NCBI RefSeq assembly: GCF_030253575.1
Contig: NC_080560.1
Location: 14,174,001 to 14,238,000 of the forward strand
Length of the DNA: 64,000 nucleotides
DNA from: Rhododendron vialii
Lineage: Eukaryota > Streptophyta > Magnoliopsida > Ericales > Ericaceae
Direction of reading: 5' to 3'
Shown here: piece by piece, positions 1 to 64,000 of the stretch
How positions within the stretch are numbered: position 1 is the first letter of the stretch
Layout: every line of letters starts with the position of its first letter
Notes under the pieces: model-generated
The model's input: the letters and a program-made list of their open reading frames with translations, nothing else
What the model was told of the DNA's origin: nothing
Databases searched by the model: none
Translations under genes and position numbers: made by a program

Positions 1-180
1 TATCCGTTCTTATCCACCCACTTTTATCCACTCATATCAACTACTACCTAAACCAAGTATTAGGTAATCCTTCCTCCTTAAATAATCCCCCCTTATAACA
101 TATCCACCTCTTATCCACCATTCTTCCTTATCCACCCAAAACTTTATCCGTCCAACAAACGGACCATTATGATGTATTGT
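1..180. repeat. Low-complexity TATCCAC-rich stretch
   Basis: The words TATCCAC and TATCCRYYC recur irregularly about nine times in this pyrimidine-rich stretch. There is no open frame and no clean tandem period. It looks like degenerate simple sequence at the edge of the window; its continuation to the left cannot be seen. Confidence 0.4.
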
Positions 181-313
181 GCTCCATGGTTAGAAAGGGT
201 TACTGCGAGTGACAAAACATCTTAGGATTGGTGCAAGGTAAATACATTTTTTACACTTACTAGTTTACTATTATAGGAGTAGCAAATACAAAGTTATTCG
301 GCTTATATTTACT

Positions 314-760
314 TTGTATGCAGTAGATACAAGAGGGTTATGGATGCAACCATTCCCATATTATAATGTATTGTCTTTGATTTTTGGCAAAGATCGTGCA
401 ACTGGAGCTGGAGCAGAGGGAGCAGGAGCGGAGGGACTTGAAGACACAATTGAAGCGTTAGATAGAGAAGAGAATGTAAATAATTATACAGTCGAAGGCC
501 AGGAGCGGAGGGACCTGAAGACACAATTGAAGTGTTAGATAGAGAAGAAAATGTTAATAATTATACAGTTGAAGACCATGGTGTTGGAGTTTCTCGACAA
601 CCTACAAAGTTGCCAAATGAGATTGGAGGATCCAAACATCCTCGAAAAAAAGGCCAGGCAAGAACAAGCGACTCGTGGGCGTATGTTTCTCACATGAACA
701 AGAAGCCTTCGATAGAAGAAATCAAATTCCAGAAGAGCTCATGAACCTTCTAAATTTTAC
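314..760 (+). pseudogene. Fragment of a Myb/SANT-like (PIF/Harbinger accessory type) protein
   Basis: The frame from 314 reads PFPYYNVLSLIFGKDRATG followed by an acidic stretch. The block IFGKDRATG is characteristic of plant Myb/SANT-like proteins that accompany PIF/Harbinger transposons or were domesticated from them. The N-terminal trihelix part and the rest of the protein are absent. A 77-bp tandem duplication (424-577) is not a multiple of three, so the frame ends at 538. The second copy continues in another frame, from 532, with LDREENVNNYTVE and a basic tail. I read this as a broken, partial copy. An untranslated remnant of a host gene of the same family is the alternative. Confidence 0.55.
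424..577 (+). repeat. 77-bp tandem duplication
   Basis: The segment starting AGGAGCGGAGGGAC at 424 recurs at 501 with a handful of substitutions, a period of 77 bases. Both copies include the stretch encoding ALDREENVNNYTVE (or VLDREENVNN). The period shifts the reading frame of the surrounding Myb/SANT-like fragment. Confidence 0.85.
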
Positions 761-1140
761 TGAGGACAATGTGTTACAAGTATTTCTAATCATCTTGAGT
801 GATCAATTCTGTAAAAATAGATATCTTTTTCACTCTCAATAGAAATATAAAAAAATTATATGTGGAGAAACTCCTTCGCCAAGGTTAAAATGTGGAGTTT
901 TACTTCTAGCACGTACTTGAAAGATTTTTAGGTTTTTATGACTTTCTTAGGTACCTGGTGGTAGGTTATTAGGCAGTTTAATATTTCAATAGTGTGTTCT
1001 AGTAGTTCACTTTTGCAACAATGTTTCGACATTTTTAAAGTTGTTTATTTGTTGGCTAGTATTCTAAACTTCAAATAGTTGGGCATTTTTCATAGTCTAC
1101 TCTTATTTAGCTATTGGCTTGTAGAATTTTGATGTGTGAA
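761..1140. other. No gene recognised
   Basis: AT-rich sequence with many stops in all frames. I see no terminal repeats or coding signature. Confidence 0.5.
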
Positions 1141-1147
1141 TAATTTA

Positions 1148-1381
1148 TGCTTTGTTTGGTTTGCTATTTGAATTTTTTTTTTAACTCAAAAAACACTCAT
1201 TATCCATACTTTCAATTATTATTCTCATTTCTCTCTCTATTTTTTCAATCATTATTCTCATTTCTCTCTCTATCTCTCTCCACTCATTACTCATATCTTC
1301 AATCATTACTCTATTTCTCTCTCCACTCATTATCCCAAAAACCAAACTCAAAAAATCTCAAAAACTCATCCAAACACAGCA
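1148..1381. mobile_element. PIF/Harbinger (Tourist-like) MITE
   Basis: The element begins TGCTTTGTTTGG and ends CCAAACACAGCA, giving short inverted termini. TTA flanks both sides (1145-1147 and 1382-1384), the 3-bp target duplication typical of PIF/Harbinger. The inside is a pyrimidine-rich run of CATTTCTCTCTCTAT-like words. A relative in the opposite orientation lies at 36332-36535. It is non-autonomous, with no transposase. Confidence 0.7.
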
Positions 1382-1945
1382 TTAGCTGTTAAAGGGTGTT
1401 TTTGGAGAATTAAGTAAAATATTTATGTTTCTTAACTTCCAATGGTCGAACCAAATGCTTGAATAGGAATTTATCTTCTTCTTTTTTCCTTCACGACATT
1501 ATTCCCAAGTGAACCAAACACCGTAATAGGATAATTCATGTGTCACATTCTTGGGAATGAGATTTCCATGAATAATGTACTCATTCCTGATCTTTGATTC
1601 CTGCCATCAAAACTGAGCCTTATATTTCCCTCAATAATCTGACAAGAGCCCTACCACTTATAGGATTTCATACGAAACCATAAACCCAAAATCTTATGTC
1701 AAAGCATTAAGAAAATAAATATCGCATGTGCACCTGTCGCCATGAAGGATGAAAACCTTCTTGTGGTCGTTTGTTTTCCGCATCTAAAGTACTTCTCTCG
1801 ACCTTAATGTCACACATGATGAGATCGTTTTTGAGAAAGAGGCTAGGGTTTGGAGTTGGAGTTAGACCTAAACATCATATTTATAAGCCATAATTCCATC
1901 ATAGTCCATCATAATAGATGGGATCGTATTGGGCCATTTTAATTG

Positions 1946-2706
1946 GTCTCTATATATATCAGTCAGTATCAAATGAGGGAGTCCTTATTTTAGTTAAAAT
2001 GCGGACTTCCTCATTTCTCCCATTTTCCGATCGAATTTCGATGATCCGAGCCGCTCAATGTGTTCAGAACGTGATTTTAAGTAGAGGTGTGCAAAAAACC
2101 CGAGCCCCGACGGACCCGACCCGAAGGGTTTCGGGCAGGGCCGAACATATGGTTCAGTCGGGTACGGGTACACTTTTCCAAAAAAATCAGTTTTCGGTTC
2201 GGGGCTCGGGGTGCTGTTTTTTCTTACCCGACCCGACCAAAAGGCACGAATTCATATAGTTTACTTCAGTTTTTGGTCGGACCCGACCCGACCAAAAAAA
2301 TCGGTTACGCGGACGGGTATCCCCCCTTCTTCGGTTCGGGTTCAGGTCCCAAAAATTCGACAACCGACCAGTCGGGGTCGGGGTCGGGGCCGAACCCGAC
2401 CCGTCCGACCGGTGCACACCCCTAATTTTAAGGATACCCGCGAGAAATCGGCAAAAAAAATGACCGGGAAGGGCTTCATCCAAACAGTTTTTGTTTGAAC
2501 CGTTCGATAAAAAACAAACAAAAACTGCTCGGATGAAGCCCTTCCCGGTCATTTTTTTTGCTGATTTCTCGCGGATACCCTTAAAATCATGTTCTGAACA
2601 CATTGAGCAGCTCGGATCATCGAAATTCAATCGGGAAAGAGATGTCCGCATTTTATTAAAATGAGGTGGTCCTTACGGGAAACGGACTGCTATATATATA
2701 GGAGTC
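1946..2706. mobile_element. Foldback MITE interrupted by a hAT element
   Basis: The left arm (about 1946-2073, continuing at 2433-2500) and the right arm (about 2508-2706) are near-perfect reverse complements. They share AAAATGCGGAC, TTTCGATGATCCGAG, CAATGTGTTCAGAAC and ATGACCGGGAAGGGCTTCAT. The centre is a short loop near 2500-2510. The left arm is split by the 343-bp hAT element at 2082-2424; removing that insert and one 8-bp duplication gives an uninterrupted hairpin with arms of roughly 200-280 bp. The outermost ends (CTATATATAT) are AT-rich, so the exact borders and the superfamily are uncertain. Confidence 0.75.
2082..2424. mobile_element. Non-autonomous hAT element with perfect 8-bp target duplication
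   Basis: The element starts TAGAGGTGTGCA and ends TGCACACCCCTA, imperfect inverted termini of hAT type. It is flanked on both sides by ATTTTAAG (2074-2081 and 2425-2432), an exact 8-bp duplication as expected for hAT. The interior is rich in CCCGACCCGA and CGGGTCGGG words and has no transposase. Because it sits inside the left arm of the foldback at 1946-2706, it is the younger insertion. Confidence 0.88.
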
Positions 2707-2984
2707 CTATATATAATAAGTCCGCACCAATTAACGCACATGATATAACCCAAACACGCTTTATTATAGCTGAAACTGGGCTACCATGGGCCCCAAAATA
2801 TGACCCGGTCGAGAAAGGGAGCGCGCTAAAAAAAGCCCAACAAAGTTGCAGGCCATGGGCTTGGGCTTGAACTTAAGGCGACCTTTTCGGCCGCCCCGCG
2901 TCCCACCTGTTCTCTGCTTCGGCATTAACGATGCTCTTCAACTGCTCCGAACTACCAGGCAGACCAACTTCGATTTCATCGACG

Positions 2985-3018
2985 CCTTATATATGTAGCA
3001 CATAACAAAGCTACGTCC

Positions 3019-3056
<38 letters not shown>

Positions 3057-3104
3057 ATAATAACGAGGAGAGCGGAGTCTCGCTTCAGTTGCATCTCTCG
3101 TAAG
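2985..3104 (+). promoter_or_regulatory. Likely core promoter and 5' leader of the enoyl-ACP reductase gene
   Basis: A TATA-like TTATATATG lies near 2986. It is followed by a leader holding a 33-nt CT microsatellite (3022-3054), a common plant 5' UTR feature. The leader appears to end at a donor (TAAG|GTGAGC, 3104/3105). The matching acceptor TTTCAG ends at 3643, two bases before the start codon, so a 5' UTR intron of about 539 bp is inferred. Confidence 0.6.
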
Positions 3105-3644
3105 GTGAGCTTTTCAGATTCTCCATTTCTAATAGGAGTAATAATGTGTGCATTTGTCATGAAGTAGTATCATCTCTCGATCCGGTTAGAGTATCTGATT
3201 CGTGCGGGATATGGCTTGATTCTTTGTTGTTTTTTTATTCGAAATTTGCTGCATTTTGGACGATTACATAGACGATCATTGTGATTAAACGTGATCACTG
3301 CAAACGAGATCTCATTTGATTCCGTGTACTTTCGGAGCCGGAACATTAATCGCCGTTTCGGGTGCATCCCGACGACCTTCCCTTCTATCTACTTGCATGG
3401 GAAGGAACTAGGAACGCTCTGGAATTTACGTTTAGTCTTTAGAGATGACACAAAGGAGATTTTCTTCTCTTTGTTGTTGCAAATTCCTTTTGCGCGTCAA
3501 ATTCTTTACGTTTTCTATCAATTCTTTCGCCTTCTTGAATTATCCTGTTTTTGTTGTTACTTTTCATTCAGGTCCTTTAAGTGCTTTCTGTTGCAACCTC
3601 TGGAGATCTGTGCTGTTAATCTCTGTGAGTCAACTTATTTCAGA

Positions 3645-6600
3645 ATGGCAACAAGTGCGACTCCTGGCATTCTCACTGTAACTACCAAGCCCTGCGCATA
3701 TTCATCTTGCAAAGTTTCTAAGCCTGGCACTGCAATCTTCATATCATCTTGGCCAAGGCTTAATTGCTCTTCTCAAATCTCATCAGCTCCATTTTTCCAG
3801 AATTTCCCGATCATTTCTGCAAAACCACCGAAATTTGTTACAAAAGCGTTGTCTGAAGCAAGTAACAACAGTCCTTTGTCTGGCTTGCCAATTGATTTGA
3901 GAGGTGCGTATCTTTACATATTCCTTTTTCATTACATTCTACTTACTCCTCCCGCTTTTAAGGTACTTGCTCGTGTTGTTGTGGTAGTTTTCAACTTTTA
4001 GGTAATCAATGGTAGTTTCACTTTTAGGTAGACAGTGGTAGTTTTTCTCATTGACCTTTTATTCGTTACTTCCTTTCTTCTGAACCGAATAGATCATGAG
4101 GAAAAAAGAAAAGTTTAGACCGAGAACAGAAACTTATAGAAGTGAGTATTATCTAGCAGGTAAAGAATATTTGATAGCTGAAACTTGGTTCCAACTTCCA
4201 AGAACCTTCTTGGACTCCATAATGTTGTTTCCGCGATTCAGAATGATAATCTATTTAGAACCTAGCTGTGATCGAGAAAGGAGCCCATTCCCAACTGGGA
4301 TAGAACCTCTAAAAAATATGGATCTCAAAGGGAAAAAAAGTTACAAACTAATAGAAAAGGCAATGAACTCAAATTTATCACAGTACCTCAATTGTACAAA
4401 ACCTTAACTTGTAGAAAACCAATTTCATAGTTGGCAGCATCTCCAATATTTATGATCAGCAGTAAGCAAAAGAAAATATTTCCTTATTATACGTATAGAT
4501 ACATGTGAAAACCAGATATATGTACGTAAAGAGGTCCTCAACCTTTGACTCTCCTTAGCCTCGCTCCTCCACCCAGCCCCCTCTTCCTCTTCCTCTTCCT
4601 CTTCTTGCAAAAATGACTTGTAATCTATGTGCAAAAATGTTTTCTATTCCTGGCTTTGTGTATAACTGTTGTACATCCATAAGCCACACCATACCTGGTG
4701 GCTCTGTTTCATCACCACTATGCACTTTATTATAACCATAAGAACTATTGGCAGGTAAGAGGGCATTTATAGCTGGCGTAGCTGATGATAATGGGTATGG
4801 CTGGGCAATAGCCAAATCTCTTGCTGCTGCAGGTGCTGAAATTCTTGTCGGGACATGGGTGCCTGTATGTGGATTTAACTACTGCTTTCAAGGCTAGTGT
4901 GGTTGCAAATATTCTCCAGAACTTAATGTAACACTTCTCACATATGTCATTGTAGGCACTCAATATTTTTGAGAGCAGTCTTCAACGTGGAAAATTTGAT
5001 GAATCACGCACGTGAGAGAATTTTGTATTTCCCAGATGTTTGCTGATACTTTTTCATCTCTATGAACTCTCGCTAGCTGAAATTTTATGTTTCAGGTTGC
5101 GAGATGGGTCTTTAATGGAGATTACAAAAGTGTACCCATTGGATGCAGTGTATGACTGTCCTGAGGATGTTCCCGAAGATGTAATTTTGAACATTCATGT
5201 TATACTTTGAATGATTATCATACAAATTAAAATCTTTCTCGGTGAAACCTTTATGATATTGGTTCGTGCAGGTAAAAACTAACAAGCGGTATGCAGGATC
5301 ATCTAATTGGACTGTTAAGGTACCATTTCACTTGATCTCGTACAGTTTGTAATAAAGATGTAAACAAGCACAATAACATATCAAAACTAACTGACCAATA
5401 ATCTGTGAGTCGGACACGTTAGCCATTCACGACGCATTTTGAATTTGTGATATACTAGTTTGGTATATAAACATGTACCTTACAAAGAGAATGGAAGATC
5501 TATTGAAGGCTTGAAGCCCATAATGGTTGGTGGAGGCCAGAACTCAGTTATATGCAGGGTCAGGTTGTTTAATCAAAGTTTCTAATATTCAGATTCTTCC
5601 CTTCTCAGTATTTTATCGAGTTGTGGGTTGTTTAGAAAAATTAGTTACTTCTCAGTTCTCACTCATCCTATGATCACATCAAAGACGATGGTAAGATTTT
5701 TCCTTGAGCAAAGATTGGTTTTTATAGAGTTTTCCTAAGCATTTAAAAGGTCAAGCTCCCCTTTCCTTCTCCTCTTCTTTGCTCACTACTCAAAGTTTCT
5801 ATTCGCGGTTACTACTTAAGCCATAGAATGGTCTTTTTAAGCTCCAAAACACTTAGGCAATCTTCTTCTAGTCCTCCCAACCATTTCCTCTACCTGGAGG
5901 CCAGTAAATCCACACCATAATACCATGGAACAGACATTGCCCACAAAGTTCACGTGGCAAATTCCAGAAATCCTGGAGCCTATATAACTTAAAAATCAAC
6001 AGAACTCGGTAAAGGCAGCCTGAAAGTCTCTACGTGAAGTCCACAACAAATTATATTTGGGAAGCCTTAATCGGGGGCTTATGTTAAAGATTCTCTCTTT
6101 GAAACACAAACACGATTAGAGAAAAATTCTCGATTTTCTTTAATTCATAATCAACCCCCTTCCCCTAATGGCTACAATCTTATTATATATAGTAGCCACC
6201 CTAGAATTAAAAAGGAATAAAAATATTCGGAAGCAACCCTAATTCTTGTAAAACAAGAAAACATAAAATAGGAAACTGACTCAACCTAAATTAAGAAACT
6301 AAATAATTCTATGTTAACAATCCTAAATTATAAGATTCCTAGCAAAATATTAAAACTAAAGCAGTAAAATAAAATACTAATAAACTACTATTTTTTCCAA
6401 ACTCTAATCTGCATCAGAAGTCCAATGACCTTCCTGATTTATGCATTTTGCAACTAGGCTGATCAATTACTTAATTCAAAGCACTGCTTTTTGTTGATAA
6501 GTTGCAATATCTCTGCAGGAAGTTGCTGAATGTGTTAAGCAGGACTTTGGCAGCATTGACATCCTCGTGCACTCACTTGCCAATGGACCAGAGGTGGAAT

Positions 6601-8117
6601 ATCTTTGAGTTTTTGTTAGTTTTTTTCAGTTTTCTTCTCTCGTCTCTTGGTTGATTGATTGATTGATGATGTTTCACCATGAAATGGTATTTAAGCATTG
6701 GCAATCCTTGGGCAGGTTGGCAAACCTATTTTAGAGACATCAAGAAATGGATATCTTGCAGCCATCTCTGCTTCAAGTTATTCCTTTGTGTCTTTACTCC
6801 AGTATTTTGCTCCCATAATGAATCCAGGCACATTTCTCTTCCTACATCATCTTCTTTACCCCTTTTCATTGTCGTTTAAAAACATTTTAAAACTGAGATT
6901 GGTATTGATTTCAGGTGGTGCTACAATTTCTCTATCATTCATTGCTTCTGAAAGGATCATGCCTGGGTACATTGGCATTCTGTGTTGTTTTCTAAATTGT
7001 GCCATAAGTTCATCTGGCCACTTGCCTAAGTAATAAAAGCAATCAATTAAAATGTTTCTTCTACATGTAGCTATGGTGGAGGCATGAGCACAGCAAAGGC
7101 TGCTCTCGAGAGTGATACAAGAGTTAGATTTCTCTCCTCTCTTTCTTTTTCCTCTAGCTTTTTCATACAAAATCATTTTTAGACTTTAGAGTTATTTGTT
7201 CTTCATGTTTTTGGATTTGTCACCTTTCTGTCTCTGTTGAAGATGCTGGCTTTTGAAGCTGGAAGAAAGAACCAAATCAGAGTCAACTCAATATCTGCAG
7301 GTATTTCGTTCGGAATGTTTAATGGCCACATATTCCCTTCTTGCATCTTTGTGTTGACAGATTAAAATTTTCTATCAGGCCCACTAAAAAGTCGTGCCGC
7401 AAAAGCTATTGGCTCAAAAGGTATTAGCTACATCGATAGAATGATAGACTATTCGAGGGAGAATGCGCCATTGCAGAAAGAACTCTCTGCAGGCAAGTCA
7501 TTGCCCTTTTCCTTAACAACTTTGACTTCATTAAGTTGTTCCATTTATTTTTTGGTGCTATCGAGTTACATTTCACCATATACATGTATGGGTATGACAT
7601 TACATGTGATTGTTTATATTACATTTCCATGTAAACAACAGCAGTTCTTTTGTCAAATTTCTAAAGCCATGGAAGCAGCTCAAATAGGGCTTCCAATGAC
7701 ACCACTCAAATAACTTTAAAAAACCAAAATGTTGAGTGATGCCTGCACAAACAGAACTTTTGTACAGAATCATGTGGCCTTTGTAGCTTTACATTTCAAA
7801 CAGAGAGCCACCATTTATGGCCGCTAATTTCAATGTCACTGGTCCATCTTCTGAATGTTGTCGGAGAAATCTGTTTGTAAATCATTTTTGCTTGTCTATC
7901 ATTCCGTATTTACTTTTCCAACTACTAAGCCTGAGAAAAAAAATTGTGAACAGAGGAAGTGGGGGATACAGCTGCTTTCCTTGCATCACCATTGGCCTCG
8001 GCAATCACTGGTGCTGTTATATATGTTGACAATGGTCTCAATGCCATGGGAATGGGAGTTGACAGCCCTGTATTTGCAGATTTCGACATTCCAAGATCCA
8101 TTCCTAAATCCACCTAG
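3645..8117 (+). CDS. MOD1: Enoyl-[acyl-carrier-protein] reductase (NADH), chloroplastic
   Basis: Catalyses the last step of each cycle of type II fatty acid synthesis in plastids, reducing trans-2-enoyl-ACP with NADH. Coding exons: 3645-3903, 4755-4864, 4956-5011, 5096-5180, 5272-5319, 6519-6593, 6716-6827, 6915-6966, 7071-7122, 7243-7300, 7379-7492, 7954-8117. The total of 1185 nt encodes 394 aa, close to the usual ~390. Residues 1 to about 75 are Ser/Pro/Lys-rich, as in a transit peptide. Exon 2 gives the nucleotide-binding start ([20 protein letters not shown]). Exons 8-9 give [18 protein letters not shown], with the plant-type catalytic Tyr-x7-Lys pair (about Tyr267 and Lys275). Exon 12 gives [16 protein letters not shown]. 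Introns 7 and 11 start with GC instead of GT. Intron 5 (1.2 kb) holds an old LTR-like insertion. No coding damage is visible. Confidence 0.96.
6060..6420 (-). mobile_element. Old LTR-like fragment in intron 5 of the enoyl-ACP reductase gene
   Basis: Read on the minus strand, this AT-rich block has the feel of a plant LTR: a T-rich upstream part, then a TATATATAATAAG box, then a leader-like stretch. No internal protein-coding region or second LTR is next to it, so it would be a solo or partial fossil. Family and borders are not resolved. It looks old and broken, and the call rests on composition only. Confidence 0.35.
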
Positions 8118-8594
8118 AGGTAGTGATGACGAGTATCATTTCAAGTAGCTTCTTGAAAATTTTGATTACGAAGAAAATAAACCTGCATGCTCCTTGCTGT
8201 ATCATCAAGAATAGCTCAGCCTGTGTACCATTTTCTTTCGGAGTTTTTGTTACTTCATGATGTCTCAGTTTGTGAAGGGAGCGCCGGCCCCATTTTGAGA
8301 TAATTTGCTTCTTCCTTTTTTCTTAGTAGATAATGATTAATGTTGATACTGATAATTTGCATCATCGCACTTAAATCCCTTGGATACTGATTTTGCCTTG
8401 TTATTTGCTTTCATTATATTTTACTGCAGTGCTGCTGTGGAATGTTTGATTCTAGGTTGGAACTTACAAGTTGAAAGATAAATAGGCGATTTTGGGTGAA
8501 CTACTTGTAAAATGAAACCTCGCAAGTATAAACACCAAGTCCTGTGTTAAGTTGCTTATGGCCAATGATTGTTGTTCGCTTTTGCAAACTTCAC
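8118..8594 (+). other. 3' UTR and downstream flank of the enoyl-ACP reductase gene
   Basis: No open frame of interest. The sequence is T-rich, as in plant 3' UTRs. A single polyadenylation signal cannot be chosen from sequence alone. Confidence 0.5.
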
Positions 8595-8961
8595 CTTATC
8601 TTGAACTTAACTTAAATCTGAAAATTGTCCTTATTTGAATTTTTTTCGCATTTGTTAGTTTTGTGTCAAATTTTTTTGAGTTAATGATTCGTGTCGATGA
8701 GATGAATCAGAAAAGTTTTTTTTTTAATTTTTACCCAAGTATTTTGAGAAATAACCATTTTTTAGCGCAAAAATGTCATTTTTTGGCTAAAAAGTGGTTA
8801 TTTCTCAAAATACTTTGGTAAAAGTAATAAAATTTTAGTTTTCCAATTCCTCTCATCGAAACGAATCAATAACCCACGAAAGTTTAGCTCAAAATTAACA
8901 AATGCGAAAAAAATTCAAATAAGAACAAAATTTTCAGATTTAAGTTAAGTTCAAGAGATAA
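8595..8961. mobile_element. AT-rich foldback MITE
   Basis: The left arm reads TTATCTTGAACTTAACTTAA, then ATTTGAATTTTTTTCGCATT; the right arm is its reverse complement. The centre is AAATGACATTTTT-like around 8765-8800. Arms are about 170 bp with modest divergence. It belongs with the foldbacks at 16195-16545 and 52025-52370, which share words such as TTTATT(T/C)(A/G)ATTTTTTT and TTTGTTGG-like cores. No coding capacity. Confidence 0.75.
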
Positions 8962-8997
8962 TTAGATTGAGTATCAAGGGTGTAGGTGCATACCTAG

Positions 8998-9805
8998 TAG
9001 GGATGAGCATGGTTCGGATTGGTTCGGTTTTATAGTAAACCAAACCAATTCTTACGAATTACGAATTTGGAGAATCAAACCAACCCACAAAAGGCATAAA
9101 ACCAAATCAATCCAAACCATTAAAATGCGGTTTGGTTTCGGTTTTAAACCACGGTTTGCTTTAAACTAAGCTATCATCTTCAAAAAATATTTAAAATTAC
9201 AAAGATAAATAAAAAGAAAACTTATATTAAAACCAATTCCATTCAAATTACTAAAACACATTAAAATCAACCAACTAATTAAGAGTAGAATACCGACAAT
9301 TGCCTCAAGCCTTAAACTAAGAAAATAAAATACTGAAATTGGTTTTCATGTATAGAAATTTAGGAATTGGGCCGTTGAAGTTGACTCATCAGGTGATTCT
9401 ATTTGCTTTTTGTGTAAAATAAATTTATAATCATAGGAAATTAGGAATGAGTTGTAATATATAAAAGTTTAGTCTAAGTTATCTTGGCAGAAAAGGAAAA
9501 CAGGAAAACTAAATATTGCGATGGATCAATAAATTAGAAAAATAGTTTATTAAGTCTCCCATATTTATTTGATGAATTATAATTAAATTATAATATTATA
9601 TATATGTATAACTATAAATGTATATATATATGATGTACTATATGGTTCGGATTGGTTTGAAATCATAACCATAAATCCACAAACCAAACTATATAAAGTG
9701 ATTTCTTATTTTTTTAAACCATAACCAAACCATACTACTAAAAACCCGAACCAAACTTTTTAGTTTGAACCGGATTCAGTTTGACGGTTTTTTCGCTCAC
9801 CCCTA
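8998..9805. mobile_element. hAT-type non-autonomous element rich in GGTTCGGTT words
   Basis: Termini are TAGGGATGAGCA and CGCTCACCCCTA. Flanking 8-mers ATACCTAG (8990-8997) and ATTCCAAG (9806-9813) match at 6 of 8 positions, fitting an eroded hAT target duplication. The subterminal parts carry inverted GGTTCGG / AAACCAAACC repeats and the middle is AT-rich filler. No transposase frame. Confidence 0.65.
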
Positions 9806-10655
9806 ATTCCAAGGGGTCAACCCATCAGACCTCTTATTGCAGGGCAGCACGAACATTATTATTAATCTTTCTTAATCTTATCCCGTGAAATACAATGGTG
9901 TTTATTGAACTGTAAGAACACTTCCCTCATTTTATTGTGCAAATGACCACCAAGAAGTATTGGATTCAGCCCACCATTTTCCCAGGTACAAGTGTCCACC
10001 ATATAACATGATTTTCTAGCATAAGGTTTTTCACTTGAACTGATTATTTTGATAACTGGGGTGTCTAAGCCATTTTACGCATAGGTCACTAATCCCAGAG
10101 CCTTAAGTTGAGGACCAAGAATCAAAATATTATGAACTGTTGAAAGCCATCAGGCAAATGATTCGAGAGTATCGATCAAATTAACATAGAAGCACGTGTT
10201 TTTTCAACGCGTGTCTTTTGTATGTAATGCAGCATGTGAAACTACTTTCACATACAATGACTCACTCTGACTTCATCCGAAGCAGATTATATTGTACCTC
10301 CAAATGATTACCAGAATGTGTTTCTTAACAAAAGTGATAAGTGACAGACGACCAGATTTTGTACAAAGATTGCAAAAGATTTTAACAGTTTGGAATTGGA
10401 AAGGCCCATATCAAATCAAACACCATTTGGACAATTGCAGAAGAAGATAATAGCAACACAGATTTGCAAATTTTATACACTGAAAGCAACCTAAAAACTA
10501 CAAGTAGGATCTCTGCACCAAGTTAAGCAGCAACATATACAATAGAGTAGAAGTTAAACGCTATTTCCGAATGGCTTTGAAATCAAAATCCGTGTCCTTG
10601 CTCACATTATCAAAGCTTACGTTTCCCCATCTGAATGGTAGCAGAATCATCACTT
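9806..10655. other. Intergenic spacer and 3' flank of NSE4
   Basis: No coding signature, terminal repeat or RNA gene recognised. The part from about 10480 to 10655 probably belongs to the 3' UTR of the minus-strand NSE4 gene. Confidence 0.45.
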
Positions 10656-13600
10656 TCAGGAGTCTTCCACAACTGACTGCTCCTGCACAACCAGGCCACG
10701 GTTTCGGGACAGTTTCCTTATAGGAGAAGTAGGTCCCGTAGCTTGAGATTTTTCCAGGATTTTATCTGTTCGAGAATAATAGTCTCTGGTGTTGCCTTGA
10801 TTCCTGTGTGGCATCAGCTCCTCTCCAATTCCAACAGAATCCATCATCAACTGTGAAGTCAATTTGGAACAAATTTTGATAATATATGATGCAATGATAA
10901 AACCAACAGCCAACAATGAGCTAGATCTTATTTTGGACAGACTCAGGAAATTGCATCAAATCCATAATCTCACTAGTGTCTTGTGTAGATGTGAGTAACA
11001 ACGCAACATATTATCAGGATGGGTTCTTCTCCCTTTAAAATCCAGACCTACAAATTGGGTCCACCCTTCGTAAATCTGTATTACGTTGGTGTGGCACCTA
11101 ACATTTTATTCGGGAAGGTAAAGTTTCATATGCCAAAGTTTATAAGATTTGTTAGTTTCTGTACCAGTTGCCTATATGTAAAGAACACATACAGTAATTC
11201 CTTTAGTGGCTCAGTACCATATAATTTTGGGCCAGTAACTACTAGGAAAACAAGGACATTGCGGTCATCTATAACATTGTTTCCTTTTGTATGCAGCATT
11301 CAAAAAGGACCTAGCTACTTCTCATATGGCACAGGCACAGCATAGGATTAGAGTGTCAGAGAAAGCTTTCTAGATGTGGTTTAGAATCCAGACACAATAG
11401 TTTTGCAGCACGATGCAGATCCCATGAACCAAATTGTATTACTACAGAACCCAAGATATAAGCCTGAAACTTATATGCAGAATGCTCACAGTTAAAAGTT
11501 TCATTTGAGGAACGTCAAAAACAAAAATACTTGAGAAAAGACTTGTAAAAAAACTAGAACTAATCACGTTAAGGTTTTTACACTCAGATACCTTCCAATC
11601 CCTGAAGTCAAATCTGAAGACAAAGTGGCAGTAAGAAACCTCCCCAGAGGCAACTGCATTTGCTGCAGGAGCATTCCTTGGTGCTGAAATAGAATAAAAG
11701 GAAGTGCTTCATTTATCCCAAACATATGCAGAAGCAACTGGAAAAAATGAAGATAACATAAAAATGGTTTTGCACAAGAACTTACATATGATGTGCCAGC
11801 CTTTCTCATTCACAGTTATTTCTACCCGCCCATCTTTTACTAGAAAGGATAGAGTGAATACATTCTCAATTGTCTGTGCAAAGGATTTTCTGTTCAACAC
11901 TACATTTTCAAGCCTGGCCCTTCTATTCTTCCTCAACATAGCAAACATGGTTGCCATATTCTTATCAGTGTCTGTTTTCTCTTCTGTAACAGCATCATCA
12001 AGCTGCACATGCCCACAACATAAGTGTTTATATAAAAAAACACAATAAGCAAAAATAATTATTCAAACCCTATTGCACAGGCAACATTTGTCCCAAAATA
12101 TGGATTCAAGAATTTCACGTCATCTTTTTAAGTGGAACCTGATAACACCAACTTGAACAACCTAAAACAGCTAATACTACTAACTACTCATTTAGTGTCT
12201 TGTCTCCCTTTTTGAAATTCCTTTTAGAACAATACCAATTATCAACTGCCGTTTTTCCTTTAACATTTCATACCACCATATTTTGTGGTCCGTCATCATA
12301 TTGTTAATATCAAACCAACTAGAGTCCAAGTATGCATTACTGAAATATGGTCTCAGCAAAATGTCACTTTTACACGTTTTACGATATAAAGTCACTAGAA
12401 TGAAAATAAAATGACCATATCCATTGACTAGTATTTTTTGGTTGCAACTCCAATCATTCATTGCCAGAAATTGCATACTTCAGATTTAGCCAGTAGTCAC
12501 CCCCTTTGTTTCCTACAGTTGCAGTGAAGTAACAAGTCCTCTCACATACGATCCACCACCTCACAAATTCTTAATTTACAAGGACAAGTTGCTTTATATA
12601 GCATCTTGTACAAAATACATCTTCCTCTTCAAGAGAATGAAATACAAATTGAAGCTTGATTGGAGCCCGCTTACCTGTTCTGGCTGTCTGGCACTTTCCG
12701 TTGGTCTCGCACGTTTTCTACGTACAACAGCCTTCTGCTGCTTTGGTTCAGTATTCATAGGTCCCAGCCTGCATAAAACATGGGGAGCAAAACAGCGACA
12801 TTCAAGTTTATGAGTCACCATGAAGATCAACGGAAACTACAATGAAGTCACTGTATACCTACATGGTGCAGCATCCAGGAACAGTCCTAATAACATGAGA
12901 AACTGCTCTACCAATATCTTTCCAAGATATAGAGTTCCTGCCATGATCAGATCTACTACTTGGATGCCCTTGCTGCCCAAAATTTCTAAGCAGACAGTTT
13001 ACAAAGTCTGATGGAGTTATTCCTTCATTACTGTGTGCTTTAACGAATGTCATCAATGTGTTTGTGATGTCCAACAAAGCCTCGGCATCTGCAACTTGTT
13101 CTCTAGGTTTCTGCACTGTAAACCAAGTTTCGGAAAACAAGATTTAGATCAAACATTTCCACACCTCTGTAACCGGTAAATGGCTTGAGTATAGATATAG
13201 GGATTGGGATGACCCAATGAGAATCGACCTCATTGAAGGACAATGCAACTAGCATTCCTCTACAATCCCATGTAACAAGGTTTTGACACCCGTAAAATTT
13301 CTAATTACCTTCTCCCAACTAATAGGTAAACAAACTTGTATCTTCACCACAAGAAACTAAAACAGAAAATGCTCAGCTTAGTGGCTTTAGAAAATGCAGG
13401 AAGCGAGCACATCCAATTGTTTAATTTTTCAGTTAGTTTAGTCCCCGGTTTACAAAAATCACTAATAAGAACAAACGAATTTGCATTCAATCTTGCATTT
13501 TTATTTCCTAATTTTCAGTTTTTGCAGTAACGAACAGATGGAACCAAACACAACTTGCTCAACTAAACATCCTAATTAGGATTAGCATGTTCAACCTGGT

Positions 13601-15466
13601 TGAAGAACAACACAACTAGCATTCCTCTCATCAATGCCACAGAAAAACTTATACATTGCCACAAATTGTATACTAACTTTTCTCAAATGATACGTAAACA
13701 AACTGGTATCTCCATTGGAAAAATCTTACTCTAATTTTGGTGGCCCTAGACAAAGTACGACACAAACACATCAAAAGGTTTGGTAGAACTATCCATTTAA
13801 GAAAATATAGTTGAGTTTTACTTTCTGAAAGCAACCAATAAAAAGTATACAATCCATATTCACTTATCCAACTATTTTTTCCCTCAGTAACCAAAAAGAT
13901 GGAATCGAACCCAACTGACTGAATAACTACAAACAAAAGATCTATTACTTCAATGCATATCTAAAGTGATTTTATCGTAGATGTGGCAGTTAATAATGTA
14001 AACTAAGCAGAATTCTCATAAATACCTAGCTGATGCAAACTTTCCACTTCATTGATGATTGCATTGAACTTGTCAGATTCCACCTTTGATAAATCATCTC
14101 TCTCATCTGCAACAACCAACTCACAGAACAAACTAATCAATGATCTCTATTTCATCATTCACACCTATACATACATATGTATGCATGCATGGATTTATGG
14201 ATGTAAATTATACATGCACTTATATACGTACGTAATGGGTGTGTGTTTTGTGGAGCCTGGTTAGCAAGCAGACCACCAGAAAATTTTGGGAGCAAATATT
14301 TGGGTTACCAGAAAATACATAACTAATCAAAAACTGTGTAACTACTTCAGAGTTTACCATGAACCCTAATCCATAATTTCACCCAAAAACAATGTGTAAC
14401 TCGTACCATGAGAATATGCAACTATTGAGCCAAACAACACGTGTACCATACACTAAAAAGTATGTGCACCATTTTCCAAAACTATGTATACCATATACTT
14501 TCAAGGTACGCTCAGTGGCGTAGCCAAAAACCTGTACCAATGGGGGCACAATCCATACACACAACTTCAATGCGAAAAAAATTTACCCATCTCTTTTTTA
14601 ATAATAATCCCTGGGAGTATAATAATTCAATTTTAGTTCTAAACGAGTCATCTTCGACACAAAAGAGTAGGAGTTGTTGATAGATTTAACTAGAGAGAGA
14701 GAGAGAGAAATAAGGGAGAAGATGAAAGGAGTCACACTTGACTTGCATTTTTTGATAAGATAGTAAACACATTGTGATAGTTTTCTTTAAGATAGTTTTT
14801 TTTTTTTTTTTTTGGAGGCAAAAGTTAAGTGAATGGCAGTTTGCTTGTGAATAATTATTTATTAAGTGGTCGTGGGCATTTTAGACAATACCCCGAACAC
14901 CCTTCTCCACCATATATATTCATGTTAAACAAATATCACCTATTGAGTCCTATCATGTGACTGAGAAATGCGTTGGAACATCAAATGGTGACGCCCCAAG
15001 AGCATTCAATAATTTTACTTGTTTGAATAACTTTTTTACAAAAAAAAATAAAAATGGAGTCCCGTGCCCCCATTGGTCGTTGCGTACCATGCAAAAATAC
15101 TGAGTGACATTTCTATGATGCCAATGTGCCATAGCTTTCTCCATTTACACATGTATTACACTTTTTAATGTTTGCATGTTAGCTTTGGAGCCCAATTAGC
15201 AATAGAACTCTAGAAACCTCACAGAAAAAAGTAACCAAAATCAATGAAAAAACATATTCTCAACGAGTAAAACAGGGCAAGTTACCGCAAATTAGAGACT
15301 TCACAGCGAGATACCGAGACCGAAGAGCTCTGCGATCAGTCGTAGGTTTAGGTGAGGAATCATTCGCAACTGCTTCGACGATGTTCTCTCCTCCGTTCAT
15401 TCTTCTTCTTCTTTTGCTTCTGCCACTGTAACTACCTGGCTCGCCTTTCACTAGTGTTGTAGCCAT
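10656..15466 (-). CDS. NSE4A: NSE4-type kleisin subunit of the SMC5/6 complex
   Basis: Kleisin that bridges the SMC5 and SMC6 heads in the SMC5/6 DNA repair complex of the nucleus. Coding exons in transcript order: 15466-15286, 14106-14026, 13115-12863, 12768-12675, 12002-11786, 11683-11592, 10850-10656. The total of 1113 nt encodes 370 aa, a little shorter than Arabidopsis NSE4A. Exon 1 is basic and ends [15 protein letters not shown]. Exon 3 holds the N-terminal kleisin part ([19 protein letters not shown] and [17 protein letters not shown]). Exon 5 holds the family core ([20 protein letters not shown], then [12 protein letters not shown]). Exons 6-7 give the C-terminal winged-helix part ([13 protein letters not shown], then [18 protein letters not shown]). 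All introns checked have GT-AG ends. Intron 1 carries a terminal-repeat element (14511-15104) and intron 2 an imperfect duplication. No damage to the frame is seen. Confidence 0.93.
13196..13950. repeat. Imperfect tandem duplication of about 380 bp in NSE4 intron 2
   Basis: The words ACTAGCATTCCTCT, GTAAACAAACT(T/G)GTATCT and AGATGGAA(C/T)C(A/G)AAC(A/C)CAACT recur in the same order about 370-390 bases apart. First copy is near 13240-13555, second near 13610-13920. Divergence is substantial, so the duplication is old. Confidence 0.55.
14511..15104. mobile_element. Terminal-inverted-repeat element in NSE4 intron 1
   Basis: The left end reads CTCAGTGGCGTAGCC, with CCAATGGGGGCAC further in. The right end reads GTGCCCCCATTGG and then ACTGAG. 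The inverted word CCAATGGGGGCAC is perfect. The CAGTGGCGNAGCCA start is common among plant non-autonomous elements. A CT/GA run and a T20 tract lie inside. No target duplication is clear and no transposase is present. Confidence 0.55.
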
Positions 15467-15570
15467 CGTGTTGTGTTGTTTCGACAGGAGAAATCAAATT
15501 CCCAAACCCTAGAATTTCAAAACTACGAATAGATGGGGGAAGACAAAAAGATGGCGAGAGATGGCGATAG
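15465..15570 (-). promoter_or_regulatory. Likely 5' leader region of the NSE4 gene
   Basis: The bases just upstream of the NSE4 start codon hold no recognisable TATA box in a usual position. Transcription probably begins within about 100-150 bases of the start codon. This is inferred from position only. Confidence 0.35.
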
Positions 15571-15964
15571 AAGAATTCGAAGGGAGATTTAATTTAAATA
15601 CCCCTCGAAATCGAAAAGAAATTGGAGCCAAAATCGTACGAACTGCTGAAAATTTGAAAAGAACGAAAATCCAATTTGAGCGCGCTCCGCTGTCCTCTTT
15701 TTGAATTTTCTACCATTCGAATTCTCTCCTTCTTCTTTTTTTTTAGTGAATTGGAAAAGAAATTGATTTTCGCACTCCATCTTTAATTATTGGCATTTTA
15801 TTTTTTATTTTTTTCTTATTTAGAATTACGACAGTATCTTTTAAAGTGGATGGACACTAATAAAATAAAGGATAATTTGGCAAAGAATAAAGACAAAAAG
15901 TGGAGTACCAATAGTTAAATATGGAGTGCCGAAATCACTTTCCAATTAGAAATTGTCTCCAAAG

Positions 15965-16110
15965 TAAGGAAAATGATTTTCACACCTTTTTTTTTTATTA
16001 TGGCACTTCTTTTCTTGTTTTTTAGTAGTAACAAAAATGCACACAAAAAAGTTCACTTAAATACGACAAATGGAGTGTCATAATAAAAAATAGAGTGTGA
16101 AAATCACTTT
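15965..16110. mobile_element. Short foldback MITE
   Basis: AATGATTTTCACACC plus an AT-rich run and TATGGCACT at the left is mirrored at the right by GGAGTGTCATAATAAAAAATAGAGTGTGAAAATCA. Size is about 145 bp with no coding content. Termini are too AT-rich to fix a target duplication. Confidence 0.55.
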
Positions 16111-16194
16111 CTTAAAAGAAACCATTTACTAAATCAATTGTAATGGTTGTAACTTGTTTGTCCTACTTTGGAAGATATAGTAAGGGTGGTTTTG

Positions 16195-16545
16195 GATTAA
16201 AAAGTTAAGAGTGACTTTTTTATTTTTGTCTTTATTTGATTTTTTTTGTATTTATTAATTTTGCCTCAATTTTTTTGTGGCTTGTTGATTCTTCTCAACG
16301 AGAGAAATTGAAAAAGTATAATTTTTTTATCAAAATTCACAATTTTTAAAAAATTACAAAAAAAAGAGTCATTTTTTACTCTCTTTTTCTGTTTTCTTTA
16401 AAAAATTATGAGTTTCGATAAAAGATTTTTTAGTTTTTCGATATGTCTCAGCAAGATGAATCCATAAGTTACAAAAAAATCTACGTAAAACTTTAAAATG
16501 CAGAAAAAATTTAATAAATAAATAAATAAAAACACTAAACTTTTT
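16195..16545. mobile_element. AT-rich foldback MITE (same group as 8595-8961)
   Basis: The left arm contains TTTGTCTTTATTTGATTTTT, TATTTATTAATTTTG and TCTCAACGAGAGAAATTGAAA. The right arm carries imperfect reverse complements around 16380-16545, ending near AATAAATAAATAAAAA. The centre holds GAGTCATTTTTTACTC. Arms are diverged. Confidence 0.5.
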
Positions 16546-16564
16546 TATCTGAAACTGCCCTAAA

Positions 16565-16850
16565 TTTTTTCAAAAATTCTAATAGCAGAGACGATTTGCA
16601 AAGAACCACGCAGAGAAAAACGCGTTTGGCCCCATTTCGGCTCCCGAAAAAATCTAGAAAAATATCCATAAATTTCTTCGCCCCTACGAATCCAAAAGTA
16701 ATACTTACCGATATTCGCTGGAGCTGATTTTTTACAGGGCCACATAAAATAATATTCAAAAATTTATAGATATTTTCCTAAATTTTTTCGGGACCCGAAA
16801 TGAGGGCCAAACGCGTGATTCTCTGCGAATAGCAGGGCTGAAATTTTGTA
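16565..16850. mobile_element. Foldback MITE with ACGCGTTTGGCC arms
   Basis: CTAATAGCAGAGA through AACGCGTTTGGCCCCATTTC and CCCGAAAAAATCTAG at the left is mirrored at the right by TTTTTTCGGGACCCGAAATG, GAGGGCCAAACGCGTG and TCTGCGAATAGCAG. Arms are about 100 bp around a short centre near 16700. The outer word TATTCGCAG(A/C) is shared with the element at 49692-50015. Confidence 0.65.
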
Positions 16851-16859
16851 GTGGTTGGG

Positions 16860-17820
16860 AACGTTGGATTTACCATGCGTGCCGTTGCACCGAACCGCGC
16901 TTGGCGTGGCAGTTGATTCATGAGATTTGGAAACTATTGTTTTATGGAAAAGAATATAATTAGTTAATTTTTTTATCTCGTGATAATATTAGTAATTAGT
17001 AATAATGTTTATGCACCAATCCGAAGGGTCACCACAATGGCTGTTTAAACAACCCCTCAACATTACTCCAACTACACTTCGGAAAATTCCTATCCGCTTT
17101 CATATTGCTCTGCATTAATTTTCCTTTCAAGAGAGAATCCAATACGCAATTTGGTTCGACAGATTTGTAGATTGTAATGCTGCTTCTGCAAGGCGTGATC
17201 GTTGGATCATGGAAGATAGGCGTTGTTAAAACTCGTAGCACCGTAGCTAGGATGTATTTTGTCATAAGGAAATTGTGTCCAACATAAGTCTCGATTAGAT
17301 TCTTCCAACTTTTAGTTTCGAGTATCAATTTCGTTCATTCAACTAACTTTTTAGTTTCAAGTTTCAATTTCGTTCATTCAACTTTAGAAAACGTCAGTAG
17401 CGTGGATTCTCCAACCTGTGAGTTTAATTAACTTTTTCGTTTAATTATTTTGGGCATAGTTCTATACGGATTGGCTGACAATAGGTTCAGTTACAAAACA
17501 AACCAAGTTACAAGTAAAACTCCAGCTTAGCTCGTTTACTAAACTAGATTAAAACTTGAGCATGGACCCTACTTATTTACTTTAGTAGCATAATGAGTAG
17601 AGTCGAGCCCATAACAAGTTAAGCTGTGTAGGGCCCTAAGCTCGGTAATAGTAATTGGGAAATTTCTTGTCGTTCCTATTTTTTTGATTGGATTCCATGC
17701 AAACCCCCTTTTGGATTGGGTTCCATGGAGACCCTATTTTGTAAATGCTATCCAATCCAAACTCTTTTTAAAGGTGCTTTTACAGTTTTGACCTTTTACA
17801 AACTTTTTATGGAATTCTTC
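16860..17820. other. Intergenic, no gene recognised
   Basis: Stops in all frames. A short direct duplication (TTTTTAGTTTC, then AAGTTTCAATTTCGTTCATT) lies near 17310-17380. Otherwise I see nothing. Confidence 0.45.
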
Positions 17821-17836
17821 GAGGTGTGAATTATTG

Positions 17837-18273
17837 GGATTTAGGGAGCATGCTGCACAGCTACGTACTGTGCAGCGTGCTGCGCGGCCTCCGGAGCCGT
17901 CTTGCCGGCATCGACCTGATGATCAGAGATGTCCACTGCATAGAGCTCGTCAAGTACTACAAGCATATCAAAAATCAACCCGATCAAATATCGTTAACTA
18001 CTTCATCGGAATATATATAATTTGGAAAAAAATGAATCCTAATGGATACGAAACACTGGATCAAAACCATTGAATCCATTCTTTTCGAATTATATGTGTT
18101 CCGATGAGGCACTTAACGATATTTGATCGGGTTGATTTTTGGTACACTTGTAGTACTCGACGAGCTCTACGCAGTGGACTTCTCCGATCGTCGAGCCGAT
18201 GCCGGCAAGGCGGCTCCGGAGGCCGCGCAGCACACTGCACAGCACGTAGCTGTGCAGCACGCTCCCTGAATCC
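17837..18273. mobile_element. Mutator-like foldback MITE with perfect 9-bp target duplication
   Basis: The element begins GGATTTAGGGAGCATGCTGC and ends with the reverse complement of GGATTCAGGGAGCGTGCTGC. The arms (about 190 bp each) stay complementary through GCGGCCTCCGGAGCCG, GACGAGCTCTA and GGTTGATTTTTGATATG-like sequence. The flanks are identical 9-mers, GAATTATTG, at 17828-17836 and 18274-18282. Long inverted repeats plus a 9-bp duplication point to the Mutator superfamily. A related half-arm lies just downstream at about 18355-18445. Confidence 0.85.
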
Positions 18274-18794
18274 GAATTATTGGGATGTAAATTCTTGAAT
18301 TCTGAAGTTCACACTCTTTTCCAGAATTCACACCCCTTTTCATAATTCACTTTTTTAAAATTTTGATCATGTACTTAATGATATCCAATTAAGTTGATTT
18401 TTTGCATAGTTGTTCTACTCGACGAGCTCTACAAAGTGAACGATTCAGATCATCGGAGCGAGATCGGAGTTGGCCCCAAAATTGGGACGGCAGCCCCCCG
18501 CGTCCCTCTTTCTGGGAGTATAAAGGTGGGGTATTTTGGGTTCTTCACTCAAAACGGGACTTAGGTGGGTAGGATTTGACAAGGGTGGGCCTACACGGGT
18601 AAAGGGAAACAAAATTGGGGCGGCTTGTAAGATGCCCAATAGTAATACTCCAGTGGAAAATCGTTTGCACAGCCTTAAATGAGAAGGATAAGGAGTGGAA
18701 ATAGCCGAGGCTTGTCTCCAAAAAGGGTTGGCACTTGGCAGTACAAGCTTTCATTTCTAGGCTTCTAGCCCGACAGCGAGCGAGAGGGAGAGAC
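18274..18794 (+). promoter_or_regulatory. Upstream region of the UBA2-like gene
   Basis: It includes a partial copy of the preceding foldback arm (about 18355-18445; ACTCGACGAGCTCTACA) close to the gene's likely promoter. No TATA box is obvious. The leader just before the start codon is purine-rich (GCGAGAGGGAGAGAC). Confidence 0.4.
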
Positions 18795-21700
18795 ATGGAG
18801 GATTTAAAGAAGAGGAAGCTGGACGAAGCTGGGAATGCTCAATTTTCTTCGTCAGAAGAACAGTTGCGCCCGTTGCTTGAACCCCTCGCCAAAACCCAGT
18901 TGGTCGATCTCCTAGCAAAGTTGTACGTTTCCATTATTTCTTCCTTTTCTTCTTTTCAATCCTTTGTTCTTTCGTTTTCGCTTCTGTTATGGTTCTAGCC
19001 TTCTAGGGTTGGTTTCAATTGTCCACGTAACATCATATATGTTGTAAGTACTTACAAACATACGTCGATGTGCGAAATTTCTCGTTGTTATTTCGTCGAA
19101 CAGATGGTAGTCACTAGTTGAAACTTCGCTTATTCAATCTGCTGATCACTTATTGGGTTGCTTAGAAGATTCGTTACGAACTTTTTCGTAACCAAAATAA
19201 AAAATAGAATGAGATGATAGAAGAGTCCCGCTTCGAGGGGAAGACCTCCGATTGGCTATTGAGGAGAACCGGATCTCTGCCTTTCACAAGTGAAGACTTT
19301 TAATAACATTCAACTCCCTTTCGTTGATACCCAAATGCAATATTTATATACAACCAAGATAACATTCCACTAACCCACTACCCTATAAAGTAAGCAAACC
19401 TATAACTCCTACCACTACTTTATTTCTAATTTCTAATAAACTAGATACAAAATGATTTAAAGAAAATAGGTACGTAACAATTTGCTACTTTGTGTGTGTA
19501 GATTCTGCTACGGTAGTTGGACCATTTTAATTAGTCAGACCATTTTTTTCCAATTCTTTGATAAGTGAATTTCAAATCACCACAATTATAAGCAAGAAGA
19601 TGAAATATCTTGCCTTACTTCCATGTATGTGATAGCTTGCCCCAACGAAAGTCAGCATTCTAAAAGTCGGTCTAGGCGGCCGACTAGGCTTAGGCGATTG
19701 GCAGGGGTCCAACGCCTAGATTAAAATTGGCCTAGGCGCTATGTGCCCCTCTTCTGCTCAACTAGCGCCTAGGGTTTTTAGAACACTGATGAAATTTATG
19801 CTTCTATCAATCAATGTTGTTGGTGATATATATTTATTCAGGCTGCTATCCCGAAGGCAAAGAATCCTTCGGTTTCGTAATTTCAGTAGTTTAAAAACTC
19901 TGCAAACTCATTTTTGGAATCACCCTTGCTGGATGCTCAATACAATGGCTATTTAAGAATTTAATGAAATTCAGTTGATAACAGAAGGTGATACAGTTGA
20001 TTAGGGACTGATTTGGTAGGGTTTTGGCATTGAAATTGGGGCTGCACTTAGGCTCTATATGATGTCGGATTACAGGTTTAACGTTGTTGTTTGAAGTTCA
20101 ATTGATAGCTGAAGGATATAGAGTCTGGGCCTAACATGCGACAGCATTTAGTTTGTGAACAATAGCTTCAGTATTTTTGCTAAGACGAAGACAAGAATAA
20201 ATTTCCCACAAAGGACTCCACATTGAGAAGATACACTACCCATCAAATGCATGGTTAAATGTTTCCATTATAGTGCATGTTCAAATAAATGCTACTTCTG
20301 TTACTACTTCTTTAATACTTGAATCAACTGATTGGAGGATGAATCAATTGATTTTAGAATTTGGATTGGCAGCCTACGCAAAGTTGAAAATCAAGTGATT
20401 TCACTCCACATTGGTGGCTTTGGTATTTAGATTATGATGTAAACAAACTTGAGTCCATATTGGTTTTTTTCCCTGTCTACTGTATGTGAAATAAAGAAGC
20501 CTAGATGCTTTTAGGTTCCATTACATGACCTATTGTTGGAGGTCGCACTTTGGGGTAACGGTGTTTATAACAAGAAGTTTATAATTCTCTTGGGTGAAGT
20601 GTTGTCTCAGACAATAAGCTTCAAAACATTAGTCTTATGACTTGTCTGCAGGTTCTGCATATAGCAAGCTTCAGGCTTGTGGAGTATGAAGAATTCAAAT
20701 TGCAAGTCAGGGGACCTGTTATGGTTCTGTAACTTTGTTTTCCTTTAGCCTTTTTTCAAGATATAAGTCTCATGCATTTCTAAATACTCAAAGTGATGTA
20801 TAGTATCTTCCGGTGGGTACGTGCAGCATGAATGTCTCTATGGATGTGCTTTTGCTTCACTGTGTGTTTGCCTGAAATATTAATATTTAGGGTTTTTACT
20901 AGCATGTGTACATATTTGTCTGTATGCATATTTACATGTCTACACTACACTTGTGTTTGTGGGTCAAAATGGATTTGGTCTATATTACATAGCACACTTT
21001 TGTGCATGGTCAAGTGAAAGGGCGCCATATGCTGTTGCTCCCTACATGTATGCTGTGTGAATTGATGTTGTGCATGTGTGCTTGTTTGCATGTTGTGGCA
21101 TAAAGTGGGTCTCAATATTCTTCTATTGCTGAAGAAATTAGAAGTGTCGCAAGCTCTGACCCTGTCCACCGAAAGCTTTTTGTTCGTGGTTTGGCCTGGA
21201 ATACAACATCAGAAACCTTGTGTGCTGTGAGTGTTCTGCTGACTGCTGATTGTGGTTTGTGGTTTGTATGGTATCGATCGATGATTAGCCTGTATAGTAT
21301 GTGTTTTGGCCATTTTAACTCACAGGAGTAACATTGTTTTCACGTGTTCCCTTTTGATGCTATATTGTCTACAAATCTAGACTCATATACTCACAGAGAA
21401 GAGCATTATATACTGAACTATGCACTCGATTTTTTCATCTAGGAATTTCAAGTGCATGGAGAAATCGAAGAAGGGGCTGTGATTGTTGACAAAGCAACAG
21501 GAACGTCACGTGGTTATGGTTTCATAACGTACAGAGATATGGAGTCAGCTCAGGCTGCATTGAAAGCACCTAGCAAATTGATTGATGTAAGCTTCTTTAT
21601 TGAGTAAGTGTTGTGCATAAGGTTGCCTGCACAATTCTATGGTCTTTCCCTCTTTACTTTTGATGGAAGTGTTCAATTTAAAAGGGAAAACAAAGAGTAT

Positions 21701-23836
21701 AAGAAAATGAAAGAAGATTAATTATGAAGTGTAAGCAATAACACCTTGGAAGTTGAACGTTACATTACAATGATTAGAGGTGAAGTGTTCTGATCTTCTA
21801 ACTATAATTACTGGTTTTTTCAGGATTTTTTTATTTTTGTCAAAGGATCTTTTCTACAACTTTTAATGTAGTTCTTTCCTCTTGCTGACACGTGTTGCTT
21901 CAGGGTCGCCTGGCAGTTTGTAATCTGGCTTGTGAAGGCTTAAGCAGCTTAAGTGTTCCACCTGATCAAGCCCAGAGGAAGCTTTATATTGGTGGCTTGT
22001 CGCCCGAGACAACCACTGAGATGATGCTCTTTTTCTTTGGAAGGCATGGTGAGATAGAAGAAGGTTCAGTTGCCTATGACAAAGACTCCAACAAATCACG
22101 GTGCGGAGTTATTCACTTAGTTTCTTAAGGAAGTGGTATAATATCATGATTACTGCAATTGTTTGTTGCGACTGCTGTTTCTGCAACAGCTGCTACTGCT
22201 TTTATTACACTATGGTTTATTTGATTGTACTACCACATCTAAAAATTTGGTGTCTTTTGCATAATTAATTTGCAGTTGTTTCGGCTTTGTCACATACAAG
22301 ACAGTAGAGGCAGCAAAGAAGGCTATAGATGATCCGCAAAAGACTCTTGGGGTAAGGAAATGAAATGTCTTGTGTTCCCTATAAGCACATGAACTTTTAT
22401 CTAGTTAATTGTGTATTTATATTTTGGGTGGAGGGAGGAGACTCAGAGGGAGTGAGTTGAGCTTCTATTTTGGAGTGTATGGTATGTGTCATTTGCTTGG
22501 TTTTTCCATTGGCAAAACCAGATTCCTATCTGTTATTGAGTTGAAGATATATACTTGTTGAGTCAACAGTATTGAACTCAAATTTGTTATTATTGCTATT
22601 CCCATTGTTCTAGAAGACATTTACCACAGTTAGATTAATTGATATGCATAATGGCCATAAAATAAACTACAAATGGATGCATAATCATGTCACATTGTCG
22701 TTTGACGGAAATGTTATTTTTTTGTTTGGCTGATGGGGAGGTTTGTAGTATTCATAGAACGTAGACGTGAAATTCTGTGTATGTTAGTTGAATAGGTAAT
22801 GGAATATTTGGTAATATATAGAATGAAACAGCAGAAAATATATCGTTATGGATATAATGGAGCTTGTCGAATAAAATCACTCTTTCCATCCACGAGGGTG
22901 TGTTGCAGTTAAAGTAGAATTAACCTCTGTTTAGTGAAGTATGAAGTCATTTTAAGTGATGTGACAGAAAATCTTCAAACTTGGATTTATATCATGCTTA
23001 GGGGATCAAGTCATTATGCTGAATTTGGCATGCAATTTTAGCGGTGGGTTCAATTAATTGCATGCAATGCGATATACTCACTCACTTGTTTTTCTTCATT
23101 GCATATGCGCTTTACTTGTAGTTTGGTTTATGGGTGAGATGACCCGAACTCCCGAATGGCCTTACTGTAGTTTTAAATGTTGGACCAGTTTGATTTTGTC
23201 CATTTGAAAAAGACCTCCAGCACAGACTACATATAGGAGTTCAGATGACTCACTTCTTCCAAAATGTACAAGTAAATACCTAACCCGGAAGTAAATATAG
23301 TAGACAATGTTTCGATCATAGATTTTTTAGGGCTTACCAAGGAAATACATTTAGCCTTTTCATTTCCTTATCTTGAATATTTTCCTTTTATCTTCTCTTT
23401 TCCTTCCAAAAATCCATCACCCAAACACAGCCCAAGGGAGGAATAAATGCAAATTAAGCATCGATGATGAGTTGATGAGTTCATTTGTTTTCAGGGGAGA
23501 AACATCACTGTGAAACTTGCCGATAATCACAAGAGCAGAACTGTGCAACCACAGCTACAGGCAGCTATGGCTCCAGTACAAATTCCTTCGGCATCTGGAT
23601 ATCTGCAATCAGGAAAAACCTGTTCTAGCACTGCCCCATTTGGCTACACGTACCCTCATCCTGTGGCAGCATATGATAGTACTGCTTATCCGAGTCCTTC
23701 AGCAGCAACAGCTCCATATCCAACCCAATCTCAGGTTTTATATTCTCAGTTTGCTATTCCAAAAGACCCGCATGGACTTCCTACACCATCACCTTCAGGA
23801 ATGAGCGGATACCCATATTACATTGCCAAGCAATGA
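18795..23836 (+). CDS. UBA2-type RNA-binding protein with two RRMs
   Basis: Nuclear RNA-binding protein of the UBP1-associated-protein-2 type. Coding exons: 18795-18922, 21106-21226, 21443-21586, 21904-22100, 22276-22351, 23495-23836; 1008 nt encode 335 aa. The N-terminus MEDLKKRKLDEAGN is the basic UBA2-like start, followed by a helical LLEPLAKTQLVDLLAKF segment. RRM1 (about 65-138) has RNP2 LFVRGL and RNP1 RGYGFITY. RRM2 (about 156-230) has RNP2 LYIGGL and RNP1-like CFGFVTYK. The tail (about 240-335) is rich in Pro, Tyr, Ser and Ala. The family binds U-rich 3' UTRs and is tied to ABA and senescence responses; that is family knowledge. Intron 1 is 2.2 kb. An upstream in-frame ATG at 18735 would add 20 residues, but the family starts at the KKRKLDE methionine. 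A second intron lies in the 3' UTR. Confidence 0.88.
19200..19480 (-). mobile_element. Possible LTR-like fossil in intron 1 of the UBA2-like gene
   Basis: An AT-rich block with a TATTTATATACA-like box, read best on the minus strand, resembles the promoter part of a plant LTR. No partner LTR or coding part is seen. Borders and family are not resolved. It would be an old, partial copy. Confidence 0.25.
19655..19790. mobile_element. Remnant of a GCCTAGGCG-type inverted-repeat element
   Basis: Repeated GGCCTAGGCG / GCGCCTAG words are bounded by TTCTAAAAGTCGGTCTAGGCGG on the left and GCGCCTAGGGTTTTTAGAAC on the right, giving imperfect inverted ends (TTCTAAAA / TTTTAGAA). It is about 130 bp and non-coding, within intron 1 of the UBA2-like gene. 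Confidence 0.5.
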
Positions 23837-23862
23837 GCAGAGAGCTCGATCAACGCATAGTG

Positions 23863-23973
23863 GTAATCGAGTTCATTTTTCTTTTTTGTATCACAAGAAA
23901 ACCCACCTCGACTATCTGTTATCATACATCTGTTTTGATTTCTAATTTATGTTATTGGGATATACTTTTGCAG
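23863..23973 (+). other. Likely intron in the 3' UTR of the UBA2-like gene
   Basis: A donor (TAGTG|GTAATC at 23862/23863) and acceptor (TTTTGCAG ending at 23973) enclose a T-rich 111-bp segment after the stop codon. The exon junction would lie about 26 nt past the stop, under the roughly 50-nt distance at which junctions tend to trigger nonsense-mediated decay. Confidence 0.5.
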
Positions 23974-24129
23974 GAACGTATTATTTGGAAATGGAGGAGC
24001 TAAATCATTGTGGGAACAACTGAAAGCTAACTGCAGTGATAGTGTTAAGAGTTTCTTGCAAAGGCAGAGGCATAGTTTTGGTAGTTGGATACATATTTCA
24101 GGGTTTCTGTTGCCTCGCCCGAACGACAA

Positions 24130-25530
24130 CCGATGTCTTGTTCGTGTGTGAAATTAGTTTCCTCATTTTCATTTTTCCTTACGAATTTCGGACGTATTCC
24201 TCCTTGATTGTCTAAATTTTGAAGATAAAGGAAGACATCTATTTATGTTAATTGGCAACTGATATTTTTGTTCCAGTATCATTTCCTCCAGGGCCTGTTT
24301 GCACATGCCTGATTAGATATGCAATTCTATCGTTAAATGCACCAATTGGTGAAGAGATCTCATGTCTGTGAAACAGTTAATTAATACTCAGAAAATTGTG
24401 GAATGAACAATACTTTCTTTGAAGAGATGTGACATTATTGGTAGCATCCTCCTTATTAGTGTGCGGGATCACTCACCATATGGGATTGTTTATTCTCGCA
24501 TTAGTATATGATCAATCGAGCATAACTATTATTTACCGCCGATCTGTCACTGGAGCTTTGTCGGAGCAACCCAAACCTTTTTCGAACTGCCGTCCGAGTT
24601 TGCCGGAGCTGCTGAGCTTCATCGGAGTTCATTGGGGCTGATCGTCTCCTCTCTCTTATTTACCTATATGCCATTGGATATTTTAAAAATAATAAATTTA
24701 GGTGAAAATAGTATTTTGCCATTGGAGATACTCCTATCCAAAATGAGTTTTTTTTCAAAATTTGAAATTTGACCAAATTTGGGGAAGAGAAAGAGTAAAG
24801 ACGGAAGATGCTCTCTTAATCATGGATTTGGAGCTCTGGTCTTTTAGCCCTTGGATTGCCCTGATGCCGTTCTGCTCCAAGATCGTCGCCGACGCCGTTC
24901 TCTATTGAGGACCCCTATTTTTATAAAAAATGAGAGAGAGCGCGAGAAAGAGAGGGATCTAACAGTTGTGAGAAATTAGGTTATATAGGAAAATGTGGTT
25001 TGTTTAAATAAGGGTACTGTTGGGTTTTTATAACTTTCAGGATGAGCAGCATAAATATTCAAACTACTATGAGTGGACTTTGCTACGCTGTTCCTATTTA
25101 AGTTATCCAAAAAAAAGACAGAATTGAACAAGGTACATTTAATGGGATTTTTTTTTTTGGAGAAACAGATAGAAATTCATTGATGAATATGATGATTATA
25201 ACTTATCGTGTTCAATTAATACAATTGTTATAAAGATCTGTCACATACAACATGACAAATAACACACCTAATTCAAATAAATTCAAATAAATGATTCGAG
25301 TCCAGAGATAAGTTGATCAGATGGAGTCCAAGCTACGCATGGTTTCTGTCACGGTAGTTACACAATTGACGATGTTTTCAACAGAAACCGACCGATGCCA
25401 ACCTAGTGCGATTGATTTCAACATAGTGATGATAAAAAAAAAAAAAAAAATGTCAACATAGTGTTTTTTTTTTTTTTTTTACATTTAACGGGATTAATTT
25501 GAATCTTCCATAAAAAATAAAAACAAAAAA
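24130..25530. other. Intergenic, no gene recognised
   Basis: Apart from the end of the UBA2-like 3' UTR, I see only simple sequence. An A18 run and a T18 run (about 25434-25480) could form a small hairpin. There is an AAAAATGAGAGAGAGCGCGAG stretch near 24930. No coding signal. Confidence 0.4.
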
Positions 25531-25657
25531 CGTGAGTGATTTGAGACAAGAACCTCCGCAAGGATCAAATTCTAGGTTTTTTTTTTGTAGTCTGTCGCCA
25601 CAAATAGATCTCCACATTACTACCCGATTAGGTAGAACCAGCCCGAAAATCGAGCAG

Positions 25658-25786
25658 GTACCCTTCTCTCTCTTTCTCTCTCTCGCTCGCTCGCTCGCTC
25701 GCCGTCTACATCTCTGTTTGCTTCATATGCTTAAACACATCATGTTTTGGTTCCTAGTAAATAATCACTTCTTGAATGAGTATTAG
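25658..25786 (+). other. Possible 5' UTR intron of the mTERF gene
   Basis: A donor-like GAGCAG|GTACCC at 25657/25658 precedes a CT-rich tract, and GAGTATTAG ends an acceptor-like site at 25786. If spliced, the ATG at 25776 would be removed and translation would start further in, for example at the ATG at 25905. Only sequence resemblance supports this. Confidence 0.35.
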
Positions 25787-27695
25787 GATCTCTGATTTAC
25801 GATTTAACGCAGCTGCAGTTGTAACCATTCTTTTTGGTGGCCTGAAGCATTTTCTCTCTAGGCTTCGACCCAGGGCCGGCCCCGATACTGTGTCCATTTC
25901 CAAAATGGTCACGACCCATTTACATAGAGTTAGAATACAGTCTGTTCTCAAATGGGTTTCTTTGGGTTTCCCTGAAAGCAACGTTAGATCATCAAGAACC
26001 AGTTTTTGGCCAACAGGGTACCACATTGTTCACTGCCTTAGGTCTTATGGAAGGAAAAAATTGTCTCCACCTGAAAAAGGTCCAGAATTTGGTGGATGTG
26101 AGAGGGAAAATGCTGCTCAACTTTCCCCCTCTGCGTGGAAAGAAGCCCAGGCTGCTTTACAAGAATACTTGCATTCCACCAGGAGCTTGCAGTTTGTTGA
26201 GGCGGAGTACATCAGTTGTAATTCACCGTGTTTTCTTGAGAAGTTGTTGAAAAAGGTCAAGAATGAGGCGGAAATTGGACGGTCTGTGACCAGGTTTTTG
26301 CGGTATCACCCCATCAATGAGTTTGAACCTTTCTTTGAGAGCATTGGTTTGAAACCCGCTGAATACGCTCCGCTTCTTCCTCGCGAATTGATGTATCTGA
26401 CTGACGATGCCATGCTGTTAGAGAATTACCAAGTCTTGTGTAGCTACGGTATAGGTAGGAATAATTTAGGAAGGATATACAAGGAAGCACCTGAAGCTTT
26501 CAAATTGGATAATGGAGTCTTATACTCAAAGCTTCGAGCCTTGGAGGAAATTGGGTTGAGCCAGTCTACTGTAATCAAGTTTGTTTCTTCAAGTCCGAGT
26601 CTTTTGATTGGAGACAGAAGTAGGGAACTCCGTAAGGTGTTAGATAGATTCAAGAGCTTTGGGATTGAACATGGTTGGATTCAGAAGCATTTATTAGAGG
26701 GGAATTCTTATGAATTTACTCATATGCTTCAGCTATTGTGCTTATTGGGCAACATGGGTTGCAGTGAAGAGAAACTTCAAAAAATAATTTTTCAGCATCC
26801 GGGGCTTCTATTTGAGGATTCGGGAAAGACAGCGATTTCATTAATTGGCTTCTTGTTAAAATTTGGATCCACCAAAAAAGAGATTTATTCTGTGTTAAAG
26901 AGATTTCCTCGAGTCAAGGTCGGAAATTTTGTTTCCAATTTGAGGAAATGCTACAATTTTCTTGTTGAGATTGAGATTGAGGTACAAGATATTGGGAGGA
27001 TTGTACATTCACACCCCTTGCTGCTTGGTTTGTGTTGTTTAAAGAAACTTGACATCTTACTTGCAGATCTGAATACTGAGAAGGAGCAGCTTTGTGATGC
27101 TGTCCTGGAGGACCCACGCGTGTTGAAGGGTTGGGTTATTGAATCAAGGGTCAAACAGGTATCAAATCTAGGGGTCAAACAGGTATCAAATCTAGGGGCA
27201 GAGGAGCTAAGATCAAGGATGATGAAGATGAAGTTCCTTATGGACTTAGGTTTTGTTGAAAACTCAAATGAAATGACGAAAGCTCTTAAGGTGTTTAGAG
27301 GCAAAAGAGAAGAACTTCAGGAAAGATTTGATTGTTTCGTGAAGGCCGGTTTGGATAGGAAAGATGTCTCAGAGATGATCAAAGTAGCTCCTCAAGTTCT
27401 TAACCAATCAGAGGAGGTGATTAAAAGGAAGATGGATTTTCTTGTTAATGGTTTGGGCTATCCTGTTTCATCTCTAGTGGCCTTCCCAGCTTTTGTTTCG
27501 TACACTATTCAGAGGGTTAAGCTTAGGTTATCAATGTATGATTGGCTTAAAGAGCAAAAGATAGTGCGGCCCAACTTGTCGTTTAGCACTATCGTTGGAT
27601 GCTCTGATGAACTATTCATAAAGCAGTATGTAAATAAACACCCTAGAGGCCCCAAAATTTGGGAGAAGCTCAAGAAAAAGATTTATCCCAATTGA
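25776..27695 (+). CDS. mTERF-family protein, organelle-targeted
   Basis: Single-exon frame of 639 aa. mTERF proteins are helical-repeat nucleic-acid-binding proteins that act in mitochondria or plastids in transcription termination, RNA processing or genome expression. From about residue 165 onward it shows successive helix-turn-helix units with the mTERF signature of a Pro after a hydrophobic helix: EAPEAFKL, SSPSLLIG, QHPGLLFED, RFPRVKVG, SHPLLLGL, EDPRVLKG and VAPQVLNQS. The C-terminus is FIKQYVNKHPRGPKIWEKLK. The first ~100 residues are Arg/Ser-rich, fitting a targeting peptide. The start is uncertain: the ATG at 25776 may lie in a 5' UTR intron, in which case 25905 is the next candidate. 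Residues 459-474 are an exact 8-residue duplication (VKQVSNLG twice). Which Arabidopsis member is orthologous I cannot say. Confidence 0.9.
   Translation: MSIRISDLRFNAAAVVTILFGGLKHFLSRLRPRAGPDTVSISKMVTTHLHRVRIQSVLKWVSLGFPESNVRSSRTSFWPTGYHIVHCLRSYGRKKLSPPEKGPEFGGCERENAAQLSPSAWKEAQAALQEYLHSTRSLQFVEAEYISCNSPCFLEKLLKKVKNEAEIGRSVTRFLRYHPINEFEPFFESIGLKPAEYAPLLPRELMYLTDDAMLLENYQVLCSYGIGRNNLGRIYKEAPEAFKLDNGVLYSKLRALEEIGLSQSTVIKFVSSSPSLLIGDRSRELRKVLDRFKSFGIEHGWIQKHLLEGNSYEFTHMLQLLCLLGNMGCSEEKLQKIIFQHPGLLFEDSGKTAISLIGFLLKFGSTKKEIYSVLKRFPRVKVGNFVSNLRKCYNFLVEIEIEVQDIGRIVHSHPLLLGLCCLKKLDILLADLNTEKEQLCDAVLEDPRVLKGWVIESRVKQVSNLGVKQVSNLGAEELRSRMMKMKFLMDLGFVENSNEMTKALKVFRGKREELQERFDCFVKAGLDRKDVSEMIKVAPQVLNQSEEVIKRKMDFLVNGLGYPVSSLVAFPAFVSYTIQRVKLRLSMYDWLKEQKIVRPNLSFSTIVGCSDELFIKQYVNKHPRGPKIWEKLKKKIYPN
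27150..27197 (+). repeat. Exact 24-bp tandem duplication inside the mTERF gene
   Basis: GTCAAACAGGTATCAAATCT plus AGGG is repeated twice with no mismatch and in frame, duplicating VKQVSNLG. The lack of divergence suggests a recent event. Confidence 0.95.
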
Positions 27696-29700
27696 AAACT
27701 GCCTAGTACTTTTGACTTGTACCATCTATTTAGTGCAAATCAAGTGAAGGGTTTGCATGGAGAGGCTTTTCTAGCAGAAATCTGTGACCGTGAAAATTCT
27801 TCAGCATGATTCAGACATACTATAATGTACGTTTGAAGGGAATCCCCTCAATCCAACCTGCATTACACCAAACAAACTTGATCTAGGCACAGGTAATTGT
27901 GTTTTGAGTTTTAGTGGGCTATTTTCCGTAAGTTTTTTTTTGCAGAGGATAGGTTTTCTATGAGAAACTTCATTCAGTCAACTGAAACGTGTTCACTTGT
28001 GTTTTGATGGCATTTGGACATGTTTACGTATTAACTTTTCTTTGTATCCTTTTCTTTTCCATACCATTGTTGTTGTTTAGAAAAAAGAGGAGCATGCCGT
28101 AGGTTTGAGTAGTTAATGACTAACTTATGATGCTGATTAAGGCAGCGAGTCCATTGCAAAACTGTAACTGATGTCTGCAAAGGCTACGAGCCTATGAGAA
28201 TTGAGAAGTGACCACATCACAGGTTGATGATTTCTATGTGACATATCAGTACCCCAACACCGGTTCATTGATTATATTTTGGTTAAACTAGGTTTGTTCT
28301 CTTCTTATGTGTTGCCTTACTTTTTGGGGCGACTTCTCCAGTTAAAACCGAATAGCGACAATAACCTAAAATTTTTATGACCGGTGATTGTGATTTGCCA
28401 GGATATCTTGGTCCTGTCTTTCTTTTATGGTTGGGGATTGAGATTATATCTCTTGGTGCCTTTGTTTTTGCCTGTGGGATTTCTGTCTCTAATTTACTGC
28501 AATAGGACTTGCAAGAAGGTAATCTGATATGGTTTAATGGTGAAGTAAAAAAAAAGACAAACATTTTATAACAGAAAATAAATTGTGTTAGAGAAAATCT
28601 CTACATAAGCTCTGGAGCTGACTGATTCTTTTTTCCCTCCCTAATATGGTTTAGAGATACCTTACAGTATATCAACCCAACCTAGATATTTAGCTTTGCC
28701 ATAACATTTGTCCTATGGTTTGAGGTTTTTTTCACGTTGAAAAATTTCTGTTACTTTGTGAAGCCAGCTAAATAGCTAAAACCCTAAGCTCTGTAGTTTT
28801 AGCTTTCCCTGCTTGGACCATTGGTCTACGACTATATGTCCGAAGCATGAAGTTTTGGAAATGTATTTTGCGAATCTGGTGCTCGGTGTATTATGTTTGA
28901 CCTCTCCAAAATTCTCCATATACAAAGTGTCGTGTGGTTTATGCTTGTTGGAGAACTCTCGATGCTAATTATTCGTAGGACATGCCCTATTTAAGCAGCG
29001 ATTGACCGGTAATTTTACTGGTGCTTCAGTGATTTTTCATAAAGCTTATATTCAAAGCTTCAGCCCCTTTGGATGGAGACGTTTCATGAGAAGAGAAAGG
29101 AAAAGGATATGGTTTCTTGTGAAATCACTCATTTGGATTCAGCATTTTGGTGAGAAAAGGAGAAAAAGTACAAAAAAGAAATTTTTTGGTTTGCCCTTCC
29201 CCTTTCTCGCCCAATCTCACCAAAAATGGTGAGATTTGGTGAGAAAGGGTTCGGTTTATTTTTTATCTCATCGTTACATGTACTGCTGTGTTTCTGGTGT
29301 GACATTTCCAATGCAGAACTGTGCATTTCTAACCTTCTCCATTCAATAAGGAAACTTTATTACTTAAAGCAATCAAGTTGCATCGAGGAATGTTCAGTGC
29401 AGTAGAGACCAATGCACCTGAAGAGTGTGTTATAAGTTTTCCTACCAGATTGGTAGTAAATCTTCCTGGTATGAGTTCATTTTTTATGTCTTACCATTTT
29501 GAGGAATTTTTTTCCTACGATATCATGGTAATGTGCACATAAATTGATTTGGGTCTCTAGGCCTGTTCTCTCTGATGTCAGTTGGCTTTGATTTGAGGGC
29601 ATGGTTTTACAACAAAACGTCCTTGTAGCTCCTCGGTTTTTGGAGGTTGAGGGGGGCCACTGTTTTAGTGGTATTTTGAGAGCAGCCACTTTGTGCATAT
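27696..29700 (+). other. mTERF 3' flank and intergenic DNA
   Basis: No coding signature. A short GAGAAAGG/CTCACCAAA-rich stretch with local inverted symmetry (CCAATCTCACCAAAAATGGTGAGATTTGG) lies at 29210-29245. Nothing else is recognised. Confidence 0.4.
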
Positions 29701-29717
29701 ATTGCCAAAGGTTAGTG

Positions 29718-30340
29718 TAGGGGTTCGATTTAGGAGGGACCTTGACCTGAGTTAGTATTCCTCTTCCGCTGCTCTGTTCCTCCGCCTCTGAACCTGCAAC
29801 AAGTCACTAAGGCTGGAATAGCCTAGTGACCCTCCGACGATCAAGTTAGATGTAAGGAGAGATGTTTTAGGTCTAGGGCTAGGGAAAGATGGCATACCTC
29901 TCAAAGATGAATATCCCTTTGTATTTATAGACCTAGGTTTACTTGGCCTCCAAGCTAGCGCGTGGAGGTCACGCTTAGGTAACTGCCTCGGATGACATCA
30001 TAGATGACGCACTGGATAAGACGGTTACGAAGCACATGGCCAGACCTGGCCCTCATGATCCTTTCCGCCACGCGTCGCTCTTGGTCCCCTCTTGCTATGC
30101 AACATTCTTCCAAGAGGTTTTAACGGAATGCACACTTCGGTGTTTAACCGAAGCGTAAACAGGAGACTTGATACCAACCGAGTAATGAAGAAAGATATAC
30201 ACAGGCCCGTGCTGATATGAGGCCTCGGTTAATGATGGTCCGGTTAGATTACCGAGGCCATGACCGAAGCCTCCACAATTAGGTTTGTCTCCAATCATTC
30301 CCGCCCATACCCCCAGTGATTGGGGACTAGATGGGTTATG
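29718..30340. mobile_element. Possible solo LTR (fossil)
   Basis: A block starting near TGTAGGGGTTCGAT has a CCCTTTGTATTTATAGACC box and a GC-richer downstream part, which resembles a plant LTR standing alone. No internal region, second LTR or clear flanking duplication is visible. Family is undetermined; it looks old and partial. Confidence 0.3.
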
Positions 30341-30344
30341 TTAT

Positions 30345-31286
30345 GTTGTTGTTGTTGTATTCATGATATCATAGGAATTGTTGATGGATTTATTTTTAAG
30401 AGCACAGTTCGTCACTTCATAATCGTGGACTAGGATTAATCTTCCAGCATCGACTAGTGATTCGTGAATGTATAATGTTTCTTTATCGTTTGATAAAATT
30501 AAGAGATCGTAGTATAGGACTAGGTGGGAAGATTTCCCTAGTTGAAATGCACTCTCCAGTTTATGTCGTTCTTTTCTTTTTCTTTTGACGTTTATAGAAG
30601 ACTTTCATAGTTCTAATGTTCTCTCCTGTTTCGTTTTTTCTTTTCTTCATATTTAGGTTCGTTAGCCCTGTCAAGTAAAATTGATTTGGTCGCCAAACGA
30701 AGTTACTTTTGTAACAAAACCAGACTAATCACACCTTCTTCCAGATCAAAAGAAAAGATTAGACACCGGCTTCTTATGTTTGCCAGATGATTTTCATATT
30801 TCAGTCCTGCGCTTAGATGAACCAATAATTGATGTATGATTATAGTTGAGCCCATAGACATAATTCCTCTTGCTCTTAGGTACCAATTGCTTTGACATCA
30901 TTTGTTGATCATTCCCCCTGCCTTTATGGCTACATGGGTGCAAAGGGAGATGAGCTCCTTATGAAGTTACCTTCAGTCTCTTGTTTCGTTGAGCATGGAA
31001 CGAGGATATTGTTCCCACGTTTATCGATGCACACATCGTAACAGCCGTTCGAGATTCGAATCATCAACATCCACCTAACTCTCTATTTTAATGGAGACTG
31101 AATCACAGGCGGCCGGCTCAACCCATTGGCCGCTTAGTCCATCAAGACCGTTTTTCCTACCAAAGACCCGAATTGTCCGATGACATAATATTGTATTAAT
31201 AGCTAGGTCCCGATTTGATGTTCATCTTGCGGCTTAGGAAAAACTTGGAAATTCTACTCCCAGGAGTCTATAACTAGATTAGAGTA
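30345..31286. other. Intergenic, no gene recognised
   Basis: Stops in all frames; no terminal repeats found. Confidence 0.4.
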
Positions 31287-31295
31287 CTTGAAATC

Positions 31296-31564
31296 CAGAA
31301 AAGCTATGAGTACCGACCATGGGGAGGGAAACCGTACAGACGGCCGTCGGCGGGCCGTCTCCGGCCATCGGATACACGAAAAATGGGTGATTGGATCAAG
31401 CACCCTACACACCTCGGATGCCGTTGATTCCCGCGCAAGCCCCATCGGTTTTTTTTTTTAGAATTTTTGGACGGCTCGAATCTGCCGTCCGGTGGCCGGA
31501 GACGGCCCGCCGACGGCCGTCGGTACGGTTTCCCTCCCCATGGTCGGTACATATAGCAACTCTC
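31296..31564. mobile_element. Mutator-like foldback MITE, family copy 1
   Basis: Inverted arms contain GTACCGACCATGGGGAGGGA plus AACCGTAC, and GGCCGTCGGCGGGCCGTCTC on both sides. A unique middle reads GATTGGATCAAGCACCCTAC, then ACACCTCGGATGC. Flanks are CTTGAAATC at 31287-31295 and again at 31565-31573, an exact 9-bp duplication. This is the shortest copy, and one half of the inner hairpin is missing. Confidence 0.8.
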
Positions 31565-31573
31565 CTTGAAATC

Positions 31574-32350
31574 TAAGCATTCGACTTCGAGTAGTTTATG
31601 ATGATGAGTTAAGCGCGAAAATGGGGACAGTTGTTTTGTGCTCTTGTTTTTGAATGGACTACTAACCTACTAGTCAAAGTAAGGGACTAAGAGAGTGTTC
31701 ATGATTGGAAGTGGTTGGACCTAAATAGAATTTAAACCAAGAAGTTACTACAAAGTGAGTTAAGTTCATCTTGTTATCTTGAATGTTTGGATTATTAGGT
31801 TTCCACTAAATTAGTTCTCTTCTGGACCTCTTTTTGTTTTTTGAACATAGGTCGAGATTTGGGGGGCGGAAAACTTTAATTAGGCACTTGCTGACTAGAG
31901 AAGTTCGCCCTTGGCCTTTTATATTCATACACATACACTCAAACTTTTTGATGTGTGAAGTAGTCAGCCCCGCGTCGCAAGCCCAAGAGCCTCACTGACC
32001 AGAAGAGGATGGGCATCATGATGTGTCATTGGAAGGCCCTCGTATGGCGCTTCGAGCTTATTGGTCTTTTTTGAACACAAGATAGGATCCATAAGAAAAT
32101 TACATTCAGGCAATGGCTGACTAGAGAGGTTCTTTATGACCAGAAAGCCCATCTGGACCTCGTTTGGCAACGGCTTTTGAGCTATTTTTCTTTAAAAAAA
32201 ATTAAGCACATTTTTTTAATGTCTTTACCTATGTTGTTCCGGACAATCAATTTTTGTCTAACTTTTTTATGTGATTGGGAAAATGCAGATGAAGTAAAAC
32301 TGATCGGAAGATGAGGATAATGGCACCAATGCCTGAAGGCTTTAGGTTTA
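31574..32350. other. Intergenic with an imperfect direct repeat
   Basis: The words TTTTTGAACA and then GGCA(C/A)T(T/G)GCTGACTAGAGA recur about 230 bases apart (near 31838-31905 and 32068-32135). This suggests an old duplication or a degenerate element. No gene. Confidence 0.35.
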
Positions 32351-32355
32351 GTTAT

Positions 32356-32507
32356 GGGCTCGTTCCGCTAAGAAAAATATAAGTACTCTTATATTTCAAA
32401 TAAGTACTTTTTATTTGTATTAAAGATGTTGTATTGTGAGATAATGATATGTCTTGTAAAGCTAGAAATAAGTATTTAAAAAATAAAAATCTTAGCGAAA
32501 CGGACCT
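32356..32507. mobile_element. PIF/Harbinger-like MITE, GGGCYCGTTCC family, short copy
   Basis: The left end GGGCTCGTTCCGCTAAG is mirrored at the right by CTTAGCGAAACGGACC. It is AT-rich inside. Related copies with TAA target duplications lie at 37014-37769 and 47584-47820. Confidence 0.55.
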
Positions 32508-32759
32508 GAGTAGACCATGATTCCAGTCTAGGCCGCCATGCCATTTGCTATGGAAATTTTTTTTTTTTGAGCCTATTACTCTCAGATTTTATAAATAAAA
32601 AAAAACACACAATTCCTATTACTCGGGAAAATTTCAGTGGGAGACTCCAATATTCGAGAAACCCAACGAAAACTAGAAATATATTTTCTGGCTCTACTTT
32701 TATGTGAAAACTACTTTACTTCTATCTATCTTATGTAAAATTGCCAAATAAATCTTTCA

Positions 32760-32905
32760 TTTAGAGCATCCACACCGGACTCTATATTTTTTGGACCAAT
32801 TTACACCTCAAAGAGCTACTTTATTACTTTAGTTATCCATTTTTAAAATATCTACTGCATCAGACTCTTTACTCCCATTATCTTTTCAATTAAAATATTA
32901 AAACT
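32760..32905. mobile_element. Left end of an AGAGCATC-type MITE
   Basis: TTAGAGCATCCACACCGGAC is the common start of a plant MITE group (compare 43204). No matching right end was found before the tandem repeat that follows, so it looks truncated. Confidence 0.4.
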
Positions 32906-32908
32906 CAC

Positions 32909-33008
32909 GCCAAATGTCTACTAGAAGGCCACCTGGAAGGCCAAATGTCTACTGGAATTGGAAGGCCACCCGGAAGGCCAAATGTCTACTGGAATTAGAA
33001 GGCCACCC
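32909..33008 (+). repeat. Three-unit tandem repeat, period about 37 bp
   Basis: The core CCAAATGTCTACT(A/G)GAA and GGAAGGCCACC(C/T) recur three times. The first unit is a few bases shorter. Confidence 0.8.
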
Positions 33009-33509
33009 AAACACGGCAGCGATCGTGATGCTAGCCGAAGACTTGTGATCATTCCAAGGACAGATCGTGTTCGCCGGCGATGACGGAATTCCTCGATTTT
33101 GCAAGCCTGCGGCTTCAACTTGAGGTTGCCTGGCCTTCTCTGCTCCCACAGGAAATGCAAGGACCTCCTCGTAGGGCTCCGAATTCGGCCCCCTCGCTGA
33201 TAGAAAGAAGAGGAAGAACGTCAGCTTTCACCCACGTGAGTGAACAGTTGCTCGTGTATTTCAACGAGGAACTGTTCATCCCGTTACTCTAGGGGGCGAT
33301 TTCCACGAGGCTGGTAACGCTAATTTTTTTTTTTTTTTTGGGGGGGGTGGGGTTTCGGGTTTGGCTCGTTACTATAATTTTCAAGGTCATGTGGCGACCT
33401 TGATGCGGATGCTTAGTAGCTATTCTATAACTTTTCAACAACAAAGAAAAAAAGGCTATTTTATGTAAAAATCTACAGTAATGAAAAAGAAAAAGTTCGG
33501 TTTCATAAG

Positions 33510-33750
33510 TGGATAGTGAGAATCACTCTCCCGCTAAAAATCTTAGCCGTCCATCTACCTTGGAGGACAATAAGCATGTTGGCCCCATCCGGATCGTCCA
33601 TGCTCGGCTCAGATTTTCATCTTGACAATGAACGAATAGATGATTGAGATTTGTTCAGCCAAGATAAAATGTAAACTATACATTACCGAGCATAAACGAT
33701 CCGAATGGAGCCAACACGCATATTATCCCCTCCCGGGATCCCTCCCGCTA
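33510..33750. mobile_element. Foldback MITE
   Basis: TTGGCCCCATCCGGATCGTC plus CATGCTCGG near 33579-33608 is mirrored by CCGAGCATAAACGATCCGAA plus TGGAGCCAA near 33687-33715. CTCCCGCTA-like words occur near both outer ends. About 240 bp, non-coding. Confidence 0.6.
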
Positions 33751-33900
33751 GTCTTGTAGGTTATTTTGCTGCTACTGCTGCAACTACTACTATTACTTAT
33801 TTTTAGGTTATTTTACGAGGGACGGTGAAAATAAACTGCAATTGGAAACTTGTTAGGCTTCTTTTTTTTCAAAAAATTTGTTAGGCTCTCTGTCAACAAG

Positions 33901-34089
33901 GGTTAGTCCGGTTGGTTGGTGAGTTTGCTCCTCATGTATGGTTCAATTCTTGGGGTCACGTCGTAATAAAGTAATTTATGTGAACTCCCTAATCCCGGCA
34001 TGGAGGCAGTCGTTGACTAGACTGAAGAAGAGATTAGTTGAAGTGCGTGTAAGCTGTCTCGGGCACCCCTACCAGAAAAAAAAAAAAAA
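33901..34089 (+). mobile_element. tRNA-derived SINE
   Basis: The start GGTTAGTCCGGTTGGTTGGT resembles a polymerase III A box, and ATGGTTCAATTCTTGGGG, about 40 bases on, resembles a B box (GGTTCRANNCC). The element ends in a 13-base A run followed by AAAAG-rich sequence. No flanking duplication is clear. Confidence 0.6.
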
Positions 34090-34139
34090 GAAAAGAAAAG
34101 AACGCGCTTTCCCCTTTTTGTCAGCACAACGAGAGCTGC

Positions 34140-34380
34140 TTTTCTCACCCCCTCTGACACAGCCCCCTCCCGACCCCACCCCCTCCTTCCTGTTTTACCC
34201 CCTCCCCCCGCGCTCCTTCTTTTTCTTCTTCTTCTTCTTTTTTTTTTTGCTTTCTAATTTTCAATTTTTCCTTTATTTGCTTTCTTTTTCATTTTTCCTC
34301 CTCTTTTTTTTTTGGTTAACTAAAATTTTATTTTCAATTAACCACCACAATACCATATTTAAGATCAACGCTCTGCGCCC
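34140..34380. repeat. Pyrimidine-rich low-complexity stretch
   Basis: Long C-, CT- and T-rich runs (for example CCCCCTCCCCCCGC and TTCTTCTTCTTCTTC). It gives an artificial open frame with no protein-like composition. Confidence 0.6.
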
Positions 34381-34439
34381 AAGCTAATATATTTCTATGC
34401 TTTCAAAAATCTATATAAAAAAACGAATATATATATAAG

Positions 34440-35450
34440 TACAACATTAACCAGTTCAACGAGCACCTTAAAACTCCTTATTTAGTTTAGAGCTCTTAGG
34501 GTGCCCATTGAAAGGTTTTAGAGCCAAAAATTTATTAGAACCATTTAGGATGAAATGATTAGAAAAATAACATCTTTGTACTAATTCAAACGGATTGAAA
34601 ATTAAAACACTTATTTTTTAAACCGTTTATATATTAAAAAATATAGTTAAAAATTAATCTAACTATTTTTTTCCTTTTTTTCCTATATATATTAAAAAAT
34701 ATAGTTAAAAAAAGTATTTCAATTTTCAATCTGTTTAAACCGGTGCAAAGATGTTATTTTTCTAAACATTTCATCCTAAATGGTCGTAGTAAATTTTAGA
34801 ATACACTTATTTTTTTAACTATTTTTTAATATATAAACGGTGTAAAAAAATAAGTGTTTCAATTTTCAATCCGTTTGAATCGGTTCAAAGATGTTATTTT
34901 TCTGATCATTTCATCCTAAATGGTCGTAGTAAATTTTTGGCTCTAAGGCCATTCAACGAGCATCCTAAAACTCCTTATTTAGTTTAGAGCTCTTAGGATG
35001 CCCATTGAAAGATCTTAGAGCCAAAATTTTATTACGACCATTTAGGATGAAATAATTAGAAAAATAACATTTTGAACCGATTCAAACGGATTGAAAATTG
35101 AAACACTTATTTTTTTACACCGTTTATATATTAAAAAAATAGTTTAAAAAATAAGTGTAAAAAAATAAATGTTTTAATTTTCAATCCGTTTGAACCGGTA
35201 CAAAGATGTTATTTTTCTGATCATTTCATCTTAAATGGTTGTAATAAATTTTTGGCTTCAAGATCTTTCAATGGACACCCTAAGAGAATCCTGAAACTAA
35301 ATAATGAATCATAGGGTGCTCGTTGAAAGACCTTAGAGCAAAAAATTTATTATGACCATTTAGAATAAAATGATCAAAAAAATACGATCTTCACCCAATC
35401 AAATTAAATTGAAAATTGAAGCACTTAATTCTTGAATTATATTTTTTAAT
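34440..35450. mobile_element. Cluster of tandem foldback MITEs
   Basis: Three foldback units of one family lie in a row: about 34499-34955, 34997-35285, and a half unit from about 35315. Each arm starts TTAGGGTGC(C/T)C(A/G)TTGAAAG and contains GACCATTTAGGATGAAATGA, AAAAATAACAT and CAAACGGATTGAAAATT or the complement. A 43-bp flanking stretch (AAAACTCCTTATTTAGTTTA) is repeated between units 1 and 2, so a direct duplication was also involved. No coding capacity. Confidence 0.75.
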
Positions 35451-35671
35451 ATAAAAATAGTGTATTTATAGAAATTAAATAAATAAGATAAAAGTAATTA
35501 AATAAAGAAAGAAATTAAAAACTGTGAGGGGGTAGAGCAGGAAAATGGAGGTGGGGCCGGGAGGGGGGAATAGCAATTTACCAGCACAACTAGGTTATAC
35601 TGTAGTAAAGGTACAACCTTTTTTAATTTGTTTGGGACCACAAAAGATAATTTAGCTTGGGAATCACCCTT

Positions 35672-35675
<4 letters not shown>

Positions 35676-35709
<34 letters not shown>

Positions 35710-35716
35710 TCTCTCC
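35676..35716. repeat. CT microsatellite
   Basis: An almost pure CT run of about 40 bases. Confidence 0.9.
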
Positions 35717-35729
35717 TTCCTTCCTTTTA

Positions 35730-36325
35730 TGGTGCATATTTCTCACCTCCCAAGCAAACTTGTGTTCTGGATAATTCGAGATACAACTAGTTGTTTATTA
35801 AAGTATAGGACAAGCAACTTCATTTCTGAAGATCACGTATTGTGTTTTTATTTCTACAAGTAGACTTAAGTAGTACATTTCTAACTTTTATAATTTAAGA
35901 CTTATTTTGTTTAAATTAATATGCAAATAGGAGTTTTTTTTTTTTAGAAGCGTGACCAATATAATTCTGTTTAAGCAACTAGTAGCAGTTGGCTTAAAAT
36001 AACAACAATTGATTTTGGTTCAATTTCACAATTTCAGTATTTTATTTTTGGGTTTTTAATTCTTAAAATCGATGGGACCAGTTTTGTTCATAATTTTGCA
36101 TTAAAAAAAAATTGCATCAATTCAAACCGTGAGCAACTTTACGACATGTTGTTACTTTATAAATGAAACAGATACTCGTATCATATGTTAAACAGGGAGA
36201 CAAAATTCCCGACTTTATCTATATTCTCTCAATGTTTTTCATTACACAAATTGTTTATACATATGTAAGATAAAAATACGAGTAGGTATGCATTATGCAT
36301 TACAACAAACAATGAAAATAAACGA
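35730..36325. other. Intergenic, no gene recognised
   Basis: Very AT-rich, with stops in all frames and no terminal repeats. Confidence 0.4.
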
Positions 36326-36331
36326 TAGCAT

Positions 36332-36535
36332 TAGCTGATTGTGTTTGATTGGGAGTTTAGTTTAGTTTTGGTAGTGGGTGGAGAGAGAAATAAAGTAATG
36401 ATTAAAGATAGGGGTAATGATTGGAGAGAGATATGATAAAGTAATAATTGAAAAAATAAAGTAATAATTGGAGAAAGAAATAGAGTAATGATTGAAAACA
36501 AAAATAAAACTAAAACAAAACGGTTAACCGAACAA
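36332..36535. mobile_element. PIF/Harbinger (Tourist-like) MITE, relative of 1148-1381
   Basis: It contains repeats of GAGAGAGAAAT(A)AAGTAATGATT, the reverse complement of the interior of the element at 1148-1381. The left end follows TTAG and carries GTGTTTGATTGGGAGTTT. The right end carries ACGGTTAACCGAACAAGT. Ends are more eroded than in the first copy. Confidence 0.5.
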
Positions 36536-36544
36536 GTATTTTTT

Positions 36545-36948
36545 GAGTCTTGCTATAGGAACCGACTAAACCCCCACCGAAATTGTACCAACGGCCACGC
36601 CGGGCCGTCTCCGGCTACCGGACGGCCGATCTGAGCAGTCCAAAAATTTTATAAAAAAAAATGAGGGGGATTTCATGGGAATCAACGACATCCGATGTGT
36701 GTAGGGTGCTTGATCCAAATACCATATTTTTCATGTATATATGTATATATATATACACAAAAAAATAGGATGTTTGGATCAAACACTTTACACACATCGG
36801 ATGTCTTTGATTCCTGCGTGATCCCCTTTTTTTTTATATATAGAATTTTAGGACAGCTCGGATCAGCCGTCTGGTGGCCAGAGACGGCCCGACACGACTA
36901 TCGGTACGCTTTCGGTGGGGGGTTTGGTCTGTCCCAATAGGTATTCTG
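36545..36948. mobile_element. Mutator-like foldback MITE, family copy 2
   Basis: The left arm GAGTCTTGCTATAGGAACCG, then CCCCCACCGAAA and GGGCCGTCTCCGGC, is mirrored on the right. The two inner halves fold on each other through GTGTGTAGGGTGCTTGATCC. Flanks GTATTTTTT (36536-36544) and GTATTTTCT (36949-36957) match at 8 of 9 positions. Confidence 0.75.
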
Positions 36949-37013
36949 GTATTTTCTCTACCTCCCGAGTGCTTCCAAATGAGCCATACTTATACGTTAT
37001 AGAAGAATATTAA

Positions 37014-37769
37014 GGGCCCGTTCCAGAACCGAAATAAGAACTTATTTTTTGTCTAATAAGAAGCCTTGTTCCAGAAAATAAGAAGGTTGGTACTTATTTT
37101 GGAAGAATTTATATAGGTACCGATCGACCGGGGAGGGAAATCGTACGGACGGCGGCGCCGGGTCGTCTCCGGCCACCGGACGGCCGATCCGAGCCGTCCA
37201 AAAATTCTATAAAAAAAATTGAGGAGGCTAGCGCGGGAATTAACAGCATCTGAGGTGTGTACGGTGCTTGATCCGAGCACCCCTTTTTCGTGTGAAATCA
37301 TATATACGAAAAAGGGGTGCTCGGATCAAGTACCTTACACACCTCGGATGCTGTTAATTCCCGCCAAGGCGCCCCCTCGGTTTTTTTTTATAGAATTTTT
37401 GGACGGCTCGGATCGGCCGTCCGGTAGCCAGAGACGGCCCGGCGCGGCCGTCAGTACGATTTCCCTCCGCCGGCGCCCATTCTCACAGCAACAGTCTTAT
37501 TTTTTGTATAAGGCAACTTTAAGCTCAAAAATCATGTGTTTACGCAAATAATTTTCTTATCATTATGGATCTTGTTTGATAAATCTCATTGAGATCTTTA
37601 ATACGGTGCAAAAAAATTTGAATTTTTTTTTTCATTTACATTATTTTTGAGTTTGAAAATGTGAAAGGAACTTTTTATTTGGATTTTGTGGAATGACCCT
37701 TCTTATTTTTGAATGAGAAGTTCCAAAATAAGTACGTATTTTTTAAGAAAGTTTCCGGAACGGAGCCTA
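37014..37769. mobile_element. PIF/Harbinger-like MITE (GGGCCCGTTCC family) hosting a nested foldback
   Basis: The left end GGGCCCGTTCCAGAA is mirrored by TTTCCGGAACGGAGCC. TAA flanks both sides (37011-37013 and 37770-37772). The foldback at 37102-37495 interrupts it; without the insert it is about 355 bp. Its right half (AAGCTCAAAAATCATG through GGTGCAAAAAAATTTGAA) is clearly homologous to 47600-47790. Confidence 0.75.
37102..37495. mobile_element. Mutator-like foldback MITE, family copy 3 (nested)
   Basis: The best-preserved hairpin of the family. CACCCCTTTTTCGTGTGAAA at the left of the centre is mirrored by CGAAAAAGGGGTGCTCGGAT, and complementarity extends outward through GGGAGGGAAAT / ATTTCCCTCC. 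Flanks CTTATTTTG (37093-37101) and CTTATTTTT (37496-37504) match at 8 of 9. It lies inside the PIF-like MITE 37014-37769 and is therefore younger than it. Confidence 0.8.
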
Positions 37770-37849
37770 AGTCAACACTATCTTCGTTCGAAGACTTTAT
37801 GAATAAACTTTATACAAACAATCAGTCGCGAACCAAACTTCAAGTTAGT

Positions 37850-38048
37850 GTTGTGCAGAGAGGTGCACAGCATTGTGCTGCGCACATTTCAACCGTCGGA
37901 TCGTGCATTTTCTGATGGCTCGAATCTCATCTCGGCAACCAACGATCAAGAGCGTTCATTGCCATGATGAGATCCGAACCGTCGGATGTATGATCCGACT
38001 GCTAAAAGGTGCGCAACATGGTGCTATGTATACCATTGCACAATATCA
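37850..38048. mobile_element. Foldback MITE with GTGCGCA arms
   Basis: GTTGTGCAGAGAGGTGCACA, then TGTGCTGCGCAC and CCGTCGGATC, is mirrored at the right by GATCCGACTG, GTGCGCAACATGGTGCTATG and CATTGCACAATATC. Arms are about 90 bp and imperfect. The inner part holds CAACGATCAAGAG and AACCGTCGGAT. Confidence 0.6.
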
Positions 38049-38174
38049 TCCCCAATTCTTCACAAACCATATGTTCCCATCAAACCCGAGTATAACGCAC
38101 TGAGGATTGAAAATTTTCTTTATTAAAAACATGTGTACACTGAAACATGATGTTGTTGGGCTCGGAGTGTTCTT

Positions 38175-38332
38175 ATGAATTTGGTTACACAATATTATTA
38201 CCTGCGACTGCTCTAAAAATAGACTTGCAGGTACGATGTCCAATGCCAGTCTTGGACTCATGAACTTGGTTACATAATGTTACTCCCTGCAACAGCTCTA
38301 AAAACAGACTTGCAGGTGTAATGTCGAATGTC
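38175..38332 (+). repeat. Imperfect tandem duplication of about 86 bp
   Basis: TGAATTTGGTTACACAATAT through TAGACTTGCAGGTACGATGT recurs as TGAACTTGGTTACATAATGT through CAGACTTGCAGGTGTAATGT, about 86 bases later. Roughly 80-85 percent alike by eye. Confidence 0.75.
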
Positions 38333-39249
38333 ATAAAAGACTTAATTGAAACTCTCTCTAACACCAATTGATTTTAGGAGAGAGAGTGAAAAAAGAGTTC
38401 GACAGATGCAGTAGATCTTGTGACCCCCTTGCATACAACTTCTTCACATCTATGGGCTAAAGTCTAAACTACCAAGATGGTCAAAGCTGAAAAATGAAAG
38501 GGGTCCAAAAGAATTTCGATTTTGTGTACTATTTTCTTATTTTCCAAACAGCCCTTCAATTAAAATACGTAGGAGTATAATCTTTTCACGACTACCTGTC
38601 TGCCTCCCATAGCATTTCTTTTTGCTTCTCTCACACTTCTCTACTCGTCCTCTCTCCCTATCTTTGCCCCTTCTCCTCGGCTAAGCTCTTCATCCTATTC
38701 AATGGAATGGACTAATCTCTTCAAATCCCAATTCATTTCTTAAATCTGTTGTCAATCTTTATTGTTTTACTGATCTGGGTCATCATGAGTTCATGCTTAG
38801 ATCATAGTTTTTTATAGCTTGTATCCACTTGTTCACAGTCTTTGCTTCTCTATTGCTGTAACCTCTGAAGCTACTGATACAAGGGGGAAAACCCCATCTG
38901 ATTAATGGGTTTCCAATAGTTTCTCGATTGGTGTAATCAGATTTCTTGGAATGGGCTTTGTCTTTGAGATGCAAACGGCGGCTGATTCCTACGAGGTCCA
39001 TTTCATTTCTCTAGTCTCTCTATATTACTACTATATGGGATGTCTCTTTCATTTGATGTATTGGTTTCTATAAAAAGCTGCTCCCTTTATAGCTTTATTA
39101 CAGGTCCCTTTTCAGTTCTCAAATCCTTGCATGATATGGGGTTTAAGTTTCATTTGGTCCTTTTTTTGTTGATAGAGAGGTTTGATGTTCTCTGACAAGC
39201 TTGAATTTCTTCTTTGTACTGGTGTTTTGTGGTAAAACCGTAAAAGGGA

Positions 39250-39434
39250 TTGACTTTGAGTTGTGATTGCTCCTTTCATCAACCTGGTTTTGGGGCTCTT
39301 GGCGCCGGGATGGGCGCCAACCTCGTTCGGATGTATCCTTGGCGTTGTCATGCCGTTTTGCTTGCTTGCTCTCTTTGTACTTCCTTTTCTCCTCTTAATA
39401 AAATTTCTTCTTCGCTGTTCAAAAAAAAAAAAAA
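39250..39434 (+). mobile_element. Short LINE 3' end with poly(A) tail
   Basis: The end reads TTGTACTTCCTTTTCTCCTC, then TTAATAAAATTTCTTC and a run of 15 A, the style of plant L1-type LINE 3' UTRs. The 5' end is not defined and no reverse transcriptase is present, so it is a severe 5' truncation. Confidence 0.45.
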
Positions 39435-39819
39435 ATTCCTATTATTGAAATGAACTTCATCATCTCTTGGTCATAATTAGTTGCAGAAATCTAAATTGAT
39501 TTGATGATATATAACATGGTTTGTGTCTATCTTATGCAAAGGTTTCCATTTCTAATGGTTGCATGAGTGCTTCTATGGGTTAGATTAACAAGGCATGGAT
39601 TTGTAGGTTGTTTGAATTCAATTTTTCCCTTTTGGTGAGTTTCTGAATATTGTCCACTCTTTAAAGCTGTTGTCAATTAATGGTTATGATCCTTGTCCCC
39701 ATCTCACTTACATCTCCTTTCTCTTCAATTTGATTTTGTCATGTTTGAACGCTGATGCTTTAATTTTTGGTTTCGGAAAATGGTACATGGGTTTCTTTTG
39801 TTTTGAGGTAATATTCTAT

Positions 39820-40035
39820 TGATTTCTTGTTTTTGGATTTTATGCAGTAGCTCAAATATGATTCTATATTTCTCTTTCTGCAGATATCTTTCTCAGTTGT
39901 TTCAAAAGGTTAGATGTGTTTCAGTTGCGTTATCAACTTATCGTGAAAGTTTCTGTTAATTTCTTTGTTTTTGGATTTTGTGGAGTAGCTCAGTATGCTC
40001 TTTTTTTTACCTTTGCAGACACCTTTCTCTGACGT
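39820..40035 (+). repeat. Tandemly duplicated intron end / acceptor region
   Basis: Two similar segments about 137 bases apart both run TTCTT(T)GTTTTTGGATTTT, then G(C/G)AGTAGCTCA, then a T-rich tract, then a GCAGA(T/C)A(T/C)CTTTCTC acceptor-like end. The copies are about 39817-39897 and 39957-40034. Confidence 0.7.
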
Positions 40036-40062
40036 TTGAAATTGATTTAACGACGCGTTTGG

Positions 40063-40473
40063 ATGATGGGTAGAGGTAGGGGAAAAGTGAAGAAGCAGGC
40101 CACTATTGTTGCTCATGAGGTTAAGGAAGAAAAGATTCCGCAATACAAAAGGAGAGGAAGGCCACAAAAGCAAGTGAAGAGTGACATTAAGGAAGAAAAA
40201 GGCGAGAAACTAGAAGGAGAAGAAGCAAATGGGGAGAATATGACAAGCAATATCTCTAACAAAGAAGCAAAAAATGAGCCTGCTGTGGAGAATGGGAGGA
40301 AAAGGAAGAGGTATTCACAGGGTAAGGGAAATGCAGATTCTGTCAAAGAGGAAAATAGCACTGGGAAAGAAACTAGCACAGATGGTTCACTCAAGTGTGT
40401 TGGGTTCAGACAGAATGGGAGCAGGCGAAAAAATAAGCCTCGGAGAGCCGCTGAAGTTGGCGTGGAGTGCTAA
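40063..40473 (+). CDS. Small conserved plant nuclear protein with AT-hook-like motif
   Basis: Single coding exon, 136 aa. It is very rich in Lys, Arg and Glu, with no membrane segment. An AT-hook-like core KRRGRPQK lies near residues 28-35. A basic KRKRYSQ block is near 88-94. The C-terminus NGSRRKNKPRRAAEVGVEC ends in a Cys. I recall closely similar short proteins in many angiosperms, with the same GRGRGK start, RRGRPQK motif, KKRKRYSQ-like block and RRAAEAGVEC end, mostly annotated as uncharacterised. AT-hooks bind AT-rich DNA in the minor groove, so a chromatin role is plausible but unproved. Two ATGs are adjacent (40063 and 40066); relatives start MGRGRG, favouring the second. It is preceded by acceptor-like sites, indicating a spliced 5' UTR. 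Confidence 0.85.
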   Translation: MMGRGRGKVKKQATIVAHEVKEEKIPQYKRRGRPQKQVKSDIKEEKGEKLEGEEANGENMTSNISNKEAKNEPAVENGRKRKRYSQGKGNADSVKEENSTGKETSTDGSLKCVGFRQNGSRRKNKPRRAAEVGVEC

Positions 40474-40774
40474 TGAGATTGCTTTTTCTACCTTCCATTT
40501 GTGTTTGATAAACCAGACCAAGTTTTTATCGGTTCATGTTTGTTGAAGTACAACTGACTAATTATATATTCTTTTGGTAATATCTAAATGCAATTTTCTT
40601 GCTAATGGGCTGTTTTTATTCAGAGCATTAAAGTAGATTGTGCTTCTATGGTCGTCCATGAAGCTACGAGCATATAATATATCAGTTAATTTCTTGTGTC
40701 ATGTGTTTATTATCAGTAATCAGAAGCTTATTTCTGAAGGGTGGCCCATGGGCAATTGTAACTTGTAAGGTTTC

Positions 40775-40892
40775 CCCAATGTGACTTGGTGGTCACAGGT
40801 TCGTTTATGGAAACATCCTCTCCGCTTTTGTGGGTAAGGCTTCGTGACCCTAGCAATAGCAGGAGCCTTGTGCACTAGGCAGTCCTTTCTTA
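40775..40892 (+). mobile_element. AuSINE-type SINE
   Basis: GTGACTTGGTGGTCACAGGT plus TCG, then GGAAACATCCTCTCCG, GTGGGTAAGGCTTCGTGACC and GGAGCCTTGTGCACTAGGCA in that order match the known layout of AuSINE: tRNA-like head, then GTAAGGCTGCGTA and GTGCACTGGG blocks. It lies just past the 3' end of the AT-hook-like gene and is diverged. Confidence 0.75.
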
Positions 40893-41930
40893 GCAAGAAG
40901 ATTATTTTTGGATTGCCGACGAAAATTTATTGCATGTGTTGCAAACACTAGCAAATTTCTTTTGTCCTAGTTTAATTTTTCCCCTGGCAACCAATCTCGG
41001 TTAATTTGCATTGTCCTTTAACTTTGCTTCCGTTTTCTTGCAGCTTCCCTTGAGATGAGTTTTTGAACATTAAAGACCATATTAAGTGTTCAATTCCTTG
41101 CTCAAAGGTAAGAGACATCATACCACTAATCTTTCTGTATTGATATGATTCATTTCTTTTCCTGTGAATCTGTTGTGATCTCCTCAACTTGAACTTTGAA
41201 AGATAGAATACAAAGAAATTGAATTGCATTCCTTGATCGTGACCGTTTAAAATGGAAGGCACATATATATGTTCAGTCTGTACCGTTGCATAAATTACAA
41301 GAGCATAGTTATGTGTTATCAACACACACGTGATCTGTAGAAGGATCATGCTTGATATGCGCTGCATGTATATATCTTTCTAACGCTTGCATCCCACATT
41401 GTTCTGCTATTTTGCTCCTCTATTATCATCTCCTAGTCTAGTCTGTTCCTCATCGCATCAGATCGACGACACTGCATACAATTGTCATCCATCCATCTTG
41501 AACAAGTCGCACATCTTGTTGGCTTTGAAACTTTACCATGTTAGAGAAATTCAGAATCTAGTTTGCAGTAAAAAAAACCCATGAGCTTCTGGCTACTTTA
41601 TGATTTTTTTTCCCCCATAATGTACTATTATGCATTAGCTTTGCAAATGGGGATTCCTTCTCTTTGGCTGTTTAAATTGATCTGAGGTGGCTGAAAAATG
41701 GTTTTCTTTGGCAAATTTAGATTTTTCCAATTCAGGTTGGCAAGTAATATTCAACGGGTAATAGAAGCCGATATCACATCATTTGAAATTAAGCCATTTT
41801 TATAATTCATAGTTGAAAAATAATGCTGATGTCGTTGCTATCTTGTTTCCATTCTTCTCATGTAAGTAGCAGTTGCTCTCTTCCTATCCTTTTCTCGAGC
41901 TCATTCATTTAGTACGCACACCTCTTTTTA
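40893..41930. other. Intergenic, no gene recognised
   Basis: Stops in all frames. No repeats with clear ends. Confidence 0.4.
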
Positions 41931-41931
41931 T

Positions 41932-42019
41932 CTTTTGGTACATAGTAGTAGGCAATCATGCATATTTGGTATCGGCTTTTGGTACATAGTAGTAGGCAAT
42001 CATGCATATTTGGTATCGG
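41932..42019 (+). repeat. Exact 44-bp tandem duplication
   Basis: The unit starting CTTTTGGTACATAGTAGTAG and ending TTTGGTATCGG occurs twice back to back without a mismatch that I can see. Confidence 0.9.
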
Positions 42020-42662
42020 TTGCGCACTTCAGCCGAAGAGTTCACTTCTTCATCTGGATCTCTTGGTGATGGCATCTCATATTTCCTTCGGTACCATATT
42101 TTGGATTACTTACACCTGGTGCACTTTCACATTCTCAGATGTACAAGTTATTAGGGCACTCCCAGTATCGTTTGATGGGCCACGCCCAGCACACGTGATT
42201 GGTACACGTAACTTCTTGTATCAAATTTCTCATATTAAAATATTGTTGCGGAACATGTTCACGCGAGGCAAGTTACATGTCACTTTAGGGCCAGCCTAGG
42301 TGTCACTTTTGTTGGCTCTGTCGTAAAAGCTAGTATAGTTGGCCACTTGGCCACTCTTGTATATTCTTTTGTTCGTTAATGGATACATTGTGTTGGACGC
42401 GCTTACAATCATCCACTTCGAAAATGTCGGTTTAATCGTACTCATAATCTTAGGCTGAAATGGGAAGTATTGATTCAAAGAGCTTCACTCCCCAGTTTCT
42501 GTGAATCAAATGGTGTTGAGAAGGAGATAGCGAATCTTGTAGAAACAACTTTTGGCTTCTTTTTTGGATGATGGGAGGAATCTCAAATTCCTTTTCCATG
42601 TAGAAGTTAAAAGGGTTCAATCTCACACTTTCTCCCCTCCCCTAAGTTGGGCTAATTTAGAT

Positions 42663-42812
42663 GTGGCTCTCAGCTTATTTGGTTGTACTCCTCGGCTTCC
42701 AAGTGGGAGGTTTGGGGTTTGAATTTTTAGAGGGACGTCGAACTCCCTTTGGTGGTTAACCATTAATTTCCCACTAACCCCGACATCAACATGTAAAATT
42801 GGGAAAAAAAAA
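42663..42812 (+). mobile_element. tRNA-derived SINE
   Basis: GTGGCTCTCAGCTTATTTGG resembles an A box and GGGGTTTGAATTTTTAG a B box. The body ends AACATGTAAAATTGGG with an A9 tail. No flanking duplication was identified. Confidence 0.5.
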
Positions 42813-43289
42813 GAAGTTAGGCTAACTTGGATTAAATTTAGTTTTATATGCTATGTGATGTTTTTACATGTACTCAGTGAAAGAAAGATGATTGCATATT
42901 ACGTTGGTATGCATTGAAATTGACTTCTTTTGAGCCAATTAAGTACTCTGATAATTTGTGACGGGGACCACTGAAACTCTCATGTGAAAATGAACAAGAT
43001 AGCGAAGATTTTGGGACCCATTTGCTTTCTAGGAAAAATAAGAAAGTTTTATTTTAGTGTCAAGATCACAAGGTTAATGGCTCCCGCAGGTAGATGGTGG
43101 GTTTGGTTCTTCAAAAATAGTCGAGGTGTGTGCAAATTGATCCGAACATGAATTATAGAATGAACATAAGGTTAACTAACTTAGTCGTCTTAGGGCCAGC
43201 ATTTAGAGCATCTCCGCTCCTTGCCTTTTCTGTTTTTTTTTATTCAAACTCAAAATCTGAATAAAACTCCTAAAAAACCCATTCCACCC

Positions 43290-43690
43290 ATTTATTTATT
43301 TATTTTTGACTAAACTAGACCATCCCAATATTATTAGCAAACCCAACCAAAGCAAACATAGTACAACAAGAGGGGACACTACCGGTCCCAAAATACAGAA
43401 GCTAACAAAATAAAATACAACAAAACCAAAAAAGAAAAGCTGTCTGAAACCACGACGCTAGAGCCGGACCCATCGAACACACTCGTGAAGAGAGGTTGGA
43501 GAGGCCGAAGTTGAGAGGCCAGGTATGAACATAGAGCAAACCCTCCTAGATGACCTGCCGTACCAACTAGATCTCGTCCCGCCGCAGACTAGAGGTAGAA
43601 GCTGCTGCAGACGTCGTCTTCGTCGCCGATGAACTGATTCCAAGAACCAAAGTCTAGAACCCCAAACCAAGCTCCAGAGTCTAAAACTGA
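43290..43690 (-). mobile_element. Minus-strand LINE 3' fragment
   Basis: Read on the minus strand, the end is GTTGTACTATGTTTGCTTTG, then GGGATGGTCTAGTTTAG and an AAAAATAAATAAATAAA tail, typical of a plant LINE 3' end. It is inserted in the MITE at 43204-44153. No reverse transcriptase remains. Confidence 0.5.
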
Positions 43691-43805
43691 AAGGGGGGAG
43701 TGGGAAATATTAACTCCTTAAGAAGAGAGTCTCAACCACTTCACAACTTTGGCCCAACAAAAAGAGAGAAGGAAAGGAGAGAGGCTGGAAGTGGGGGATT
43801 GAGAA

Positions 43806-43836
<31 letters not shown>
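43806..43836 (+). repeat. Homopolymer of 31 G
   Basis: An unbroken G31 run, flanked on the left by AG-rich sequence and on the right by a CT run (43849-43865). Confidence 0.95.
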
Positions 43837-43838
<2 letters not shown>

Positions 43839-44409
43839 CCTCCCAGACACTCTCTCTCTCTCTCTACACTGCTTTCTTTCTACGCTAGAAGTTTACGAAC
43901 CATTAGTTGATTCGGTTCTTTTGTTCAATTTATTCAAATCTATACCAAATTGAGTTTTACTCTGATTTTCACTCAAATCAAGGGAGACACAAATTTTCTC
44001 AATTTTTGAGGCTATTTACCCCTCCCAAATTTATAACAATGTGATAAATAAAGTTTTTACTAGAATTTATGCTTAGATTTGGGTTTGTTCATTGAATTGT
44101 TTCATACCAAATGAAGATTTGAGTAAAATTATCAACGGGTTGGAGATGCTCTAATGAAAGACCACTTGGGAGATAATGGTCTGAAATATCAATGGGTGAA
44201 CAATAGTTATATCTGATTTCTGAATTAATGAGGCAAAACCTTGGACTCCCCAATGATGAAATCTGGCTAAATTGAAAAGATACAAATACTAGTAAGAGAT
44301 TTGGTATTAGAAGGGATTGCTGGTTTGGAGATCAACGAAGGCAAAAAAAACATTGGAAGTCGGCTTTGTTCGTTTGAGGGATTTAAAACTCCTGAGTACG
44401 GTCTTTAAG

Positions 44410-44576
44410 AAGGGCAATGCTAGGTACAAAAGAAAAAATATCCAGAAATTACCCGAAACAAGGTATTTATGATCGGTAATAAATGTTAATTACCAGTCAT
44501 AAATACCTCTACAAGTGTATTCAGGGTAATTTCTGGATACTTTTTTTTTATTCATAGCACTTTTGATAAATTTTCT
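44410..44576. mobile_element. Short inverted-repeat MITE
   Basis: AAGGGCAATGCTAGGTACAA, then AATATCCAGAAATTACCC, is mirrored by GGGTAATTTCTGGATACTTT and TCATAGCACTTTTG. AATTACCAGTCATAAATACC lies at the centre. About 165 bp, non-coding. Confidence 0.7.
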
Positions 44577-44890
44577 CTATTTATCTCTCTCAACTCATTG
44601 CTTTCAAAAATTTTCCTTAAATTAAACCCAAAATGAACAGGGTTTTCCAATGGGGAACAGATTATTTGGCTGGCTGCCCTCTGTTCGGATGACAAAAATC
44701 TTCTTGATGATGTAATCATAGCTCTGTTTGGACAGCTGTTTTGTGGATACTGGCAGAGACAGCCTTAAATGTGGTAGGGCCAAACACCTTTTAGCCGGCC
44801 ATTCACACTCTTGCAGCGAGTGTTGTGATAAAGGAACATGGCTCCAACTTCCATACAACTTAAAAAGGCAATCTTGTCTCTCCCATGGAC

Positions 44891-46211
44891 TGGGGTGGGG
44901 AAAAAATCCGATTAAACCGAACCGAAAATCAACATAAAAAAATAAAAAATAAAAAACGAAACCGAGACTGAAAATTTGATGAAAGCATTGATTTTGTTTG
45001 AATTTTTGAAGTAAACGATCCGGTCCGATTTGTCACCATGTATTCCGGAGTAAACCGGAACGAACCGTTTGTGTTCATATATAGGTTTAATGTATGTTTA
45101 CTTAGGAGATGTTTGGGAGGCAACTTTTTGGCTTTTCATTTTTCATTTTTTGCCTTTTTGGCTTTTGAGATTATAATCAGAATGTATTTTATATTTGGTA
45201 GAGTATGTACAGAATGCATTTTACAGTAGGAGTAGTGTTTGGAAGATATGGAATGAAAATGAATTATGGATTGGTTTTTTTTTATGTTGCCCCCGGTTAT
45301 TAATAATGCTGTATAATGTATATAAATAATGTTTGGGCTCAATTTATTTAAAATTTAATTCCGAAATTCTGCTACGTACATGAAACTGGTGTCCCCCGTT
45401 TTTTTTAAAATTATATTTTTATTATTTCAATTATTGTTTGTTGTTACTTTTCCATCAAAAATGTTTTTGAATTATAAATTAAATTAACAATGAAGTTTAA
45501 ACCAAAGTAATGGGAAAACCAAACAGTACAAGAAGCGAACGATTTCCCCACTTTCGTCGAACCTCCAGTCGTCTGCTCCGGATCCGTCTTCTCTCTTCTC
45601 GTGTCTGCTCTCTGGTAATGTCCGTATGTGAGAATTGTGAGGAATTCCAATTGACAGAGATAAACGTTCAAAACCATGGCATTTGTGGGAATTATCTGAA
45701 AAGAGAGAGGGTAGCCTTGTCCTATTGGCATAACTGGATTCGAAAATGGAAAAATGGGAATTCAAAAAGCTCCTTTTACCTCTTTTTCCGTTTTGTTTTA
45801 GAAACAACAAATTAGAAAATCTATTTTACCCAAAATCCATTTTCCCTCTTCCTACCAAACACCCAAAATCCGAAAATGACAATTGAAAAATGTAAAACCA
45901 GGCCTTCCAAACACCCCCTTATAAAAAAAACCACCATTTACTATTGCCTAACTTTAATGTTTCCTCCTACATTTACTCGGCTAATATCATTTTTTTCCTC
46001 ACTATTGTATAGTCTATATGCTGCTGAAGTCACTTGTGTTATTGCTTCATATCGGAAAACATGAATAAACCAATCATACTGAACCAAGCCGAACCAAACC
46101 AAACTACTAAATATTTGGCTTAGTTTGATTTGCAAAATGTTCAAAGCGAAATGCCTGATTTGGTGTGAAAAAATTGTCTAAACCGTACCAATTCGACTTG
46201 TTTACATCCCT
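44891..46211. mobile_element. hAT-like non-autonomous element with nested PIF MITE
   Basis: The left end TGGGGTGGGGAAAAAATCCG, with AAACCGAACCGAAAAT, is roughly mirrored by CCAATTCGACTTGTTTACAT plus CCC and by AAGCCGAACCAAACCAAAC. This is the AGGGGTG-type start with CGGTTYGG words seen at 8998-9805. It is split by the element at 45105-45918. Target duplication not found, so the ends are tentative. Confidence 0.45.
45105..45918. mobile_element. PIF/Harbinger-type MITE, nested
   Basis: The left end GGAGATGTTTGGGAGGCAAC is mirrored by CCTTCCAAACACCCCC. TTA flanks both sides (45102-45104 and 45919-45921). Subterminal (C)ATTTTTCA(A)TTT words are also inverted. At 814 bp it is long for a MITE and has no recognisable transposase frame. 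Confidence 0.7.
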
Positions 46212-46975
46212 GACTACGAAGTTAATGGACCCCATATATACAACTTTTCCTAATTCCATCTACAGGGAACATAGGTTTTGTTATTGAATGCAGGACTAAT
46301 AAAACAAACCTAACTCTTCAAGTTCGGGTTTATGTTCACACGTTAAAAGCTCGCTCCGATCGATTTATTACCTAGACGAATTCTGCTTGAACATTTTTTT
46401 AAACCCTGTTAAGTTTTCAAATCAAATTCAAAGAAGTTACTATTCAATTCGTCCAACAAAATGATGTTTGAAGAGTTCAAGGTGGTCAATATCCTCTTAA
46501 TTAAAGCTTGTTTGACATCAGCTTACCTCATAAACAAACCAAGTTTGAAAAGACCGATTCTAGAGACACAACCTTCAACATAATTTTTGACACAAAATCT
46601 CAGCCATTGAAATAAATGGCTAAGATTATAGGAATAACTTAAAATGGTACACTCCTTCTCTCCTTTCTCCATCTTGTTTGCTTGAAAAGACCGGTTCTAG
46701 AGACAACGTTCAACATAATTTTTGACACAAAATCTCAGCCATCGAAATAAATAGCTAAGATTATAGGAGTAACTTAAAATGGTACACTCTCTCTCTCCTT
46801 TCTCCATCTCACCTGATCTCCTTCCCCCTCCCATCTCACCCTCTGTTTCTCTCTCTCTCTCTCTCTCTCTCATTTTTCCATGAAAGGGAATTATGTGTAG
46901 TTTCAACAACTCCTCCATCACCCAATTTTCTTTCCAATTCTTCTCTCTATAACCCTAATTTCCTCCAATGTTCTT

Positions 46976-47465
46976 TGCCAGATCGATGCTTCAGAGTCTG
47001 TTGACTTCTCCAACAATCACTTGAGCTCAATCCCAAGTGGGTTCATTACTGGTTCTGGAAATCTTAGTGGGTTGAGAGGATTGGATTTCAGTAGGAACAT
47101 ATTGTCTTATTCTTTACCTAATTTTGATGGGTTCTTGAAATTAGAATTCTTGGACTTGTGTCATAATACATTGAGTGGAACGATTAGTTCACATATGGAT
47201 GGGTTGGTTATTCTGAAAATTTTGTGTCTTGGATACAACGAATTCACTGGTTTTGTTCCTACCCACTTGGGGAAATCTATGGTTTTGGGACAACTTGGGC
47301 TTCCTTGCAATTAATTTGTAGGTAAAATCCCGGAAGAAATCACGAATTATTTGAATTTGATTATGATTGTGATTGATCTTGGGCTCTTTGGGTCTATCCC
47401 TAATAGATTGAAAGAGCTTCTCAATCTGCAAGTCTTGATTCTATCTTCAAATTATTCTCTCTTTC
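46976..47465 (+). pseudogene. LRR receptor-like kinase fragment (captured)
   Basis: The frame reads SVDFSNNHLSSIPSGFITGS, LRGLDFSRNILSYSLPNF, LKLEFLDLCHNTLSGTISSH, LKILCLGYNEFTGFVPTHLG, then VGKIPEEITNYLNL and FGSIPNRLKELLNLQVLIL. That is about five or six plant extracellular leucine-rich repeats (LxxLxLxxNxLxGxIP). One in-frame stop lies at 47312-47314, and the same frame continues beyond it. No signal peptide, transmembrane segment or kinase domain is present. The pattern (GNLSGL..LDFSRN, LGKSMVL.QL, NRLKELLNLQVLILSSN) recalls the PXC3-like receptor kinase group (Arabidopsis At2g41820), which I cannot confirm without alignment. It is bounded by the inverted termini of the Pack-MULE candidate. 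Confidence 0.8.
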
Positions 47466-47583
47466 AAGTCTTGATTCAAACAGTTGTTGAAACTGCACGT
47501 AAGAATTCTTCTTCTTCTTTTTTTATTAGGAACTTGAAGTTGTATTCTCTTTTTTTCATTTTTTTCCTTCGTACACTGATTAA

Positions 47584-47820
47584 GAGCCCGTTCCGCAAAT
47601 GAAAAAAGTTATTATTTTTGAAGAAGGCAATTTCAAGCTCAAAAATTATAGTTTTATTAAATCTAAAAATATGCAATATGGATCTTATTTGAAAGATCTC
47701 GATGAAATCTTTTATATGATGCAAAAAAAATTGAAAAATTATTTTTCATTTACATTATTTTTTAGTTTAAAAATGTGAAATAAGCTGTTTATTTTTTAAA
47801 AAGGTTTCTGGAACGGAGCC
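47584..47820. mobile_element. PIF/Harbinger-like MITE (GGGCCCGTTCC family) inside the Pack-MULE
   Basis: The left end GAGCCCGTTCCGCAAATGAA is mirrored by TTTCTGGAACGGAGCC. TAA flanks both sides (47581-47583 and 47821-47823). The interior matches 37500-37760 along its length. Confidence 0.75.
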
Positions 47821-47990
47821 TAAGAGAGGGAGAGAGAGAGATGGGAGGGGGGAGGGAGATCAGGTGAGACGGAGAAAAAAGAGAGGAAGTGTACCATTTT
47901 AAGTTCTAATCTCTATCGTTCGATGGCTGAAATTTTGGGTCAAAAGTTGTGTTAAAGGTCGTGTCTCTAGAACCGACCTCAAGTTTGAAT

Positions 47991-48485
47991 AAGTCCGACT
48001 CATTTATCAGCCTTAAATGATTTGAGTCTAGCCATGGTGTTTGGACCATTATTTTACCTACTTCATGTACCTATTACTATTTTTTTTAGCGGCTTCTTTT
48101 ACCAATTTTAATTACACTCCCTTCCAAAGTTTTGGTTCCTCCCGGAGAATCCAACTTTTTAAAGGAACACAACCATTACTCTTCAAAATATATAAATTTT
48201 CAGAGCTAACCCTTTTTTTAAAAAACACAACTAGTATTACTTTTTGGTTTCTAATTCATTTCCCCCTGCATACTTTTGTGTTTGAATTTAAAATATGAGG
48301 ATGAAGAAAAAATTAGAAAATGGTTGAATTTTTTCTCCTCGACTTGTTAAAATGGACAAGAATTTTGGGACATTCAAAAAACAGAAAGGTGGACCAAAAT
48401 TTTGGGAGAAAATGGACTAAGGGAGTAAAAATATATGATGTAATATGGGAGAAATTTGTTCATTTTTGTCAATTGGTAACACTGT
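47991..48485. other. Intergenic, no gene recognised
   Basis: AT-rich, with stops in all frames and no defined ends. Confidence 0.4.
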
Positions 48486-48499
48486 AATTTGGTCCCTGC

Positions 48500-49275
48500 A
48501 ACATTTATGAATCCTGCCCCTAGTTGCCTTGAAATGATATCGATAGTTTTGGAGATCCTGGTGGCCAGTGCCTCGACGTGGTCACGCGGGTTCGCTGTTT
48601 CGCCGGCAGCAGCGTGCCAGGGTCTGAAGTGTCAGCAAAACTCGCACCGGTGTCGAGTCATGTGCCCGTGTTGGAGGGGTTTTGCCCATCGGCGGTGTTG
48701 TGCCTACTGATAGGAGTGTGCCGGCATTGGGCTTTATGGACAACATTTCCGCAAGGATTTCATCTTGTGCGTATTCCGGATGTGAGCTGGGTGTCCTTGG
48801 ATGCTCTACTACCGTTGTTGTGACTGGCTCTTATGTTCCATCGTTTTTGCCAGCCTGCTCTACTACCTTTGCTGCGACTAGCTCTTATGTTCTATCCTTT
48901 TCGCCAACCTGCTCTACTACCTTTGCTGCGACTGGCACTTATGTTCCATCGTTTTCTACAGTAAGTGTAATTGAATCTGTAAATGATACAGGTGCTCGCG
49001 TCTAGATTTTGGTTGTTTTGGTTTACTCTTGTATTTTGTGATGAAACCTATATTGCCTCCGGGCTTTCCATGTTAATGGATTGAATCGTTTCAAAAAAGA
49101 CAAAAAATACTCTACTATGGAACCTGAGGTGTAAATTGTCGGGTCTTCGTTGTTTTGTTTGGTCTCTGTCAAGTTTGTAGTTTGTCCTTGTTGTGATTTG
49201 GTTGTTGCCTTGTTGGATGGCATCCCTATGATTGTACCATCTTTTTATCAATGAAGTGTCCATTTCCTAAAGCAA
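48500..49275 (+). mobile_element. GC-richer retroposon-like block with LINE-type 3' tails
   Basis: The block from 48500 is GC-richer than its surroundings and has an open frame (48682-49005) with 18-residue repeats (YVPSFLPACSTTFAAT-like, 54-bp period, about 48820-48955). It is followed by TATTGCCTCCGGGCTTTCC, GTTAATGGATTGAATCG and an A-rich end near 49095. A second similar tail (TTTTTATCAATGAAGTGTCC, then A7) ends near 49275. This fits 5'-truncated non-LTR elements. I do not recognise the reading frame. Confidence 0.45.
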
Positions 49276-49433
49276 AAAAACCTGGGCCACAAACGTCAGG
49301 CTACTAATTACTAAATGGTCCAGTGCAGTAATGGGTGGATTTGATTTGTTGTAGAGGGCAAAGCCATTGAAACTGATGGAGCCTGTCACTAGTTTTCTTT
49401 TCACCAGAATGGAGAAAGGGGAATTGGAAATCC

Positions 49434-49592
49434 CGCAGTGCACTTTCAATAGTGCACCTTATAGGGCAGATTCGGATCGTCCGACTCAGCACTTAATGGT
49501 TTAGATACATTTGTTATTTTTTATCGGTCAAATATGATTACCGAAATGGACGATTCAGATCTGTCTTGCAGGGTGCACTATAGAGAGTGCCA
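49434..49592. mobile_element. Short foldback
   Basis: GCAGTGCACTTTCAATAGTG plus CACC, then GGGCAGATTCGGATCGTCC, is mirrored by GGACGATTCAGATCTGTCTT, GGGTGCACTATAGAGAGTGC. About 160 bp, moderately diverged. Confidence 0.6.
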
Positions 49593-49691
49593 TGTAGGAT
49601 CCCTGATCCGCTTTCCACTACGGCAGAGGGGAAAAGAGTGAAATTTCACCTAACTAGAGTATTACTCTGTTGGCTAAGCGTCCAAAAAAAT

Positions 49692-50015
49692 AGGTGCTGC
49701 TATTCGCAGCCCTTTATTTTCTCCTATAGTCCGTTAAAAATTTTCAATTATACTCGACATTTAATTACCGAAATTGAAATATATTTTCAGCATCCAATTA
49801 CCGAAATATAATATTTTTGTCACCAGCTATTTACCGAAAATATATGTTCGACAGTTGTTTACCGAAAGTTGAACATATTTTCGACATGTAGTTACCGAAA
49901 TATAATCTAAATTTCAACAGCTATTTACCGAAATGTTATGTATGATTTTCAACAACTATTTACCGAAATGTAGTGGATTATGGGAGAAAATAAAGGGCTG
50001 CGAATAGCAGTGCCC
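49692..50015. mobile_element. MITE with internal TTACCGAAA minisatellite
   Basis: The left end GGTGCTGCTATTCGCAGCCC plus TTTATTTTCTCC is mirrored almost perfectly by GGAGAAAATAAAGGGCTGCG plus AATAGCAGTGCCC. Between them TTACCGAAA occurs seven times, about 28-42 bases apart, each preceded by a (C/A)A(G/A)(C/T)TATT-like word. No coding content. Confidence 0.8.
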
Positions 50016-51185
50016 AAAAAAAATTAGAACTATATGCCGGTTACCAAACCAAACTAACAAAGTGCCAAACCAACCCCACTTTTAGGTGCCTACAGCCTAC
50101 CCACACTGAAAATTTATTCGAAGTTCTTGGGGCACGGTCACGAAGCACCCCAATGACTCTACATGTGAATTGTGGAGGAAAAGAGTGTTAGGACACCACG
50201 TGTCAGAGCCGCAAGACTAGTGAATAATTACTCACTCACACTGGACATAACTAATTTGAGGTATGATTGACAATTGAAAAGTGAAGCAACTAGACTCTCA
50301 GACGAACTTGCAGATTTAAGTTTCGTCCTGCACAAATTTATCGCAAGGTATCGCAAAACAGTCCCCATGGTTCTCGAATTTTGGAAAATAAATGTAGCTA
50401 AACAATGAGTGTCACACCCAATTCTAGGAGCATGACTGCGCGTGAACCATGTAACAATTAATGGAACACGAAGCCGGAACAAAATTATTTTGCGAACTCA
50501 AAACAAATAAAACAAAAAAGGAAGCTGAATTAAATTAAAATATGAGAACCTAAACCAACTTTTCTTTCTAGGAAGTTAGGACCCACAATTTGGATCTCTA
50601 GGGCATTTATATTTGTATTACTATCTCAAGGGCATTTACATTTGTACTTCTTTTAGTCGTGTCAAATAATTTTCACCCTTTTGTATTGTTACTGCCCCAT
50701 GTAGACCCCTGGTCCAATAACTTGTTGGAGTCTAATCAAGTGACCTAAAATGCTTAAGCCTTAGTTGTGAGTAGCAATACATAATTCCTTATATCCACAT
50801 GGTGACAATGCGTGCCCCGAGTCCCTAAGATGTAGCTAATCAATGTGTTGGTTAGTTGGTGTAGTGCGCATGTAAAGACTGAAGAAGGGTATTTCTGACA
50901 GCGAATTATCAAAATTGTGCCAGTTGACTCGAAAATACTGGATCTTCTCACATACCCCTAGCAAAAGGGCTATATGTGCCACACATTGAAAGTTGGCGGG
51001 GTTTCTCAAAGGATTTTATAGATGAAGGAGGTTAAGTGATAAAAAGATGATAGATGAGAAGGTCTTCATGTAATTTGCCCTATATCCAAACCTAACACTT
51101 TCCTTTCCTCTTCCATTTACAAAATTTATTACAGTACCTCCTTGTTACTGTTAATAGCATTTTTAGTTACAGATTGATGAGTATT
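50016..51185. other. Intergenic, no gene recognised
   Basis: No convincing frame. A minus-strand frame at 50228-50482 has no recognisable domain. Nothing else is seen. Confidence 0.4.
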
Positions 51186-51189
51186 GTTA

Positions 51190-51452
51190 AAGGTTGGATT
51201 ATCCGCAATGTAATAATCAAAAGTGAATAATCAAAATTTGCTACGTCAGCTTTTGATTATTCATTTAGAAGGTTGCTAAAGTTAGTAATGTGAAATCCCA
51301 CATTGTTACATTTGATTATTCAAATGCCTAAATTTGATTATTGGTTAGGAGGTTGCTAACTTTGATTATTACAGTGTGAGCATTTTTTTTAAGCACACAT
51401 TGCTAACTTTAACAATTTTTTGATTTTAATTATTACATTGTGGATACTCTTA
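51190..51452. mobile_element. Foldback MITE
   Basis: GGTTGGATTATCCGCAATGT plus AATAATCAAAA is mirrored by TTTTTGATTTTAATTATTAC plus ATTGTGGATACTC. Internal TTTGATTATT words alternate in both orientations. Confidence 0.65.
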
Positions 51453-52020
51453 GTGTTGTTAAAAACTTCTAAATTACTCTCTCTCTCTGTCTCTTCTTGT
51501 TTTTTGAAGGTCACACAACTCCTTGTTACAAGGAATATTTTATGTATCATCTCCGACCAATGATGTTAAATCTGACATGACATGCCAAGAGGGAAAATTG
51601 GCATGTGAAGTAATTTCACCAAATGTCAAATTCTTACATATCATTTGACATCCCCTCTCTCGTGTTAATTTTGACATGTGATGTGAAAAAATTTCTTCAA
51701 TTACTTTACTCAAAAAAAATTTAAATAATAAATTTGACATGTTTGTTGGCAGTGGATATCTTGAAGATGTCAAATTCTAATATGTCAAATTGGCATGTAG
51801 CCTTCGAAAAAATTTGACATTCTCAAATTTGAAGCCAAAGTTAGAAATGCTCGAGAATATATCCCCACCTCTCACAACTCACAATGCAAGTATCCCCACT
51901 GCATCGTGAGAGAAGGAAATATACTTTCCTTGCGCACAAAACTTTCACCATTGTTGCTCCATTATTTTGACAGGAGCTCTTCTGTTACCACGAACAAAAT
52001 ACACAAACACATTCACGACA
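51453..52020. other. Intergenic with scattered TTTGACAT words
   Basis: AAATTTGACAT / ATGTCAAATT words recur in both orientations (51580-51830), suggesting a degenerate foldback without readable ends. Confidence 0.4.
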
Positions 52021-52024
52021 CACT

Positions 52025-52370
52025 TATGAGTTGTTTGTTTTTTGTTTTTATTCAATTTTTTTTAGCATTTGTTGGTTTTTCATGATTATTTGGTGGATTA
52101 TTATTTTGTCTTAACAGAGAACTCTAAAAAGTAAAAAATTACGATCAAAATCTATTTTTTTAAAAATAAAGACGAAATAAATGACTTTTATTAGCTTATT
52201 TTTGTCTTTATTCAAAAAAAAATTGAGTTGTGATTGTAATTTTTTACTTTTTATATTTCTCTCATCAAGACCAAAAAATAATTCTAAAAAAATTAACGAA
52301 AATTTAATAAATATAAAAAAATTAAATAGAGACAAAAAATTAGCCATTCCGCTTTAGGCCAAACAACTTC
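52025..52370. mobile_element. AT-rich foldback MITE upstream of the SPL gene
   Basis: GAGTTGTTTGTTTTTTGTTT at the left is mirrored by GGCCAAACAACTTCC-containing sequence at the right. The inner TTTTGTCTTTATTC / GAATAAAGACAAAAA words pair around 52160-52220. Same group as 8595-8961 and 16195-16545. It ends about 230 bp before the SPL start codon. Confidence 0.6.
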
Positions 52371-52602
52371 CATAAAATGTGAGCGTTTTTGTGGTTAGAA
52401 TTTTTGATTTTGACAGTCTCTTGGAAGGGGATGAAACAAGTACAGTAGGACTCCACTTCCCCAAAAGAACTCTCACCATCTACTAATTAAAGCCCATTAA
52501 ACTCTACCCATAGCGATTCTCACACACAGGCCACAACTTTATCATCAGTCTCCTTCCCCTCTTTTTTCTATCCCATGATTTGACCCTGAGCAACAACTGC
52601 AA

Positions 52603-55600
52603 ATGAATGGGCTCTACACACATCCACCAGAAATGGAGATGGGTTCAAGCTCTTCCACCTCTTCCAACTCCTCTGATTCACTCAAAGGCTTGAAATTTGG
52701 CCGTAAAATCTACTTTGAAGATGTGGGCTTTGCACCGCCGCCCAAATCCGGTGGTGGGTCGCCGTCATCCTCCGGGAGCGGCGGGCAGCCGCCCAAGAAG
52801 GGGAGGAGCGGGGGCGTTCAAGGTGGACAGCCACCCAGGTGTCAGGTTGAAGGGTGTAGAGTAGATCTGAGTGATGCCAAGGCTTACTATTCGAGGCACA
52901 AAGTGTGTGGTATGCACTCGAAGTCACCTAAGGTCATTGTTGGAGGCCTTGAGCAGAGGTTTTGCCAGCAGTGTAGCAGGTCAGCTAGGTTTTTCCCTTT
53001 TAGCTATGTTTATAGTTATATGAATATCATATATGCATATGTTGTTGTTGATCATCCACTTCTGCTTTGATTTGTGTGGTTGTTTGGGGGTTTTTTGAGC
53101 ATGACTTGGGTGGTGAATAATTTGTTGCAGTGATTTTCTTGTTTTGGTTTTAGTACTTCTGTTAGATTGGTGGGTTTTGTTGTTGCTTATTGTTGATGTT
53201 TTGGTGTTTTTTTTCTATTGTGTTTGGATGACCCTGCTGGACTTGATTCTTGGTGTACAGTGAGGAGATTTTGGGTTTTTTAATTTTATTTTTTGTGCGT
53301 GTTTGTCCGTGGGAATAGGTTTTGATAATTGTTTCTCTTTGGGACTTGTCAATGTAATTTTCTTTTTTTGGGGGTTATGGTTATTGCTCAAAAATCACAA
53401 GATAGAAGAGGCACGAAAATCGGTCCCACGAAGATCTCTACATATTTGTCCAGAATTTACAAGATAAACACAGAAGGCACAAAATTTTCATGCTTTGGCA
53501 AGTTACCTATGTTCAAAGAAAGAGATGCAGGTTGAACTCCCTGTCAACAATAAATAGGGGCTATAAGAAGCCCAGCTATTACTCTACCTGTTCACTGTTC
53601 AGTGGTCCATGGAAACATGTGTTCTATAATGGCATGCCAAACATGCTCCATTGTCATATACGTACGGTAATGATGCACAAATGACACGAGTTTAGAAATT
53701 GTCATCAAGCAGGATTTGGGATTCTTGAGGGCTGTTGGACTATGCCCTTTCGTATAAATAGGGGAGAGTTCTCATTTCCTTCCGTTGCTAATGTTATACG
53801 TCACACAGTTTCAACCTTTCTACACTGGCAACTCTTGAAACTTCATAAATAAGTTGACAACGCGAACAGGGACACAACTAGAGATATACATTCAACGGGC
53901 TCCTATTTTCTCACCCCATCGTTACTTCTTGCTCTATAACTTCTTCATATCATCCTGCTGTTTTCTAATGGGTTTAGGATTCTAGTGGCAAGGCTGCCAA
54001 GAAGTGCAGCCTTAGAAAGGTCTTCGGTGTTGCACATTGTATCATGTTGATGAAATTTCGAAGAGTCTATCTGCATCCTCATGGGGAAGTTACAATTGAT
54101 AAGAAAAGGTCATGGACGTGTCCTGTCTAAACAACTTTTGTAGTTTTGTTATCATCCTTCCAAGGTTTTTGGATCTTCTCTCAACAGTTTCACACAACCA
54201 TTGGTACCTAGTAAATTAACATGTGAGTCCTCTAGCTCACTAAAATGTGTAAAAGTTAAAGCACTGCCTTGAGCCCACAAATCATGAGTGACGAGACATG
54301 TCACAAGAATATCATTGGTGGGAAGTGGTACTGGTTTTTGGTTTATCCAGTATAGAGCTGATTTTTTTTTTTTTGTGTGCATGTAAATCGACTGACTATA
54401 GATAGTATTTGTTTTTAGTGGGATTGGAATCCATTTTATGCTACTTATTAAAGATTAGGTCAATGACTCCATTGGTCTATGTTGTCCATTTGTTGCTTGA
54501 GTCATGCATTGTCACATGGCTTTGACTGGATACTTGTGTCACTATCTGGTATGCACTCCTCGGGTGTATTTTACATACCGTATTACCGTGTGACACGCAC
54601 ACTGAACATGGCTACATACATGCACGAGGTGCACATGTGATTGTGTTTGTGCATGAACTTATTAGATTGGATAACGGAAAATTCAGTTTTCAGTACAGGC
54701 TTGTTTATGAATCAAGATAGGAATTGAGGAAGTCATTGCTATATGTTAGTATAATCTGAGAAGGGATATCATACTTGCAATTGTATGCACATAGGGCTAC
54801 ACATGAAGGTAAAAACCCTCTTAAGAGATAGGAATGAAAGGCCATCTATGTTGTTTCAGGAGTTGCTATTACACGGTTAGTTTTCCTTTTTGCAGTTTCA
54901 ATAGGTTTTGCTCTTGGGATTGCGCATTTCCTTTCTTGGCTGAATTTTAGATTGGTGCCATTTGCTAGTTCTGTGCTGTACCAGTTGTATATGAAATATC
55001 TAGGTCCTCTTCGCATGTCGCAGCTACTCTCCAAAAAAAAGGAGCATACTTATGCTACTTAACTGTAGGCTTAATATCTGATTATGACCACAAATATTGT
55101 TCAAAAATTATGTCTTTAAATTGCATGCTTTTTAATGCATGCGTATTGCTAACCTTTGCCTAGTAGGCGGTGAGATTTTCAATACACATCTCACGGATGT
55201 TAATACGCTTTCACGGATATCAAAACATTTTTTCTGATATCGATGCGCTTTTACACATTATCCACCGCCCTTAGGGCTATGGTTGGCATTTTCCTTAGTA
55301 CATACATACTCATAAAAATGGCTTTACGTTTCCCTTTTCTATTTTTTCCTGCACAAAATGTTCTATATCAAAACCCCTTACCATGATAAGTTTATCTTAA
55401 ACTTCAATTTTTCGCAAACTTTTACAAATGGAATCTTCAAGAATCAATATTGACTTTCAGGTCCGAGAAAGGTACAGTTCAATGCAGAATTATATGTCTT
55501 GAGTCACACAATGGTCATCTACTCAATTCCCTACTAGCTGCCTGTTAGGACTTAGAAGGAACCCCAAAACACAAAAATAATGGATTGGATGTGTCAAATA

Positions 55601-57306
55601 CAAATTCTTGACGAATCAACATACGAAAACATTAGATTTCTTCAAAACCAAGGTGTGGTTATAGGGATGGGAAGAATGTTCTTACAGGTCTTCGGCCCCA
55701 TTACCAGTTAATTTGGTTCTTTGCATGAGCGTAACACGTACCATGGAAGACCTAAATGAATGTGGTTCGTTATTTTCCAAAGGATGAGTCTGAATTAACG
55801 ATGGCCATGCATGCATTTCTAGGGGTTGTGCTCCGAGTGCTAAGCATCTGTTGGCTAATATAGAAGTTGGTAGAAGTCTACTTTAAAGTTATAGTATCAC
55901 AATGTAAATACGGATTAAGGGATTTTGATATTTTGGATGTACTTTTATTTTAAACTGGATGATAGCAGAGGGCACTTTTTGTTTTTAGTGGAATGCAGAG
56001 GACACTTGTGTTCCTAAAATTCTAGTAGTTTTCACTTCTCAGTGAATCAGTGATCTTGATAAGCACTCTCATTTCCCATGTGGACGTAGACAAATTGGGA
56101 AACCACACATCTTGATTTGCTTTTCATGTTCAAGTATCATTCATCAAAACATCCTTTTTAATGGATCATGCATTTTCTTCCCAGAAACTAATATTTGTTC
56201 GAATTAATAAAAATTTGGGTGGCTTTTTGCACAGGTTCCATCAACTTCCCGAATTTGACCAAGGAAAAAGAAGTTGCCGTAGACGCCTGGCTGGCCATAA
56301 TGAGCGTCGAAGGAAGCCACCACCTGGATCTTTATTAGCCTCGCGCTACAGAAGTTTATCTTCATCTTTCTCTGGTCAGATCTCATCCATAAAACATAGA
56401 ATAGACCAGAGGGCTTGTTATGCATCATTCTTGGACAATTTTCCAATATGTACACAGAAAACTTGTTTGGCAAACTGTATGCAAAGTTTGTTTCAGATTT
56501 TTTTTGGTAACCCACTTTTCAGGAAAACATCAAAATATTTTTGAAAACTGGTTCCGCAATAGAATCAAAACAAACCTGAATGTTTTGATCTTTTCTTTGC
56601 CCTTTCTTTTGAAAACACTGAGAATGTAAGACAAAGAAAATGAGAAAATTACAAACAGATAAGATTTACTTTTCTGCTTAACTATTGGCGCTCATTAATG
56701 ACAGAAAACAGCAGAGTCCAAGGCTTTATGATGGACTTCACCACATGCACTGGGCCCAACGGAAGGAATCCATGGCCTACTACCAGAGCAACCGGCCAGG
56801 TTTCAGCCAATCAACCGACTGCCACGGGAAAATTTCTTCCGCACCAGTGGCAGACTGAATCTGAAAATCTACCATCCAATCGCTTTCTGCAAGGTTCAGC
56901 AAGTGAGGCCCGTTATTCCGGTCCCAGCACTATTCCTTCGGCAGAATGTTTCACCGGAATTTCAGACTCCGGCTGTGCTCTCTCTCTTCTGTCAAATCAA
57001 CCCTCGGGAGGATCAAGAAACCATCGGTCTTTGAATCCAGGGGCAAATAATAACTTCCTAAATGCCAATGGCGAACCCATCGGTCACTTCTCGAGTACAT
57101 CATGGGGCTTCAAGGCCAACGAAGCCCATAGTTGTTCGCATGAGATGGCTCCTGATCTAGGCCTGCATCATCTACCACAGTCCACTAACAATCAGTATTC
57201 GGGGGGATTTGAGTTGGCCCAACAGAGTGGAAGGCAATACATGGAACTCGAGCATTCTCGGGCTTACGACTCTTCCTCAACTCAGCATATGCACTGGTCG
57301 ACTTAA
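52603..57306 (+). CDS. SPL9: SPL9/SPL15-type SBP-box transcription factor
   Basis: Plant-specific transcription factor of the miR156-regulated juvenile-to-adult phase change pathway. Coding exons: 52603-52979, 56235-56374, 56705-57306; 1119 nt encode 372 aa. The SBP domain (about 79-155) is split by intron 1 at the conserved place, after QQCSR. Zinc ligands are visible: finger 1 has C80, C85, C102 and H105; finger 2 has C121, C124, H128 and C140. The nuclear signal [17 protein letters not shown] overlaps finger 2. Exon 3 carries the miR156 site in the ALSLLSN region and ends [19 protein letters not shown], the SPL9/15-type tail. An in-frame ATG at 52633 gives MEMGSSSS, which matches the usual family start and may be the true one (362 aa). 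Intron 1 is 3.3 kb and hosts a MITE. A LINE remnant lies just downstream. The ortholog label within SPL9/SPL15 is inferred. Confidence 0.95.
55143..55292. mobile_element. Short MITE in SPL intron 1
   Basis: TATTGCTAACCTTTGCCTAG plus TAGGCGGTGA is mirrored by TCCACCGCCCTTAGGGCTAT plus GGTTGGCATT. The inner part repeats ATCTCACGGAT/ATC-GAT words. It belongs to the widespread AATGCYAACC-type small elements. Confidence 0.65.
56975..56994 (+). promoter_or_regulatory. miR156 target site in the SPL coding exon 3
   Basis: GTGCTCTCTCTCTTCTGTCA is the standard miR156 response element of SPL genes. It pairs with canonical miR156 except at one position near the 5' side of the target, a mismatch also known from Arabidopsis SPL9. 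In frame it encodes the conserved ALSLLS core. Confidence 0.95.
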
Positions 57307-57655
57307 GTATCCCCCACCATTTCTCCTTGTTTGTTAGTGGCTATTTTAGTGACTTCTGCACTCTAATAACTGTATTTGGATTAGTCTTGTTTGTGCCTTT
57401 TCTTGGGGATGAAACCTAAGATCCATGTGTGTCTGATAAGCTAGGCGCAGGACTTGTTCTGGCTAAATTGGAATAATTTAGATGCTGCTGTTTGCTTTTG
57501 AATCTGCTGTCCTTTTTTGGTAGGGAAGAGTTTGGAAATTAGCTACTGTATGTATATAAGCTTAGTGTGCACTGGGATTGATGGCCCAATCCATGATGAG
57601 CCTCAGCAGTACATTATCAACAAGGTAAACCAATGTAATGACCAAGCAAGGGCAA
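57307..57655 (+). other. SPL 3' UTR and flank
   Basis: No coding signal. T-rich, as in a plant 3' UTR. The LINE remnant begins just after it. Confidence 0.5.
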
Positions 57656-57659
57656 AAAC

Positions 57660-59160
57660 AATTTTTTTTTCTTTTTTTGGTACTTCGGAATTTCAATTAA
57701 CTAAAAAAGCATGGACCACAGCAGAGTCATAACAAAGCTAAATGATAGAATAGTCTGAGATAAGTCCAAAGAGCACTAATCTAAAGCCTACCTAAGAAGA
57801 AGGCTATCTTTAATCAAGAACTCCTGTAGGGAGATGGGGGTAGTCACTGCAATAATCAACTCGTCGTTTAGTTTGGCTCCCAAGTGAGCAAGATGGTCGG
57901 CACATTGATTGGCATTGCAGTAAGTGTGGGATAACTTGGTGCCCGTGCGGTTTAGCAGCCCATGAGCTTCAGTTATGATAATACTTTGAGCGTGATTACC
58001 TGGATTGTCTTCATTGATGAGCTCAACAGCCACAAGAGAATCTGATTCGATAATAACATTTGCCAAACTTTTCTTCAGGATAATAGTAAGCCCTCTATAA
58101 ATTCTCCAGAGTTCCGCTTCAAGGCTAGAGTTACAGACAGGCTTACCAACCCTAGGATCTAGTCGCCCTTTGAGTCTCGAAACAATCCTCCAAAGCCTCC
58201 TTTACCATTAGATTCGTACCAGCAACCATCCGTGTTTAACTTGATTGAACCTGTACAAGGAGCAATCCAATTAGCACATTGTGAATGGGGCAGGCCATGC
58301 ATGTGGAGTGATTTAAAGGCTTCCTCAATCTCACGCACATAAGAGTATATTAGCTTGGCACTAATGGTAACCACCGAGTCCATATTATCAAAACTTTTTT
58401 TATTACGGTCTTTCCAAATTTGCCAAAGAGAAGTGATACATAGAGTAGGCCAATATTCCATTTATGCTCGCAGAATTTTTAAACTTTAGGTTCAAATGTA
58501 ACCATTCGGATAAAGGTCTATCCCATTCCCTTCACATGCTATGGCCTAAAGTGATTGCATTCCAAAGCTCAACAGCGTTGGGGCAATCTCTGAACAAGTG
58601 ATCTATGTCTTCGGGGAGATTGTTATCTCGGGCATATATCCGAGGTAACAAATCCTCTTCTGGCACGGAGCTTGTTAGTGGGTAATTTTTGAAGGAGGAT
58701 AAGCCAGATAAAAGTTTTGAATTTAGCAGGTAATTTTAGTTTCCAAAACCATTTCCACCCCTTTACAACTGCTTCGTCTTCATTAACCATATTATAAGCA
58801 GCCGCAACTGAAAAATTCCCACTAGGGGAACCCGCCCAGGTGGGGTGATCAGGCACGTTGGGAGCCAAAGGGAGTTTGATTCTGGAAATGGAATCAATCA
58901 CTCCTTGGTCCACTAAAGGGAAGCGCATATCCAGATTCCATCTACCATGCTCAATAAGCTTCACAACTTTAGCGTTAGAATTGGTGTGATTACCAGGAAA
59001 CAAGAGAGCCAAAAGAATTTCCCCACACCACCAATCCTTCCATATATCCACATATTTACCATCCCCAATGACACATTTCAGGCCCTTGGAAAATGACAGA
59101 TTGGGTATCCACAATGCTTCTCCAAATTGGGTGATAACTACCCTATCTGTATATTTGGTT
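57660..59160 (-). mobile_element. 5'-truncated LINE (zf-RVT and RNase H part)
   Basis: Read on the minus strand. Frame 59114-58623 gives GLKCVIGDGKYVDIWKDWW and NFSVAAAYNMVNEDEAVVKG, then WFWKLKLPAKFKTFIWLILL, the zinc-finger segment after plant LINE reverse transcriptases. Frame 58461-58159 follows with WQIWKDRNKKSFDN and the RNase H start KLNTDGCWYESNGKGGFGGL. Frame 58066-57788 has NVIIESDSLVAVELINED and CNANQCADHLAHLGA, the rest of RNase H. Stops and frame changes separate these pieces, and the endonuclease and reverse transcriptase are missing. The 3' end is an A-rich tail facing the SPL gene (57660-57681). Confidence 0.88.
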
Positions 59161-59164
59161 CACA

Positions 59165-59655
59165 TTACTGGAGCCTATTGGAAGTGGTAGACCCCGGTGT
59201 AATAACGAAGTAGAGGGAGAAATGGTCGCCTACCTTAAAGCCCGTGAACAAAACTGGACTACGGTCAATCTGCCTTCTGAGCCTGTCAACTGACTGACTG
59301 AAGTAGGGTTTGTGCTCTTTTTCTGTAGTTTTGCTTCTGCCGCCTTGCGAACCCGTCAAAAATGACTTACTGAAGTCATCGTACGAGATCTGTCCTATCA
59401 AAGTAGAGTTTGCGCTCTCTTTTTCTGTGTGTTTGTTTTTGCGGTCTAGTTACCTAGTGGCCAAGCAGATGTTTGGCTACCGATATTCGTTGCAGAGCAG
59501 CCTATGGGGATTCCGTTTAGCCGTTTGTGCCTGGGAGTTTTGGTCAAATTCTGTGCTGGATCTTAGTGCCAACGAACTAGGACCCAAGAATGTTTTGAAT
59601 AAGATGGAGGGACATGATGAAGCTAGAGGATTTTAAAAAATTTTCTTTTGGAGCA
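59165..59655. other. Intergenic with an imperfect direct repeat
   Basis: AAGTAG(G/A)GTTTG(T/C)GCTCT, TTTTTCTGT and TTTTGC(T/G) words recur about 100 bases apart (near 59300 and 59401), an old duplication. No gene. Confidence 0.4.
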
Positions 59656-59656
59656 A

Positions 59657-59765
59657 TCTACCTACACAACTCCAAAGACAACTGCGTCCAGAGCCGTTCG
59701 ATACACAAGTCAACATACATCGAACAGCTCTGAACACAATTGTGTCCAGAGTTGTGTTTGTAGAC
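59657..59765. mobile_element. 109-bp foldback
   Basis: CTACCTACACAACTCCAAAG, then GCGTCCAGAGC(C)GTTCGAT, is mirrored by ATCGAACAGCTCTGAACACA, GTGTCCAGAGTTGTGTTTGT plus AGAC. A compact hairpin with no coding content. Confidence 0.65.
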
Positions 59766-60430
59766 TTTTTATTTTGTTTTGTTTATTGTTTTCTTGCGGT
59801 CCTTGCTTAAAATATGAGTTCCATTTTCCCAAAAGCTTCAGAATGGGTTATTAAGTTCTGGAATACCTTCTAGTGTGGTGGAATTTTGCAAGTTTGGAGT
59901 AGAGTGGACTTATCAAGTTCACCTTAGCATCGCACTTTGTATCAACTCAATTACAAGACTATTTGCATAACTGTCACAGATATGCTTCATTCGATCCCAA
60001 TTAACATCTCATGGTAGCGGACAATCATTAACTTTACAGGTGGAAAATCCTACCCAAATTTGTTCGCGTTAACATCAATTTTGTGTCAATATACTAGCTG
60101 ATTCAACATCTACTTTCCTTTTAATTACACAAACTCTGAAATTTGCAAGGGCAGCTCTCCATAAGCAAAATCCAAAGGATGTAGCAGCTATGGTGTTCCG
60201 TTCCTCCTTCACAACAACTTGCCATCAATCTCATCAGAAAGCCTGGTTTCCTTTAGCCTCTTGAGTATTCTCAAAAAGAGGTGAAATTGCAGACTAAGAA
60301 AAAGCACCCCACACGGTTTAATGTTTTGGCAAGGTATTGACCTCATTGAGAACAATCTCATCCCTCTTGGCATGAAGTTGCATCTTCTTCGGGAAGTTGT
60401 GAAGAGTTGCACAAACTGGCGCGGTGTATT
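59766..60430. other. Intergenic and 3' UTR of the G-patch gene
   Basis: No recognised coding sequence. The part from about 60150 to 60430 is likely 3' UTR of the minus-strand gene that follows. Confidence 0.4.
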
Positions 60431-63400
60431 TCAATGGTCATCTTCATCTGTTCCTGGGCAGTTGGATAAGAGTGCCTCCATCGACTCATACTGAAACAAC
60501 AGCCAAACTCTATTCAGTCAAAGAAAACAAAACCAAATCTTTGCGATGCTGAGGAGGTGGAGGGCAATATCGTCAGGTGTCGCTACTTACCCGACATCCA
60601 CAGAAGAGGCAGTATTGATATTCCTCTCTCAATTTCAACAATATGTCTTGCAAATCCTGCATCAATGGGGTGCAATCAACATAAACAGATTGGCAGGAGA
60701 ATCAAAAGCAAAACAATAACAAGAAATATTTGTATCGCAGATAGATAGACGTTCTTTGCATAACCAGGGCACCAAAAATAACGCAATATTTAAATTGTAA
60801 GCAGTGACAAATTGGTTTGCCAATAAACTAAATTCAAGTATTCAACTGCAGAGGTAGCCCTATGCGGGCTAGAATAAGAAAATGCATAGCTCTGTACAGT
60901 AGATTAGATCCTCAAATACATCTTCGTGCTTCAACAGAATATTGGACAGCTCTTCGATAATTTGCTTTCTTTTCAGTAAGAACAATTCACTCCATTTATT
61001 TCCACCGGCTATGAGCATCGACTCGGACTATATATCCGAGGGGACCAAATATTCATTGTGTGGTTAAAATTATGACATTTCGGATTGAATATTCATTCAA
61101 ATCCTCGGATATATAATCATCAAATTGGACTATAAAAATTCTTACAGGACCGCCAGAACTGTTAAGCTGCAGTCATTGGTTTTTGCACCCATTGGCCCAT
61201 TTTCATCCACTTCCAATTCATAAACTGGGGCATGTGATTTATAAAGAAAGACAGAAAGAGAGTTAACTGCATTCCAAGATCGAAAATTACAAAAAAAATA
61301 AACAAAAACCCTTGATGACGGGATAAGAATTTGAATCCAGAAGAAAGTTTGCCGTCAAGAATCAACAGTAACTAGAATCTATACTAGCTTATCAGGTAAT
61401 CTAGATACGGTCTTAGGATCAAGCCTCGGTCATGCTTTTTTACCAGGTTGAAGGAATCTCAAGCAAGGGGAGCCTACAACTCATCTTGTAGCCCCACTCC
61501 CTAAACCCAAAAAGGCAAAAACAAACAGGAAAAAGAGAACGAGTATAGCAACTTATGAGGCAGGCAAACCTCGACTTTTGCTTAGCCAAGGAATGAGATT
61601 TATTCGCACACACGAAGAAACATCATCTCCAGAGAAGTACTACCATGAATAGGAATTGAAGTTCAGAATCATAGAATGCAGTTCCAGTTGCATCTGATTT
61701 GAAATTCGAGTACAATGTAATTTTGTTGATTGGATGACCACAAAATTAGCGCAAGAAGGGGAAAGGGGTTCCATCACCAAGCTTCTTTCCGAAATATCAA
61801 TGAAACAACTAATCATACAGTTTGGCAAGACAGATGGTTCACAAACACTTTGAAAGTTGCTAGCTTCCAACTCTTTCAAAGATCTATGGAACTCATAGGA
61901 TACATGGGAATTATATTTTCCTGTAGCTACAAATTTCCAGAACTGGCCCCAATGCCAAGCTCATTTCCAAGTGGCAACCATGGTGTCGAAATTTTCTGAG
62001 GTTAAGAGATCTTGGAACTTCTTTCTAGAGGTTTAAGGACCACTCAGTGACCTGCTAGTAGATTCCAACAATCTTAACCACACGAGGCCAAGTCATATAA
62101 CATAAGATGCCACTTTCCTTTACCAGATCACCATTGAACCATTGAACTGAACCGAAATAAAATGTTGATCACCCTCACCACTCATCAACAACTTTATCCA
62201 CTTTATCGAGTTTTAGTGACAGAGAACTCATGTTTTCCCTATTCGTGAGCCAGAGCTAATGTGGAAGGCTATCCAAAACCAATATAGCTACCAAAGCTTC
62301 ATTGCCATGAACCTTTGATTCTATTCATCGTAACATAACAAAACCAACCCGACATACTGATTGACAACACAGCTGACCATGGCATCTTTTCCTTCGTGGA
62401 CGGGTTTTCGGAAGAATGATGGTTCAACTTGTCAACAACCTTATTTCATGACATGATGACATCAACTCCCAATGTCAAATCCAATCTTCCAAGACAATAA
62501 ATTGAAGCACACACACCAACATCATCAAACTAGTAGTCAAATCAACAACATTGTTCCTTCCCATGATCAAAGACTGAGATACAAATCCAAAGCCCAATAT
62601 TGAAGATTTAATTGATCGAACATTGACAATACAAAGAGCTAAAATTAGCACAAAAAACACATGTACTTTACACTTTTACATACAGAAGTAAATATGCAAG
62701 TCAGAAAGGCAAGCACAAGAGCTTAAAAACAATATACAAGAGCACAATTAGGTAAAGCATATACAAAAGAACACATAATTATATACCGAGAACAAACGAT
62801 GGTTGTGGTTGAATAAGTAACCATACCTCTTCTGTTATCACCTCCTCCTCTTCCTCCTCTTCATCTCCACCATCCTCTTCGTCCTTCTCCTCCGCCTCCT
62901 CCACCACCACCTCCTTATTCTCCAACTGCTCGAACGCCGCCTTCGCCTTGTGATAATTCACCACAACTCTCCTACTCCTCCACTGCTCCTTCTGCCGCCA
63001 CCCGAAATCCGCCATCAACTCCTCCTCCTTCCTCTTATCTCTCTCCATCATTTCCTCCTCCATCCTCCTCTTCTCCTTCCTAGGGTCCTCCCGGCCGATC
63101 CCAGCCCGGGTCCGCCTGATCTCCACCCCCACGGGCTCGGCCAGGCCGGAACCCTCCTTCCCCAGCGCGGAACCCGGGGTGTAACCCATTTGTTTCAACA
63201 GCTTAAACCCAATGTTGGATTGGGGAATAGCTGATTCTAGGTTTGCTAGGGTTTGTTTGTCCTCTTCCTCTTGCTTTTGCTCTCTCTTGAGCTTGCGTTG
63301 TTCTTGCCAGTTTAGGGTTTTGGGTTTCTTGTTTGAAGATTGGGGGACATGGGTTTTGCTGATTGAGTCCTGAAAGTAAAGAGAAATTGGGTTTTTACAT

Positions 63401-63578
63401 GGTTTATTAGAAACATAGTAATTACATGTCAATATATCTAGTTGTATGTAAGTTTGGAACTGACCTTTTTTGAAGATTTTGGTGGATCAGTGGTTTCTGG
63501 GGGAAGGAACAGAGAGAGGTCTCCCATGTAATCATCTTCGGCTTCATCGGTCGTCTGGTTATTTGTTGCTTCCGCCAT
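60431..63578 (-). CDS. GPATCH11: G-patch domain protein, GPATCH11 type
   Basis: Nuclear protein with a G-patch, a motif that binds and activates DEAH-box RNA helicases. Coding exons in transcript order: 63578-63465, 63369-62827, 60656-60591, 60490-60431; 783 nt encode 260 aa. Residues 1-38 are acidic (DEAEDDYMGDL). The G-patch (about 88-134) reads NIGFKLLKQMGYTPGSALGK, then GLAEPVGVEIRRTRAGIGRE. A charged helical stretch follows (about 135-185), then a Glu/Asp tract (about 190-219). The C-terminal DUF4187-like part, split over exons 3 and 4, reads LQDILLKLREEYQYCLFCGC, then ESMEALLSNCPGTDEDDH, with Cys pairs that could hold a metal. This domain order matches animal GPATCH11/CCDC75. Intron 2 is 2.2 kb, and retention after exon 2 would add VWLLI and more. 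Human GPATCH11 is linked to splicing; a plant role is inferred. Confidence 0.93.
60657..62826 (-). other. Intron 2 of the G-patch gene
   Basis: A 2.17-kb GT-AG intron. It holds a small inverted pair (CGGACTATATATCCGAGG and CCTCGGATATATAATC, 61022-61110). No nested gene was recognised. Confidence 0.55.
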
Positions 63579-64000
63579 TGGCGGGGGGAGAGAGAGAGGG
63601 GAGAGACACCCGGGGGTGGACTGGAATCGTATTCTGAATAGTGAATTCCTTTCTCCAAGGTAACAAATTGGTTCGGTTGCTTATTTGTTCGAACATTTTT
63701 TTTCCTTTTTCCTTTGATCTACTAGTTTTTTAATTTCGGTTTTACCCAAAATAGAAGTGCATGTATGGCTGTCATCAATTGCCCCGTCACACCACTTTAC
63801 AATCTTTAAGAGACCCATCACACTTATTTTAGAGCCGAAATTAAAATTTCATTATGCATGGATGATGTTAAAAGTATATTTAGCCTCCATAAAAAGCTAT
63901 AAAGACTTGAACCTTCGACCAAATTCAAGTTCATAACTATTTAACCAATTAATTGGAGATCTATTGTTTGTTTATTATTTTCCCCGCATCATTCGTTCTG
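63579..64000. other. 5' leader of the G-patch gene and upstream flank
   Basis: CT-rich leader sequence (63585-63610 on the plus strand reads as GA-rich) lies directly upstream of the G-patch start codon. The last 250 bases are AT-rich. A B-box-like GAACCTTCGACC, seen as the complement, near 63910 hints at a minus-strand SINE remnant, too weak to call. Confidence 0.4.

Follow-up and report, generated by a model that had tools for sequence, protein, structure and literature searches.

Mutator-like elements (MULEs) usually carry inverted ends (TIRs) of 100-500 bp and are flanked by target duplications (TSDs) of 9-11 bp (Ferguson and Jiang 2012, PMC3310237). In section 3.1 of this paper the tomato types 1 and 5 are named as Pack-MULEs, and its text on solo-TIR MULEs describes elements in which one extra, near-full TIR stands in tandem at one end and in which the TSD lies outside the outer termini. 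The mechanism of TIR duplication in MULEs is called unclear there (section 4.2). A second system of interest are the animal Pack-TIRs, for which a transposition-independent gap filling is set out in the relevant part of Tan et al. 2021 (PMC8277862): template-switch repair adds non-TE DNA to the interior of an element after its insertion.

Here we describe a candidate Pack-MULE of about 1.4 kb (46551-47979) in a stretch of 64,000 nucleotides from Rhododendron vialii (NC_080560.1, 14,174,001-14,238,000, forward strand; GCF_030253575.1). This whole stretch is called the window, and all positions refer to it. The element resembles other Pack-MULEs in its long TIRs, its 10-bp TSD, its host-type gene piece and its size, and none of its longer ORFs matches a transposase; it differs from them in a doubled left terminus and a nested MITE-like repeat. 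Because of the extra terminus it can be grouped with the solo-TIR MULEs, with which it shares, as far as the text of PMC3310237 describes them, both the tandem TIR at one end and the placement of the TSD. Compared with the tomato types 1 and 5, it has both a gene fragment and, at one end, an additional TIR, which by the text of that paper is the layout of type 3. The features of the element are as follows:

46540-46549, unstranded: left TSD CAAGTTTGAA, exact copy of the right flank
46545-46674, + strand: duplicated unit, first copy, which starts within the left TSD and includes the flank/TSD bases TTGAAA
46551-46674, + strand: outer left TIR (copy 1), inverted match to the right arm and tandem copy of 46688-46809
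46675-46681, unstranded: junction filler between the TIR copies, overlapped by the 8-mer CTTGTTTG (46673-46680)
46688-46860, + strand: inner left TIR (copy 2), its inner part CT-rich, score 159 with the right arm
46891-46911, + strand: inner inverted repeat, left arm, 19 of 21 bases complementary to 47482-47502
46982-47467, + strand: LRR gene fragment, about six plant-type units (counted by eye), from translation, Pfam and PDB
47482-47502, - strand: inner inverted repeat, right arm, which pairs with 46891-46911
47584-47820, unstranded: MITE-like repeat of about 237 bp on the inner side of the right arm, with a relative near 37.5 kb
47823-47979, - strand: right TIR, inverted match to the left arms
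47980-47989, unstranded: right TSD CAAGTTTGAA, exact copy of the left flank

The opposed ends of the element are formed by AGACCGATTCTAGAGACA at 46551-46568 (+) and AGGTCGGTTCTAGAGACA at 47962-47979 (-). The best inverted alignment pairs the inner left copy with the right arm and involves 164 columns with 131 matches, 19 mismatches and 14 gap columns, so that 33 of 164 columns (20%, gaps counted) distinguish the right arm from this closest counterpart. Its score of 159 was reached by none of 500 dinucleotide shuffles (37 at most), and when 194 other window positions of similar spacing were used as control, the highest score was 97 (three ranged from 83 to 97). For the outer left TIR and the right arm we counted 93 matches, 16 mismatches and 11 gap columns in 120 columns. 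Both inverted termini proposed in an earlier note on this DNA are thus present. The same note gave their length as roughly 160 bp or more, but the left end that it quoted (46551) and the sequence TCACCTGATCTCC (46809-46821) belong to separate tandem copies and not to a single arm of that length. Outside the termini, 46540-46549 and 47980-47989 are identical at 10 of 10 bases, and such a match was found at none of 60341 other window sites at this spacing. If the element is taken to start at 46551, the TSD becomes 11 bp with one mismatch, which is the 10/11 identity of the flanks as originally placed. Either version lies within the MULE range of 9-11 bp, and the TIR length (164 alignment columns) lies within that of 100-500 bp. 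Elsewhere in the window, the TIR core TTCTAGAGACA has a single match, at 6722, with 3 mismatches; in published text the matches listed for it were unrelated by title. A 34-base TIR pattern had no relative in a collection of viral contigs, which is not a plant collection.

Between the termini, a piece of an LRR gene can be read in one frame. In this frame (+46862) the 163 codons of 46976-47465 include a single stop, the nonsense codon at 47312-47314, and each of the five other frames has 6 to 15 stops. Only 2 of 1000 shuffles contained a plus-strand frame with at most 1 stop. When the whole piece was searched in Pfam with X at the stop, LRR_1 was matched at E 2.8e-09 and other LRR models remained under their cut-offs. 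The frame before the stop matched LRR_1 (2.1e-08) as well as LRR_4 (27.8 bits) and LRR_8 (27 bits; cut-offs 27), and the frame after it (47315-47599), taken alone, matched no Pfam family. One of the units is short by one residue, which appears as a one-residue gap in the PDB alignments. Among the best 60 of 152 PDB matches, plant LRR receptor kinases are on top, with GSO1 first (E 6.3e-63) and FLS2 also present. These relatives match across many repeats and therefore do not indicate a particular parent. The parent was probably an LRR receptor gene, either for a receptor kinase or for an LRR receptor-like protein; its subfamily may be that of an Arabidopsis At1g34420-like LRR kinase, for which we make no claim. 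The earlier description of LRR units in one frame with a single stop fits these data. It had spoken of an LRR receptor kinase, and here the LRR part is confirmed by the matches but no kinase match was obtained in the ORFs of the element. Since the piece consists of LRRs only, the word 'kinase' can stand in that label only as a presumption. When a 110-aa section of the LRR fragment was compared with two collections that are not plant, 14 pattern stretches were found in viral contigs and 94 in prokaryote genome contigs, none of which was confirmed.

The window contains 148 ORFs of at least 75 aa, and 30 of them (20 at 44092-49002 and 10 elsewhere) were scanned with profiles. Among the 20 ORFs at 44092-49002, the one at 46901-47311 is the sole LRR match; no kinase or transposase was matched in this set, and three other ORFs gave chance-level matches below the cut-offs. 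A tblastn search of the window with the fragment gave elsewhere one chance-level match (E 9.5). LRRs are thus found at 46982-47467 and were not seen beyond the termini in the stretch examined. Six ORFs of at least 75 aa overlap the element and none matches a transposase, so that by ORFs of this size the element is non-autonomous. Other parts of the window carry an apparently single-exon ORF of the mTERF family (639 aa, 25776-27692, +), an H/ACA snoRNA, snoR100 (29515-29619, +, 67.4 bits), which is the only Rfam match of the window at the gathering threshold, and a G-patch domain reading frame (62782-63486, -). At 52579-53067 (+) an SBP match stops at profile position 48 of 75, like an exon end, and this is probably an early exon of a gene for an SBP-box transcription factor. 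RVT_3 and zf-RVT in separate frames at 57791-59159 (-) are probable remnants of a non-LTR retrotransposon.

Taken together, the long TIRs, the exact TSD, the lack of a transposase match and the restriction of the LRRs to the interior make a Pack-MULE the best reading, and we consider it very probable that this is a non-autonomous Mutator-like transposon with a gene scrap. The earlier note was right about the kind of element, judged by these same features, but it missed the doubled end and the MITE-like repeat. An ancestor with long TIRs would have taken up a piece of some 0.5 kb from a gene for an LRR receptor; transposase from another element would then have acted on the TIRs and inserted the element here, where the 10-bp target duplication was left. 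Among the papers matched by a search, judged by title and the start of the abstract, none dealt with a Pack-MULE with leucine-rich repeats and a receptor-like kinase. Rival accounts of how the fragment was captured are neighboring insertions (PMC8903248) and gap filling of the kind outlined in PMC8277862.

The LRR piece is bracketed by the short inner inverted repeat, which had been overlooked in the first reading of its surroundings. Its score was matched by 2 of 2965 random pairs and by none of 2000 shuffles. The TIRs may originally have reached inward as far as this repeat, and if so, the capture would be confined to 46912-47481. We also tried TIRs that run smoothly inward past the MITE-like repeat and did not retain them: excision of that repeat gave a score of 169 versus 173 uncut. 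Since the arms were still not joined to the inner repeat after excision, it is not certain that the TIRs extended so far.

The MITE-like repeat, which had likewise escaped notice when the right arm was first read, is probably a separate insertion. Its relative in the window consists of two parts, 37501-37680 (77.5% over 182) and 37737-37768 (90.6% over 32). Tourist-like MITEs have short TIRs and TAA/TTA target duplications. TAA is found on either side of the repeat (47581-47583 and 47821-47823), which would suit such an element, but the motif CCTAAG also follows the related copy, so that TAA may be part of the repeat itself. In local alignment its two ends have just CCGTTCC in common, and because of these poor inverted ends we call it a Tourist-like (PIF/Harbinger) element only tentatively. 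The relative at 37501 comes after a repeat family at 36568-37475, which is also present at 31303-31563; at both places there are several copies in both orientations, 79-87% alike. Elsewhere in the window, direct and mutually inverted repeats are densely clustered at 34455-35453; of the 22 inverted pairs in 33900-36200, the 5 longest have arms of 84-165 nt. Two long palindrome-like segments are present at 8599-8956 and 17829-18281, each matching its own reverse complement at 84-85% identity.

The coding capacity of the element appears to be low. It contains no ORF of at least 120 aa with an ATG, GTG or TTG start. Given this and the stop in the LRR piece, translation of a receptor is unlikely, and by its reading frames the piece is most likely not translated as such. 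The element is probably inert. In a predicted single-strand fold, calculated for the native sequence only, its ends pair into a long stem. A transcript, if made, is thus predicted to take the form of a long hairpin, from which small RNAs directed against the parent could arise. Pack-MULEs are a source of small RNAs against their parent genes.

At the left end, two tandem copies of an approximately 130-bp unit are present (46545-46674 and 46682-46809, 93% over 130 columns, E 4.8e-49), and the element thus bears three termini, two left copies and one right. The two left TIR copies lie head to tail, 137 bp apart from start to start, with about 7 bases between them. The right arm aligns better with the inner copy starting at 46688 than with the end at 46551. 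In the first reading this doubling was overlooked, and the outer end of copy 1 and the inner end of copy 2 were taken as one arm. The layout is that of multiple-TIR MULEs, in which the internal and external TIRs are alike over 100 bp or more, stand closer together than 600 bp and are accompanied by a TSD of 9-11 bp. When both left copies and the right arm are aligned together, 28 columns (18 substitutions and 10 gap columns) separate the right arm from both left copies; 4 columns are peculiar to copy 1 and 4 to copy 2, the latter being 2 substitutions plus a deletion of 2 bp, and a single column is different in all three. The 28 shared versus 4 and 4 unique columns indicate that the source of the second left copy was the left arm, which by then already differed from the right one. 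The left copies differ by 7 substitutions, and at plant rates the doubling is perhaps a few million years old, which is a rough figure.

The bases next to the inner copy bear on the timing of this event. TTGAAA precedes the inner TIR copy and also the outer one (46545-46550); five of these bases are inside the 10-bp TSD and the sixth is the ambiguous base 46550. In addition, the native flank on the left contains, at 46507, a second copy of the junction 8-mer CTTGTTTG. A flank match of at least 6 bases occurred at random at 56 of 62241 sites and 634 of 62286 random 15-mers (about 1%) shared a word as long as CTTGTTTG with the left flank, where it has to be considered that both matches were spotted first and tested afterwards, in one case. 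With the latter frequency the filler match by itself is weak, but TTGAAA and CTTGTTTG together suggest that the duplication took place at the present site, after landing. We slightly favor the explanation that the additional terminus was left behind by repair: following a break at the left end after landing, both the TIR and part of the fresh TSD would have been copied by template switching. In this step the left end would have been doubled in tandem with six adjoining bases, five of them from the TSD. Such an event would be similar to the gap filling of animal Pack-TIRs in that template-switch repair adds DNA after insertion, but in the account of PMC8277862 this is non-TE DNA added internally, whereas here the element's own terminus and flank would have been added.

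An alternative, which we regard as rather unlikely, is that the Pack-MULE landed with three termini already, like the solo-TIR and tandem-TIR MULEs of tomato, and that the inner TTGAAA is there by chance or as a remnant of an older site. MULEs with an extra solo TIR and their own TSD are indeed known from tomato, rice and maize, as stated in PMC3310237. However, the low frequency of 6-base flank matches given above argues against chance, and the internal TIRs of the tomato elements are presented in that text as having no recognizable TSD next to them, whereas here bases of the outer TSD adjoin the inner copy. More doubtful still is that two elements of the same family inserted side by side and trapped the DNA between them, the doubled end being the remnant of the second one. 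Neighboring insertions have been proposed for Pack-TYPE elements, and the part of PMC8903248 dealing with local pairs gives same-orientation counts of 12/15 for maize hAT and 12/13 for maize PIF. At our locus the narrow junction holds neither a right terminus nor long host DNA, and the left copies are about equidistant from the right arm (4 versus 4 unique, 28 shared columns) and thus resemble one arm copied. A nested insertion of a second element was considered and then set aside. Finally, a decayed LRR gene or pseudogene in its original place, with repeats inserted on both sides, would account for the stop and the short unit in the LRR frame and for the presence of a second (MITE-like) repeat, but it is highly improbable since the ends are inverted copies of each other with an exact 10-bp duplication shared outside both, and since no LRR or kinase match was obtained outside them (20 ORFs, 44092-49002).

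Pack-MULEs are a recognized source of shuffled gene pieces, and the element described here adds one slightly unusual example. The useful part of the find is its doubled left end, for which we prefer repair after landing. If this were true in general, solo-TIR MULEs would be products of repair in place, not pre-formed elements, and this would explain why they are rarely amplified. A terminus that bears a piece of the element's own TSD is a simple marker of such late doubling, and its occurrences can be counted over many plant genomes.
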